Shown: positions 1 to 64,000 of the stretch, one piece after another
Layout of the letters: each line of letters opens with the position of its first letter
Numbering within the stretch: the first letter of the stretch is position 1
Source of the DNA: Polytrichum commune
Taxonomy: Eukaryota > Streptophyta > Polytrichopsida > Polytrichales > Polytrichaceae
Direction: 5' to 3'
Length of the DNA: 64,000 bases
Assembly (NCBI GenBank): GCA_950295325.1
Contig: OX485804.1
Span: 62,962,533 to 63,026,532 of the forward strand
Made by a program: the position numbers and the translations under genes
The notes under the pieces: generated by a model
What the model saw: only the letters and a program-made list of their open reading frames with translations
What the model was told of the DNA's origin: nothing
Database searches by the model: none

Positions 1-1224
1 TCCTGGGAGGCATCGCAGAAGTAGCTAGCATATACAACTTTTCCTGGAGCATCTCAGGTTCATCGAACTTTTCATAATCAACCTTTATTTCTTCTAGAAA
101 AGCAGGAGTTAGCCTAGGATCCGCAACAGACAAATGCTTCCTGAGCTCAGCGACAAGCTTATCCTCGACCTTCTTCACGGCCTTCCTAACCCATTCCTCT
201 ACATTACGATCCATCCAATTGCTAGAATCTGGATTTTTCATCTTGTACCTGTCTTCAGCAACATGTGCAACTTCCGCAATCTCTTGTTATAGTTCAAACA
301 ATTAATGATATGAGTTTCATGAATTCCCCATTGAAAATGAAATGACACGATAACATTTCAGTTAGACATTACATGATAAAGGACCGCATTGAGACCTTCA
401 GCGGTGAGGGTGAACCAAATGCAATTTTTTCCAGCATGCTTCTTCCTTGCAGCCTCCAAAATAATTGGAGAGAATAAACCCTCGAAGTACGACAGCGGCT
501 GTGGAGCAATATTCTACATATATTTAAACATTCATGAGTATTTCAAACATTCACAGCAAGGATGAGGATCTTACCAATTTACTTCGTGCAAAGCGGCTAT
601 CACTGAGGGTATGTCTCCCCTTGGGTTAAGAATTACACCCTCAACACAAAAATGCCAATTGATATCATGAGTATGAAACTGCTCAATGATGGGCATCCAT
701 GCCTGGAGCCGATGGTTCCCATCCCAAACCATGAATATCTTATTAGAAAAAACCTTCAAGTCATTATCTGATAGAAGTTTCTTCTTGAATTCCTCATTCA
801 CCTCCTTCCACTCCGGTGACCACTTCGCCACCACATTCGGGGTAACGTCATTGATGTGGCCATGATTGTCCTTGAGTGCAAGATAAAAGAATCCATTCCC
901 CTCCATGTAGCCATCGGTCATAAAATGTGTTGCAAGATGGGATACATCGTTCTTGAATGAAGGTCTTACTACCGGAAGAGGCATCATACGGCAGAGGAGA
1001 ATAAAAAGGCGACCCTTCTGTTTTGGTTGTCATTTTAGCTTCTCCAACCGAGAAGCTGTTGGAACGCTCTCCTTAATGGCGAGGTCGTGAAGCTTCAGCT
1101 TCAACTCAGCATCCGTAAGGCGGACTGCATCAAAGAAAAGCCGTATAAGTACAATATCATCCAAACGGCATATCCTCCCAACTGCCCAACCTCTATTGCA
1201 GAGGTCATAACTTTCACATACCAA
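1..1224 (-). pseudogene. ParB-like domain gene, diverged copy, cut by window edge
   Basis: Minus-strand gene read as blocks 1224-575, 513-373 and from about 280 down to the window edge. The first block carries LCRMMPLPVVRP, a GY...FYLAL stretch and the core FMVWDGNHRLQAW, followed by a conserved short strand and W. These match the gene at 58.2 kb in order and spacing (LCRMIPMKDVREP, FFYVWDGNHRHIAW). The DGNHR box is the ParB/sulfiredoxin-like fold signature. The last block (IAEVAHVAEDRYKM, then a helical region) resembles the third to fifth exons of the other copy. Oddities: an in-frame TGA at 1032-1030, and the first intron as I read it does not keep phase. This suggests a decayed copy. The methyltransferase half would lie left of the window. 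Confidence 0.6.
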
Positions 1225-2040
1225 CTCTGAATGATAAGCTCCTTACATCATAAAAAAACCTACTTTAGCATCTACAATGTTGCAAAATTTCACACCAAAC
1301 TAAAACACTGCCTATAAATTATGGGTTAGAAACCTAGTGCCGTCAACGGCATGCCTCCCAGCTGACCACCCTGTATTGCAGAGCCCATAACTTTGAGATG
1401 CAAATTGTGAATGAGGAGGTCTTTACATCGTTGGAAAGCCTACTTTAGCATCTACAATGTCCTAGAATTTCAATCCAAACCAAAACACTTCCTAGAAATT
1501 ATGGGTTAGAAACCTAGTGCCGTCAATGGCATGCCTCCCAACTGACCACCCTGTATTGCAGAGCCTATAACTTTGACATGCCAACTCTGAATGAGGAGGT
1601 CTTTACATCGTTAGAAATCCTACTGTAGCATCTGCAATGTCCTAGAATTGCAATCCAAACCAAAACACTTCCTAGAAATTATGGATTAGAAACCTAGTGC
1701 CGTCAACGGCATTCCTCCCAGCTCACCACCCTGTATTGCAGAGTCCATAACTTTGACATGCCAACTTTGAATGAGAAGGTCTTTACATCGTTGAAAAACC
1801 TACTTTAGCATCTGCAATGTCTCAGAATTTCAATCCAAACCAAAGCACTGCCTAGAATATATGGGTTAGAAACCTAGTGCCGTCAACGGCATACCTCCCA
1901 GTTGACCACCCTCCATTGCAAAGCCCATAACTTCTACATCCCAAGGCCGAATAAAGAGGTTCTGGACTTTATGGAAAGCTTACATAAAAATCTACAATGT
2001 CTAAAAATATTAAAGCAAACCAAAAAAATGGCTAGAAGAT
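1141..2040. repeat. 180-bp tandem repeat, five units
   Basis: Five consecutive 180-bp units start at 1141, 1321, 1501, 1681 and 1861. Each contains the landmarks GGCAT.CCTCCCA, TATTGCAGAG, CATAACTTT, TTTACATC and CAAAAC. Units 2-4 are very similar; the first and last are more diverged. The first unit overlaps the 5' coding block of the ParB-like gene (minus-strand reading CESYDLCNRGW), so the array seems to have grown from, or into, coding sequence. The unit length is a multiple of three. Confidence 0.9.
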
Positions 2041-2510
2041 ATGGCTTAAGAAAGCATTGCATGGCTTCCCCCTAAACCCTAAACCCCACAACCCTAAAAT
2101 CTAAACCCAAACACCTCCTAGACCATTTCGGAAAGAACACTTGCATTTGAGGGGACTAAATCTAAAAAAACATTTCCTCCAAAGAGGCTATCGTTGTAGG
2201 CACCTCCTGCATGTAGTCCCACAACATAGCAGCCTCACTGAAAAGACAAATGTCACAAACATAATAGAACCTCGTGCAACCTCATAGTGGTATTTAGATC
2301 CAGAAAAATAAATGCATCCTACACCATATCGAAGATAACACCTGCATTTCAGGGCACTGAACCTAAAAACAAAAAGGCCCCCAAAGGGCTGCCGTTGCAG
2401 GCACCGTCAAGCAGCCTCACTTAGACATGGTAATTAGACGTGGAAAACACCCTAAACACCCTAAACCCAAAACCTTAAACCCATTGCTGTTGCCTCCTCC
2501 GTGGCAGTCC
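2041..2510. other. Non-coding stretch with degenerate telomere-like runs
   Basis: No convincing gene. It holds degenerate CCCTAAA runs near 2071-2110 and 2451-2480. Two similar blocks also occur (about 2100-2240 and 2300-2440), sharing a phrase on the theme of CATTT.AGGG.ACT followed by AAAG.GGCT..CGTTG.AGGCACC, which suggests an old local duplication. Confidence 0.5.
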
Positions 2511-2882
2511 CTAAATCTTGTCTGCCCTACTCGAATGATCATTCTCACGAAGTTGTTGTAGCACTGCGGCACATAGTCTAAAGCAAACACAATAATCGAG
2601 TAGATGTTTCATAAACTTACCATCCGGTTCCATCAAGCTCGTCTCCTTAAGCTCATTCTCCGCACTGTGCTCCTCCGATGCGGGATTGGATGCAAGGTTG
2701 GACTGTGTTCCCACATCTTTCGATGTTCCTCGAGATTGAGATCCTCGCCCCCTGGATGTTGACAGACCTTCAGATTCTTCTACCGTCGATAATGTTGCGT
2801 TCTCCCCTATGTCTTCAAAATCTAAAACTTTGTTAATTCCAGTTGTCTCGTATCTTTCAGACGCAACCTTCTTTCTGCCCAT
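2511..2882 (-). CDS. Unknown two-exon gene fragment, Ser/Thr-rich acidic N-terminus
   Basis: ATG at 2882 opens MGRKKVASERYETTG, followed by a low-complexity Ser/Thr/Gly/Glu-rich region (SRGRGSQSRGTS). The first exon ends at 2621 before a good GTAAGT donor. A TTTGCTTTAG acceptor near 2580 lets the frame continue as DYVPQCYNNFVRM and onward to about 2450. I do not recognise a domain. It lies upstream of, and on the same strand as, the ParB-like gene, so it could be a 5' exon of that gene separated by the 180-bp repeats. This is inferred from position only. Confidence 0.35.
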   Translation of the reverse strand: MGRKKVASERYETTGINKVLDFEDIGENATLSTVEESEGLSTSRGRGSQSRGTSKDVGTQSNLASNPASEEHSAENELKETSLMEPDGKFMKHLLDYCVCFRLCAAVLQQLRENDHSSRADKI

Positions 2883-3038
2883 TCTGCTCGTTTTCAATGC
2901 CTTAGTGCTACTGAAATACAACTTCCCTCTCCTCTTTTTTCTCTTGATATGGTTCTACATGTCAGGTATCACCCTCCTAGAGCATGTCTACTCCAACACT
3001 CCCAAAACCTTCCCTTCAACCGAACACATCTTATGGCA

Positions 3039-3096
3039 CTTGAGGGTGGATACATGGTTGAGTGGCTCACTTTCTGTGTCATACCCTATTTTACAG
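3039..3096 (-). repeat. Dispersed ~65-bp motif, copy 1
   Basis: The reverse complement shares GGTATG, a short T/A run, and CCACTCAACCATG.ATC.ACCCT with direct-oriented copies at 31751-31820 and 36421-36490. Possibly a MITE remnant or a terminal piece of a transposon family. Confidence 0.6.
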
Positions 3097-3840
3097 TGTA
3101 CCCCCGTGCATTGCAAGCCACGTTGCATACAATTGATAGAAGCTATGGATGTGAGATTTGGGATACACAATGGTAACTTGAATAGGTAGATGACCACATA
3201 TTCCTTTACATGAAATTCTTCTTCAATTAAGGGTGATGGACTTTTGAAAATACAATATGGACTGTGGTCAACAGGTTTTGGTTTAGGAATTTTGGCGTAA
3301 ACGTCTAGAATTTTTGGGCATTTTACTAGGAGTGACTATGTATGTTATGTGATCCACTATGAGGTCCATAGTAGTGATGTTTTTTTCCACATTATGTGTA
3401 GAAATACAGTTGGTATGGACTCTTAAGTAGGCTAAATGACGACGTTTTTTTGGAAGTCCATACTTGGAGCAAAAATAATCGTTTTTTTTTCTTCTTTTTT
3501 CGGGAAACTACTAATGTACAATATCTTCAGGTGGGCTTCTTGTCAAAAATCCCGCTTTTACTTGCTATACTACAGTTATGGAAGCAGCGTTTTCGGGTCC
3601 CACCGACTATGGGAGTGGATGTGGATGACTTTAGTTGTAGGGTGGAGTGCACAGTGACTGGTGCCACGCGCCACGTGGACTACAACCCTTTGTTTTAGGG
3701 TTTAGGGACTGAAAACGTTCCGGAGCAATTTTGCGTTGCTCGTTACAGCTCGCATGTCTCTTGTTCAAACCTGCAGGTGCTCGTCATGTGCATGAAGAGT
3801 GAGGTTTAAGGTTCAGCTTGAGTGACGCTTGCACGCCGAA

Positions 3841-6800
3841 ATGGGTAGTGCGAGAGCGAGAGATAGGAGAGCAGGTATTCGGAGAGAGGGCCCTGTGGAG
3901 AGGGCTAGACTGGATGTTGCGCAAGAGCGGGCGAGGGAGCGCCAACGCGAATCACGGCGTCGGAGGAGAGCAAATGCTGCGAACTGCGTGCGTGTCAACG
4001 TGGACGCAGGATCGTGGTCAGAGGGTGATGACGCCTATGCTGATGGCGTCAACCGCAGATTGGTGCGCCAGGACGTTCGTGCAATCTTGAGCTGCGTTCA
4101 AAGGACTTTGAGAGGAAGAAGGCGTTTGCTTCCACACAAGCAGGCAGTAATGCAGTCCGTGTGGAACAATAAGTTGACGAGGGATCTCCTGCCACTTCGG
4201 TCACGAAGGGTTTGCAGTGAAACAGATGCGCGAGAGACAATTGTTTCCAGTTTGCTGCAATCCCTATCGGAGGTGAAGACTTCGAAGACAAAGGCACATT
4301 TAGCTACCAAACATGCTATCCTCATAGCCGCTGTGACGAATCCACAGCGAATCTCTGCCCGACAGACAGCTCGCCTGCTTGGGGTTCATCCCCGCAATGT
4401 AGCGATGGCCACACAGAGGCGAGCGACCATGGTCAGTTCCGTGCATATGGAGTGGACTTTGTCCGTCAGGAAGGTAAGGAACGATGCGACATCTCTGATG
4501 GTGAAAGACATTGTCACTGCGTGGTGGGCTGCAGAGACACGGCCAAGCCCGAATCGCAAGGAGGTTGTAAGGAAGTGGGTTGCTCCAAAAACATACGTTC
4601 AACACCATGCTCAATATTTGTTGGAATCTCTGGTGGGCGCTCTCACATCTATGTCATATGTCGTCTTGTTTTTTTTTTGTGTAATGAGGGTCTCCGAATT
4701 TCGTGCTGGTTTAGGGTTCCTACCGATTCCAGGGTCGTAGGGCTACACCTAGATCTGTGCCTGTTTAGGGTATTCTCGTGTCATTTGAAGCCATGAGTGT
4801 GCAATCTGGCTATGGACCTACCTATCACTTAAGTTGTAGAAATTTGCAATTTCTGTGCTAGGGTATGAAGGGTTTACGGTTTCGGTGGATCGGTGAAAGG
4901 TGACAGTGCGTTCCTCCATTGGCTTCAGTCTTGTGGCTATCTGCTTGATTTGATGTGATGAGCGTTTTAGGGGTCACAGATGTTCTTAGGATTTCAGGTT
5001 TTCCTTGCGACATTGAATGCAGTGGGCTTTAATTCGAATCTTGGATTTTAGGGTGATATTCTGGGTTATATTGAGCATGCTGGTTTTCTCTTCCAACTGA
5101 TTCTAGGGACCAAGGAGTACACCTAGATCTGTGCATGTTTGGGGTATTAGCTTGTCATTTGAAGCCATGAGTGTGCAATCTGGCTACTTCTCTATAAAAC
5201 GCATACCGGTACTGTGCATATGGGATCCCATCAGTTTCGTTGTGGTTTAGGGACGGCATTGCAACTTCTGGACTCTGTGGAACTTTTCACGCATGGGTGG
5301 GAGTTCAGGGTGATCCGCTTGGGTCTTCATAAGGAAATATTGGAGTTTATTTACTTCTTGTGGGAACACGCGAACACCAAAATATCCGGATTGGCGGTTT
5401 TGAGTGCCTAATCCGGGTTGTCCGGATGACCCTAGTATCGTCCAGGGATTCTGTGAAGTGTAGGAGGTCTAAAACTCTCCGTACCTGCTTATTTCTTCTT
5501 CCTTAGCCAAATTTCCGGAAATCCTAATTTCCGGATATTTGGTCTTTGGGGACGTTCTTAGCCTTTTTCCGGAGGGTACCTCTCCGGATGTTATTTCTAG
5601 GTCCTCTTTATAATACTTACCCACCCCTTTACGTCTACCCTCTAGAATAATTGGTTTCTTCCGGTGATGGCGTCCTTGATAAGGTTAGAATCCGGAAACT
5701 CCCTCACAACCAATCCGGATTGATCAGGTCCGTCCTGGCAGGTCACGCAGAGAGATCTGGATTGTTTCTTGGGACCATAGTGGCTAGAGGAGTCCGGATT
5801 CCAACCGGAGATCTAACTCAACGGGATGAGTAGGTGACCCGTACCACTTTCCGGATTACCCCGTCCAAAGACTGTGAGACCTCTTCAGAAGGTCGGATGG
5901 CGTAAGTCCGGCACCTTCCGGATTTTGCCCAGTCCTAACGACAGCTATCTCACATGGACGTTACCCAGGCATTCGGAACAATGAGGATCTCTTCCTACTG
6001 CACTCCGGAGGTGGCCTCCTATCGGAATCCTTACTGATCCGGACCTCTCCTTCTCCGTCCGACGGATCTGTCCGGCTACCTCTACCTTGGATTCTACTCA
6101 ATCTGAGATAACTGGGCGATCCGTACCACTAATCCGGGCAGGTCCGTCTAAGGATGGTGGGACTTCTTCAGAAGATCAGATTGGCGTAAGTCCGGATCCC
6201 TTTTGGATCTCACCCAATCTTCCCAGCGGCTATCCCACCTAGACGTTACCCAACCTACCGGATTAGTGAGGTTTCCCTCCCACTACACTCAGAGAGGATC
6301 TACAAGGCGATAACCAGATCTGATCCGGGTCTCCTCTCTCATGTCCTATCCGGAACTCCTATCCCTCATGCCCTCTCTTTCTCTTCCACTAACGATCTCC
6401 GGGTCATTCACACACACATCAATCAAGAGAAGTCAAGGAGTGAGAAGCAAAAGACATTTATTCGGAGTAGGAGTAATCACAATACAACAATGGAAAAGGA
6501 ACCCTTCTCAAGCTCCTTATTCAGCCTTAAGTAGAGGCTCAAAAATCCCTAAACTGAGGGCGGCGGCCCAAGCGGCCGCCGCTCAAGAAAACCCTAACTA
6601 CCCCCGGTCTCCCGGATTTCCCGGATCCAGATTTTCCGCTGACACTACCAAAGGAAAATTTTATTAATCGTCTTCAAAAACTCCTAAGTCCTACCTGCCT
6701 ACCTCCATTCTGCCTAATTAATCTAGCTACTCCCCTAACTAAGAAGACCGGTGCTTCTTCAGAGCCGATCCCTCCTTTGAGTGACTCCCTAACCCGCTGA

Positions 6801-9800
6801 CGGCGGATGAGCCCCCGGCCGGCGACGCCTTCTGTGAACCCTTTGAGTGGTCCACCACTCTGCGGGATCACTTTTAGTTAGAATGTTAGCATTAAAAGTT
6901 AGAATTGATAGGGAATTTAGGAAAAATTAGTTCATTTAGCATTTAGCCTAGAAGAAGGAAGGTCAAAATGAAACTAAGTAGTGCTAGAAGATAGCAAAGT
7001 AGAAAAAATGTGCTAGCTAGTAAAAACAACTAGCTAAGCAAATATTAGTAGATGCTAGTTATTAAGCAAATATTAGTAGATGCTAGTTATTAAGCAAATG
7101 TTAGTAGATGCTAGCTAAGCAAGTGTTAGTTTATTAGTTAGTGTGAGGCACACAAGACTATTGGAGGTGTTTTACGTAAGAAGATAAAATCGGCGTGAAG
7201 AATTTTGAAGACAAAAAAGAAAGAGAGCAAGGGGGATACTTGCCCACTTGCCCCCTTGCCAACTCGATGGCGGAAAAATTAGAAAGATTTCTAAAGGTTT
7301 TTTGTCGGAGCCACCTCGGCGAGAGGGTGGCAACCTCAACCGGGAAAACCCCCGAGCCAAAATTTCGGGAAAGGGTTTGAAAAATGGATCCGGTGGAGGA
7401 GGGGTCCAACCCTTTTGTAAGAGGGTTTAAAAACCCCTCCTTCCACCTTGTAGCTCTCTCTCTTTCTCTAGTTTTTGGGCGAAGCCCTGCTTCAATGTAG
7501 TTAGGAAAAAATCCTTTAGCATGTATTCTCAATGGTCTAAAAGAAAGGCTTGAGAACCTCCTCTACTCTCTCTCTCCTAGTTAGGTTGTGTGTTTATTAA
7601 CACACCAACAAAATTATTCCTTCTTTTGTAGAGGTAGGTTGGATGGTAGAGTTTTGAGTAGAGGCATTATAGACCTCATCTGCCAATGCCCTGAAGGCTT
7701 AGTTCAAAAGCTAGAACAAGATACTTATCATTTTTCTCTTAGAGAGATTTCATATAGCCATCCATAGCCGTTTCCCATTTGTGATTTGGTTGAGATGACA
7801 ATTAGTTATGGATTTTCAAAGATGGAGTAGAAAAAACTGGGTGGTCTTGTGGGTAGCGGCTGCTGGATCAGACCTGCGAGCCCAATAGGAATTTTAATTC
7901 CAAGAAATTATATTTTTCCCAAGTAGAACTTTTGTGTAGCTTTCCAAAATGGCTTAGAACATTTGATTTGAGCATGATTTGAATTAGATATGAATTGTGC
8001 AAGATGGGACACATAGTTTGAGAACTTTTGGTTGACTGCTGCATTACAGAGGACCTGCTGGGTTCACTTCGGCTTGCCTTTCTAATCACATATTTTTATC
8101 AAATACATCTTTTTAATATCTCTCCAGGGTCATATAGAACGTTTGATTTGACTAAGATTTGAATTAGATATGAATTGTTGAAGGCGAGATACATAGTTTA
8201 AGCCTTCTTGATTGACTGCTGTGTTACAAGGAGTCCGCTGAATTTCTATTAGCTTAACCTGCTGATGTCATAATTTTTCTAGTTAGAGCTTGTTCATAGC
8301 TTTCCAATGGTATAAGGAAAGCCTAGATCCAAGTAGTAAGGAATGTGCTATGAATTTTTGAAGTTAGAAGGTAGATAGGTGGGTTGGAAGGGTCGGTTGA
8401 ATCGACCTCACACTTCCAACCCTCATAACTTTTGCATTTCTTATCCGATTAGAGTGATTTTTAGATCATTGGAAAGATAATTTGGTGCACTAAGTATAAA
8501 TATTATGCTTAGGATTAAATTACAGGGCAGAATAACACTTTATATTTTAATTTTTAACTAAGGTACGCTTACTACCAAACTAGTTACAAAGAAGGAGGCA
8601 AGGTCGACGCTCGGAAAGTGGAGCAAGGAAGGAGGTAGCAGCTCGGCCTACATCAAGCCCAAATCAACCGAGGAAAATTGAGGTAAATTAACTAACCTTA
8701 AGCCTTCCATTTAGGATTGGAGGGAGCACGGCTAAGGTACGCATTTCTAAACCCACTCACCTATCTCGTAAGGTCAAGTGGCTTGACCACTTGACCGCCA
8801 AGGGAGTACCCAATTCCATTGTTTTCGGGGCCCTTGGTATGTTTTGTGGTAGTAGCTTCATTTATTAGCAAGTTTCGTGTGTGGTAAGTCGGATTAATCA
8901 CCGACACGACCACTCTGAATGTTGTTGGTGGAAAGGTGGGGTTAATGACCCGCGAATCCACTATTATGTTGTTGGCCCCATAGATTGGGAGTAATGGCCC
9001 CAATTTATGAAGATTGCGCAACAGGTTGAACCTACAGGTCGCCCGTCACCCTGGTCCCATTGAGTTGCATTTCGTGGTCTATCCAGTGTAAACACATTTA
9101 ACAATCAAAACATACAAAATAAATCGTAAACCCTTGTTGGCAAGAGACCCGAGGTAAGGGGTGATGCCTAATATGTTAATGTAGTGAGTTAGGACGTGCA
9201 AACAAAAGTAAGTAATTAAGAAGGAATTTGTGTGAAGGGTGGGACTTAGGCCAAGTTCCCCCGCTTAGAAAACTAAATAGAACTAAATAAAGAAATAGGA
9301 AGAATTGAATGGTCCATCAAATTGTCGTTATTCCGTTCGTTGAGTTAGGGTGGTATGAGTCACACCCGGTTGGGTGTATCAGAACCATCCCAATTCACAA
9401 ATTAGGATTGCCTTGGTTTCAAGGCTGGTGCGTCTGCGCGTAGAATAGGTTGTAGGTTAAAGTTAGAACTAGATATGAAATTGGTTAGTGGAGTTTAAAG
9501 CCACACTAGTAAAAAACTAAGGCCTAACCTCCGGAGGTACTACGATGCATATTTAATCTCCCTTAAAAATCTAACTACTCACGTTATACACCTATCATCC
9601 GGGTTCGGCTTGGGCGCCTGCAAATGCAGGCCACCTTCACCGAAGGGCTTGTGTGATACTTTTAGGCTCCCTCGAAAGGGGGTGGCCCAAAAGTACCACA
9701 CCTTCTGCAGCCGCGTGAGCATCCTCCTCATGTTCGGAGACGGAGCAACCTCGTCCTCCGAATCCGCTGCCCTCTCGGTCCGTGGGGTAGCGGTCCCTGG

Positions 9801-12800
9801 TGTCCCGGAGACTGTCCCTGGGGTTCCGGAAGCTGTCCCCATCCGGATGCTTCGGACTGGAGAAGGATCGCTTCCGGTGCCCTGCTCCGGATTCCGTCCA
9901 CCCGAGAGTGAAGTCGTCCGCGGATCCCTGTTGGAGGCTGCTCTCGAGTGTGGCGGAGGAAATGGACTCACCACTTCGCAGTCCTGTGGAGACGATGGCA
10001 AGGCGTGGGTCATAGGAGCCTTGCCCTTACTCGGAGTGGCCTCCCGATCGGAAGTCCGGTGCCGGATCGGCGTCCGAGCCCTATCCGGAGTCTGGGACCT
10101 ATCCGAGTTCCGCGGAACAAGGGACTGGCCCCTTCCGGATCGGACCGACCCGGTGCTCTTCCGCCTCACCTGGGGAGAACGGACCCTTTCCGGAGCCCCT
10201 CCGGAACTACCAGGCCGAGAGCCGCCTCCTTGCTGGCTGGGTCCTACAGAGGCCGGCGGATTCTGAACCAGGGCTACTTCACCAACCACCTCGTAGAGGG
10301 TTCCGGTTGGTGACCCTGGCGGACCCGGATAGAGCACCCTCCGCGGTGTTCCGCTTGGCGGGACCACCCTCTGGATTTCCGCCAGGAGATCCTTCATCGT
10401 TCGTGAATACTTCACGAGGATGGGGAGGGTCTGCCTGGCGGAAGCGGGATCTCCGGACTCCATCATCCGGTCGTAGAGATGTGCCTTGTTAACGATCTCC
10501 GCCGGATGACCCACCAGTTCCCGGATCCGGCTGAAGAGCACCGCCTGCTCCGCATGGTACTTCCGGATCTCCTCGCTCTTCTGACTCAGCTCCTGAGTCA
10601 TGGCCGCTACCTGGGCGGTGAGGTGGGCGTTCTCCGTCTTGGCCTGCTCCAGCTCCTTCCGATCCGCCCTTTTTGCCAATTCCCGGAGAATGTTTCCGGG
10701 TCCGCAGTCGTCCAGAGCGTGGTTCGCCCCCTTGACGATGTGCTCCAGTCGGTAGTACTGGGTCTTGAGGTCCTCCATCCCCTCCTGGAACCGCTTGAAT
10801 GGATTCTCCGGGAAGTCCCAAGCGGATAGGTCCACATTTCGCCATGGGGTCTCCCGGCTGGGTCCGGCTTCCGGATGTTGGTGAAGGGGAGGGGGAGAGA
10901 GTGGCCTCGAGACGGTTGGTGGCGGGCTTCCGGGTGACGAGGGAGGTGCTTCCGGAAGAATAGGGTCGCTGGAGGTCTCCGTCTCGACGTCTCCGGCTTC
11001 CGGAAGCAGCTTGTAGGTGACCTCATCCGCCGCTATTGTGAGCAGGTCCTCCTCCTCTGCCGTGATGCAGTCGAAATGCTGGTAGAGGTGCAAAATGAAG
11101 GGGGAGAGGAAGGAGGGTTTCCGGCCAATATGGGGGAGGGCCCGTCCGACTATCTCCTGGATGATCAGGCCCCAATTCACCGGCCGGACTCCGGACATTG
11201 CACCAAACAGCGTGTTAGCCATGGTGAGGCTAATCCGCTTCGGCTTGTCCGGATTGAGAATGGGCAGGAGAAACTCTAGCACTCTCCGCTCCCTAATATT
11301 CCGGCAGTTCCCTGGGTGGAATCCGTCCTTTGGATCCGCGTCCCCTCTGAACTTCCCGGCGAACAGGCCGTCGCGGCGGCCGGCCCACCCCTCCGTGATT
11401 CCCCTGGGAAACTCGTAGACCCTGTTCCACGTATCCGGAGTCCAATGTTCCGGATCCCTCCTCTTTGTGCCTAGCCACTGATTTCCCCTCTCGAATTTAA
11501 ACTCGCGGAGGGTATCTTCCGCTCTAAGATTCCAGGGTTTGGAGAGCAATCCCGCACAACCCATGACCCTGAGATCCTCCGTGAGCTCCTGCAGCTCTCT
11601 ATCCTCCCTCGGAATTGCAGGGGTGAGGGCTTTCAGCGGAATCGGGATGGGTTCCCGCTGATCCTCTTCCTGTGCTTCCGGCATTTTCCTCTCCTCTCAC
11701 CCTTTCTGGCTTGCAACCTCTCTCTCTCTCTTCCGGAGTCCTTCTCTTCCGTCTAATTGCCACAAAGTCCCGGCAAGCCCACTGCCGGTGACTGAAAAGT
11801 GTAGAGTCCCAGCAATCCAACTGCTGGCGGCTCGAAAGAATGAACACCTCACCACTCGTTCTCTCAACAGGTTGCCTTTTTCCAGAAAAGAGTGGGAGGG
11901 AGAAGGAAGGGACCCTTAAATATCCTTCCTCCCTCTTCCTTCCCCTGTTACCGTTCGGTTTAACGGAAAACGGTTACCAACCGTTTTCCGGCGGTTCTCA
12001 CCAACGGTTTTACTAACATTTTTACCAACGGCTCTCTTTTCCCCCAACCGCCATAAGGCCCGTTATAACCGCCACTTCCGGGCCGTTGGGTAATCTTGGC
12101 GCGTCCGTTACTTGGTCCGGACCAATGGTTTGGACCATGATTACATGGTCCGCCCATCCTATTTGACGGACCGGTCATAGTACTTATTTAGAGTCGTTTT
12201 ACCGCACAAGGCGGGGTTAGACTACTTTATTTCCTAGTACCATTAATTTTGTCCTAATAGACCCTATTATCCTCAGATAAGCAAGGTAAAATACAGAAAT
12301 TGAATCCGTATTTCCGTATTTCCGTCTTTCCGTCGAATTTGGACTCCCACACTTCTCCTCCCATTGTATGTACTACGGTGGATATGCTACAGGGACCCCA
12401 TATAGAGTATGGGAGGGAATTGTCAATTTATGGAATGTTTACATATGGGCATTTGCTAAATTGACATCGATGGGATTTCTCACCGCTCCTTTGGAGTGTA
12501 TGCAGTCGAGTATTGAATATGTGTCTCTGATGGGGACGTTATATGCATTGTGTGGGGGTATATGGAGACGTTATAAGCATTGTGTGGGAGTATATGGACT
12601 TCCTATTCATCAGTATATGGAAGCAGGCCAGTGTAATTGCAAACCCTGTAGACAGTCACCCAGGGTGAGGACCATTGTTTGAGGGTCATGGATGTTCTTG
12701 AAGTTCTTGCAGGAAATATGTGCACGTGTGGACTGCACAAGACCTCTATGGAGATCTACAGGCACTTTTAAGCCCAGAACTTTTGGTGAATGTCTTAATA

Positions 12801-15017
12801 GTGTATTCCTGTGACATATGGCGTCCTATATGCGCTTCGGTGAGTAAAATATTGAATATGTGTGACTACTCGAGACGTTATATGCAGTGTGTGGGAGTAT
12901 ATGGACTTCCACATGAGTATATGGAAGTAGCGTAGTGTAATTGTACAATCTGTAGACAGTCACCCATGGTGAGGACTAGGGTTTGAGGGTCATGGATTTT
13001 TAGGGAGTTATTGCATGAAATATATGAAGGTGTGGACTGTACAACACCTCTATGGAGTTCTACAGGAACTTGTAAAGGACTAACGTTTGCTGAATGTCTT
13101 GTTTGTGTATTCCTGTGACAGATGGCGTTCTATATGCGCTTCCGTGAGGCCCATCCCGATGTAATTGTCGGTAAGCGTGTTTTTGATTCCTTGCAACCAT
13201 ATTGGGTGAAAAAATTGCATGACCGAAATGTGTGTTGTTGTATATACCACGTAGAAATGGAGGAATTGCTATCTGCTTTTACTCAACTGAGGACAAAATC
13301 AGGTATACACAACAAAGTAGATTGTGCTTGTCAATGTGAGGTATGTCTCAGTGAATCAAATGTGGGGCAATGTGTTGCGGGAGTGTTTGTGTATCTTGGT
13401 CTGACAGCCATTTCAGATGCAGTGTTGTGCCCAAAACCTCCTAATTCAGCGTGGCATGCAAAGGATTGTTTGTTTGGTGAATGTATGTGCTGCGGTGTGG
13501 ACATTCTGCCCATGTGTCCTACCGAAGAGGATGGAATCTCTCCTATAACTGTGCACTGGAAGCATTACGAGATGCAGTCTATCACTACGAGGAAAGGTCT
13601 ACAACGAAAGAAATTGCAGTTGGTTTACAAAGACACAACATCGCGTGAGTTAATCAACTACCTCAAGCCAAAACTCCAATTTTTTGTGCGTCATAGTTTT
13701 GTGGCGAAGTGGGAGGATGAACAATTTAGGACGTGCTTGAGGACCTCCCCCGCTGACACAATGGTGTCCGTCATTGACTATGCTGAAAATTATTCTTTTG
13801 AGGTACAAAATGAAGTCCAGTCCATGCACTGGCATAGCTACCAAATTAGTATCCTTGTACACATAGCATATATCCGAAATCCTCACCCAGATCCACATGA
13901 TGAGAGCACACGTAATATCACGACCTACCATTTCTACATAAGTGATGATATGAAACATGATAGCTATTTTGTGCAACACTGCCTCATGTTGCATTGGGAA
14001 AGCGTTCTTCAGGGGGGTTTCATACCCAAACATCACTGGATATGGAGCGATGGCTGTGCAAATCAGTTTAAGAGTCGAGTCCCGTGGTACTTTGTAGCTC
14101 GGTATCCAGAGATTACTGGTGGTTGCACGTGCATGTGGTCTTTTTTCGGAACAGGACATGGGAAAGGACCGCACGATGGAGCAGGTGCTGTCCTGAAACG
14201 GTACATTCGAACTGCCCAATTGGATATAAATGGCCCGAAGTTACAGTGCGCTGAAGATGTTGTCGGTTACTTGAGGAAAGAGTTGAGTGGCCGCCCAAAA
14301 ACTGTCTATGGCGATAGGAGGCATGTAAATAGAACATTTTGGCATGTTCTGGAAGGAGATGTTGACAGGGAACACGAGTACGATTGTGAGCCCATACCCC
14401 GGTGCAAAAATCTGCACTCTATTCGGTCCGTCGGCAGCATGGAGGTTGGTAAGTTGTTGAAGCGCCATTTGGCATGTTTTTGTTTCTCATGTATTGAAGG
14501 GAACTGGGAGGAGTGTGAGAATAAAGCTTGGGTTGGGGACTGGGAATTGGAGGTCTTAGTGCCATTGAATGCTGCTTATGTTCGGAATGTCCAGTTGAAT
14601 GAATTTTTGGTGGAAGATTGGCATCATGTTGGTGTAAATGGCACATATTTTGCTTCAATAATCGAAGTGGGTGATAACTTTGCTATTGCAGCTTCCCCTG
14701 ATAATGAAGAAAATGTGGATTTTTATGTTCTTGTATGCACTAGGAAAGCTTACACTTGTAAGACAACTTTTGTTTGCAAGTGGGGTGAGGAATTTGAACC
14801 TGGAGATCAGGTTCTTGAGGGACTCTACTACCAGAAGTATGGTTTAGGCGCTGATACGTATGTCCTCTTGAGAAAGTCACATAGGGCACACATTTTGGCA
14901 GATCATGTTTGTGCAGTCAAATTTCCGATGTCAATGTGTGATCACCGTGTGTCTGGTAATGACCCCGTGTACAAGTTGCAGAGGAAAGTGGAAGACGCCA
15001 TTTTGGAGCAGGCGTGA
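3841..15017 (+). CDS. Transposase-like protein, copy 1, two exons
   Basis: Exon 1 is 3841-4632 (ATG chosen because the frame is closed by TGA at 3823). Exon 2 is 13122-15017, entered from TCCTGTGACAG. Both junctions are phase 0, giving about 895 residues. Exon 1 is Arg-rich, then has a helix-turn-helix-like block (SARQTARLLGVHPRNVAMA) and AWWAAETRPSPNRKEVVRKW. Exon 2 has Cys clusters (CCCIYHVEME, CACQCEVC, GECMCCGV) and three acidic blocks that look like a DDE-type core: VIDYAENYSFEVQNEVQSMHW, IWSDGCANQFKS and GTGHGKGPHDGAGAVLKR. A Cys-rich ACFCFSCIEG segment follows. The acidic blocks resemble a large uncharacterised family common in invertebrate genomes; assigning it to a named transposon superfamily would need a profile search. 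No stop interrupts either exon. Confidence 0.65.
4729..5190 (+). repeat. Two ~85-bp direct repeats inside the intron of copy 1
   Basis: 4729-4816 and 5105-5190 share TACACCTAGATCTGTGC, then GTATT, GTCATTTGAAGCCATGAG and TGTGCAATCTGGCTA. The offset is about 376 bp. They lie in the 5' part of the intron, before the large insertion. Confidence 0.75.
5390..6660. repeat. CCGGA-rich left arm of the LTR-type insertion
   Basis: TCCGGAT/TCCGGAA words recur every few tens of bases. Two blocks near 5640-5990 and 6060-6300 are similar to each other (for example GATCCGTACCAC and GACTTCTTCAGAAG against GACCTCTTCAGAAG), so this arm probably contains an old internal duplication. No convincing gene. Confidence 0.55.
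6661..9578. other. Non-coding interior of the insertion with a short tandem repeat
   Basis: No supported gene. Around 7030-7125 a 26-28 bp unit containing AGCAAATATTAGTAGATGC is repeated about three times. Near 7425 a TTTAAAAACCCC box is followed by CT-rich leader-like sequence (7440-7590), which could be a plus-strand promoter and 5' leader. Confidence 0.4.
9579..11684 (-). CDS. Gag-like/plant retrotransposon-associated protein, 701 aa
   Basis: Open frame from ATG at 11684. Residues about 1-230 form a folded-looking domain with RRDPEHWTPDTW, DGFHPGNCRNIRERR and RISLTMANTLFGAMSGVRP, then NWGLIIQEIVG and LSPFILHLYQHFDC. This pattern resembles the 'putative plant transposon protein' domain found in extra ORFs of large plant Ty3/Gypsy elements. 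Residues about 230-300 are Pro-rich. About 300-430 is coiled coil (ELAKRADRKELEQAKTENAH). The remainder is a basic, Ser/Arg/Pro-rich disordered tail with repeated RSQTPDRARTPIRHRTSDR. No protease, reverse transcriptase or integrase is seen. It is the only long ORF of the 7-kb insertion. Its base composition (CCGGA-rich) differs from the host transposase gene, as expected for an inserted element. Confidence 0.6.
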   Translation of the reverse strand: MPEAQEEDQREPIPIPLKALTPAIPREDRELQELTEDLRVMGCAGLLSKPWNLRAEDTLREFKFERGNQWLGTKRRDPEHWTPDTWNRVYEFPRGITEGWAGRRDGLFAGKFRGDADPKDGFHPGNCRNIRERRVLEFLLPILNPDKPKRISLTMANTLFGAMSGVRPVNWGLIIQEIVGRALPHIGRKPSFLSPFILHLYQHFDCITAEEEDLLTIAADEVTYKLLPEAGDVETETSSDPILPEAPPSSPGSPPPTVSRPLSPPPLHQHPEAGPSRETPWRNVDLSAWDFPENPFKRFQEGMEDLKTQYYRLEHIVKGANHALDDCGPGNILRELAKRADRKELEQAKTENAHLTAQVAAMTQELSQKSEEIRKYHAEQAVLFSRIRELVGHPAEIVNKAHLYDRMMESGDPASARQTLPILVKYSRTMKDLLAEIQRVVPPSGTPRRVLYPGPPGSPTGTLYEVVGEVALVQNPPASVGPSQQGGGSRPGSSGGAPERVRSPQVRRKSTGSVRSGRGQSLVPRNSDRSQTPDRARTPIRHRTSDREATPSKGKAPMTHALPSSPQDCEVVSPFPPPHSRAASNRDPRTTSLSGGRNPEQGTGSDPSPVRSIRMGTASGTPGTVSGTPGTATPRTERAADSEDEVAPSPNMRRMLTRLQKVWYFWATPFRGSLKVSHKPFGEGGLHLQAPKPNPDDRCIT
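11915..11922 (-). promoter_or_regulatory. TATA-like box upstream of the gag-like ORF
   Basis: On the minus strand GGATATTTAAGGG lies about 230 bp before the ATG at 11684, followed by a long leader without obvious introns. Position and sequence fit a TATA box of the element. This is inference only. Confidence 0.3.
12509..13150 (+). repeat. Imperfect tandem duplication spanning the exon-2 acceptor
   Basis: Two copies offset by 304 bp at the 3' end of the intron. The second copy contains the real acceptor and exon start (GTGACAG|ATGGCGTTC at 13115-13130). The first has GTGACAT|ATGGCGTCC at 12811-12826, so its AG is destroyed. Both then read TATATGCGCTTC.GTGAG. The first copy also has an extra ~35-bp internal repeat (GACGTTATA.GCATTGTG). 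Confidence 0.85.
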
Positions 15018-16497
15018 AGGGTGCAGTTCAGGTTTAATGAGCCAAAGGACGTGTTGACAGTCCTTAAAAACTGTACCACCTTGATTTTGAAGTTACATTA
15101 CAAAATGAAATGAATAGCAATTCACGTTTTTTTTCCGCAAAAGGTTTGTCTATATCATATATTCAATAACCAATTAGGTTTATTTCATGTAAGTAGTCTA
15201 TAACTAATTTATTTTGGTGCTTACAACAATCTTAAGTAACTGTTGACAGCTGCTTAGAAATTTCAAACGCGCTTAAGGCAATCTAAATCTTCATAATTTG
15301 TATTGAAATTTTGACAATGTTGTATTAACAACTTGGTTAAGGGCAACATAACTTCAAACGCCTCACAAGTTACACAACTTCTTGTGAAACTGCATCTAAA
15401 ATGTTGTGTTTCAAACGCACTTTTCAACCTTTAAATGAATTCTTTTGAAAATGGTGCCTAAAAAGAAGTTGTTTGTTTTGTTGCATATGAGGGCATGGAT
15501 ATGTTTTCCATGATAATATGATTCATATGCATGGTACTTTATTTTTTTAGATAATATATTGCCTGAAAAAATGAATTAAGTCTATAAATTTCTATTTTTG
15601 AGATAACTTTTGTTTTACAGAAAAGTATGTCAATGAGAGAACACAAGAGGGTGGGTGCATTATGAAAATCCTTCTTAGTGTTGTATGAAAAGTATATAAG
15701 GAAATATTCTATAAAACCTAAACAGTAAATAACTTATGTGCAACATAGTCGACTCACAAGGGAGGAAATGATGGATGACATCCATAAAATCAGTACTACT
15801 TGTTTCATTCATATATGTTGCCCACGTCCAACGGTGAGGATGGAGGATGGTGTTCTATACGAGGTCATCTATGTCGTCCATGCAGGATTGACTCTCATGA
15901 GCCTCTCATTTCCTTGTTGGCCGTCTCCTTGGTTTCTTGTTTCGGCATCTCAGCTTTCTTGATCTTCCTCCCGCCATGGATTTTGCCGCTCGTTCAAGCT
16001 GCTCTCACCTAAGATGGACTTGCAACTCTTCTATAGCTGCCGCTTGCCATGGCCATCTTCTCAAAGTAGTGAAGCCGGAAGAAACAATGTGTTTGTTGTT
16101 TCAGACAGGTTTGAATTGAGACAGATGGTTTGCTGGGTAGATCAATGGGGTCATTGTCATGCTTAGGGTTTGGTGCACCAATTCAATGCCTGGAAGCTTG
16201 TCAATCGACTCTCAGCAAGCACCTTTGTCAAGCACCTTTGTCTATTGTGAGTGACACCTTCTTTGAGGTTTTTGGATGTTCTTCTTGAACCTCAAATACT
16301 TTCTTTTCCAGTTCATACTGGGATAGTGTAGTTATTTGCATGAATGTATTTTGTCTCACATCATTTTAGCAGGGGCAGAACCTGGTTGATTCCTTCTCAA
16401 TTTTATCCTTCCAAGGTTTTAGAAAGTCAGTTAAGGTTGCCGAATCCCTCACATAGCAAACTGCTAGCCCAAGTTTCCACTGTAAAGTAATTTCTCA
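15018..16497. other. Intergenic, AT-rich; possible subterminal repeats
   Basis: No supported gene. Between 15260 and 15420 the word TTCAAACGC appears three times (near 15262, 15352 and 15412) in AT-rich sequence just past the copy 1 stop codon, which could be subterminal transposon sequence. Short open frames near 15738-16119 show no recognisable domain. Confidence 0.4.
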
Positions 16498-19400
16498 ATG
16501 GGCAATTTAAAGAATAAGAGGAGACGAGTTTGTGCTCCTCGTCCTCCTGCTACTGGTTCTTTGGTAGATGAGAGTGTCCATGTAGATGAGGTTCGGGAGT
16601 GTTTTGAGGAAGGCGAGGAAGAAGTTCGAAGAAGGACATATAGAAGAGAGTATGCTAGGCAGTGGCAACGGAAGTCTAGAGCTCGGTTTAGGGAAATTTG
16701 TGCCCAAGAAGTTGCACAAGATATTGAATACCATAATTCACAATTGGAAACTACCTCCCAGGATACATCTACCTCCAACCCTGAGTGGAGCCGCTCATTT
16801 CAAAGACAAACAGCTTCAGTAGCTAGGAGTATAGTCACATATGCTGTGGAATCTCTCCAACATACAAGTGACAAATTCAAAGAAGTAGCTATTGAGAAAG
16901 TGGTTGCCCACCCTATGTGGAAACCTCATTTGCCCTCTTATCTCAAAGATTTAGGTAAATTAAAACATAGCCAAGAGATTGTCGACAATCTCAAAAGAGG
17001 GTTGACCGATCATTTGACTGGTCAGAGATCTCAACCTCTTGTAATGGCAAAAGATATAGTCTGTGCATTGGCTACATCTCAATACAATGCTACCTCTTGC
17101 AGAGAAGTTGCCAGGGTCCTAGGTGTTGATCGTAGGAATATTAAGAAGGGCATTGTTAGGCGTGAAAGTTTAGACCACTCTGGTGATGCATTCTGGAGGA
17201 CCTACAAGCGAGCTAAAAGGGCAGATGCTCTCTCTACCGCATTGGTGGAGCTTGTAACTACTTGGTGGACATTAGAGACCACTGTGTCACCAAATAGGAA
17301 AGATGTGACCTACAAACGAGTTGGAGTGAAGGTCAAAATAGAGCATCCAAAACATTACTTGCAAGTATCAGAGGTAATCCACTTCAAGCTCTCTTTCCTT
17401 ATTGAAGCACTAAGGTCATTGGTGATGGTCATGAATCCTTTCTTTCAGTATGTTTCCTTGTACAATATCACACCAGATCACCGTCCACTCCTTTCTTTAA
17501 GTATATTTTCCTTGTACAAGAATGATTCATCCTTCTTTCAGGACCTTACTACTTATTTTGTGACCATTTCAATACAAACCACTGAATGAAAATAATAGTG
17601 CTTAAAAAATGCTTGCTTAATAATGGTCTTCTGCTTACCCAAACTTCATGGTACTTATATCTAAGGGAACTGTGCTTTCTAAGGTGGAAGTGCTTACCTC
17701 AAGTTCCATGGGTATGGGAACTACTCTTGTTGAAAGACGTATGCTTAATTTTCTTATATTTAAGGGCTTATTGCTTATATTTAAGGGCGTATTGCTTATA
17801 TTTAAGGGCTAAGGGCTCAGTGCTTTAGAAAGTAAATGTTGTTTCTTGTTTTAAAGGCACAGTGGTTATTCAATAGTGAAATGCTTAGTGAAATGTGGTA
17901 GTGTCTAATCGAGTTTTCCTACCTTGCTTGAATGCAGTTGGAGTTCTTCACAACATTTAGGACATCAAACCCTGAAGCTGCAGTCATGATATCTTCTTTT
18001 CACAGGTTAAAGCCTTGGTTTGTTTACCGTCTTAAGGAGTGGAACACTTGTACGTGTCGGTACCATACCGAACTTGGGGAGTTATTGATAGGTTTCAATA
18101 ACATGCGAATTGTTGGGAAAGGAGTACATGGTCAATGTCAATGCCTATGTGAGGAAGTTTGTCAAAGGAACTCCATACAACCATGTGAGGAAGGTCATAG
18201 CTACTTGCTTCAACATTGTGGGGCACATCTACATAGATTTGAGCGTATGAGCAGTTTGTGGACCACAATTTTGTGTCCTCAACCTATGTGGTCGAAGTGG
18301 TTCAAGAGAGAGTGCTTGATGGGTGAATGTAATCTGTGTGGTATTAAAAACCTGCAGTTTTGTCCAAGGGAACTTACCACAGATAGAACTGTAAAGTGGC
18401 GTAGGATTTCCCATATTGTTGTGGGGAAGACCAAAGATGGAAATGACAAGAAGGTCCCTCAGGTAGAGTACATGGAGTCCACTCCTAGGGACTTCATAGA
18501 GTACCTCAAGCCTAAGCTAAAAGAGTTTATCACTCATAATTTTGTGGTGAATTGGCAAGAGACTCAGTTCAAAAAGTTTATTTCTAAACTGCCAAAAGAT
18601 ACAATTATGTCATGTATCGATTTTAGTCAAAATTATGCCATGAAAGTCCAAAATGAGATTCAATCCATGCACTGGCACTCAGTACAGATCACTATTCTAG
18701 TACATATTACCTATCGCCACAACCCAGATTTTGTAGAGGGTGACTTAGTGGAGCCTGAAATATTGAAGGAGACCCATTATTATATTTCTGATGCACCTGA
18801 ACATGATTCTGCATATGTGCAACATGCATTCAGTTTGAATTGGAAGCACCTAACTGACAGAGGTTGTTTCCCACATCGCCATGTGGTATGGAGTGATGGA
18901 TGTAGCGCACAATTCAAGTCAGCTACTTGTTGGTACCATCTTGGTAGGTATCACAACTACACTGCAAGTCCACAACTACCAGGAGGATGCCAGCTTGCGT
19001 GGAACTATTTTGCCACTGGACATGGCAAGGGGGAGGTGGATGGAGCAGGGGCACTTTTGAAGAGAGAGCTTCGAAAAGAACAAATGAAGCCAAATGCCAT
19101 GAAGATTCAAAATGCCGCGGACGCTGTTGCCTACTTGAAACATGAAGCAAACAAGTATCATGCCTCTCACCCCAACGCTAGAAAGATGATCAATAAGCAT
19201 TTTTGGGAAATTAAGAAATGTGATATTGATAGATCTAGAGTTGTTGATGCTTGCACAGTGAAAGGATCACTGAAAGCTCACCAAGCTAGATCCAAGTCGC
19301 ACACCGATCCCACGCTGGTGGAGTGGAGAGATTTGTCATGCTTTTGCCTTGCATGTGAAAGTGGTTTAGAAACTGATCTTTGTGATAATCGAGCACATGT

Positions 19401-19896
19401 TGAGAAATGGAAGCTCACAAGGATGAGGCCTAAAAACAAATATCTAGCTAGAGAGGCTTATATGGAGGTTGATGAGGAAATAGAGTATGGAGATGGGGGA
19501 CAAGAAATGGCTGATGATGTTTGTGTTGGGCATAATGTGGCTATCAAATGCGAAACCCATGGAGAAGAGGAATTTTGGATCCTCCTCATTGATCAGTGTG
19601 CTCACATACTAGATGAGGACGTCGTAGACGGTTGGAATCAAAGTTATTTCATTGGGGATTCTGTTGTTAGGGGGTTCTACTATGAAAAATTACGTCCAGG
19701 TAGTCGGACGTACTATCTTTTGGAAGATCATCCCCCTGCCTATGCATACTCACATCTCATAGTTGCGTCCAAATTCAACATGCCTCCAACTGTCCACAAT
19801 TTAAAAGGCAACATGGCTACATACGAGTTGATTGATGAGGTGTTCCAAATTATAAGTGCAGGTGTAGAGGCATACCAATTAGTAGTAGATGATTGA
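16498..19896 (+). CDS. Transposase-like protein, copy 2, two exons, apparently intact
   Basis: Exon 1 is 16498-17373 (ATG start). The intron is 17374-17937 (GTAATC...TTGAATGCAG) and exon 2 is 17938-19896. Both are in phase 0, giving about 944 residues. Order of parts: a basic/acidic N-terminus (EEVRRRTYRREYARQWQRKS), a central helical domain with SCREVARVLGVDRRNIKKG, TTWWTLETTVSPNRKDV, Cys clusters (CTCRYHTELGE, CQCLCEEVC, GECNLCGIKNLQFC), then CIDFSQNYAMKVQNEIQSMHW, VWSDGCSAQFKS and TGHGKGEVDGAGALLKRE. A SCFCLACESG cluster and a chromo/BAH-like C-terminal stretch (GDSVVRGFYYEKL) follow. Every block has a counterpart in copy 1 in the same order, and the intron is at the homologous position. 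The uninterrupted frames make this the better candidate for activity. Confidence 0.7.
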
Positions 19897-20370
19897 TAGG
19901 ATTCATTGCTTTGTACAAAAATACCTTTCAATACATGCATTTCTTTTGCACTTCGGGACCATGTTTCAGGATTCACTAGTTGTGCAGTATTTGGACTGGT
20001 TTTTCATATGAAGTGACTAATATTTGGCATGATTTAATTCAAGCAAGGTATGCATACTTCTAAGCTTTGAGGAAGCATGTCATGAGAGATGATTCAAGGT
20101 ATGTATACGTACCCTCCATGTTTCATAAATCAGTGCTTGTTCAATATTTCAATTGGTTTTTCACTTGAAGTGACTACTATTTGGTATATATGAATACTTC
20201 AATGTGGACTGCAAGCTAACAGAGGCATCTGAAACTACCTCAACTTTAGGTACATTGGTAGATGGTAAGTTGTGTTGCCTTGCTTTCATTATTTTTCCTC
20301 ATATTAATTGATGTAGCTTGTGTGAAAGCTCTAGTGAACTTATGCATACTTATATGTTTTTTTTATGGCT
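19897..20370. other. 3' flank of transposase copy 2
   Basis: AT-rich sequence with short internal similarities (GCATACTTC.AAGC and TTTTTCA.ATGAAGTGACTA twice, near 20000 and 20160). No gene seen. Confidence 0.4.
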
Positions 20371-20376
20371 TATACA

Positions 20377-20650
20377 GAAGCATCACCTTCAAGTGCAAAC
20401 GAATCTCCATCAAAGATTAGGAAAGTGCTCAGATTTGCAGATGTACATTGGTAGATGGTAAGTTGTGTTGCCTTGCTTTCATTATTTTTCCTCATATTAA
20501 TATTATGTAGCTTGTGTGGAAGTTCTAGTGAACTTATGCATACTTATATGTTTTTTTTATGGCTTATACAGAAGCATCACCTTCAAGTGCAAACGAATCT
20601 CCATCAAAGATTAGGAAAGTGCTCAGATTGGCAGATGTGTGACTTAGGTG
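20377..20650 (+). repeat. Tandem duplication, ~190 bp
   Basis: GCATCACCTTCAAGTGCAAA...TTGCAGATG occurs at about 20380-20442 and 20573-20637. The stretch TTGGTAGATGGTAAGTTG with its downstream TTTCATTATTTTTCCTCAT also occurs twice (about 20258 and 20450). Confidence 0.8.
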
Positions 20651-20861
20651 GAAGTTACAGTGAACATTGATGTGGCAATCATTGATGCTTTCTTGATGTA
20701 GCAATCATAAAGTAACTACACAACTACCTTGTTTTGAGCAATGCTATATCCCACTAGTTTGGCAGTTTTTGATGGACACTGCTATGTGTCAAGACAATGA
20801 TATTTATGTTTTTACATGTTGTAAGCACTGGTAGCAAAATGAATGTACATATATTTATGAA

Positions 20862-20985
20862 TGCCTCCAACTGTCCACAATTTACAAGGCAACATGGCTA
20901 CATACGAGTTGATTGATGAGGTGTTCCAAATTATAAGTGCAGGTGTAGAGGCATACCAATTAGTAGTAGATGATTGATAGGATTG
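20862..20985 (+). pseudogene. Duplicated C-terminal fragment of transposase copy 2
   Basis: About 125 bp repeat 19780-19905 almost exactly, from GCCTCCAACTGTCCACAATT through the stop TGA of the transposase and a few bases beyond. It is an isolated 3' fragment with no upstream coding sequence. Confidence 0.9.
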
Positions 20986-21045
20986 ATAGGATTGATAGGA
21001 TTGATAGGATAGGATTGATAGGATTGATAGGATAGGATTGATTGT
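20972..21045 (+). repeat. GATTGATAG-type microsatellite
   Basis: About seven copies of GGATTGATA with GGATA variants. It directly continues the sequence just after the duplicated stop codon, so it expanded from the transposase 3' end (single TTGATAGGATT at 19893-19903). Confidence 0.85.
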
Positions 21046-21099
21046 AAGCACTGGTAGCAAAATGAATGTACATATATGGAATTGCATTGAACATATTTT

Positions 21100-21625
21100 G
21101 TGTCCTTTAAAGCCTTGCCTTACACTATGGCTGTGTGAAATTTCTGTGTCCTTTAAAGCCTTGCCTTACACTATGGCTTTGTGAAATTTCTGTGTCCTTT
21201 AAAGCCTTGCCTTACACAATGGCTGATCCTCATAATTGCAGTTGTGTGACTTAGGTGGAAGTTACAGTGAACATTGGTAAGGCAATCATTGATGCTTTCT
21301 TGATGTAGCAATCATAAAGTAACTACACAACTACCTTGTTTTGAGCAATGCTATACCCCACTAGTTTGGCAGTTTTTGATGGACACTGCCATGTGTCAAG
21401 ACAATGATATTTATGTTTTTACATGTTGTAAGCACTGGTAGCAAAATGAATGTACATATATGGAATTGCATTGAACATATTTTGTTTAGATGCATAATTT
21501 GATAGACTCATAGAGCCAAATTTCACTGCTTGCACATGACAAGATATTTGGTTGCTACTGACTGAAATTTCTGTGTCCTTTAAAGCCTTGCCTTACACTA
21601 TGGCTGATGCTCAGATTTGCAGATG
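21100..21625 (+). repeat. ~48-bp tandem units (TGTCCTTTAAAGCCTTGCC)
   Basis: The unit TGTCCTTTAAAGCCTTGCC followed by TTACAC.ATGGCT occurs three times in tandem at about 21100-21225 and once more at about 21572-21605. No coding potential. Confidence 0.8.
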
Positions 21626-21778
21626 TGTGACTTAGGTGACCAAAGATGTACCTCATGCAAACAATGAGCTGCAAGTTATCAATAATTTGGAATAATGTTT
21701 ATTCAATGAGGTAAAATTGAATACATTAAACATTATATGTTGATGTTGGTGGATGTTCACTCAAACATGCATAGGTAG

Positions 21779-21850
21779 TATCACCACCACTGCTACTACA
21801 ACTACTACTACTACCAGGTCTACTACTAGCACCACCACCACTACCAATAC
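21779..21850. repeat. Trinucleotide repeat (ACC/ACT)
   Basis: Imperfect run of CACCACCACTGCTACTACAA type triplets between the transposase flank and the RING-like gene. Confidence 0.7.
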
Positions 21851-21854
21851 TTAG

Positions 21855-24510
21855 TCATATGATGGGCAATTTGTGCATCTTACTTCTAGTGGAGACACCC
21901 TTTGCGGTCAGAGGTGTTTTTGCTCGAGTGTGCACTGTGGGTTTGGACACATTAGGATGCTTAGTCTTCGAGGCTTTTTGTGACTTGGATTTCTCTAATG
22001 ATTCGGGAGTGCCAGAATTTGCCCCCTCACTTCCATGCTCTATGGGATTCACTAATTGAGCTATCAACTGAGCATGTAAAGAAGGAGGAATTTGTAACTG
22101 AGCAAGAGACTTGGGATTCAACAACTGAGCTAGTAAAGAGGATGAAAATTGAATAGTCTCTAATGACTTTTGAGGCTCACTTAAACTTGGGAGGGCATTT
22201 GTGCCATCATGTTGTTGCCCTTCTTGTTTGCCCATTTCAACATCCTCCTGTACCAATAGTGCTCCCTCAGTAGTCTTCCCCAAAACGTCTGCAAGCACGT
22301 AATTCAACAATTAGATTTTAACTCTATAATTAAATGCATGTTGAATAGCACATGAAAAACTCTATATATTTTGTTGAACCCTCACCATTGGGACGTTCAG
22401 TGTGAAGCACTGTAGGGGTATCAACCATTGTTCCAAAGTCTAACCGTGCTCGCTTGCGGGGTGAATCCTTGTCATGCTCCACCACAAATTGAGAATCCAT
22501 AGGTGACAATTCAGATGTGACCTCTCTTGCAGGTGAAGTAGGGGGTGTACGCTTAGTACCAGCCCAAGAAAGGCCAACAAGGCTCACAGGTGTAGATGTT
22601 GTACAAAACTTTACACCAAATCCCATGTCACTAGTTGAACCATGTTGAGTATATTGAGGTTCACTTCTCTCCCCCATCTCACAACCTACATCAACAAATA
22701 AATAGTAGTAAGTAAAGAACACAATATTGAAGTAGTGGTCCACATACATTGGGTAATGCAGTAAAAGACAATGAAATTTAAACTAACTTAATCCCCTTAA
22801 AATAACATACCTGTATGAAGTTGCATGTCTGAAAGCATAGAGGATCGTATGCTTTCAATACCAACTTGTCGTGCGGAGTCCAATTGCATTTCCTTTGCAA
22901 GTTGTTTGAGCTTTTCATCGGGCTCGCCAAAGCCCCAACTATTCCACCAATCAGGGTGAAAATATTCTTTACACACTAGACATTTATTTGATGTCTTCAA
23001 CATCACCCCCAAGCAGAAAGGATGAAATGTGTGTCTACATGGGGTGACAGCAATGTCCATATTTGGGAACCCCTTCGTACAATACCCACAAGGCTTGATG
23101 ACAATTACATTGCGTCCAACTTCTAGAAAGGAATTCTCAATGTGCACTTGGGGGATGGGCCAGAAGCTCATACCACTTCCTTTTCGCATTGCAGCAACTT
23201 GTACTTCAATTTCGTCACATTCACTCATAAGATGTTTAATGTCTGTCATAACACCGTCCATCTCCTGAGTCAACACCTCAATGTCATTTTGTGCTTCTAA
23301 GTGCATAGATTCCCCTTGAAGTGCCCGTTGACGTTTGTCAGCACTCATTGTCTTCAGGACCTCCAATTGAGCTTGAAGTTTGGTTTTGTCAGTCAGCATC
23401 ACCTGTGAAACCTTATCTTCACAATCTGCAATTTCAATCGATGTTTGTGGACGACCTTCAACGGAATCATTCTTCTCCTCTAGCTCAGTCCTTTCATGCC
23501 TGGAATTCTGCACAACGAAATCTATAAATCATAAACTTATCATATTGTTTTTGTAGCATTGTACATGTCAAAGTGTACATATATGGAATATTAAAAAAAA
23601 TTCAAGAAGCAAAGTGATGCAAGAAATACCTTCTGCAAGATTGATAAATGACGAATTTCAAGTTCTGCAAGTTTTTTCTCTGCTAATTTCTCCATCTCAT
23701 CAGCTTCTAGGGATGCATCTTTTCGGTCCTCCATATTAGCCTTGTTCTCAAAAGATTTTTCTCTAATGATTTTTTTTTCTCCTCCAAAGTTCTAGCTTTG
23801 GCTTTTGCAAACTTCCACATGTCTTGCTTCAACTCAAGCAATTGCTCTACTTTGTGAATGTCACACTCATGAACAACATGTACTATTGGTTGTGATAGAC
23901 CAGAACCTTGATGTAATGTTTTCAATGACTTGTCCACCTTCACATGCTTCATGGTGAAACCATTTGACACACCTGGAGATTGAAAAGTGCCTTCACTCAC
24001 CCATGATCGATCAGGAGCATCATTTAGTGCACTCTTTTGAGATGCAGATGTTCCTCGTTTTCCCCTTTCAACTGCAGTGGTAACTGCAGCTGAGGCCCAA
24101 TTGATTAAATGCCCTTTTTTCTCTGCTATAAAACCTTTCACAACCCATGCCATATACTCATTGTTTGGGACATGAGCATGACCATAAATCCTCCAAAATA
24201 AATCAAGGAGACCCTTACTAACCTCCGAAGGAAGGTCTGCATAGTTGGATTTAAACTTGTGAGGATTACCAAATAGTTTGACTTTATCACCATGGGTAAC
24301 ATACTCATCTATAGACTTACTCTTGGGATCTAGACCCTCTGCACATAGCTTCCTAACATCCTGGAAATAATGAATTGTTTGAAGGTTAAACTCAATGGGA
24401 GGCCATGGTGGGTACTCCTTATCAAGGAGGTCCCTCTTCAGCATCCTCTCCTTCTCCTCTTTGACCATATCTATCAAAATTCCAACACCATACCAATTAG
24501 CCTTCAACAT
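21855..24510 (-). CDS. Coiled-coil/RING-like protein, family member A (one frameshift)
   Basis: Four exons read on the minus strand: 24510-23630, 23507-22811, 22685-22386 and 22288-21855, all with GT-AG introns and matching phases. The N-terminal domain contains VKLFGNPHKF, then VPNNEYMAWVVKGF and HLINWASAA. A long coiled coil follows. Exon 2 has a RING-like zinc motif: PCGYCTKGFPNMDIAVTPC, RHTFHPFC, CLVCKEYFHPDWW. The C-terminus is disordered and basic (TPLTAKGVSTRSK). The homologue at 32.8-36.1 kb has the same order of parts. Near the end of exon 1 the coiled-coil frame (RTLEEKKKSLEK) is lost by one base between two A runs (complement of 23756-23778) and then resumes in another frame up to the donor, so the copy is frameshifted or the assembly has a homopolymer error. 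The substrate is unknown; RING-type motifs usually suggest ubiquitin ligase or protein binding. Confidence 0.6.
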
Positions 24511-24559
24511 AATTCTCTACGTAATTGCATTAGTCATTGCCAATAAACATCAGTCACTA

Positions 24560-25030
24560 TACATCATCTACAATGACTATGAATTGTTGCAAACACTTGG
24601 AATAAGCTATAGGTACTACAAATCAATAGCAACCATTTGGAATCAGCTGTATAACCACTTGAAATCAGCTGTAACCAATTTAAATAATCTGTAACCACTT
24701 GAAATCACACCTGACCACTTGAAATCACCCCTAACCACTTGAAATCATCTGTAACCACTTGAAATCATCTGTAACCACTTGAAATCATGAGAATCCACTT
24801 GAAATCAGTAGCAACCACTACAAACCAAGTAGAAACCACTGCAAATCAGCTGCAGTCATTACAAATAAGTAGCAACCACTACAAACCAAGTAGAAAGCAT
24901 TGCAAATCAGCTACAGTCATTACAAATAAGTAGCAACCACTACAAATAAGTAGAAACCACTGCAAATTAGCAGCAACCATTACAAATCAATAGTAACCAT
25001 TGCAAATCAACAATAGCCACTATAATTCAA
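24560..25030. repeat. 20-bp minisatellite (AACCACTTGAAATCATCTGT type)
   Basis: A degenerate 20-bp period: AACCACTTGAAATCATCTGT units (24650-24800) grade into CAACCACTACAAA.AAGTAG and CACTGCAAATCAGC units (24810-25030). It lies directly upstream of the RING-like gene A start. Confidence 0.85.
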
Positions 25031-25039
25031 GTAGGTGTC

Positions 25040-26520
25040 ACTTACAGTGAAATTAGTGTCGCTGAATTTAATGTCTGTTATTGATATAAATCAGTGACCA
25101 CTTACCATCAAGCATTCTTCAACATTTAAGTATTGGTCTCTTACAATGAAGCATTTGTCAAGATTTTAGAATTGGTTTCTAAACTTAAGTAAGTGTTGCT
25201 ATCTTCCTAAACCCTAAATTACTACATAGACAGAGGGGAAACATAGCCATGTGAGGACTTCATCCTTCTTTTCGATCATGAAGGAAAGAACCAATATTGT
25301 TCATGTAAGCAATTGTTTCAGTAATCATGTATGAGGCTCTACAGGGTAAGCCTGTGATGCAAGACTTCAATCACAAACTATTTCAATCCTTATTAAGACC
25401 ACACAACCATCTCGAGCTGGCCGAGCTATATATCAAAGCATATATTAAGGACAGACGAAAGTCATTGATCAGCTAACCCAAACAACATAGATATTCTGAG
25501 ATGAATATATGTACTTTGTGCACATGCAACAGAAGATTCCACAAGTGACTCACTCAGACAAACTGAAGATTTAGCTTAACAAAAGTGGATGGCGCACCCT
25601 CGTCTCTGTTGGCGAGCACAAAAAAGGCGGCAGTGAGAGTCTGGGAGCTGCCATTCCTCACCACAATTGTTTTGTTGTTGACAACAACATTGCCAATGCA
25701 ATCATGGATCTCCCTGATGGCTCCCTCCGGCTCCTCACTCATATAACACGGTAGCCCCGGCACATAACTGCTGCTTTTGCAAGTAGTCAGATGGATGGTT
25801 CACGAAAACAAAACGGTTCTTGTGGATTTGCCAGGAACTCTCGCATATGATTGGATCACTGCTGCAACAAAACAAAGATGAAACACCTTCAATAAGCTGC
25901 ACGGGAAACATTGTTGTACATAAATCTGCACTGAAATATGAAAACTGTCACCAAGTAAATGCACTCCCTCCATGGCGACATCAAACCTAAACAAAATACT
26001 TCACCTCGACCATAGCATGGCACAAAATGAGTTTTTTTTCTGTGAAAACATCAATCAGGAGGCTTGAACAAACTCGACGCTTGCAACAATACAACAAGAA
26101 ACAACCAAACTAATGCAAAATAGGCTATGTTCGTGTATTTCTCAAACCTGTTGAACCTATGACTGATGATCAAACACTCAATCGGAGAAAGTTTCTTCTG
26201 GCATTGTATCATAAAAATGTTGTATAGCCCACCGACGTTCTCCCTCCCACCATTCTTCAAGCATCTCTATGTACTTCTCTCTAGTTTGAATGAAAGTGCT
26301 CCAAGTTTTATTGAGGACAAGCAAACTGCCAAGAGTGTAAGAGACCTCACATTTGAGTTGTGAGCTCTCTATATTTGGCAACACTATTGAAACTACTAAA
26401 GAATCAAGAAGCCCCAGGTATCAAAGAAGTAGCTCCAACCTCCATTACTAAACCCTTACATTTCGATTTACAATCTGATATGGAACCAAACACTTTGAAT
26501 CTATGCTCCTAATCACACCT
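25040..26520 (-). other. Region with weak minus-strand coding signal
   Basis: The best piece is 25763-25554, containing SEEPEGAIREIHDCIGN, VVVNNKTIVVRNGSSQTL and APSTFVKLNLQFV. It reads like a beta-rich C-terminal exon but matches no family I can name. Other short open frames at 25800-26384 have no domain. Possible decayed host or transposon gene. Confidence 0.25.
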
Positions 26521-26539
26521 CATACACCTGGAAACCTAG

Positions 26540-26628
26540 CTCTTGCACTTTGGTCGTCACGGCGCCCTCTGCACAGAAAGTTTCCAGCTCTTGCACTTTG
26601 GTCGTCACGCCGCCCTCTACACAGAAAG
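26540..26628. repeat. ~47-bp tandem duplication
   Basis: CTCTTGCACTTTGGTCGTCA followed by CGCCCTCT and ACAGAAAGT occurs twice in a row. A second short duplication, GAGCGGG..GATACCAGAGAG, sits at about 26655-26725. Confidence 0.75.
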
Positions 26629-27231
26629 TGGGAAGTTGGAATGGGAAAGGGGCGGGAGGATACCAGAGAGGCGACCCCATCCGCTAGGCGCGAGCGGGTG
26701 AGCGGGAGGATACCAGAGAGCAACCCCATCCGCTAGGCGCAAGGGGGGGAAACTTCATCGGTTCAAGATTCAAGATCCGCAAACCAACGTGGTACACGTG
26801 TCAAGGCAGGATAGCGTGGTCCTTACTAAGTAGCCCTAGTAAGTGGCGGGGTTGGCTCATTAAACCAAAACCATACCCTGAAGGGTTTAGGGTATTCTGG
26901 GTTTTCTTGCAGGTAAAACCTAAGTTCCACAGTGGAGGGGGTTGTCAAGTTCTGGATTCCTATTTGGGAGACGATTACGATGACCCACTATGAAGGTGAG
27001 AATTTTTATTGAGACCCTGGAGAGCATGATCATTTAAATGCACTAATCATGTTTAAAGTATGGTTTCAAGCTGGAATCTCAGAACGCCTCTATCCTCTGG
27101 TTCCATCTGCGTTTGGTTTACAAGCTAAAATCCGAGTATGCGGAACCACGGTTGTTACGTATGCAGGCAATTGTGTCCATGAATACGTAGAAAAAAATCT
27201 CACCAAGCATTGAATGCATGATTGGTTACAG

Positions 27232-27330
27232 GTCGGAAACAGGATCATCCAGAACCGACTTCATGTGCGCATCGAGCACGTGCAGCCGTCAAGATGCAGG
27301 GAAGAGTTTTTGGAGCGTCGCAAGAGCAAC
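27232..27330 (+). pseudogene. RPL21: Ribosomal protein eL21 exon fragment
   Basis: After a TTGGTTACAG acceptor-like sequence the frame reads [20 protein letters not shown] and then [13 protein letters not shown]. This is the conserved middle-to-C-terminal segment of eukaryotic large-subunit protein eL21 (plant versions have IGNRII.KRIHVRVEHVQ.SRC.EEF). The match stops after about 33 residues, and the frame then runs into unrelated sequence. I see no other eL21 exons nearby. The preserved exon edge argues for a captured genomic fragment rather than a processed pseudogene. Confidence 0.8.
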
Positions 27331-27816
27331 ATTCAATGTTGTATTCCTTCAGATTTGCTAGAACCCCTCTGCCACACGTCCCGACTAAAAGTAGGGGTTA
27401 GGGTAAAAATATTTATCTCATCTATTTATCTATTTACGCATATATCTTCATCTATTTACGAGCGGATTCAAAGGATTGGATACAAATGGAATTCCACGCA
27501 CTTGGGTATTCGGGGTGGAGTGCCTCCCTCCCTCCCTCCCTCCCGGCGCTGCTTCCCGGCGCTCCCTCACTCCCGGCGCTCCCTCCCTCTCGCTGCCTCC
27601 CGCCGCTGCCCCCCCGCCGCTGCTCCGTCACTCCCCCGCCTGCCTGCCTCCCGCGCTGCCTGCCTCCCGCCGCTGGTCCGTCACTCCCCCGCCTGCCTGC
27701 CTGCCTCCCGCGCTGCCTGCCTCCCGGCGCGGCTCCGTCACTCCTCCCGCAGATAAAACAAATAAAGAAAAATCTATATAATAGCAACATTCAATGTTGT
27801 ATTCCTTCAGATTTGC
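27325..27816 (+). repeat. 34-bp direct repeats flanking a 424-bp segment
   Basis: AGCAACATTCAATGTTGTAT...GATTTGC occurs at 27325-27358 and 27783-27816. The first copy begins within the eL21 match. The enclosed segment holds a C/G-rich minisatellite. Confidence 0.85.
27520..27745 (+). repeat. CCTCCCGGCGCT-type GC-rich minisatellite
   Basis: Repeated words CCTCCC, CGGCGCT, CTGCCTGCCTCCCG and CGTCACTCC in an almost pure C/G/T tract. The long open frames across it on both strands are low-complexity artefacts. Confidence 0.8.
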
Positions 27817-27819
27817 GTC

Positions 27820-29975
27820 TTACATATGAGTGTTGTTAGTTGTCAGTTGTCTTCTTGTAAGATATCACTATGTGAGATTTAATTGCTGTTTGAGAAGTCT
27901 GTAGGGATTTGTGAATTTTGTCTACATCTGTTTTCGAGGTGTGATGTTAGAGACACACAGAGTTCTAGCTAGGAAGATCGACCAAAGGTGAGACCCCGAA
28001 CACCTAATATTAGTACATTTGGCATTTAGGATTTCATCAAGAGTTTAAACTAGATATGGTGTACAATATGTGTAGTCTTTATCCAAGTTTGTATCTCTTA
28101 TAGGTATTGTTGTGAGCTGTGATGCAGTGAATCATTGTGGAAACGTAGTCACTTTCTTTTTGGGGTGAATCGGCAACTGCAGCTTCGTCGAACTAGGTCA
28201 AGTGGAGCAAGTATTAAAAACATTGCAGTTTCTGTGTACCTTCTCTGTGAAGGTACTGTAGCTTCAAAAGCTGCAGGGATCATCTTATACTTGAATTAAG
28301 TGACCTGCAAGCATGCAAATTTTGGAACACTGATCCTCATATTTGTTATGCTGAGATTTACTCAGTAGCGGTGCTGGAGAGGACCAAGATTCCTGTATTT
28401 ATTTGTTCCTGCGTTCACTACAGAGGAAATATAAGGTAAGCAGGTATTAAACAGACAAATTCCTTTCTGCACTCTTTGTCCGAACATGAAACTTGTACTT
28501 TGTGCGAGATGATTAACAACTCCATATCATGCCCATAGCTACTTGTCTGATGGTTTTCCGAGCTCGTATGAATATCTTCCACTTTGTTAAGTGAAGAATT
28601 TTGAGTTATTAAATGATCAAATAGTTGCTCCTGGTTAATGTTGACTATTCTGTCTAGAATGGTTAACCGATTTTGAGCATGTACTTTAATCTCTTTATGA
28701 CGCATGTGTTTTTGGTGTTCATACTTAGCTTTAAACCCAACCATACACTACTGGAATATAGGTGTTTGTTTAAGAAAGACACCGAAGTAAGCATATTTAC
28801 CTAAGGTATGAAAGAAGATGTAGAATTCGAGTTATTTTTATGAACCTTTGTTCTGAACAAGTCTTTCCAAGACACGGATATTAAATCTTCAACAACCTCT
28901 TTGGCAACCTTGGTGATTTATTTGGAATATTAATGGGCGGGGAAGGCTTACGCAACCTGTCTCAACAACTGACATAGTAGTGACGCGTGACCTGCCATGC
29001 ATCTTGGGTTTTGTATCATGATATGGACGTCATGCAACAACAACCGAATTCGAACAATTACCACTGAACTCAAAATGAACCACATTTAATTTCAATCGAC
29101 TGCTCTCGATGCAACCATACATTGTCATTAAAAATAAATAAATAAATCCTTGGCAATTGCATTGGCAAAAAGTTGCACCTTTTACTGTCAAAATTCAATG
29201 GCACTAATGTTAAAGCTCTTTTCAGAAATTATAATGTGCGCGATGTAGATATAGATGTCGGAGAGACAATCGAGTGGATATTAGGAATGTAGTTCGAGGC
29301 TAACTTTATTTTGGAATATTGGAAAGTAAACGTGCATTGGCATCTTATGTAGCTGAAGAATATCAAGTCAAATTACATCGTGCATCAAGCATGTCAGAAT
29401 TTGCATGAAATGAAGTTTCTTTTTGCGCAGGCCAATTTGTTGTGAGGAGACATTTTGAGTTGAAATGTTTGCACGGGAACCATGTAGACGTAGTCAAAAT
29501 AGAAACGTCTTATTTGAATCTCAAATTCTTATGTCAACTGAACTTGTGCAGGCATGGTTAGGTACTATTGCAGAGAAATTAGATACCTCTTTAGAAGAAT
29601 GGGTTGATACCTCTACATCAAATCTGGAGGGTCAAGTTTCTCATTAGATTTCTTGCACTAGTAGAAGAAATTCAGGACTTGCCACATGTGCTTTTCATGA
29701 GTACAAAAATCACTGGCTGAAAAATTGGCTCATTCATCAAACTTTTGGAAATAGAGGCACCCAAAAGTAGTTGTTTGAATAAGGCTGGTGTTAGCATAAG
29801 ATGTATCTACCTTATCTTTTGCACTTGTAGGTAGCAAAAGAATGAGAGCATTAATTGATGGTTTTCCTAATTGCATACAGAGTCTATTACATGAAGACAG
29901 AGGATGAAGGCACTGACTACCTTGTTGACCACTCCATTATCTTGTACAATAACAACTCATTCTTGTGTGTACTTG
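27820..29975. other. AT-rich stretch without a supported gene
   Basis: Only short open frames are present (for example 28744-28418 minus, with AQNRLTILDRIVNINQEQL, and 29465-29647 plus), with no recognisable domain. The latter could be an upstream exon of the dioxygenase-like gene, but I see no support beyond strand and position. Confidence 0.3.
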
Positions 29976-29977
29976 AG

Positions 29978-30680
29978 TGAAATATTTGAATGACATTTTG
30001 CATATAGAGTTCATACTTTGGGGGAGGTCATAATTCTTAAATCTTGCAACGATGTGTGCTGTGCACAGTGTCCTTGTGGTAAAGACTTAGCCTCTCTTAA
30101 AGTGTGAAGTTTATGATGCTTGTCTCTTAGAAATTGCAACCATGATAATAGAGTTAATATGTATATTGTGTTAGACATTAGATACGTAGGTTAAATTGGC
30201 ATTAACTTCATTTGTGCTAATGGTTTGATATTAATGGTCTTATTCTTTTGTAGGTGAAGAAAAAGAGTATTTATCAAGTCCTAGCGTGAAAAGCTTTCAG
30301 AACTACTTTTACTAGAAGTTGAGCTTGTAAACTCACGGTTTTCTTTGGAAGTTGATTTTACTAGTGTTCATATCGGTGAGTGCTTCGTTTTTCAAGGCCA
30401 AAGTATATGTTGAGGTGAATGACGACCAATTTGTTATAAATATGTATGTGAATATGTATGTGAATATGTGTGAAATATTTGAATGACATTTTGCATATAG
30501 AGTTCATACTTTGGGGGAGGTCATAATTCTTAAATCTTGCAACGATGTGTGCTACGCACAGTGTCCTTGTGGTAAAGACTTGGCATCTCTTAAAGTCTGA
30601 AGTTTGTGGTGCTAGTCTCTTAGAAATTGCAATCATGACAATAGAGTGAATATGTATATTGTGTTAGGCATTAGATGGAG
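29978..30680 (+). repeat. ~208-bp direct repeat pair
   Basis: 29978-30185 and 30470-30680 are about 95% identical, from GAAATATTTGAATGACATTT to TTGTGTTAG.CATTAGAT. They lie just upstream of the dioxygenase-like gene. Confidence 0.85.
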
Positions 30681-30754
30681 GGTGCCATTGTCGCCGTCCT
30701 CTTGCATTTGGTCATGAATATGACAATGTATTCTAATAAGGAATCAACATTTTA

Positions 30755-31566
30755 TTGGGAGTTTTGAGGTTGAATGTTTTTCCAGTATCTGATCATTCAA
30801 GATTTTATGCAATGACATCCATTCTTGAGGAGCACGGAAAAAATACCAACAGAGGTAAATCAAAGGGAGGATCGAGGATAATCATGTATGGGCAATATGA
30901 GAACCATTCATGTGAATGGTTTATTCATCCCCATAAGAGTTTATAAGCTTTGTTAGAGATTTTTATTCAGGAAGTATCAAAATGGCTTCAAATTTCATTT
31001 CCCGATGTTATGAAGACTTTGGACAAGAACTTTGAAAATGAAGGTCTTTTGGGAGGAGACGGTCATTTTGGTAACACTCATTTTATTCTATTTTCAGTTA
31101 CTAGGGATTATTATTGTTGTCCTCATGACGATGATACCGACTATGGATTTGGGTTTATAGTATGGTTTTTTTCTTGATGAGAAACTTGAGGTGGAAGAAC
31201 AACCAAGTTTCTGGCTCCCAGAATACAAGGTACGGTGTACACCAACAGCGGGAGCAGCATTTCTTTTAAATTCAAAGACTACTGTTCATTGTACAACGCG
31301 ACCAGTTCAAGTTGGTGTTTTAGGTATTGCTTTGGTACAAAAAAAGTCATTTATGTTACGCTTGAAAAAAAGTCTGGATAATCCTTCAAGTAAGATTGGA
31401 CTGGCGTATTTCAAAGCCAAGAGAACTTATGAAGCTAGACGGGTAAGGAAATTCATTTATGTTGTTAATTTTTGAAAATTTTTAAACTTGTTATTTATTT
31501 TATGATGAATTTTAATAGGTTCTTCATTGTGATGCTTTCAGGAGCATTCTCAGGAAACTGGAGTAG
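30755..31566 (+). pseudogene. 2-oxoglutarate/Fe(II) dioxygenase-like gene, decayed
   Basis: The frame begins within GVLRLNVFPVSDHSRFYAM and runs to PDVMKTLDKNFENEG, then the candidate iron-binding HxD site YCCPHDDDTDYGFGFIVWF, a connecting LPEYKV strand, and the candidate distal histidine GAAFLLNSKTTVHCTTRP with VQVGVLGIALVQ. The spacing and hydrophobic strands fit a double-stranded beta-helix dioxygenase; substrate and cofactor use are not shown. An intron at 31443-31518 joins EARR to a last exon ending at TAG 31564-31566. Damage: in-frame TAA at 30944-30946, and a one-base shift at the T7 run 31166-31172, after which the frame resumes as LDEKLEVEEQPSFW. The 5' end is not defined. Confidence 0.5.
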
Positions 31567-31750
31567 CAAAATGTTTCTACTAGTAGATATTTATGTAATT
31601 AGTAACAGAGTTGTTTGTTTATCCATTTCTTTAACTTTGTAATTGTTCTTACTTTTGTATGAACATTGAATCTCATAATCTTAGTTTCGGGACCCAGCAC
31701 TTAGTAACAAGAGTGCTGAAACTTTGAGTGTCTTCGGTCTCGACTTTCCG

Positions 31751-31820
31751 GGGTATGGACTTTAAAAAAAAAGGTATGGACCGGTATTGGTCCACTCAAC
31801 CATGCATCCACCCTAGGGGT
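31751..31820 (+). repeat. Dispersed ~65-bp motif, copy 2
   Basis: GGTATGGAC, an A run, GGTATGGACCGGTATTGG, and CCACTCAACCATGCATCCACC. In the same orientation as the copy at 36421; together they bracket RING-like gene B. Confidence 0.8.
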
Positions 31821-31829
31821 TTTGAGTCC

Positions 31830-32770
31830 CATCTACCTCTTTGTTGGTGAGACTTCCCTCTCTCTTTGGCCCAGGATTTTCGAACCATAATTCTCTGCAT
31901 TGAAGGGCATTTGACACTGCTCCCATCGCTTAGACTTCAACACATGGGGTTGCTTGAATTCCCATGTGTTCCTGCGCATTCATTCATCTTCAAGCTTGCT
32001 GTGCCGAAAACATAGCCAAATGTTCCGAGGCGACTGAATTTCAAGCAGCCATTGTTTCAAAAACGATGAACTTTATGTGGAAAACCAGTTCTTCACCCAA
32101 TACTCAAACCAAAAAAACAACTTTTTAGAATGAGTTCGACTTGCCACTACCAATGCCATCTAATTACCAGCCAATTCACAGGGGCTATAGGTCCACTCTC
32201 TGATCATCACAGGCATGGATAATATGTTCTATATGTTATCATAAAACCATGGCAGCTTCTAAAAACAAAACAATGTCACAACATAGGGTAAATGCCATCA
32301 TCTTAGTTTAAATTCCACTTAGATGTACCATGACATTCTCATACTGTACTTGAATTTGAGACATTTATAATAAAACAAGGCCTGCAATTCTATGCATAGA
32401 AATTCCACTTGGGCACCTGAGATGCAAGAGGAGACTTTCAAAGAATACTTGAGGACAATCGCAAAAGAAGAAATTCAAAGAATACCTGAGGACACTCAAG
32501 AACGTTCTATTTCCTTGTAGGTTCAAAAATAATTCCATATTCCAAGGTTCATAAGATCAAGGACCTTGATTCAAGAATAAAGCCAAGTGACAAGCTCTCA
32601 GTGCTTCACAGCTGACTCTTACCTAGCTATATCTTGGAATAAAGCCCTTTCCCGTCACCCTAGAGTCAACTATCACAAAACCGTGAAGATAATGCAATAT
32701 TCACTGCAACCTCCTGCCCAACCACAGACAAGATTCCCATAGGATATGCAAAGACCCCTAAACCTGAATC
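31830..32770. other. No gene seen
   Basis: 3' flank of the RING-like gene B; no open frame with coding character. A short local duplication (AAATTCCACTT, and GAAGAAATTCAAAGAATAC.TGAGGACA) occurs near 32330-32490. Confidence 0.4.
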
Positions 32771-32771
32771 C

Positions 32772-35700
32772 TTAAGGCCTCTGCCGCTGGGACGATTTGG
32801 TCCTCGTGGAAATAGGTTTTCGCTTAGCAAGGGTCAATTTCTTCCCCTTGTTCACGGGTGAATTTGTGCGGTCATCTTCGTCACTCTCACCTCTCAGGAA
32901 CCGATCAATGTGGGAGTCCTTCTGCCTAAAACATAGCTGGGACAGGGTTTCCCTGTCTTGAAAATCGTCCTCCGAACCCCCGCCATCGTCGGTCTCGTCC
33001 GTTGAGAATTCCACAGTGTCGCCCTCAAAATCACGAGGGGTCTGTGATTGAGTACCCCGCTTGGAACTGCCCAGATTCGACTTCCTCTTTTGAGATACGT
33101 CTGCCTCTGGTAAGTTGATGCGAACCTCCTTCTCCTGTGGCTGAACCCGTTGGTGGCCATTTTTTCTCTTCAACCGCCCATTGACTTCCTCGTCACTGCA
33201 GGAGACCCTCTCTTCCCACTGCACGTCGTTTCTGGATTTTGTGCGCCTCTCTTGAAACTACAACTCATCGAAAGTGGCGTCAGCCTCGGTCTCGGGTATG
33301 ATGGAATCATATTGCGCAACGGGTGCCTGCATTTTTGGAACTGCGAGCTCACGAGTGGCAGGAGGTGCCATTCGGCTGGAATGTGGCTATGGTTTCGGTG
33401 GGGGGGTGACCATGTTGGCCACATCGTCATCTTGGCGGGGCATCCTGCCGGCCAAGTCTTGAAAGCTTCCAACGGAGGGGCTTGGAGTACGTGAAGGAGT
33501 TGGTTCCCGCACCTTATCAACCCCAGAAATCGTTCGGGAGGTTTGTCCAAGGTCTGCACACAGACAACGATTAGGGAACCAGAGATGATGACAGGGTTTA
33601 GCAATATAGGAATTGCGATCCCATAAACCCCGGTGACAAACCCTTCCATGACCATACCCATTAGTAGTCAGTACACATCCACTTCCTGGAGTTCAAAGTC
33701 CATGTAAGCCACAATATATCAATATCACATCGAACTCTACATACAAGTCAATGGTTATCCACCCAAGATATATAGAAACCCATTCCCCTTCTTTGACATC
33801 CGGGACTGTCCCAACACAGTCAAAATTTCTATATGATGCCTCCATAAGACTCTTCCAAAAGTTATAGACACTAAAGGGCGTCCCGTGTATTCCATAATCA
33901 ACTCCAACAATCACTAAGAAGCCAGTTTGAACACTGCACTATCCACAAACCCTATAGTACATGGCAAACCTCTGCACTGGTATACTACGATGCCAAAATT
34001 TTCAAATGAACCCTAAACTTCACATTTGATGTCAGTGGACATCCACATGAGAGGGACTGAAGCCCATTCCCACCTAACCCTAAACATTGAAGACCATTGG
34101 AAGTACATACAACATCATATTGGCTCAATACAATCAATACCACAACAAACACCTTTTGAACTATGCCAGAATTTTCAAAATAACCCCTAACTCCTCTTTT
34201 TCTCTGTGTGGACCTGGACATGAGAGGGATTAAAGCCCATTTCCACCACACCCTAACACTGAAACCCATGAACCCTACATACTACTGAATGTTGGCTTCT
34301 TCCAATCAATACAAACAATGCAGGGTCCATAAAACGCCTCATGTATTCTTAAATTCCCCACAAGTACAACGTCCAACCCACAATCAGAAGAGAGAAGTGG
34401 ACTTTGCTCACGACTAACCCATGTGTGCAGCTGCAAAGTCCAGGAGTCCAGGAGTGCAAGCGAAGCAAGTGCCAACCTCCAATTTCCACAACCATGGAAC
34501 ATGCAAGTGTGGTTATGTTTCCCCCCCCCCCAAAAAAAATACACAGCATATACCTAAACCAGCATGATGTCCCCAAACCATAACGATGTACCAACAGCAG
34601 CATGATAAACTCAAAATGGACACAAAATGAGGGGAGTGAGGGGATTACGTGTAAGAGGTGCTCTCTCCCAAGCTGCAGCCATGACGACTCCATCCTTCCC
34701 CACCACGGGCTTCTGAATCCCTGTGCAGATCCACCAATCCTTGTGCATCTCCATGGCACAGTCTTTGTGGATGCATTTGGTGGACTCACTGAAATGCGTG
34801 AGTGCACACCATGAATGGTAAGCGTGGCGGCAGGAGGCTAAGCGACAATCCCACGCCGGTTGAAAGCCCCGCAAACAAAATGGGCACACACCCACCTGGA
34901 TTGTGTGAGTGGCGATAGGCTCCTGACCCCAGTCGCTGTGGATAGCCGGCAACGGCACAAGTGTTGTGGTGGGACATTCGTAGCCAGCCCGCATGCCTCG
35001 CAGCTGGGATTGGAGTGCAAGCCGGTGACGGCTCCACAAGAACTGCCTCGTCTTAGCGTTGCTCCAGGCTTCCTCGGCAGCGGTCAATTTCGCCAACTCC
35101 ACTATCTCTGCTTGCCCACCACCGCAAGTCTCCTCAAACACGGCCAGAATTGATTTTTGTGCATCCACTCGGAGCTGGAGGCCTTCAAGATCTCGGTGTA
35201 TGAAGACCAGCCCACTGTCTTCTGGCCTCACCGAGACCAGCTTAGCCCTCAAGGCATCCCGCTCTGCCTCCAACTCCGACAGTTTCGATTGAGCGTCGGA
35301 AATGAGCTTGCGGCCATACTCCACTTGGCTGGAGACCTTATGCAAGGTCATTCTGGCCTCTTCTTTTTCGGCGAAGAGAACCTGCACGTACCCATCCAAG
35401 CCCAGGGACTCCCGATCCAACGTCTCCAAGCACAGACTCCATTCTCCGATAGACATAGCAATTTTTCCCAAAAAATATATTTTGTGACCTTGTTGCGGTA
35501 TAATGCCTGCACAATTGATCCCGGAGCTGGGCACCTGATCTCGCGAGCAATTCTCTTTGCCCAGCTGACACTCCTTCTCCGAATCCACCTCTCCCTTCAG
35601 AGAAATCCCCTTGGACTTTGCGGCGTCCTCTTCCTCTGCCCGCAACTTCTTCAACTGATCCCGACAGGTCCACTCTGCGAAAAGGGCCCAGTTAGTTTCT

Positions 35701-36116
35701 TTTTTCTTCACAATCTCGTACGCAAACCCTTTTGCCTCGGAGACATTCACCATGCGGGTGTTGGGCACCACTGTTTTTTGGTGGCAAATCATCCACATTG
35801 TCTCCACCATACGCACAAACTCCTCGTCCATTGTAGCGTATCGATAGCCATTGCCATTCTGCCGCGGCCCAAACAAGTTTTCCACATCCGCCTCCTCTAA
35901 ATGGTGCCCAATCTTAATCTGTTTCGGGGTGATTCCTCTATTGCACAAGTTGTATTTCTCTGCAAACCAATCCCTTGTCACTACTGACTTTCGATCCCAC
36001 AGGATCTCAGGCTGGCAAGCATACAGTGGATCCACCCAGCTGCTCTTCTTCGCACCTCGTTTTGGACATAGTAGCCTCTCCTCCAGCTCCTCCCGCGAGT
36101 CCTCCGAGTCGGACAT
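32772..36116 (-). CDS. Coiled-coil/RING-like protein, family member B
   Basis: Exon 1 is 36116-34649 (ATG of MSDSEDSREELEERL). It ends at a GTAATC donor, and the frame re-enters from a TGTGCAG acceptor at 33553, continuing to a stop at 32772. The N-terminal domain contains VENLFGPRQNG, VPNTRMVNVSEAKGFAYEIV and NWALFAEW. The middle is coiled coil (KLSELEAERDALRAKL). A RING-like motif follows: VCPFCLRGFQPAWDCRLASC, RHAYHSWC, CIHKDCAMEMHKDWW. The tail is acidic, then basic (KRKPISTRTKS). All parts align in order with the gene at 21.9-24.5 kb. Two TAG codons (33389-33387 and 33260-33258) lie where gene A has its last intron, so they are probably intronic rather than disabling. The gene is divergent from the Mutator-like transposase, with about 870 bp between the two starts. 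Confidence 0.6.
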
Positions 36117-36420
36117 GGCGTACACCTTCACGTCACCGTAACAGCCTAAGAGGATGTCTCCGTAATCGACTCTCGAATGCGACAAAACGTGACAGCGTAC
36201 AGCTCCGCGTGCGACAGGCCTCCGGGAAGAGAGGACAACACATGCAACAAAGGGAGACCATGCTCTTCAAACCCTACTCATTCAGGGCCACACGATCGGG
36301 TTCCATCTAACGGCTGTGACACATGCCTGCCAACGAGTTTGAAACTCCATCATGGTTGGATGAATGACGGAGCAGATTTGGATGACGGTTCTTTTACACG
36401 TGTGGTCATACAATTTGAAG

Positions 36421-36490
36421 GGTATGGAGTTAAAAAAAATAGGGTATGGTCCGGTATTGAGCCACTCAACCATGCATCTACCCTTGAGAG
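36421..36490 (+). repeat. Dispersed ~65-bp motif, copy 3
   Basis: GGTATGGAGT, an A run, GGTATGGTCCGGTATTGAG, and CCACTCAACCATGCATCTACC. It is located between the divergent starts of RING-like gene B and the Mutator-like gene. Confidence 0.8.
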
Positions 36491-36718
36491 CCCATAACTT
36501 ATGATACTAAAACAAATGAGATGAGTATCACGAGATCGTATATAGGTATTCGTATGAGGGATAACCCTATATTTATTGTCCAATTAGATCTTCGTCATTC
36601 GTTCTATTCATGTCCTGAAATGTCAAGTCTATCTCTAGACTTAGTTATGAATCATGCTTTCAGTCGGCGCCAAATAATCACATTTAATTGCTTGTCGAGT
36701 AGAATGTATACCATGACT

Positions 36719-36742
36719 TCCACGCTATATTTATATATAGCG
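36719..36742. other. Inverted repeat, possible hairpin/TATA region
   Basis: CACGCTATAT and ATATAGCGTG face each other across four bases. It lies about 245 bp upstream of the Mutator-like ATG and contains TATATATA, so it could be part of that promoter or a small foldback. Confidence 0.5.
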
Positions 36743-36984
36743 TGACAACGTTATTCATCACTTTCAGACTTAAGGACAGCTGTTACTAATTTGAAAATAT
36801 TATTGAGGCTTTCGTTCAGAGTTCATCCATCATATCGATCATGTTCATCACATGTTGTCGTTGGCAGCACATTAGTAATAAATAGATGGCCCACAATGTT
36901 GAGAATCCTCTTTCATATTTTCCTCTTAGTGCAAGTCCTCATTCCACTCATCATGGCTCATATTCCATCTAAAGGAGAGTTGGG

Positions 36985-39900
36985 ATGGTTGTCGTCTATG
37001 CACATGGAGTGAGAGTTCCACTTACGTTTCGGATGGAAGAGGACGGACTAGCTTACGTGACGTCACAACGTCTAAGTCTTCGGTTCAACTTCAGAGAGGA
37101 CACTATTAGTGTTGAGGAAGATATTTTTGACGATTTGACGTCAGATGTTACACACACGATTGGTCGCTTATCGCATCGAGATGAGAACAATAATTTGTTT
37201 TGGAGTCTTAATCCAGGTAGTTACCGTGTGTATGGCCTCACTGATTCTCAGATGGCTGCGTCTACTGAGATCCTTACTCCTCGTTGTTCCTCTACCTGCA
37301 CCATTCAAATTCTTTTGCCCCGTGATGTGAAGGTCAAGCTTGAGCCCGGTCTCGAGACGCCAATTGTAGAAAACGTTAGAGTTCAGTCTGTAATTACACT
37401 TTCTTCAGATGAAAAGGGCAGTCCTACCAAGCCCCCGCCTCAGGTTATAGTTAGTGGGAATGCTCCTAAAGTATATCATTTGTCGCAAGAGACTGTTAGC
37501 ATATTTCCATTGCTAAAACAACTTGCAGGAAGGCCGGGAAAAAAAAAATTCTTAAAAAATTAGATTACTCAGTGATTAGACACGAGAAAGTACAATATCT
37601 TCCTGCTGTGTTCGATGGGGCCGTCATATTTGAGTTGCCACCCCCTGGTGACACGGCCGCACGGTCACAGGCCAAGTCAATGCAGGGAATGGACAAGCAT
37701 TACGACGGCCATGTGTGGACGAAGACCATCACCACCATCACCACCAACATCACAAATGATTTTGGTTTGTCCTTCCGTTATTCCGCTTGCGTTGGACACC
37801 TGCGCTGCAACAACCAGGAGTGCGACTATCTGAACCGCCGACCTCGCATCTTCCAAGTCAACGAGACAAAGTTTGAAGGTTGTACCCTCCAAGCCTTTGT
37901 AGTGGATCAAATACCCTCAACTGAGTCTACGCTTGTTTGCAAGGTATGTAAAGAACCCCCTGCATGTATTGCTACATATGGAGCTAAGATTTATTATGTG
38001 GTTGCCAAAAGCAACCAAACAAGAGCATGTATCCACCTAGGAACTCATGATCACCCAGTCAAAGTGGGCGACTACAGAGACACTAAGGCTGAGATCAGTG
38101 GCCTAATTGAAGAGCAGATCGATAAGACTCCCCAAGCTACCAAGAGCGCAGTGGTGTTGGAGGCTAGCAAGGTTCTAATTGGCAACTATCTTCTTCAACC
38201 CGAGGACGCGCCACCAAAGAAGCTGACTCTTGAGGAGCTTGTTCCTGTATTTGACCGATGCAAGGACATGGCTTCTCCAAACATCCGCAACAAGGTCATG
38301 AGCTTCTGTTTCCTGAGAAGGTATGGTGTCAAGGACTCTATCACCAAACTCCGTGGAATCAGTTTATGGGCCTTTGTTCAGGAGAACAAATTTCCAGGTC
38401 AATGGGCTGATCTTGACAAGGTTTTTGTCTTCAAGATGTCGGAAGTCAGACCTGGTAGTGGGGTAGACTTGGTGAAGCGTATGCAGCCCGGCGAAGATTT
38501 GGAGAATGCCTAGATGATGTTCGACCATGTCAAACGGGTAAGACAATGGACCACAATGGCATGCCATATATATGACTCCACGTATTGCCGTGTTATGACC
38601 ATTGCAAGCTGTGATATGCAATCCGAGGACTCTGAGGCCCAGATCGTTTTCTGGAAGAATCTCAATGTTGTCATGGTGAGGAATGGCGTTGTCGAGCCCA
38701 ACTTCAAGGGTTTCATGGCCGACAGCGCCCAGGCCAACTGGAATGCAGTTCGGGTTGTATATGGCGACGGGAAGAAAGAGGACCGCATGGACGACCGGGG
38801 GAGAACTTGTCAGTTTCACTGGACCCAGTCTATGGTTAAGTATACCAAGAAGCACATTCCCGAAGAACTCCGGGAGCAGCACAAAAAGATGTGCCACCAA
38901 TATAGGACCGCGAGGACCATGGACAAAGCGGAGAGTTTGTACCACGGGCTACGTGCATGGTGGGTATCCGCCGGGGCAATGATAGAGATGGCACTAAACA
39001 AACTAGAGCTTTGGCTTGCATTCTGGCACTACCGTTATCGCCAATGGGGAGGCTTCATGACCGGGGTATGTTTCCCCAAAACATTTCTTTTTTTTTCCTT
39101 CTTTTAGCAGTTATCTAATCTGAAACAATTTTTCTCTAATCTCTAACTACTTCCACTATGTACTCGCAGAAATTTTCAGAAGAAGAACTAACAGAAATGC
39201 CTTCATGTAATCTCGCCGAAACAATACACAACAAGTGGCTTCAAGCATCTGGAAACAGCGGCGGCGACCTCTACGTGGCTACAGTGGACGACTTTGTTCG
39301 AGGCTTCCTACAGGTTGTCAATTACTACCAGTTCCTGAAAGGTGACGTCGGCGGAACATGCCCTACAAAGAAAGAGCTCAAACTAAGGATGGCAGAATGC
39401 AGGGCAAAGCAAACAGGTAATCCCTTAGTGCTTGAAGACCCCATGCTGGACATGCCTGGAGCAGAAGAGTTTTGTACCCGTGAGCCTCGCATGGCTGGAG
39501 AAGAGGTATTCGGGTCCACAAAGCGGAAAGCAGATCTACCTCTTGGAGCTGAAGAGGAGTCTCATCGACCTGACAAGGTAAATTTCTCACATCCAAGAGG
39601 TTCAGGACGTGCTGTGAGGGCTCGTCCTGTGCAGATGCCCATCATTCTAGAAGAAGATACTAAAGTTGATACGCATGTCCAAGACATTCACCCCCTTGCG
39701 CCTGAGCCTGAGAGCATCCCTGCGTCCCCACCGAACGAGGGGGGGATCCGTCATGTCAATGTTGTTGAAGAGACAAAGGTTAACGTCAAGGAGTGGCACA
39801 TATCAAGACTTCCCAAGACCTCCGCAAAGTGTTGTTGGGCCCAGAGAGCTGTCACGAAGAAGAAGTGTACTGCGAGAATTGTGAGGGGCACCAATTCGAC

Positions 39901-40741
39901 CGCCGCGCCCACCTACACCGGAGTTTGGACCAATATACGCAGGAATGTATCAGAGAGGACAAAATTCTTCTTCTGCTCCGACGACATTGACAGATGCGTG
40001 AAGGGCACAAGGCACAAATGGGTTGCTAAGCACTCTACAGATCAGGAAATGCCCCCAATACCAGATGTTTGGCCGGTGAAGCTAGGCACAAACCTCAAGC
40101 TCACTGAAATTCTTACCTTTGAAGCGGTTGGATTCCAACTCCCGCATAAGAAACCGGTCTCTCCAAGACGCCTCTTCTCTTCTGCCCCGCCGCCTACAAA
40201 TCTCAGCGCGGTGCCCGTTCCTGCAGAAGCAGACCGCTACCCTGGCAAGAGAGACGGCAAGATGGTCAAACGCACTGCCACTCGCCCAAATCCGGCGCAG
40301 CGACTCTCCATGGCCTCCTCTGACTCCCTCAAAGCTTGCCTCCGTTCCATCACTATGATACCTCATCCAGGCCATGGTTGCATCATCGGGCTGGATTCGG
40401 GTGTTCCTCCTGCCATCACACAGTACCAGGTTACCATTAGCTCTTTCCTGGGTTGCACTTGCCCTGCATTCAGGAAGACGATGACTAAGTTTCGAGGGAG
40501 GACCCAATTCTCTTATTGCAAGCATGTTTACTTCATCCTTTTGAAGGTTTGCCACCGTGATCCCGAGGCCGACCTTTTCATTCACGCGCCTACCTTTAGC
40601 TTCAACGAGGTCAAGCTAGTCCTAGAAAGCGGACTCTTGACTCACCCTTTGGTTAAAAAGCAGGAGGCAAACTACAAAGAGCCTAGACTCTTGTCAATGG
40701 ACGGTGGCCACTCAAAATTCCCTTGTCATTACATGTACTGA
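36985..40741 (+). pseudogene. Mutator-like (MULE) transposase with SWIM zinc finger, damaged
   Basis: Blocks 36985-39065 and 39170-40741 are joined by a GTATGT...CTCGCAG intron (phase 0), about 1,200 residues. The N-terminal region ends in an A10 run. The central part has DSTYCRVMTIASCDMQSED, then FKGFMADSAQANWNAVRVVYG and AESLYHGLRAWW. These correspond to the acidic blocks of the MULE DDE core. After the intron comes a SWIM zinc finger, CTCPAFRKTMTKFRGRTQF with YCKHVYFILLKVC. MULE transposases cut and paste DNA in the nucleus. Damage: a one-base frameshift at the A run 37539-37548 and an in-frame TAG at 38511-38513, so this copy is probably inactive unless the run is miscounted. I did not identify terminal inverted repeats. 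Confidence 0.8.
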
Positions 40742-42698
40742 GTCAGCAATACAAGATTCATATTGTCTTTTTCAATATAAATGCTTAGAAATGGTGTTGT
40801 CAAAACTTCTGTATAGGCTCCCATGACATCGTGTTGTAATTAGCCGAACGTAGAATTAGGTTATTTTGTAAAGAGACAACCACAACTATTGTATGTAATT
40901 TCTTGCAAAAATACATAACTCATGCATGTTTCATGCGAGGGTTTAGGGTATGGATGTACCATAGGCAAAGATTGATGATAGTTGTAATTCAGTGGTAAAA
41001 ATGAGAGTAACATAGTTTGAAAACATAAAAGTAACCATTGCAATGGCTCTCCAAATTGGAGATATGATTATTTGGTTGAGAAAAAAAGAACTAAGGTCTA
41101 TTCACTAATAGCCTCATCATCCACATAAATCAAACCGTTACCAACAAAGCTGGTGGATAGAGAAATAGAACCACCAACAAATAAGTCATATAAGATTTGC
41201 ACTCAATAATATAAGATTATCAGTTTGTCTCCACCCTGGTCAGATTGAGCATCTAAATCTTGGTAGCAGTTCAATATATGTTGTGAGCCACTCAAACCGC
41301 TCGCGGTTCGAGCTAAGGCCCACGGTCTACAAAATCAAAGAAGTTAGTTATTAGGATTAGTTAATATATAGATAGTCACTAGGTTTTTGCACATCCGCCT
41401 GTGGATGCGAGTTGTCTGTAAGAGACTGTATTAAGGTCTGGACCAACCCGGGTTCGAATCTGGTTGGCTTCATTGACTGGTGTTATCCTACAATGAGCTA
41501 GTGGTAAAAGCAGGAATACTCTATAGGCGGATACAGAGAATAAGTTACTACAAATGTGTACGTAGAACCTTCTCAATTGCTTTTTATATTCTATAAGCAT
41601 TTTACTATTTACTCACCAATTATATCACAATATTTATATCATTCTAACCCTTTCCCGTATCCAAATTTAATGAGACCATTTCAAATTCAGGGCCTTTTAA
41701 TTTATTTTTGGACCTATATTTTCCACGGAAATAGGTCATAAAATTTCAAGATTTTTGGAAGATTCTAGAATATTCAGAGAATATTCACATATTATCTAAA
41801 TTTAGTATGGTACTTTTACTATTTTTACATCATTTCCGCTCTCCGCTCTCCACATCTCTGCTCTCCGCTCTCCGCTCTCCACATCTCTGCTCTCCGCTCT
41901 CCGCTCTCTGCTCACCGCTCACATACAAGTGTCGTCCAATCCCATGTCTTCATTCACCCCTTCGTTTCGTCTCACACTATTGCGTGCTTCCTGTGTTGCT
42001 CCTTGCTCGCCACACTCCATGTGAAAATACTGCATATAAATATTGTCGGGCGATCTGGTCTTCCCATCCGCGGGTGTCCCACCCCACCTGATTGCATGGT
42101 CTTCTCTTCGCGTGTTGGTGTTGTTTCTGCATAGAGTTGTTGTTGGCTGCTTGATTGGTGGCCTCACCTTCCCGTGCAGTCCATGACTTCAGCCGTCCAT
42201 CTCTCAATTCCACTTGACCCCTCTCTGCCTAGCAGTCCAGTCGACTCTTTCGCAGGTTCTCCTCAATCTTTGCTATCCCATGTGTGGCCTCTTGTCGCCT
42301 CTTCCGCAGGGTCACTCTGATTTTGATCGTCACATGTGTGGCAGCTCGGTGTTTGTCACCTTTGTGCGAGTTGAATGTGTTCACACGGCCCCTTTATGTT
42401 GTGGGAATGTGCCACTTGCAATGTATGCTTTTGCCTGAACATGCTCACACTCACTTGCTGTAACTTTCTTGGTTTACACTCTCCATGGTTGTAAGTGTCC
42501 AGTTGCCTGCAAGTTCTGCCACTCTGCGGGACCTTGTAGACTCATGATGTTTGCAACATTGGGAAGTCTCTCCGTCTATGAGACTGGCCATAACCTTCGC
42601 AATATCCATTCAGTTATTGTGTACATGTTTGTGACTGTTTTTGCAGAGATTTTGTTTGTCTCATTTTTGTTGCCGTGGGGAGGCTTGTTTCTTGAACA
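40742..42698. other. Intergenic; tRNA-promoter-like boxes and 5' flank of the Myb/SANT gene
   Basis: No supported gene. A B-box-like GGGTTCGAATCTGG at about 41449 and an A-box-like GCTAGTGGTAAAAGC at about 41498 occur in an order not usable for one tRNA or SINE. Confidence 0.35.
41700..41935 (+). repeat. CTCTCCGCTCTCC minisatellite, resembling a transposon end
   Basis: From 41828 the words CCGCTCTCC, CACATCTCTGCT and CTCTGCTCACCGCTCACA repeat. The preceding sequence (TTCCACGGAAATAGGTCAT, 41720-41740) and the closing GCTCACCGCTCACA resemble the right end of the 49.9-63.2 kb element (TCTCCACGGTCATAGGGTC ... GCTCACCGCTCACA). Confidence 0.5.
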
Positions 42699-43808
42699 AT
42701 GGATGACATTGTGAATTTGGGTGAGAGCTCTCAACCTCCATCCACCCAGGGGCCCGCAGCCACGGATTGTGAGTTTATTTCCGAGTGTTTAGAGGACCAA
42801 GAGCCGGCTTCATTTGTGCCACCAGCTGCAAAAGGAGGTGTACGTGCGAGGGGTAGATCGAGCACTGGACGGTCTTCACCGCTGTCATCTCAATCCCATG
42901 CGGCACTCCCCCACAAGGTTCGAGGGCCGAATTGGACGGAGGCGGAGATGCTTGTCCTAATAGGCCAAAAACGACTTGAATGGGATGGGTGTCACAATTG
43001 CAACCAACCTTCATTGGCAAAGTTTGTGTATGGAACCACGGCCTGGAGGTTGGTGTTGGCGGGGTGCATGAGTGTGGTGGGTTTCAGGGCCCGGGATACC
43101 GACCAGATCACCAACAAGTGGGATGGTCTGATTAAGGATTATAAAAAACTTAAGGACTACATAGAGTGCACGGGCTCTGCAAATTGGTGGGGATTGAGTA
43201 GAGAGGAGAAGAAGGAATTGTCTAGAACAAGGAAGATGTCGTTGGAGTTCAGTGAGGCAATGTACACAGAAATGGAGGGTTTTGTAGGCAAAATACAAAT
43301 TTTTGGTCGTGCAACGGATGTGGTGGACTCCGATAGGTTGGCTTCCCCCGTGGCAAGGCATTTCCGTGCCTCCACTCCTGCGTCATGTGCGCGGTCTTTT
43401 GTAGGGGTGGGCAGTCCCATGGCGAGCACGACATCCGCATCCGACACCCCAACGGCGGCAACACCCGGAAACGACATCCCCGGTTCAACAGGCCGCAAAC
43501 GGAAATCCACGGGCACCGATAATCTTGTAGATTTTGTCAAGGATTTCAACCATGAGTACCTTGCACGCGTGGAGGCACAGGACATAGACAAACGTACATG
43601 GAGGACGGATGTGTTGGCATTTGACACAGCGAGAGAGGCAAGAATTACAAAAAAAAAGATGGTAGCTGCAAACTTGGATCAAAAACTTTATGAGTTGGAG
43701 GTGGAGAGAACAAAAAATTTGGGCAACATGACAAACGCCTTGCTTATGTTGGCGTCGTCTATGGACACTCTCACGAGGTTATGTTCTTCACCCCCCTCTC
43801 ATGAATAA
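42699..43808 (+). CDS. Myb/SANT-like DNA-binding protein, PIF/Harbinger partner, 369 aa
   Basis: ATG at 42699 (MDDIVNLGESSQPPS). The N-terminus is disordered. Residues about 80-180 form a Myb/SANT or trihelix-like domain: RGPNWTEAEMLVLIGQKR, DQITNKWDGLIKDYKKLKD, TGSANWWGLSREEKKEL. A linker with RKRKSTG and a C-terminal helical region (KKKMVAANLDQKLYELEVER) follow. In PIF/Harbinger elements such a protein binds the element ends and helps bring the transposase into the nucleus. The stop is 16 bp from the stop of the Harbinger transposase on the other strand, the usual two-gene layout. No internal stops. Confidence 0.8.
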   Translation: MDDIVNLGESSQPPSTQGPAATDCEFISECLEDQEPASFVPPAAKGGVRARGRSSTGRSSPLSSQSHAALPHKVRGPNWTEAEMLVLIGQKRLEWDGCHNCNQPSLAKFVYGTTAWRLVLAGCMSVVGFRARDTDQITNKWDGLIKDYKKLKDYIECTGSANWWGLSREEKKELSRTRKMSLEFSEAMYTEMEGFVGKIQIFGRATDVVDSDRLASPVARHFRASTPASCARSFVGVGSPMASTTSASDTPTAATPGNDIPGSTGRKRKSTGTDNLVDFVKDFNHEYLARVEAQDIDKRTWRTDVLAFDTAREARITKKKMVAANLDQKLYELEVERTKNLGNMTNALLMLASSMDTLTRLCSSPPSHE

Positions 43809-43824
43809 AGGATTCGCCTCAAAA

Positions 43825-45519
43825 CTATCGTTTTCTCGGGTGCATTGCATTGTGGTTGGCGTTTTGGATGTGGACTAGGTAGTCCAAGATATCCTCCCTC
43901 GCCATTTGTCCTTCTAGCAAGGCTTTGTCTTCGCTCACAAGGCCCATTGGCCTTGGGGGCTGGAAGACCTCCTCTTCGGCTCGGTGCGGGTTGTCGTTGT
44001 CGTCCATGGGTGGGAGATGGCAGTCCATAAGGATTTGATCTAGAGTCCTATCCTTGCTAGCAAGCAATATGTTATGTAGGACACAACAACAATGTACAAC
44101 TGTAGGCAAGAAATCGAGTTTCAACGAAGATTTGGTCCCAATCTCTTTGAATCTTGATTTCAATATGCCGAATGCCCTTTCAACACTCATCCTCGTTGAG
44201 AAATGCTTGCGGTTGAACCACAACTCCTCTGCCGAGAGAGGTGCTCCCATGGGATTCTTTTTGAAGGGTGTGATGCACCAGCTCAAAAGTGGGTATCCGC
44301 GATCCGCCACAATGTAGGGAGGGAATGGGAGGCATTCTGCCCATGTAGTCGGGTCGTCGTGAAAACCCCCCATTATCCCCTCCTCCGCCTTGCGGTAGAG
44401 CTCCGTGCTCTTGAATTGCGCACTGTCGTGGAGGGATCTTGGCGGGCCGGTGTTGACGGAGGTGAAGTAGCACTTGCTATCCACAACACCCTGTAGCAAG
44501 ATAGAGAACGATTTGTAACGGTTCCGGTGATCGGCCGCCACAATGGTATTTGTGGGCGAGGCAATGTAGATGTGCGATCCCTCTATTGCGCCAATACAAT
44601 TCAGAAACCACTGCTTCGACTGGAAGGCGGTGGCGATTCGCGCGAGCCTCCTCCCACTTGGCCATGCAATTAGGTGTCCAAAATTGTTGCTTACAGCTGC
44701 ACATACTTGCCGCAATATCTCACTCACGGTGGATTTGCCGAGTGCAGCTCTGTCCGCAACCAAAGGTATGGAGACGCCATGCATGAGCTTGAACAATGTG
44801 ACCACCACTTTCTTCTCCACTCCAATAGGTTGTTGCCAATGTGTATGTTGGCCTTGTATGAATGGCCGTAGGTAGTGCACAGGTCTGTCAAAAGTCCTCC
44901 TTCTCATTCGCAATATATCATAGAACATGTCGGGGGTGTAGATGTGAAAGAGGTACTCCTCGAACCAACAAGTTGATCTCGGTTTAACATACCACCTTGC
45001 ATCCTCAACTCCGATGTGCCAAGTTAGGAGGTCCATAATCTGTCTAGCATGTGGGTGTTCCAGGGTATCCTCTTTTGTCACATGTCGGTCCAATGTAATG
45101 TGGGGTGAAACAAGAACTTCGGCTTCAGGTCTCCTCTTCAATTGCTTCCTGTGTGCAAAATGGGCTTCACTTGCTTCCGTGGATGTTATGTACATGGTGA
45201 CCATAGCCACGCATATGTCAATGCTAGCCAAGACCATGCGAATAGCGGAGGCAATGTCCATTGTGGGCACTGAAGCTGGAATTGGTGCTTGATGTAGGGG
45301 AATGATGTCACGTCCGCCGCAAGGCAACAATGGTGGAGGGGTGGAAAGCATTCTGCCGAGGGACCGCTTTGGAGGGACTAGAAATGCCGGTGGAGAAGAT
45401 GAGGCTGGGACATTACGATCTCGCGGCCCAAGAGACGGTTGGCATGGAGATGAAGGATCCAACTTGGAGGCCGAGTGAGAGGCCGCCTCATCTTGTGGTC
45501 TTGGAACCTTGGAGCACAT
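43825..45519 (-). CDS. PIF/Harbinger transposase (HARBI1-like nuclease)
   Basis: The frame is open from 45600. I take ATG 45519 (MCSKVPRPQDEAA), although ATG 45576 or an internal ATG (MDIASAIRMV) is possible. A Pro/Ser-rich leader is followed by the helical region of the family (TPDMFYDILRMRRRTFDR, LGKSTVSEILRQVC) and the DDE_Tnp_4 core: FLNCIGAIEGSHIYIASP, GPPRSLHDSAQF, PYIVADRGYPLLSWC, then RMSVERAFGILKSRFKE. The family triad is D (GxIDGTHI), D (GDxGY) and E (ERxFG). Here the first aspartate is glutamate (GAIEGSHI), while the second and third are present. The enzyme would cut and insert DNA at TWA-type targets. No frameshift is seen. It is convergent with the Myb/SANT partner. Confidence 0.9.
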   Translation of the reverse strand: MCSKVPRPQDEAASHSASKLDPSSPCQPSLGPRDRNVPASSSPPAFLVPPKRSLGRMLSTPPPLLPCGGRDIIPLHQAPIPASVPTMDIASAIRMVLASIDICVAMVTMYITSTEASEAHFAHRKQLKRRPEAEVLVSPHITLDRHVTKEDTLEHPHARQIMDLLTWHIGVEDARWYVKPRSTCWFEEYLFHIYTPDMFYDILRMRRRTFDRPVHYLRPFIQGQHTHWQQPIGVEKKVVVTLFKLMHGVSIPLVADRAALGKSTVSEILRQVCAAVSNNFGHLIAWPSGRRLARIATAFQSKQWFLNCIGAIEGSHIYIASPTNTIVAADHRNRYKSFSILLQGVVDSKCYFTSVNTGPPRSLHDSAQFKSTELYRKAEEGIMGGFHDDPTTWAECLPFPPYIVADRGYPLLSWCITPFKKNPMGAPLSAEELWFNRKHFSTRMSVERAFGILKSRFKEIGTKSSLKLDFLPTVVHCCCVLHNILLASKDRTLDQILMDCHLPPMDDNDNPHRAEEEVFQPPRPMGLVSEDKALLEGQMAREDILDYLVHIQNANHNAMHPRKR

Positions 45520-45922
45520 AGAATGGGTTTCAGAATAGGCAACAATGTGTGTATGTAAAAACACTAGCAATGACATGTACAAGAATTGAATTGTTGCCAC
45601 AGTTCACACATTTTAATTTGAAGTTGTATGCACCGCATACATGGAGAGGCTTGTGAATGGGGTGCTATGTGAAATGTGAGAATGCACCACCGTCTCAAAA
45701 CCAATGAAGGTTATGCCCAAATTTGAATTGCAAGAAGGAACATGATGGTAGTTTAGGAGTGCACACAAACGGCACAGAAGGTTTAAATTAGAGGTTGTCA
45801 GGACATTCAAAATCCACGTCACAATGTTGCCAAAGCATGTGAGCACCCATCTCAATGTGCACATGGGGTCAATTAAACATGGTGAATGCCATTATCAACA
45901 ACATAGCACATTAACCGGCGAA

Positions 45923-46207
45923 TCAAAACATAGGGGGGGGTGCTAGAACCAGGTGCACCTGTGCATGAAGATGTCTAATTGCCAAGCCAGCTGCCGCCAA
46001 CCTCTCCCTAACGAGGTCAAAAGGGCTAGGCAGTGCAGGGAGGGTTGCACGAAGAGGCAAATTGTCGTGGCCAATATCTTCGTCCCAAAGCATGGACAAA
46101 AGAGAGCGCCTCAACTCGTGCGTCTCCAACTCAGCTTCGGAGTCGAAGCGGAGCATGAGAGCTCGGAGATTGGTGCAATCCTCTTCCAGCTCCCACTTGC
46201 AATACAT
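45923..46207 (-). CDS. Putative terminal exon, unknown acidic helical protein
   Basis: Minus-strand frame from ATG 46207 (MYCKWELEEDCTNLRALMLR) through FDSEAELETHELRRSLLSML and PSPFDLVRERLAAAGLAI to a TGA at 45923. Codon use looks coding, and an AG precedes the ATG, so it may be a spliced exon. No family recognised. Same strand as the Harbinger gene and upstream of it. Confidence 0.3.
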   Translation of the reverse strand: MYCKWELEEDCTNLRALMLRFDSEAELETHELRRSLLSMLWDEDIGHDNLPLRATLPALPSPFDLVRERLAAAGLAIRHLHAQVHLVLAPPPMF

Positions 46208-49200
46208 CTCCACAAGAGGTAGAAGTTGCATGCAAGTGATTGCATGGTGGGAGGGAAGAGGCAAATGTGTATGGCGTTGCCATATAAGTCGGCCTACGTA
46301 CAACATATATTGCGGAGGAGGCCAAAACCCGGGCATAACATACCAGATAGCATGCACACGTTGGCAAAATCACACAAACATTTCCACATTTCCAAAGAAT
46401 GGAACTAAACCACGCACCTAGTTTGCACTGCCAAAATTCTTACTCATGTGGGAAGGAGTGGGAGTAGTAAGCGTAGCAAAAAAGCTTGTATCCTTCCCAA
46501 CAATCCTCCACCCTACAAACATACATCCAGAAGTCAATGTAGCACATAATGGAGTTTGCCCACACCACCAACGACTCTACAAGTATGCATGCTAATGTTT
46601 GTGTGCTTGTGGATACGGCGAAGACAAACGAACCCATGTCGTGGCAGATCCCCCAAACCAACTATTGTGACCGAGGGCCCAGAGAAATGGTCGGAAGGCC
46701 ATTCCTGCGGAAGGCGAACGTTGTGCGTGGAGGTGGGGAGGGGGGAAACTGGAGACAAAGAGAGCAATCCGGGAAAAAAATTGTTATTGGCGGGAGGTTG
46801 AGGACGACGCAGACCTCGGCGTGCGAGACCATCGAAAACTACCCGACCACTGCCAATAGGTACCACGACCAGATGAAGAATGTGCGCCAACATTCAACAT
46901 GATGGGGATGGCGGGAGGTTGCGAATTCTTGCGTTCGGCAACCAGAAAAGGCTTGCAGAGCCCACCAAACTCCATACAGCAGACGCGTCATAATATCCGT
47001 GGACCTCACATATTGTGCACTCTCTCCCCCAACAATGCAGGAGAACCACAAGCAGAATTTGTGGCGGGGTGTTCCGCCCACGGGTGTGGGAGAGAGGCAG
47101 GATGACACTCCAGGGCATCGGGGACACCCCAAGCTGTCGATTCAAACACAATCATCATGCTAGGCCCAACCAATACAGGCAATGAAAACATGATTTACGA
47201 GCACCACGTGTTGGTACATGTTAGAGGGGGTGACAACAAAGAGCATACCCAATAAGAAGTGGAATGACAAGCGACCATAATTGAGCCCGAAATACACACA
47301 GACGACAAAACGAAATTCCCGCACAGGATGCGATTCTAGATAATTTTTTATAAATACAAAAAAATGATTACAGAAGGCGTGCCGGTATTGCACGCTGCGG
47401 AGACAAAAGATCACTGTCGGCACAACAGCGAAGACGCTAACTGATGCAGAGTTGGAGGACAATGGCGGGTTCGCAGACATTGCACATAGCAACAGAAACA
47501 TGCGGTGGCGGATCAGCATGGGAGTGGCAATGCAGGAGCCAACCCTCGTGCCACCTGAATTCAACCCAGTTGTAGCAATGTAAGAACGATCTCTTCTGGC
47601 AGCAGGCAGAGAAGTCGCGTTGCAAAAGGAGGGCAGAGCTGCGATCAATCTCGGCACGTTCTGTTGGGCATAACATGTGTGGCAGACTGTGTGAATAGCA
47701 CAGGATACAGCTAGCGCCAAGACAGTTGGCGGCCGATTGTTACAGACTTGTGCCATGAACCCACGCAGTTAATGGACGGGCTCCACAGGTACCGTGGAGG
47801 AAATGCAAAGCCCAGGCAAACTCGCACAGGAACTGTCTACAACCTCAAACTGCAAGCGCCCAAACGCAACCAGACGTTGGCCGCAAGAGACGAAGACGCC
47901 ATCCCAAAGGCGAAACTCCGAGGATTTCTTGCGGGTTTGTGCTCGGTGTCGAGACATTGCCGGAACAGTTGCCGCAGGCCACCTGCTGCCGAACTCGGCG
48001 GTCGTATGGGTGTCGCCGTCTCCCAGCTTGCGGCGGAGCCTCTGCGATCTGCCCCCCCCCCCCTCCAAGTCGTCGACGCAGAGGTGCCGGTTCACCCCCC
48101 ATGCGATCGCGTGGGTGTTTGGGGATAAATCCTCACAAATTCCGCCGCTGCGCAATTGTACTTTCCTCTTCTAGAGCTCCCCTGTGGTCGCTAGCGCCAG
48201 TCGCCTCCAAGCCGTTTGCAGCACCGCCACGGGGACGCGCACGGGGGGTTTCCATCCTTTTGGGGCTGTTCGAAAACCAATGACGTTGTTTGCGGCGGAG
48301 GCAACCGCCATGGTGGCCGGGCGGACGGCAACACACACCGACGACTGAAAACGTAGACGTTGCGCGACCTGACGGCCGAGGAGGGTGGAGGAGGGAGAGG
48401 GACAAAAGGGGAGACTGGGTTGTGCTGCAGGATCTGGGAGGTTATGATGCCCTAGGGGGTGGCCGAATTGGCATTGGCATTAGAGACCTCCGACACAATG
48501 CAGACAGTTGCGCCTACCTGCCGCAAATGCGAGAAGTTGCGCTTTGCGCGCGGAAGCGCAACCCAGAAACCCTACACACACATCCCGGAGACTGAAGGGA
48601 TGTGTGCAAACGAGTGTTTGGCAGCCTTTGCCTCCACGAAGCATTGAACCCAGGAACTCACATACGGGTTCGGAAGCAGGCCGCAAGCTAGTAGAAGCCA
48701 ATAAAATGCCCCACAGCCAGCAATTATAATGCTCCCACCCGCACACACAAATGTTCCCACCCGAACACATAAGTATGCAACCAAAGAACTGGGCGAAAAG
48801 AATAACCATAACCTACTCACCCAAACTGCAACTCCCGCAGCTCGCTGTCAATTGCACTCACAGTCGCATCCTCCATCTCACTCTGGGCGGACGTGGGAGC
48901 GTGGGAGTACCTGAATCGCCGCAGCGTGCGAGGCCAGAAACCACAGGTGAGCATAAGGCATGAGGCCGTGGGAGGCGGGAAACACTACAAAAGATAGTGG
49001 TTTAAATGACAGGGGGGCCTGACACAGAGGGGCCACCGTGTCGGATATATGCACAGTGGTTCATATTCCGCCCGGATGTGGATGGAAATCGTCCCAGAAA
49101 AAAAATCCGACAATGAATGTGAATAATTGTCAAAATGATGTCCACCCCCCTCCCTGGCCGCGCGTGCAGACTGTGCGTTAAATTAATATATATATAATGT
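46208..49200. other. Moderately GC-rich stretch without a supported gene
   Basis: Many overlapping open frames on both strands but no domain, consistent codon bias or spliceable structure that I can defend. It contains a C11 run at about 48052-48062. The most GC-rich part is 47750-48420. It could be transposon non-coding sequence. Confidence 0.35.
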
Positions 49201-49212
49201 GGACGAGTGTAG

Positions 49213-49460
49213 GATTTGGGGCCCCAAGTGCTACACCTAGGGCCCCGAAGTGTCTCAACTCGGGCCCCAGTTGTAGCACTTCGGGCCCCGAGTGTAGGAA
49301 TTGGGGCCCCAAGTGCTACACCTGGGGCCCCGAAGTGTCTCAACTTGGGTCGCACGTTCTATACTTGGGGGCCCGAAGTGCTACAACTGGGGCCCCAAAG
49401 TGTCTCAATTGGGGCCCCAATTGTAGCATTTCTCTCCCCGAGTGTAGGAATTGGGGCTTG
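49213..49460 (+). repeat. GGGGCCCC minisatellite with higher-order order A-B-C-D
   Basis: Nine or ten GGGGCCCC/GGGCCCC cores spaced 25-27 bp apart. The spacers cycle through four types: AAGTGCTACACCT, GAAGTGTCTCAACT, AGTTGTAGCACTT and GAGTGTAGGAATT, giving a super-period of about 105 bp. Open on several frames, but this is a repeat artefact. Confidence 0.9.
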
Positions 49461-49904
49461 TGGTCGATGTTTTTGTCCGAAGCATCCTAGTTACTTAATT
49501 TTGGTTCAAATTAGTGCCAAAACCTACTTTGGGAAGAGCATTAGTAAAGAAATGCTACATCTAATCACTAAAACTCAAAAAGTAGGCTAGCCAAATTAAA
49601 AAGCAAAAATTAGGCTAATGACCTAAAGTTAGTGAGTAAAATTTGGACATGTGTCAAATGACTAAAACCCTTGAAAAGTTACTTACGAGAAGACACATCC
49701 ATTGGGTAGGGATTTGACGGGTAACTACCGAACCTGCTCGGGAGGGAAAAAGGAGAGAGACGAAGGAGATGAGGGCATTATCAAGTTGGAGTTTTTTGAG
49801 CGAAAGAGCGACGTTGAAGTTGAATTGTGTTAAGTTTGCAATTGTGATCGGGGAGATTTTTAGGCATAACCGGTTGACATTCTAATGTTTGCAAGTCCAG
49901 CGAC
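49461..49904. other. Left flank of the 13.3-kb element
   Basis: AT-rich, no gene. It includes the outer direct repeat TGTTTGCAAGTCCA at 49886-49899. Confidence 0.5.
49886..49899 (+). repeat. Outer 14-bp direct repeat, left
   Basis: TGTTTGCAAGTCCA, repeated exactly at 63199-63212. It lies five bases outside the left inverted repeat. Upstream CATTC also recurs on the right side. Candidate (long) target-site duplication. Confidence 0.65.
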
Positions 49905-49950
49905 GCTATCTTGTGAGCGGTGAGCGGTGAGCAGAAAATTTGAAATTTTT
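49905..49950 (+). repeat. Left terminal inverted repeat
   Basis: Begins GCTATCTTGTGAGC, followed by GGTGAGCGGTGAGCA, then GAAAATTTGAAATTTTT. Its first 29 bases are the exact reverse complement of the right end. Weaker similarity continues inward (CCGTGGAG near 50090 against CTCCACGG near 63080). Confidence 0.85.
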
Positions 49951-50299
49951 GAAAACAAATTTTGATTTTAAAAAAAAAATCAGAATATTTGACTTAATTC
50001 TTACACCGAGTAGGACTCTTCGTATAGTTTCTTTACAAATATGACTAAAAGTAGATGGTACGTTTAACTGTGGATGGTGCCTATAACCGTGGAGTGGAAG
50101 AAATTATAAACTTTTGAAAAAACCATCCATAAAAATAAACGGAAGAAAACGAAAAAAAAAATTTAGAAAAAAAACTTCCAAAATAATAGGGAACATAAAA
50201 TAAGGGAATAAGAATGTAAATTAAAATTTTAAGTATTATCAACGAAAACTCAAAAAAATGAAAACAGATAATAAAAAAAATGAATTTTTTTTGTCCATG

Positions 50300-50319
50300 T
50301 CCTTTCGGATCCGAGACAA
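50300..50319. promoter_or_regulatory. Degenerate palindromic site
   Basis: Right half TCCGAGACAA is intact; the left half is altered (TCCTTTCGGA). It is the leftmost of 13 related sites. Confidence 0.5.
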
Positions 50320-51690
50320 GAATATTCTATAGTCACAATTGAGAATAAAAAATAGAGAAAAATAGTCATTTTCATGGCAATCCTTTTGTATCCAAGATTG
50401 GAAAATTCATGGTTTCATAAATATGATCGTTTAATAATGTGCAGATTCAAATACAAATCAAAGGCAATTCAAATCAATTCCGCTATTTGAAGATGGGATT
50501 CACGAACTAAAAGGATCACTACCAAGCACCTTGAAGCATGAAGGAAGTCAAGGAACTACACAAGTGGTTCAACAACTTTAGCAAGTTCTAAAATATGCAT
50601 AACCTCATTGTAGCTAAAGCTGGGTGCGTGCATGAAAGTGTCCACTTTGTAATCCATCTTGCAGAAATAGCGAAAGATGTAGTACACATGCTTGCAATAC
50701 CTCCATTGACCAAATCAAAAGAAAGAAAGAAAGAAATAATATCTTTTTTGTTGAGAGAATGAGCCCATCTTTGGTGGACTCAAGTTGAGGTTGATAGAGG
50801 TACATCAAACAAAGGTCATGTAATATTTTAGTCTAAATTCAAAGAGTTGATATTGTAGCAATTTACAATATGATGATTGATTGAAACACTTGAGACATAA
50901 AACTTCGTCAATGAAAGGGTATAAAGACAAGTTCGACGAATTTGACTAATGTGTTTTCAATTTGCCTAACAAACACAAACACAAAGCTAGCTAGAGAGAA
51001 GCTAATAATGACATTTTCTTTTGATATTTCATGTATACATAACAATGGAAATTCGATTGGGAGTTGGAAAAGGTTCTAGAAGTTTTAACCTCTAGATATG
51101 CAATGTAATGACCATGGTATATGATGGTAAAGATAATAAACCTTTCAGCACACACAAACTAGGATTGAAGTATATATGGATGCATGAATTCCGAACAATT
51201 CTAACTGCCAACATGATGTACATTAAATTGCAAAACTACACAACTATGGTGGTTGGTGAACATGGAATACAAACATTCAAGTTGTGGTTGTTGTTGCTTT
51301 TGTTGTTGTCATTATGTGTTTTTGTCCCTAGAATTGTACATCCCTTATGAATTTTGGACAAAGGGGTTTGTCCAAATAAACTTAAATGTAGTTATACATT
51401 AGCCATGTGATTTATTTATTTATTACAGAAAAACATAATATGTTCAATAATTATATTGCCAAAAACATAAAAGTCCACCAGAGCCCAAAATAAGAGAGCC
51501 GGGGTAATTAGCTTGGCAATAACTGGTGAATCACAAAGTTGTCAAGGACTGTGAACAACCTAAGAATGGCCAACTAAGCCAACATTAGGTGCACGACTAT
51601 CTTACATAATCCTAGTATTCGACATATGATAGAAGAGGTTGTTGATGCCCCCCAAGTGTCGAATTTGGTGACAACATCATCGTAGATAGC
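50320..51690. other. AT-rich left arm, no supported gene
   Basis: Only short, low-complexity open frames. Nothing recognised. Confidence 0.4.
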
Positions 51691-52900
51691 TACGGAATTC
51701 CTCTTCGAGCCTTTGAGAGGCTTTTTGAAAGCAACTATAGTATAGTCAAGTAGATCTCATAAAATAACCTTTCTATACTTTCCATAACCTTTCTAGCATC
51801 CCACCTAATATTATTCAAGGTGAGGTCATTTCTTTCAATTAAAATGGTCCACAATGTGCAAGTGGCGTGCTGCCAAATTTAAGAGGATTTGCTACATGAG
51901 GCGGGGATTTTCTTCCCAAAAATCTCATGGTGCTAGTCCAACGATCTTGAAGAGCCTTTCCTATATATGACTAGATGTGCCACAATCTCAATATATGTCA
52001 AGAGCACATATGTGGCATTTATCATTAAAATTGACAATTTAACGTGTCCTCCAGAATTCAACCGCAACCGCTTTATTCAAGAGAGCCCAAATCAATGCTT
52101 CTTCTATTTTTACTCCTCAATTTATCTCACACAACACCCCAAATTACTGAAATCCAGTGGATTTAATGTCATCTTCGTTTGTCAACTTTGTGACGTTCTA
52201 AGCTTCCACTGAGAGAAAGTGTCGTATTTGTGACATTATTGTGCTCAATAAGCTGCCATTAACGCAGTCAAAACACATTTGTGCCACTTGAGGAAATGCA
52301 CATTCCATGGCATTTCTTTCTCATGAATCATTTGAGGAGGTTTTTACACTGCTCTGATCACGGTTGATTACCATGGTGTAGCTTAAGAACTCGTATCCAG
52401 AAGCCCATGATTTCAACTATGAGGATCCATGAGAATAAAATCACATCGTCTCAAGTAAAGGTCAATGATTTTTCTTCTTAGGACCTCTGCCGATTTCTCC
52501 GGACAACCCTCACCGTCTTGAGCAATTCCTCCCATTGACCTTCTGATATGTGATTATGGTGACTCCATTTTGCTAAGCGATGACCGAGGGGTCCAACATC
52601 CCGGGATAAAGGTGAGTTTCCATGTAGGTCACTCACCCACTAGTTTTTAGATAATAGTGGGTTGGAGGTGTTTGCATGTAGTTAAGCATAAGCAATCATC
52701 CAAACCACATTATGGCAGTCCGCTAGAACATGAAGGGTTGTGGACACGGTTCGCTACACTTCCATGTGTCCACTAAAGAAGATTTAATCTACACATACCT
52801 GTCATCAAAGGATTAAGGTCAAGCTCAAGACTCAAAAGAACTGATGTAGGTCTAGAACTATGACCTTGGTAATTGGGAGGAGGAAGTTCGTAGATGGGTC
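51690..52900 (-). pseudogene. Degraded LINE-like reverse-transcriptase 3' region
   Basis: Minus-strand pieces such as EEALIWALLNKAVAVEFWRT, KCHICALD with a following TVAHLV, and TILIERNDLTLNNIRWDARK resemble the zinc-binding C-terminal part of plant L1-like reverse transcriptases (C..C, ET..H, then W..W..RN). The pieces sit in different frames with many stops, so the copy is very old. Confidence 0.4.
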
Positions 52901-54370
52901 CGGATTTGAGAAGATGGGAGTAACTAGTTGGCACATATGAATGCTACCCCACCATATTCCCTCTACATATATTTGGGCAGGTTTGTCTTTATTCCCGATA
53001 GAATCTCGTGGGCGAGCATCCTACATGGAAACTCACCCTAACATTTCTTCATTTCTTTTTGTTACAGCACATCTGAGACACATTTATTCCATTATTAGAA
53101 AGCATACAAGATCACCCAAACCGGAAAAAAAAAAATGGACAGAAACTCTCTTGGTGGAGCCACACGATTGCTTGCAATCGCGATCAGAGACGTTATTCCA
53201 ATGTTTGGCTCCCTCTGTCTCGGGATTGGAGCCTTGCCGACTAATTCGGTCCTCATACGACGGATAATCCGCGCAGCGTTGATGTTCCGCTGCATCAATC
53301 CACTTCTTCACTCTTGCTGTCCCAGGGATGAGCTCATCCAAAGCTTGCGTCGGTTGGTTCTTGTTGCAATTAGGCCTTGGAGCTCCTTCCGTCGTCGGCT
53401 GCATTACATGCACAGAAAATTGGAGTAGCCGGCTGATCCTACGCACGGAGAATTACCTTTGAGGCAGGCTGCAAAATTATCTTCCCCATCATGCAAATTT
53501 TACATTCACGATGGACGCATGAATCTACTCTTGTACAGATCGTAGTCGGAAGTCACAGTGTCTCGTTTTGTAGGCATCTCCAGCATACTACGATCCCCAC
53601 ATGATGAGCTGCAGGCTGGCGAGATTCATCATCGTCTTGGTTTCTTCGCTCCAGCACGCACTGCTTCGATAGAAATTTTCTCGAGAGAGCTCGAAGAAGT
53701 CCTGTTTTTGACGATGTGGGCGGTACTCGTGCTAGTAGGCTCCGTGGATTAAGTAACATGTATGTGGACTTCCTCAACATTTTTCGTTCACCTACTTGTG
53801 ATTTGCAGTTGCATATGTTTGTGTGCTTGGTAAATTTGTCGTCAGAGAGGGCTATGTCGGCCACATCCAACCATCGACAAGTCTGCAGCGTTCAAATTTA
53901 GCTGCTCAGACGGATGTTCTGGGGTGGAGAATTAGATTGAAAGAAAAATGGAAGGAAGGACAGGACACTACCGCCGGGAGTTGGTGCAATTAGTTTGTTA
54001 CACCCAAGGTCAGTCGATAAAATTCGGTCGGGAGAACAATAGTATTTTGTCGCACCCTTTGGATTCTCCCATACCTCGATGTGCGATAGGTAATTTGACA
54101 GCCCTGGGATGGGCACTTGTCTACAAATCACGGAAATACCTTGCATGCGCACCGTTAGCGGAACAATCCCTAGCATTGCAGGGGCTCCTGATGAAACAGA
54201 TAATCAATGATATGGCAGATGTGGCACTTGGAATGGCTCCTAAGGAGATGGTTCGGCTCCTGCAGCCACCATAATATACACTCTGACAGACCTCCTTATG
54301 CGTATCCTTCTCATGCTTCAGACGGCAACGAGCACATCACGGCCGCACTGCCTTTGCTGTGAAGACCCGC

Positions 54371-54401
<31 letters not shown>

Positions 54402-54675
54402 AGTCTTTCGCCCCTATACCCAAGTCTGACAAACGATTTGCACGTCAGTATCGCTACGAGCCTCCACCAGAGTTTCCTCTGGCTTCGCCCTGCTCAGGCA
54501 TAGTTCACCATCTGTCGGGTCCCAACAGGTATGCTCACACTCAAACCTTTCACAGAAGATCAGGGTCGGTCGATGGTGCTCCCCTTTGTTACCGGGGGAT
54601 CCCACCTGTCAGGTTCCTTGCGCCTCAATGAAGCCTTGTCTCGGATCCGAGACAAGGCTTTCGGGTCCCAACATG
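52901..54675. other. No supported gene; one perfect palindromic site
   Basis: Short open frames on both strands (for example 53446-53084 minus) have no recognisable domain. A related pair of phrases, CGGGTCCCAACA.GTAT.CTCA, sits at about 54518 and 54662, on both sides of the palindrome at 54631-54660. Confidence 0.35.
54631..54660. promoter_or_regulatory. 30-bp perfect palindrome containing the 20-bp site
   Basis: The core TTGTCTCGGATCCGAGACAA at 54636-54655 is extended by AAGCC on the left and GGCTT on the right, making 30 bases of perfect dyad symmetry. This is the longest example of the element-specific palindrome. Confidence 0.9.
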
Positions 54676-55125
54676 TATTCTCATTGTTCCGGTGAAGAAG
54701 AGGCTGAGGATGTATTAGATGCTGAGGGTGAAGCTGAGTGTCATGAGGCATTGACAGCTCTTAATTATCCAGGTAAGAGGAAATTGCATCTTGAAATTCT
54801 ATTGCACTGAGCAGTACTCCGCTGATTGACAATTTAATGTTCCAACTATCACAGAGCTAAATTCTTAGTTCACTACTTATATGTTTAGAATCCCTCCGTC
54901 ATTGTGCTGAAGCTTTGGCAATTTATTACGACATGTTTCTACGTGTGGCGATAAATTTCCAGAAGTTCCCTGTGCTCGTTGGAATAGATGTTACCCAGCT
55001 GCACCATTTGTGGTATTTGCTATCAGTTATTATTTGGAGTTATGCAAGGCTACAAATATTCTTTCACATCTTCATTCTTTCACTGACAAAGGTCGAATTG
55101 GTTGGTTGGACATTTTAGAAAATGG
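54676..55125 (+). pseudogene. Unidentified gene fragment, two exon-like blocks
   Basis: Block 1 (from ATG 54676) reads SGEEEAEDVLDAEGEAECHE and ALTALNYP up to a GTAAGA donor at about 54773. Block 2, from a TATGTTTAG acceptor at about 54891, reads ESLRHCAEALAIYYD, then after a frame change GDKFPEVPCARWNRCYPAAP, FVVFAISYYLELCKATNIL and DKGRIGWLDILEN. It looks like conserved protein-coding sequence, possibly a captured host gene, but I cannot name the family. Confidence 0.4.
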
Positions 55126-55838
55126 TTTTTTTTTTTAATTTCAAAAAACATTTTTAACTTGGTAAAAACTTACGCTAACAGTAATTTTTTTACAGCACTG
55201 TGTAACTCTAAATAGTAAGTGACACTAAAAACCATGAATAATGTACTGTGTTTTTGAAGGTGTACCAGTTGCCTTGAATTTTGGTGGTAACTTCAATATC
55301 TATTGCCTTGATGAACTCGTATAGGTTAGAATCGGATAAAATACCCAAATTTTCTTCAATCTGTTCTAAGCTTCACGGTTAGCTCTTTGATATATACAAC
55401 TTTAATAGTTATAGCTCAGTGTAGTGACAAGCTGCCTCATCCAAGTACAAGAACATCTCCAGAGTCTCATAATTTACTTGTAATGTCCATTTCTATTTAT
55501 GTGAATCAATTCCCTGGCAATCTTTCAAGAGAGGAATTTAGTTGTATATGGATTAAGTACATGCGGTCAAAAAGAACTTAATGTGTCACTCCAAACTATG
55601 TGAATCTTGAAACCGCAGGAAATTCCTCTAGTCTAGCCACTGCAAAACTTGAAGGCGGAGATTGCGCCATTGGTGACACTAACGAAATTTATGCGAGTTC
55701 TTAGAGCTTACTGCAGTCTCAAAAATGCTAATAATCATTATGAAAGCCTGAGTGGCAGCTACAGAAAGAGTGCTTATGCATTTGAAATGTGCTACAGATA
55801 GTTTCCACATGGCAAGCCGTATGTCTCGCTATTAAATC

Positions 55839-55865
55839 AACCCTAAACCCTAAACCCTAAACCCT
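55839..55865 (+). repeat. Interstitial plant-type telomere repeat
   Basis: Three full CCCTAAA units and a partial fourth. The unit matches the plant-type telomere (TTTAGGG on the other strand), supporting a streptophyte source. Confidence 0.85.
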
Positions 55866-56073
55866 CTTCGACAGGTTTCGCAACTAATAGAATACCTAAA
55901 ACAAGGTAACGTTATGTCTAGGGTGTGGGCTTTTGATTTTAGTAATGCATAGATAACTCAATCTAAACTAGAGTTCTCCCATTGCATGGGCACTTTCCGG
56001 TTCGCTCGCCGTTACTAGGGAAATCCTGGTTAGTTTCTTCTCCTCCGCTTAGTGATATGCTTGTCTCGGAATG

Positions 56074-56095
56074 GTTGTCTCGGATCCGAGACAAC
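56074..56095. promoter_or_regulatory. Palindromic site, perfect
   Basis: TTGTCTCGGATCCGAGACAA at 56075-56094, with one further symmetric base on each side. A half-site, CTTGTCTCGGA, lies just upstream at 56060. Confidence 0.9.
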
Positions 56096-56793
56096 TAAAT
56101 CGGGGTTCATCCATGGCCATATTTCATCCCAAGCCCTGACTTGGAGCTTGAAGTCCAGAGTGCTCCCGGAGCTGCTTAAAAAGAAATAATAATATGTGTG
56201 TGTTTTTGATCTGTCAGCACAGGAGAAACGTAATCTGCACTGCAGAGTTGAAGGGGATGGAGCTTAGGGTTTGGTGTCTCTATGTGGGGTCAAATTGCAA
56301 CTTCACATTGTGTTTTGAATTGGAAAAAAACATTGCATGTTTTGTGAAAACTTGCAATTAGCGTGCACAAGTTGTTGATAAGTTCACTGCATTGTCGGGG
56401 TATTGTCTTCCTCTCCACTTGTATGCTCAACTCAAATGCCTTGAATCAGTTTCTTAAATTCACCATTAAAATGAAGTTTGGTGGTCAAATGAAATTGTTG
56501 GAGATTAATCTCAAACTTAGAGAGAGATATAATTGTCATCTTGGTGCTTAAACGCATGGCTTGCTTGAGATTAGATTATGGTAAATGTTTTACCCCCAAA
56601 CATTCAAGGTACCAAATCAAGCAAAAAATGAGGTTATTCTAAATCAGATATAGGTCAATTCTAAATCAGATTATGAAAAATCATTTCCTGAAGAGTTGAT
56701 TCTTTTGGCTTAGGTCATTTGACATGTCAAAGATCACTCTCCAGCTTCAGCAGAAAATGATACCAGAGTGTTGAAAGATAATTGTCAAGTAGC

Positions 56794-58180
56794 AGGGCTT
56801 CATGTACATCAGAGAAACCCGTCAGTTTTCCTCTAGGATTGTGCATTAAATGGGTTGTCTCGGATCCGAGACAAGGGTGGATGGGTACTATTTCATTTTT
56901 TTGTTTTTTGAAATTGCTCTTGTCCTCATTGTTTGGTTGTAGTTTTTTTTTTCAAAAATGCTTTATTTCTCAATTCGTTAAGGGACTCACTCCAATTTTG
57001 TGCGTTAAATTTGTTGTCTCGGATCCGAAACAAGGGTGGACAGATACTATATCATTTTATTTTTTTTGAAAATGCTCTTGTCCTCATTGCTTGGTTGTAG
57101 TTTTTTTTTTCGAAAATGCTTTATTTCTCAATTCGTTAAGGGACTCACTCCAATTTTGTGCGTTAAATTTGTTGTCTCGGATCCGAAACAAGGGTGGACG
57201 GGTACTATTTGTTTTGTTTATTTTGAAAATGCGTTTGTTCTCATAGCCTTGGGTTCTAAGCGGGCAGGGCTTCATGTACATCAGAGAAACCCGTCAGTTT
57301 TCCTCTAGGATTGTGCATTAAATGGGTTGTCTCGGATCCGAGACAAGGGTGGACGGCTACTATTTCATTTTTTTTTTTGAAAATGCTCTTGCCCTCATTG
57401 CTTGGTTGTAGTTTTTTTTTTCGAAAATGCTTTATTTCTCAATTCATTAAGGGACTCACTCCAATTTTGTGCGTTAAATTTGTTGTCTCGGATCCGAAAC
57501 AAGGGTGGACGGGTACTATATCATTTATTTATTTTTGAAAATGCTCTTCTACTCATTGCTTGGTTGTAGTTTTTTTTTCAAAAATGCTTTATTTCTCAAT
57601 TCGTTAAGGGACTCACTCCAATTTTGTGCGTTAAATTTGTTGTCTCGGATCCGAAACAAGGGTGGACGGGTACTATTTCATTTTCTTTTTTTGAAAATGC
57701 TCTTGTACTCATTGCTTGGTTGTAGTTTTTTTTTTCAAAAAAGCTTTATTTCTCAATTCGTTAAGGGACTCACTCCAATTTTGTGCGTTAAATTTGTTGT
57801 CTCGGATCCGAAACAAGGGTGGACGGGTACTATATCATTTATTTATTTTTGAAAATGCTCTTCTACTCATTGCTTGGTTGTAGTTTTTTTTCAAAAATGC
57901 TTTATTTCTCAATTCGTTAAGGGACTCACTCCAATTTTGTGCGTTAAATTTGTTGTCTCGGATCCGAAACAAGGGTGGACGGGTACTATTTCATTTTCTT
58001 TTTTTGAAAATGCTCTTGTACTCATTGCTTGGTTGTAGTTTTTTTTTTCAAAAAAGCTTTATTTCTCAATTCGTTAAGGGACTCACTCCAATTTTGTGCG
58101 TTAAATTTGTTGTCTCGGATCCGAAACAAGGGTGGACGGGTACTATTTCATTTTCTTTTTTTGAAAATGCTCTTATTTCT
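56794..58180 (+). repeat. 157-bp tandem array, nine units each with the palindrome
   Basis: The palindromes start at 56855, 57014, 57172, 57327, 57483, 57640, 57797, 57953 and 58110, with spacings of 155-159 bp. Each is followed by GGGTGGACGGGTACTAT or a close variant, a T-rich stretch, GAAAATGCTCTTGT, and GGGACTCACTCCAATTTTG. Units 1 and 4 carry the perfect palindrome and a different leader (GGGCTTCATGTACATCAGAG), so a three-unit block was also duplicated. The others have one change (GAAACAA). The array ends about 25 bp before the ParB-methylase ATG, so it may be its promoter region. The open frames across it are repeat artefacts. Confidence 0.92.
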
Positions 58181-58204
58181 CAATTCTCTTATCCATATGC
58201 GCAG

Positions 58205-61200
58205 ATGACTCACGAATTTGCAGAGGGTGAAAGCGAGAGCCCAAAGGTCAACATGGAGGTTGAAGATGGTGGTTTAGCAGAGATTGAGGAGAAATTACGG
58301 AAAGCCGTGAGAGGCAATTCACATGATGCAATTCAAAGTGCACTTGAATCTCCAAACTGTGAACTTGACGTGCCCTTGTGCAGGATGATTCCTATGAAGG
58401 ATGTTAGAGAGCCCTTGAAGACTGACATTCAGAAGTTGAAGGCAGAGTTCTCTCGTGGGTATAGGCGGGCATCAGCCTGCTTCTATCTATCCTTAAGGAG
58501 TTTCAGAATGGAAGAAGCAACCGTCACGGAGACTCATCGGGCTTCATGGTCGGATTTGTGGCGCAAGGAGGATTTGGAGTTTGAAGCTCGATTGGCAAAA
58601 AATCCAGCATTAGGAAAGTATTATAATCGGTTTTTCTACGTATGGGACGGGAATCACCGTCATATTGCATGGATGGATGTCATTAGTGCCCTCCATAAAG
58701 ATGATGCATTTTTTCATGTTCCCGTACGTTCTGTTTTCATCAACGTATCTTCAGAAAATTGTAACATGTTATTGCATGCGATGACAGATTGGAACAAGTA
58801 AGTTTTTCAAAATATGTTATTTGAATTTCGAATTTCTTGTTATTTATTATTTAAATACTCATGTTAGTAAATGCATCGTGTATCATTTGTATTCTTAGTT
58901 GAGGTGTATGCAATCCAGGAAAAACCAGGTTGATCACGTCGCCCAACACTTCACGTACAATGTCAAGCGTGTCCAGCAATTGGGATTGCTAGACTTTGAT
59001 CAACTTAAAGGACTTGTCAGTGATGAAGACCTTCAAGCTAGTATTCTTGAGTGGAATCGTCACGGTGGGAAGAGACGGAAGTGGTATCATCTTACTCACA
59101 ATGCATTCATCAATTGTTTATACGAGGTAAATTACTTGTCTACTTTCAATTTGTCACCTACAAGTTTAAATGAGAACTTGTCTGAATTTGTTATCTTTGT
59201 TTGTAGCGAGAAATCTCCGCAGCACAAGAAGAGGCAATCAGGTGGTACAAAGATAGTCTTGTCACCGATACAAGCGAAGATAAAATTGGAAGTCCGTTTG
59301 AACTACAGGCCGCCGCAACTAAGGCTGTTGAGGCAAAGAAGACCTCCCTTTCCACAGACCTATCTCGGTACCTCACAATTGCCAATCCAGCAAATGGAGA
59401 GGGTTTCATAAGAGAGGTATGTGCTCCACCATCTATCATAGATTTTTTTGTTTTTTGTAATTTTATTCAACTTGGTTTGCATGGTCTCGGATCCGAGAGA
59501 AATTAGATGGGACGTTTATAATAAATATTTATGAAATAATAATCTTTTTACTGCCCTTTACATGGTTATTGTGTACTTTATTTTAGAAGAAGTTCTATGT
59601 GGCTGAGGTAAGTGATTAGTTAAATTAAGAGGCCTTCACTGGTTTTGTGATGTTATTTTGTGTGGTTGGCTTGATTACGGGTTTAAGAGGGTTAAACCTA
59701 AACAATTAATGTCGTAAATTTTGTATATATGTCATTAAATGTTTTCTATATTATGTCTTTTTTTGTAGTGCAAATTTTTACTAATCTAATTGTACTTTTG
59801 AAAGTAGATTATTCGTCACTTTGATATCTTTCAAGTGAAGCCTGAGATGACTTTAGAGAAACTACAACTTATTGCAACAACAAAGGTTTCTTCGAAGCAC
59901 AAAGAGAGATGGTTAAGGTGGTGGAATATGAGTAAGGAGAGTCGTAAAGAATACAACTTTCCTCCCTCACCCGCTTCTGATTCAGTTCTTCGGATTTAGA
60001 TAGATCAAGCTGCCTTCTGGGCTGGGGTATGTTATTTTGAACCGTATATTTATATTTTTTATGAAGTTTAAGTTATATCTAAAATTTGAGAATTAGATGG
60101 ATTGAATTGAATTTGTTTTGCTGAATAATTGTACATTGTTGCAGTTAGAGGAAGAGGCAGTAAATCGATTTGAGAAAATTATGGAGGAAGATGCTATCAT
60201 ATTGAAGACCGAGGACTTGCCCAACCCAGTGGACGATATTGGAACTTGGATTGAGTCCCATTCTATTACTTTATGGGGGAAGGCTTTCAAAGAATTTTTT
60301 TCAAATGATGGCACTTATACGAAGAAGGAGTTATTTCTTGTCCAAGCTGGTACTGAGAATGCTATGAAGAGAGCTATCTTGAGATATTTCTGGAGGGAGT
60401 TGGTGATTAAGGGGGCCATTGATAGGAAGAACATTCCTCAACGTTTTAACAAGTGGGTGGATGTTTCTAGTAGTGAATGTATTTTTTCATAATATCAGAA
60501 AAAATATTTTGGAAGACCTCATCTTCTTCAATGTCATTGGTATCTTGAGTTAAAGGAAAATGAAAGATGTCCTGGAGAGGAGAGAGCCTTGAAGGCTAGT
60601 TGTGACAATATAATGCAACAATTAGAGGCTGAGAATTTGGTGCATATTGAAGAAGATGCATCGGAGGTGGGTGATGACAACTCTATATCTGACAAACAAA
60701 GGAAGAAATTGGCTGACAAGAAAGCAAAGGTTGAAACTCGTTTGAAAGAGAAAGAAGAAAAGAAGAAAGGCAAGGAAGAGGAAATAAAGTTGAAGAAGGA
60801 GGTTACGGCACGGAACAAAGAGTTGGCGAAGCTTGTGTTAAAGGAACGGCCAGAGAAACTTCTTTCTTATGTGGATATTTCTCCTTCAGGCAGGAGCATA
60901 CCCGCTACTATTACTCATTTGGTTTCTCAGGTGCCTCTTTCCGTTGCCCCTTTTCCTTCACAAACGGTGTATACTATCCCATGCTCGCAGTTGGATGATG
61001 TAGAGAGTGGGATAGAAATCATCAATCATAGTCCTTCAGGTATTTTGGACTTGTTTGATGATGTTACTGAGAGTGATGAGCCAAAGATTTGGAGGCGTAT
61101 GAAGGCATGAATTAAAGATCATCAAGGTAAAAAAATTCGAAGCTATGCAGGTTGTGAAGCTGACAATGTAGTTGATCTTATTATCTTTGATGTTCCAGAG

Positions 61201-62470
61201 GATTTACCTGTTCCTGGACTTGGTATTGCTGGTGAAATTCCACCTTGGAACCGTCATCCAAAGACTAAACCAGAAGGTATAGATGGAAAAGTGGAATCCA
61301 TATGGATCAAGAGGCATTTTGAGTTTGTCATGCAGTTTCTTCAAGATGATGGTGCCCTCATTGTATTTTATCCTGATTCAAAGTTTATATCCAATGAGCT
61401 TTTATCTTGGGCGGATTGGGCAAATTTTCAAGAGGAATCCAAGTGGTTTGCAATTAACGGACTTCCTTTTACTGTCCCGGATCATCCATCCCGTACGCAC
61501 AAGTGTTTCATGGTGAAATGCTTTGTTAGAAAGGAAAATCCGGATGAAGAGGTTCCAATGTCCAATTTTGTATTTTGTGACCGTCATGAACTTCTTGCAC
61601 AGGGCATCAAGTTGTCATCAGATGGACATCTCACAAACCTCATTGATGTTGATTCTCTAACTGTTCAGTCGGATAATAGAATGCCATTTAGAGGTGCACG
61701 GGAGAAGTCTTCTAATTTAGTCATGGCTCTTATTGATCTCTGCACGGTTGAAGATGACATTGTCATGGACCTCACAGCCTCCACAGGTATTATTTTTTCC
61801 CTATACTTTTCTTTTGATATGTTTTGTCATTAATTTATACCAAGTACTAAATGGTATTGTTTATTTCATGTGCTTCTGTTCGGGCATCAAAGAGTCTTCA
61901 TCGTCATATTATTGCATTTGAATATGACAGTATCTTATACAAAGAGGTATTGGTTCCTCTTCTTCCCCAAGCTGAAGAAGTTCAGTCAGTCAAAGTTACA
62001 AGGTCTTCTCCAAAGAAGAAACGCCCTTTGGAGAATGCAGATAAACCAGAGAAGAAGATTGTTGCCAAGCGAGCTTGTAAGTAAGTCTACACTATCTATC
62101 TTCAAATTTTTAAACATTTCCTCAATTTTTCTTACCAACATTTTTAAATGGTTGATTTTTACTTGTTTATAGATGGCGCAAGGAAGCGTTGAAATCCTCT
62201 ATGATGAAGTATGATGGAAGCATTCTCTCACACTATATCAGTAAGATTAGAAGCCCTATTAGACCTCTTCAGCTTCCTTTTCATGCTGAGATTGTTGCAG
62301 AAGCGTATGCAGCTACTTCATCACCAGACCCTTCTCCAGAAAAACATAGTAGTTGCCGTCCTGTAGAAAAATATTTCCATATTTCTGCAGAAGTTGATGG
62401 ATCATCTAGTGACAATGATAGCGAGGAAGGATGGATTGAGGCTTCTAATGATGTTGAAATGTCTTCGTGA
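58205..62470 (+). pseudogene. ParB-like domain fused to DNA-methyltransferase-like domain, damaged
   Basis: Exons 58205-58797, 58904-59126, 59207-59416, 59587-59607 (21-nt microexon), 59808-60026, 60145-61786, 61870-62080 and 62173-62470; phases agree and the model is about 1,138 residues. The N-terminal ParB-like domain has CRMIPMKDVREPLKTDIQKL and FFYVWDGNHRHIAW, then VPVRSVFINV. The middle is helical with a charged coiled coil (KKLADKKAKVETRLKEKEEK). The C-terminal domain follows beta-class methyltransferase order: NVVDLIIFDVPEDL where (D/N/S)PP(Y/W) is expected, HFEFVMQFLQDDGALIVFY, then KSSNLVMALIDLCTVEDDIV with MDLTASTG (motif I like) and SKSLHRHIIAFEYDS. ParB-methylase fusions are known in bacteria and phages. 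Damage: TAG 59997, TAA 60490 and TGA 61108 in frame, and the exon 7 acceptor reads TTTCAT (61868-61869) instead of AG. The loss of DPPY suggests a non-catalytic, DNA-binding role even before decay. Confidence 0.65.
59482..59501. promoter_or_regulatory. Palindromic site, variant, inside an intron
   Basis: TGGTCTCGGATCCGAGAGAA: a 14-bp perfect core TCTCGGATCCGAGA with altered outer bases. It lies in the intron before the 21-nt exon and is the rightmost site found. Confidence 0.7.
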
Positions 62471-63135
62471 TCATTGAAGCACTTCACATAAAAATACGTG
62501 TATTTCTTTCTAATATATGATCTATTTTTATTTTTATGAACCTTGGATTTTAAGAACTTTAAAGGCTTTGAAGCTCTACATAACATTGTCCTCGACATCG
62601 ACGACCAATTGCTTTGCTCCGATGTTCAAACGGAAGCTAGACATATGTATGATGAATTGTGATGATCGTTTGAGACGTTTTAGCAAAACGTCAACAAACT
62701 GACATTTAATGTCAAGCATAAAAAATTCATGCATTCGCGACAAACGACTATGCATGACATATTCAAACAATAAAATACAAACCCTGATTTTTGTTAAAAA
62801 ATATTGCGCACTTAACCATGATGCGTACTTAAATGGATGCGTACTTTATTAACCACTTTAATGTCTAGATGATGACTATTTAAATTGGGCCATTTGAAAA
62901 AAATTCAACCATGTTGATATGCATGTTGGGAGATTCTAATGTACCAAAGGTGTTTTTTTTGTTTACAAGGTCTTTCCAAAAAAATTCATTTGTGTGAACT
63001 GCAAAAATCCCTCCGCGGGAATAGGACCTTGATTAATTTTTGTTAAATAATATGCAGATTTTATAGAATGAAACCATAAATTCTCCACGGTCATAGGGTC
63101 TATATCATACATTTCATTGAAAAATTTGAAGAATA
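62471..63135. other. AT-rich right arm of the element
   Basis: 3' flank of the ParB-methylase gene; no gene seen. Contains a subterminal CTCCACGGTCATAGGGTC block similar to the left arm near 50090 (inverted) and to 41720. Confidence 0.45.
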
Positions 63136-63193
63136 AAAATTCAAATTTTCTGCTCATGGCTCACTGCTCACCGCTCACCGCTCACAAGATAGC
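63136..63193 (-). repeat. Right terminal inverted repeat
   Basis: Read inward on the minus strand it begins GCTATCTTGTGAGC and matches the left end for 29 bases. It then has a 14-bp extra block (GTGAGCCATGAGCA), and matches again through GAAAATTTGAATTTTT. The extra block is an additional decayed copy of the GGTGAGC-type repeat. Confidence 0.85.
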
Positions 63194-63198
63194 ATTCC

Positions 63199-63212
63199 TG
63201 TTTGCAAGTCCA
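63199..63212 (+). repeat. Outer 14-bp direct repeat, right
   Basis: TGTTTGCAAGTCCA, identical to 49886-49899, five bases outside the right inverted repeat and preceded by CATTC as on the left. Confidence 0.65.
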
Positions 63213-64000
63213 ACCGGTGACATGCTCACATCCTTCGGTTTTCCTTTATCAATTTGGGGTATATCCTATAGATTGCTCTAAAACGATCGGTAATTTTCAT
63301 GCAGTCTTGAAATTCTACGGGTTAATTCTGAAACTCAACCGGTTCATTTGTAATTAACTGTCTGGCTCTTCATCAAATTGTGAGAGCGACGGGGAGGAAT
63401 GCAAGAATGTGAAGCTTTGTGTCGGGGAGCAATTGTCGACTGCTTACCCTGAGAGAATTTGATGTTTTCTTTCCCACAACATTAAGCGTAATTGCAAGTC
63501 GACCTTTGGATTCGCAACTTTGACGAAACGAAAGAATTTCTCTTCTCAAGCACAATAAAGAAAAGATGGGATTGATTTTACAAGGCAAGAAAAGACAAAT
63601 ATGCAGTGGAGATTAGCAACGGCGCATTGATTTGGTAAAGCTTTTGAAGCTTCAAATTCATCCACAAAGCGGAGGAGCTAAGTCTTTGGCGCCGAAACGA
63701 AGAGGAAGCTTGGAAGCCGGAAGGTTATCCCATAACTCTTGGGAAGACCAAGCGGTGCAGTGATAAAAACCTTTGGACGAAGAGGCTTGCCAAGTACACT
63801 TGTCTATTGAAGTCCAACCCGAGAGCTCATCTTCCTGGAATTGAATCACAAAACATACAAGCTGCAAAATATAGGTATTAATCTTTTGCATATCCTAATA
63901 CTTTGCAACATTTATACACTACCATGGGCATCCAACATTCCACAATTATCACATAAATTCAGTGTTGTAATTAAAAGAAATTGTGAAAGTTGTATAAATT
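63213..64000. other. Right flank, no supported gene
   Basis: Short minus-strand open frames at 63373-63588 and 63658-63891 carry no recognisable domain. Confidence 0.35.

Follow-up and report, generated by a model that had tools for sequence, protein, structure and literature searches.

What kind of mobile element occupies the 13.3-kb interval found in the window, a 64,000-nucleotide stretch of DNA from the moss Polytrichum commune (host genome ~408 Mb), and what would its protein do with the palindromes that the element carries? A sequence-only reading had proposed a possible new mobile element at 49905-63193, with inverted termini, flanking direct repeats, 13 private palindromes and a gene for a ParB-like plus methyltransferase-like fusion protein, which would recognise the palindromes and help to maintain, silence or move the element. 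The termini and direct repeats were confirmed with a small shift of the borders to 49898-63200, and the interval looks like a decayed copy of a moss DNA transposon. The inverted arms (49898-49934 and 63164-63200) are 92% complementary, and a perfect 10-bp direct repeat abuts both ends. The ends, with the repeats assigned from the inverted arms, are as follows:

49888-49897, no strand: left target-site duplication, 10 bp, TTTGCAAGTC
49898-49963, plus strand: left terminal inverted repeat (CAGCGACGCTATCTTGTGAGCGG...) with a GGTGAGC minisatellite
63121-63200, minus strand: right terminal inverted repeat
63201-63210, no strand: right target-site duplication

A 21-nt core of the left terminus had 230 + 238 matches in the genome with at most one mismatch (control, 0). 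Duplications of 8-12 bp flank three of the four other long copies and nine of the 12 copies of ~0.5 kb, while a further element, C, has a 10-bp duplication read by eye from its flanks. The mobile element is real and repeated, and no copy with differing ends, named earlier as a ground for refutation, was seen among the four long copies whose ends were read.

Thirteen sites with at most three mismatches to TTGTCTCGGATCCGAGACAA were found in the window, with 0 (n = 4), 1 (n = 7), 2 (n = 1) or 3 (n = 1) mismatches. All lie within the element interval, which upholds their description as private, and none was expected by chance (100 dinucleotide-preserving shuffles). All are on the plus strand:

50300-50319: palindrome, three mismatches
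54636-54655: palindrome, exact
56075-56094: palindrome, exact
56788-58167: tandem array of a 157-bp unit with one palindrome each, at 56855, 57014, 57172, 57327, 57483, 57640, 57797, 57953 and 58110
59482-59501: palindrome, two mismatches, in a probable intron

Genome-wide, the pattern GTCTCGGATCCGARAC had 111 and 121 matches on the two strands (reversed-pattern control, 0). Palindromes common outside such elements, named earlier as a ground for refutation, were not seen: among the matches listed, 62 of 63 distinct places lay within 5 kb of an accessory exon of the window family.

The accessory gene follows the array on the plus strand:

58205-58797: exon 1, conserved N-terminal domain with the DGNHRxxAW motif; GT donor at 58798, by reading
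58919-59999: further exons, by reading, borders approximate; ends in the in-frame TAG 59997-59999
60145-61110: exons for the middle and charged region; ends in the in-frame TGA 61108-61110
61111-61788: methyltransferase-fold exon, motif IV DVPE, MDLTASTG at the SAM-motif position
62170-62469: likely last exon, by reading

The accessory exon has 18 close matches and a further 132 distant homologues that were scored, and it is under purifying selection (pN/pS 0.33 and 0.40). The C-terminal domain aligned with beta-class N6/N4 methyltransferases over 190 columns (hhalign probability 78.6, E 2e-6; at most 0.87 in 30 column shuffles), while Pfam alone gave E = 0.01 and a score of 16.2 bits, short of the required 26.7. 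The profile-profile alignment thus confirms the methylase half of the proposed fusion, with a beta-class N6/N4 methyltransferase fold in which the catalytic DPPY position has been rewritten. In the sequences read this position was DVPE, DLPE, DIPE, DQPE, QFPD or EYPN, never DPPY, and methylase activity may therefore be lost.

The ParB half of the proposed fusion was not confirmed. The GNHR..AW residues are invariant in all nine aligned members and form a G-x-x-R-x-x-A type motif, which we take to be a ParB signature; the ParB label comes from this one short motif. ParB was supported by none of the Pfam, NCBIfam, PDB-profile and profile-profile tests of the N-domain. ParB_N gave no Pfam match at E ≤ 1 among the nine members, Pfam and NCBIfam returned scattered weak matches of other kinds only, the PDB-profile search placed eL24 first (E 0.013) and did not find ParB, and the hhalign probability against ParB (0.05-0.31) did not exceed that of the shuffles. 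Nearest to ParB came phrog_1033, a 'ParB-like partition protein', matching three of nine members (best E 0.15) and two of five trimmed members (E 0.084 and 0.18). In viral contigs the N-domain profile turned up nothing related, a tblastn search of phages with the F-type domain gave three matches at E 0.6-0.8, and PF02195 matched the host assembly only on the small contigs C10, C12 and C23. The protein of locus L061 had no match in the genome contigs, a scan that says little about the moss protein because the query is of bacterial type. Single-sequence structure predictions had mean pLDDT values of 37.2 and 33.5, too low to use. A lack of profile matches, also named beforehand as refuting, therefore applies to ParB and fails for the methyltransferase.

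Relatives outside the window carry a second gene, for a SWIM-type, MULE-like transposase placed head-to-head with the accessory gene. An accessory exon was present within 20 kb of 52 of the 85 scored transposase matches, head-to-head in 52/52 and with a spacing of 3.7-6.8 kb in 50 of these pairs; 200 nulls with shifted positions gave a mean of 1.2 pairings and a maximum of 6. Every locus of five other palindrome types has a related transposase in divergent orientation. Since relatives encode a transposase too, a two-gene MULE-like transposon is indicated rather than a ParB/parS element. The terminal inverted repeats are a MULE-type trait, and so is the target-site duplication, which at 10 bp in the window falls in the MULE range of 8-11 bp. 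A candidate SWIM zinc finger scores weakly (E 0.0042-0.14, below the curated cut-off), and the Pfam MULE transposase domain was found neither in seven proteins at E ≤ 0.5 nor in the L037 frames at E ≤ 0.1. A tnp2 transposase adjoining the D locus had prompted a CACTA reading, rejected as D has its own MULE-like transposase; of 150 N-domain and about 131 methylase matches, eight had a listed PF02992 match within 12 kb, in mixed orientation.

In the relatives, the stretch upstream of the accessory gene holds an array of an 18-20-bp palindrome whose sequence is peculiar to the family; the position of the array would also suit an ordinary operator. With a minimum arm length of 7 for the palindromes, 21 of 24 loci had at least three copies and 23 at least two (L048 and L056 have clusters of two, and L054 has no array), against at most one in 12 control stretches and at most two in 480 two-base-block shuffles. 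Genome sites numbered 502 for CTGTGCGTTAACGCACAG and 374 for CTGTCGGATCCGACAG (control 0 for both). For the F palindrome, 50 listed sites gave a weak indication, the lists of matches being capped: 24 had a listed methylase match within 13 kb, and 48 had one within 45 kb. Hand-labelled palindrome types required nine label changes on the protein tree, the fewest possible, whereas shuffled labels required 13.4 on average and were as low as nine in 0 of 200 trials. Co-inheritance within one element would make the types follow the protein tree even without binding, and the palindromes could co-evolve with either gene.

A first conservation test picked the repeat units by palindrome centre and was hence biased; in the C-type array of L042 the palindrome columns were hardly better conserved even so (0.958 versus 0.942 for the rest). 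Because of this bias, units of the F, L045, L057 and window arrays were anchored on their flanks. The palindrome columns were clearly better conserved than the remaining unit in three arrays: F (0.985 and 0.944 versus 0.925 and 0.910), L045 (1.00 versus 0.94-0.95) and L057 (0.99 versus 0.80-0.86). Conservation was not uniform, however: of two anchors used for the window array, the first pointed the same way (1.00 versus 0.948) but the second the other way (0.613 versus 0.797), in our opinion because this T-rich anchor matched places that are not units. The D array contains two fully symmetric forms that differ at one mirrored pair: of its 14 sites nine are fully symmetric (5 + 4) and five half-changed. 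Across eight arrays, changes from the column consensus were two-sided once and one-sided 36 times, a count that misleads for D because two symmetric forms are mixed there; outside D, compensation within arrays is scarcely apparent. Each L045 palindrome contains two CpGs, with a CpG observed/expected ratio of 0.16 outside the palindromes. Depletion outside the palindromes was rejected as a general sign, with ratios of 0.40 (D), 0.44 (L057), 0.46 (F), 0.82 (window) and 0.93 (C) beside a reference of 0.61 (window 1-48000).

With a probability of just under one half, we propose that these are two-gene MULE-like transposons whose accessory protein binds the palindromes of its own family in a VANC-like anti-silencing role. 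One gene encodes the SWIM-type transposase and the other, transcribed away from it, the accessory protein, with the tandem repeats and their dyad-symmetric sites between the two genes, adjoining the accessory gene. The accessory protein would bind the palindromes as a dimer, on elements of its own family only, and the bound protein would protect the promoter region that the genes share from silencing by host DNA methylation, allowing the expression of both. It is best read as an element-specific DNA-binding regulator, for which we infer both the binding and the anti-silencing. The earlier claim of recognition survives insofar as protein and palindromes appear to belong together, for which the distinct palindromes of several families make a fair case; as for the role, regulation or anti-silencing is likelier than partition.

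A plain operator, at which the accessory protein regulates the divergent promoter (copy number or timing) with no role in silencing, would suit an array that separates the two divergent genes and precedes the accessory gene, and dyad-symmetric sites are typical of dimeric regulators. However, many loci have five or more sites over kilobases, beyond the need of a simple operator, and turnover between families would fit an arms race better, which makes this account somewhat unlikely. A prokaryote-type N-domain/methylase protein that moss transposons domesticated for self-recognition is an unlikely alternative: each family would co-evolve the protein with a palindrome array from which it spreads over the element, in the manner of a ParB clamp or a SAM-dependent mark, shielding the element from CG methylation. 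If true, it would amount to a eukaryotic self/non-self DNA code with many protein-site pairs per genome. It is likewise unlikely that the palindromes serve transposition, bound by the transposase itself or by the accessory protein as a co-factor like TnpA of Spm. They do occur in nearly every gene-bearing locus read, and in the window copy a degenerate site lies ~400 bp inside the left terminus, but the ~0.5-kb derivatives, whose termini are the same, have moved although they lack the array (0 of 12 have it; four have one three-mismatch site, one a best match with four mismatches and seven none). Spm/En TnpA is an element protein with repeated motifs and a role in demethylation and transposition; it is unrelated to the moss protein, and its motifs are subterminal, whereas those of the moss elements lie between the genes.

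The beta-class fold and motif order seen in profile-profile comparison, and palindromes that would resemble methylase recognition sites, could point to an active amino-methyltransferase that labels the palindromes as self with 6mA or 4mC, a quite improbable view given the altered catalytic position. Hitch-hiking of neutral satellite repeats that include a palindrome by chance would fit the differing unit numbers between copies and the L042 result; it is very improbable in the face of several families with palindromic repeats of differing sequence, the better-kept palindrome columns of F, L045 and L057, and shuffles that reach at most two. We give next to no credence to a ParB/parS-like partition or clamp-loading system. 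The DGNHRxxAW motif speaks for it, as does a domain order like that of phage ParB-methylases such as the 443-amino-acid protein in L061, but profile support is lacking and a chromosomal transposon would need no partition. In the ParB-methylases of phages and bacteria (L061, L071; Bce_0392) an N-domain likewise precedes a beta-class methylase fold with the same motif order (PMC5512222); the moss N-domain gave no match to a ParB profile, and the moss catalytic motif is altered.

The preferred anti-silencing reading has a counterpart in the Arabidopsis VANDAL elements, MULEs that also combine a transposase with an accessory protein, VANC (PMC5735166, PMC10398659). Within noncoding tandem repeats, VANC binds short motifs peculiar to its own VANDAL family (PMC5735166), and the moss elements also have family-specific motifs in noncoding tandem repeats. 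VANC has DUF1985/DUF287, whereas the moss protein has a methyltransferase fold, and neither VANC domain matched the accessory exons in Pfam at E ≤ 1. The moss sites, moreover, are palindromes, a word absent from the accessible part of PMC5735166, and the host here is a moss. Inverted termini, a ~10-bp duplication, captured host fragments and small derivatives are shared with MULEs and Pack-MULEs, to which the weakly scoring candidate SWIM-type zinc finger may be added and from which the moss transposases differ in lacking the Pfam match; among MULE groups tabulated in a survey, duplications measure 8-11 bp and SWIM is frequent, and the accessible part of that survey makes no mention of mosses or bryophytes (PMC6446971). 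Fungal DNA transposons similarly carry an enzyme with a presumed role against silencing, a TET/JBP dioxygenase, but of another enzyme class; for the ends of one pair of homologous fungal stretches the source reports no palindromic sequence (PMC12730594). If our reading is true, unrelated proteins gave rise to element-specific anti-silencing two or more times among land plants, as a general means by which DNA transposons respond to methylation by the host. Several natural protein-palindrome pairs, perhaps many more, would then exist within a single genome, so that changes of specificity could be studied directly in them, and a methylase fold whose active site has been rewritten would have found a eukaryotic use.

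The window copy itself is a decayed derivative, deprived of its transposase and carrying captured host DNA, which qualifies the earlier view of a new mobile element. Its interior contains:

50568-50711, minus strand: transposase remnant, 48 aa near the C-terminus, 60% identical to the L037 relative
50712-56790, no strand: variable region where the transposase would be, from comparison with sister copies A and B
52525-54373, plus strand: fragment captured from the host (98% identity with C1:22.577 Mb); the left limit is the edge of the compared piece
54380-54655, minus strand: large-subunit rRNA fragment, model positions 675-954 (Rfam)
55995-56070, minus strand: large-subunit rRNA fragment, model positions 24-103 (Rfam)

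Sister copies A and B match the transposase remnant over most of its length and differ in the variable region except for small blocks, among them a 76-bp block, overlapping 55995-56070, that is 99-100% identical in both. Two more places similar to the captured fragment lie near C1:22.577 Mb, and the fragment recurs in two other element copies at 99%. The window copy resembles Pack-MULEs in having no transposase and a multiplied captured host fragment, and differs from them in keeping its accessory gene. That gene has two in-frame stops, of which the TGA at 61108-61110 is absent from all three other copies checked. The Rfam match at 54380-54655 takes in the palindrome at its end.

The transposon copy in the window has inverted terminal repeats containing a GGTGAGC minisatellite, one end beginning with CAGCGACGCTATC and the other with CAGGAATGCTATC. 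The presence of TTTGCAAGTC on both flanks sets its limits at 49898-63200 and bears out the inverted termini and flanking direct repeats described in the sequence-only reading. The features discussed here are the following.

36973-40741, + strand: second SWIM-type transposase, related to that of the relative locus L037 at 40-52% identity
42696-45603: Myb/SANT-like ORF and DDE_Tnp_4 transposase ORF, convergent
49898-63200: DNA transposon copy with inverted termini and flanking direct repeats
54380-54655 and 55995-56070: two pieces of large-subunit rRNA in antisense orientation, with a palindrome at or just beyond the end of each

Genome-wide, with at most one mismatch allowed, the 21-nt terminal core has 230 + 238 matches (reversed control, 0); within the window it was not found outside the element. 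A count by eye among the 100 matches listed gave no fewer than 19 pairs that face inward at a spacing of 0.3-0.7 kb, and long pairs of 11-14.5 kb were also present. Duplications of 8-12 bp flank the window copy, three of four other long copies and nine of 12 short copies. Because of the duplication of about 10 bp and the inverted termini, the two-gene transposon is called MULE-like. The transposase gave a weak match to a SWIM finger and no MULE match in the Pfam scan; its residue pattern in alignment A3 may resemble that of MULE transposases. A GC-rich minisatellite of the GGGGCCCCAAGTGTAGCAC type, with many inverted repeats, lies immediately left of the element (49182-49490), and a plant-type CCCTAAA repeat is present in the window. 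The best PDB matches of the plastid psaB protein are three chains of Physcomitrium photosystem I (8htu, 6l35, 7ksq); together with the CCCTAAA repeat and seven large contigs, this suggests a moss genome.

Only 48 residues of the transposase remain in the window copy. In its sister copies A and B the gene was matched over most of its length, interrupted and mostly 39-60% identical to that of L037. A genome search with the L037 transposase frame gave 85 scored matches (of 2542 candidates), 52 of which lie within 20 kb of an accessory exon, head-to-head in every case; 200 sets of shifted positions gave a mean of 1.2 pairings and a maximum of 6. The remaining 33 had no partner among the 150 accessory exons listed. 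A related transposase (31-54% identity) in divergent orientation was also found at five loci with other palindrome types (D, L045, L050, L057 and F), being interrupted in L050 and seen in part in L057, where the sequence piece ends. The region of the second transposase in the window (30000-42500) has no palindrome array; a RING-like ORF (34611-36266, - strand) stands head-to-head with this gene, at the expected place of the accessory gene. The neighbouring convergent pair at 42696-45603 is presumably a PIF/Harbinger-type element.

For the N-terminal exon of the accessory gene, 150 of 1032 candidates were scored, 18 at 89-100% identity and 132 at 32-44%; two of the close matches, at C2:66926501 and C2:66953283, possibly represent a single copy split in two. 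The methyltransferase exon gave a similar picture (150 scored of 1242); about 20 of its frames are 416 aa long, and a dozen of these score identically. The pN/pS ratio was 0.33 for 10 exons of the type of relative C and 0.40 for four window-type exons. In profile-profile comparison the C-terminal domain matched phage ParB-methylases over 190 columns (probability 78.6, E 2e-6; no more than 0.87 in 30 column shuffles and 0.07 on reversal), its motifs being in beta-class order. Thus the methylase fold of the previously proposed ParB-like/methylase fusion was upheld, while its ParB part was not, every profile test on the N-terminal domain being without support. That domain contains an invariant GNHR..AW. 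The catalytic DPPY position is rewritten as DVPE, DLPE, DIPE, DQPE, QFPD or EYPN, and the enzyme is therefore likely dead or altered.

Palindromes were surveyed in 24 loci, namely 20 picked for diversity from the N-terminal-exon match list plus the window, C, D and F. When arms of at least 7 were required, one palindrome reached at least three copies in 21 loci and at least two in 23, compared to at most one in twelve 4.2-kb control stretches of the window and at most two in 480 two-base-block shuffles; a stricter scan gave at least three copies in 17 of 20 loci (controls at most two). Since a single closely related family makes up 10 of the 20 loci (11 of 24 counting C), the palindrome types, taken as a set, are what counts as independent evidence: GTCTCGGATCCGAGAC, GTCTCGGCACCGAGAC, GTCTCGGTCCCGAGAC, GTTTCGGGACCGAAAC, CCTCGGATCCGAGG, TGTCGGATCCGACA, GCCTCGTTGACGAGGC (two copies only) and GTGCGTTAACGCAC, which occurs together with TGGGTCGNNCGACCCA. 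Most types share a TCGG/CCGA core with varying outer bases, and each contains two CpGs. The C-type loci L039, L042 and L037 carry both GTGCGTTAACGCAC and TGGGTCGNNCGACCCA in one element, perhaps as two sites or two binding modes.

Among the matches listed, 62 of 63 distinct window-type palindrome sites had a window-family exon no more than 5 kb away, and 43 of 50 C-type sites had a listed accessory exon within 6 kb. Palindrome labels, assigned by hand, required nine changes on the protein tree, the minimum possible, on a tree with long branches and just three starred ones, in which the first two label groups need two changes each. We estimate a probability of about 75% that the accessory protein binds the palindromes.

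Short derivatives, which moved without arrays, speak against a requirement of the palindromes for transposition itself. Anti-silencing is the likeliest purpose of the predicted binding, at slightly less than even odds. Its precedent is VANC, the anti-silencing protein of Arabidopsis VANDAL transposons, whose layout the moss elements resemble and which shows fast co-evolution of protein and tandem motif (PMC5735166; PMC10398659). This reading was rated slightly lower because palindrome conservation is uneven. In repeat units anchored on their flanks, palindrome columns were more conserved than the others in F, L045 and L057, while the window array gave 1.00 vs 0.948 with one anchor and 0.613 vs 0.797 with the other. 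In L042, where units were chosen by their palindrome centre, palindrome columns were only slightly better conserved (0.958 vs 0.942). No description of the system was found among the titles and abstract beginnings of the matches listed in the open PMC literature.

A chimera stands in place of the transposase region in the window copy. It includes a 1.85-kb piece of host DNA that matches C1:22.577 Mb at 98% identity, where the source piece examined has no palindrome; a large-subunit rRNA fragment begins within 7 bp after the captured piece. The part at 52700-54360 recurs at 99% in two other accessory-gene copies (C4:43.249 Mb and C3:14.626 Mb), so that this derivative would have multiplied once the host piece had been captured. 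There is also a partial 99% match at C4:1.802 Mb, and a block at the second rRNA fragment (55995-56070) is 99-100% identical in A and B. By reading, the accessory gene of the window copy has two in-frame stops, the second missing from all three other copies checked. The small contigs C10, C12 and C23 (loci L061 and L062) carry ParB genes of bacterial or phage-like type, among them a fusion with a methylase; these contigs are probably contaminants in the assembly.
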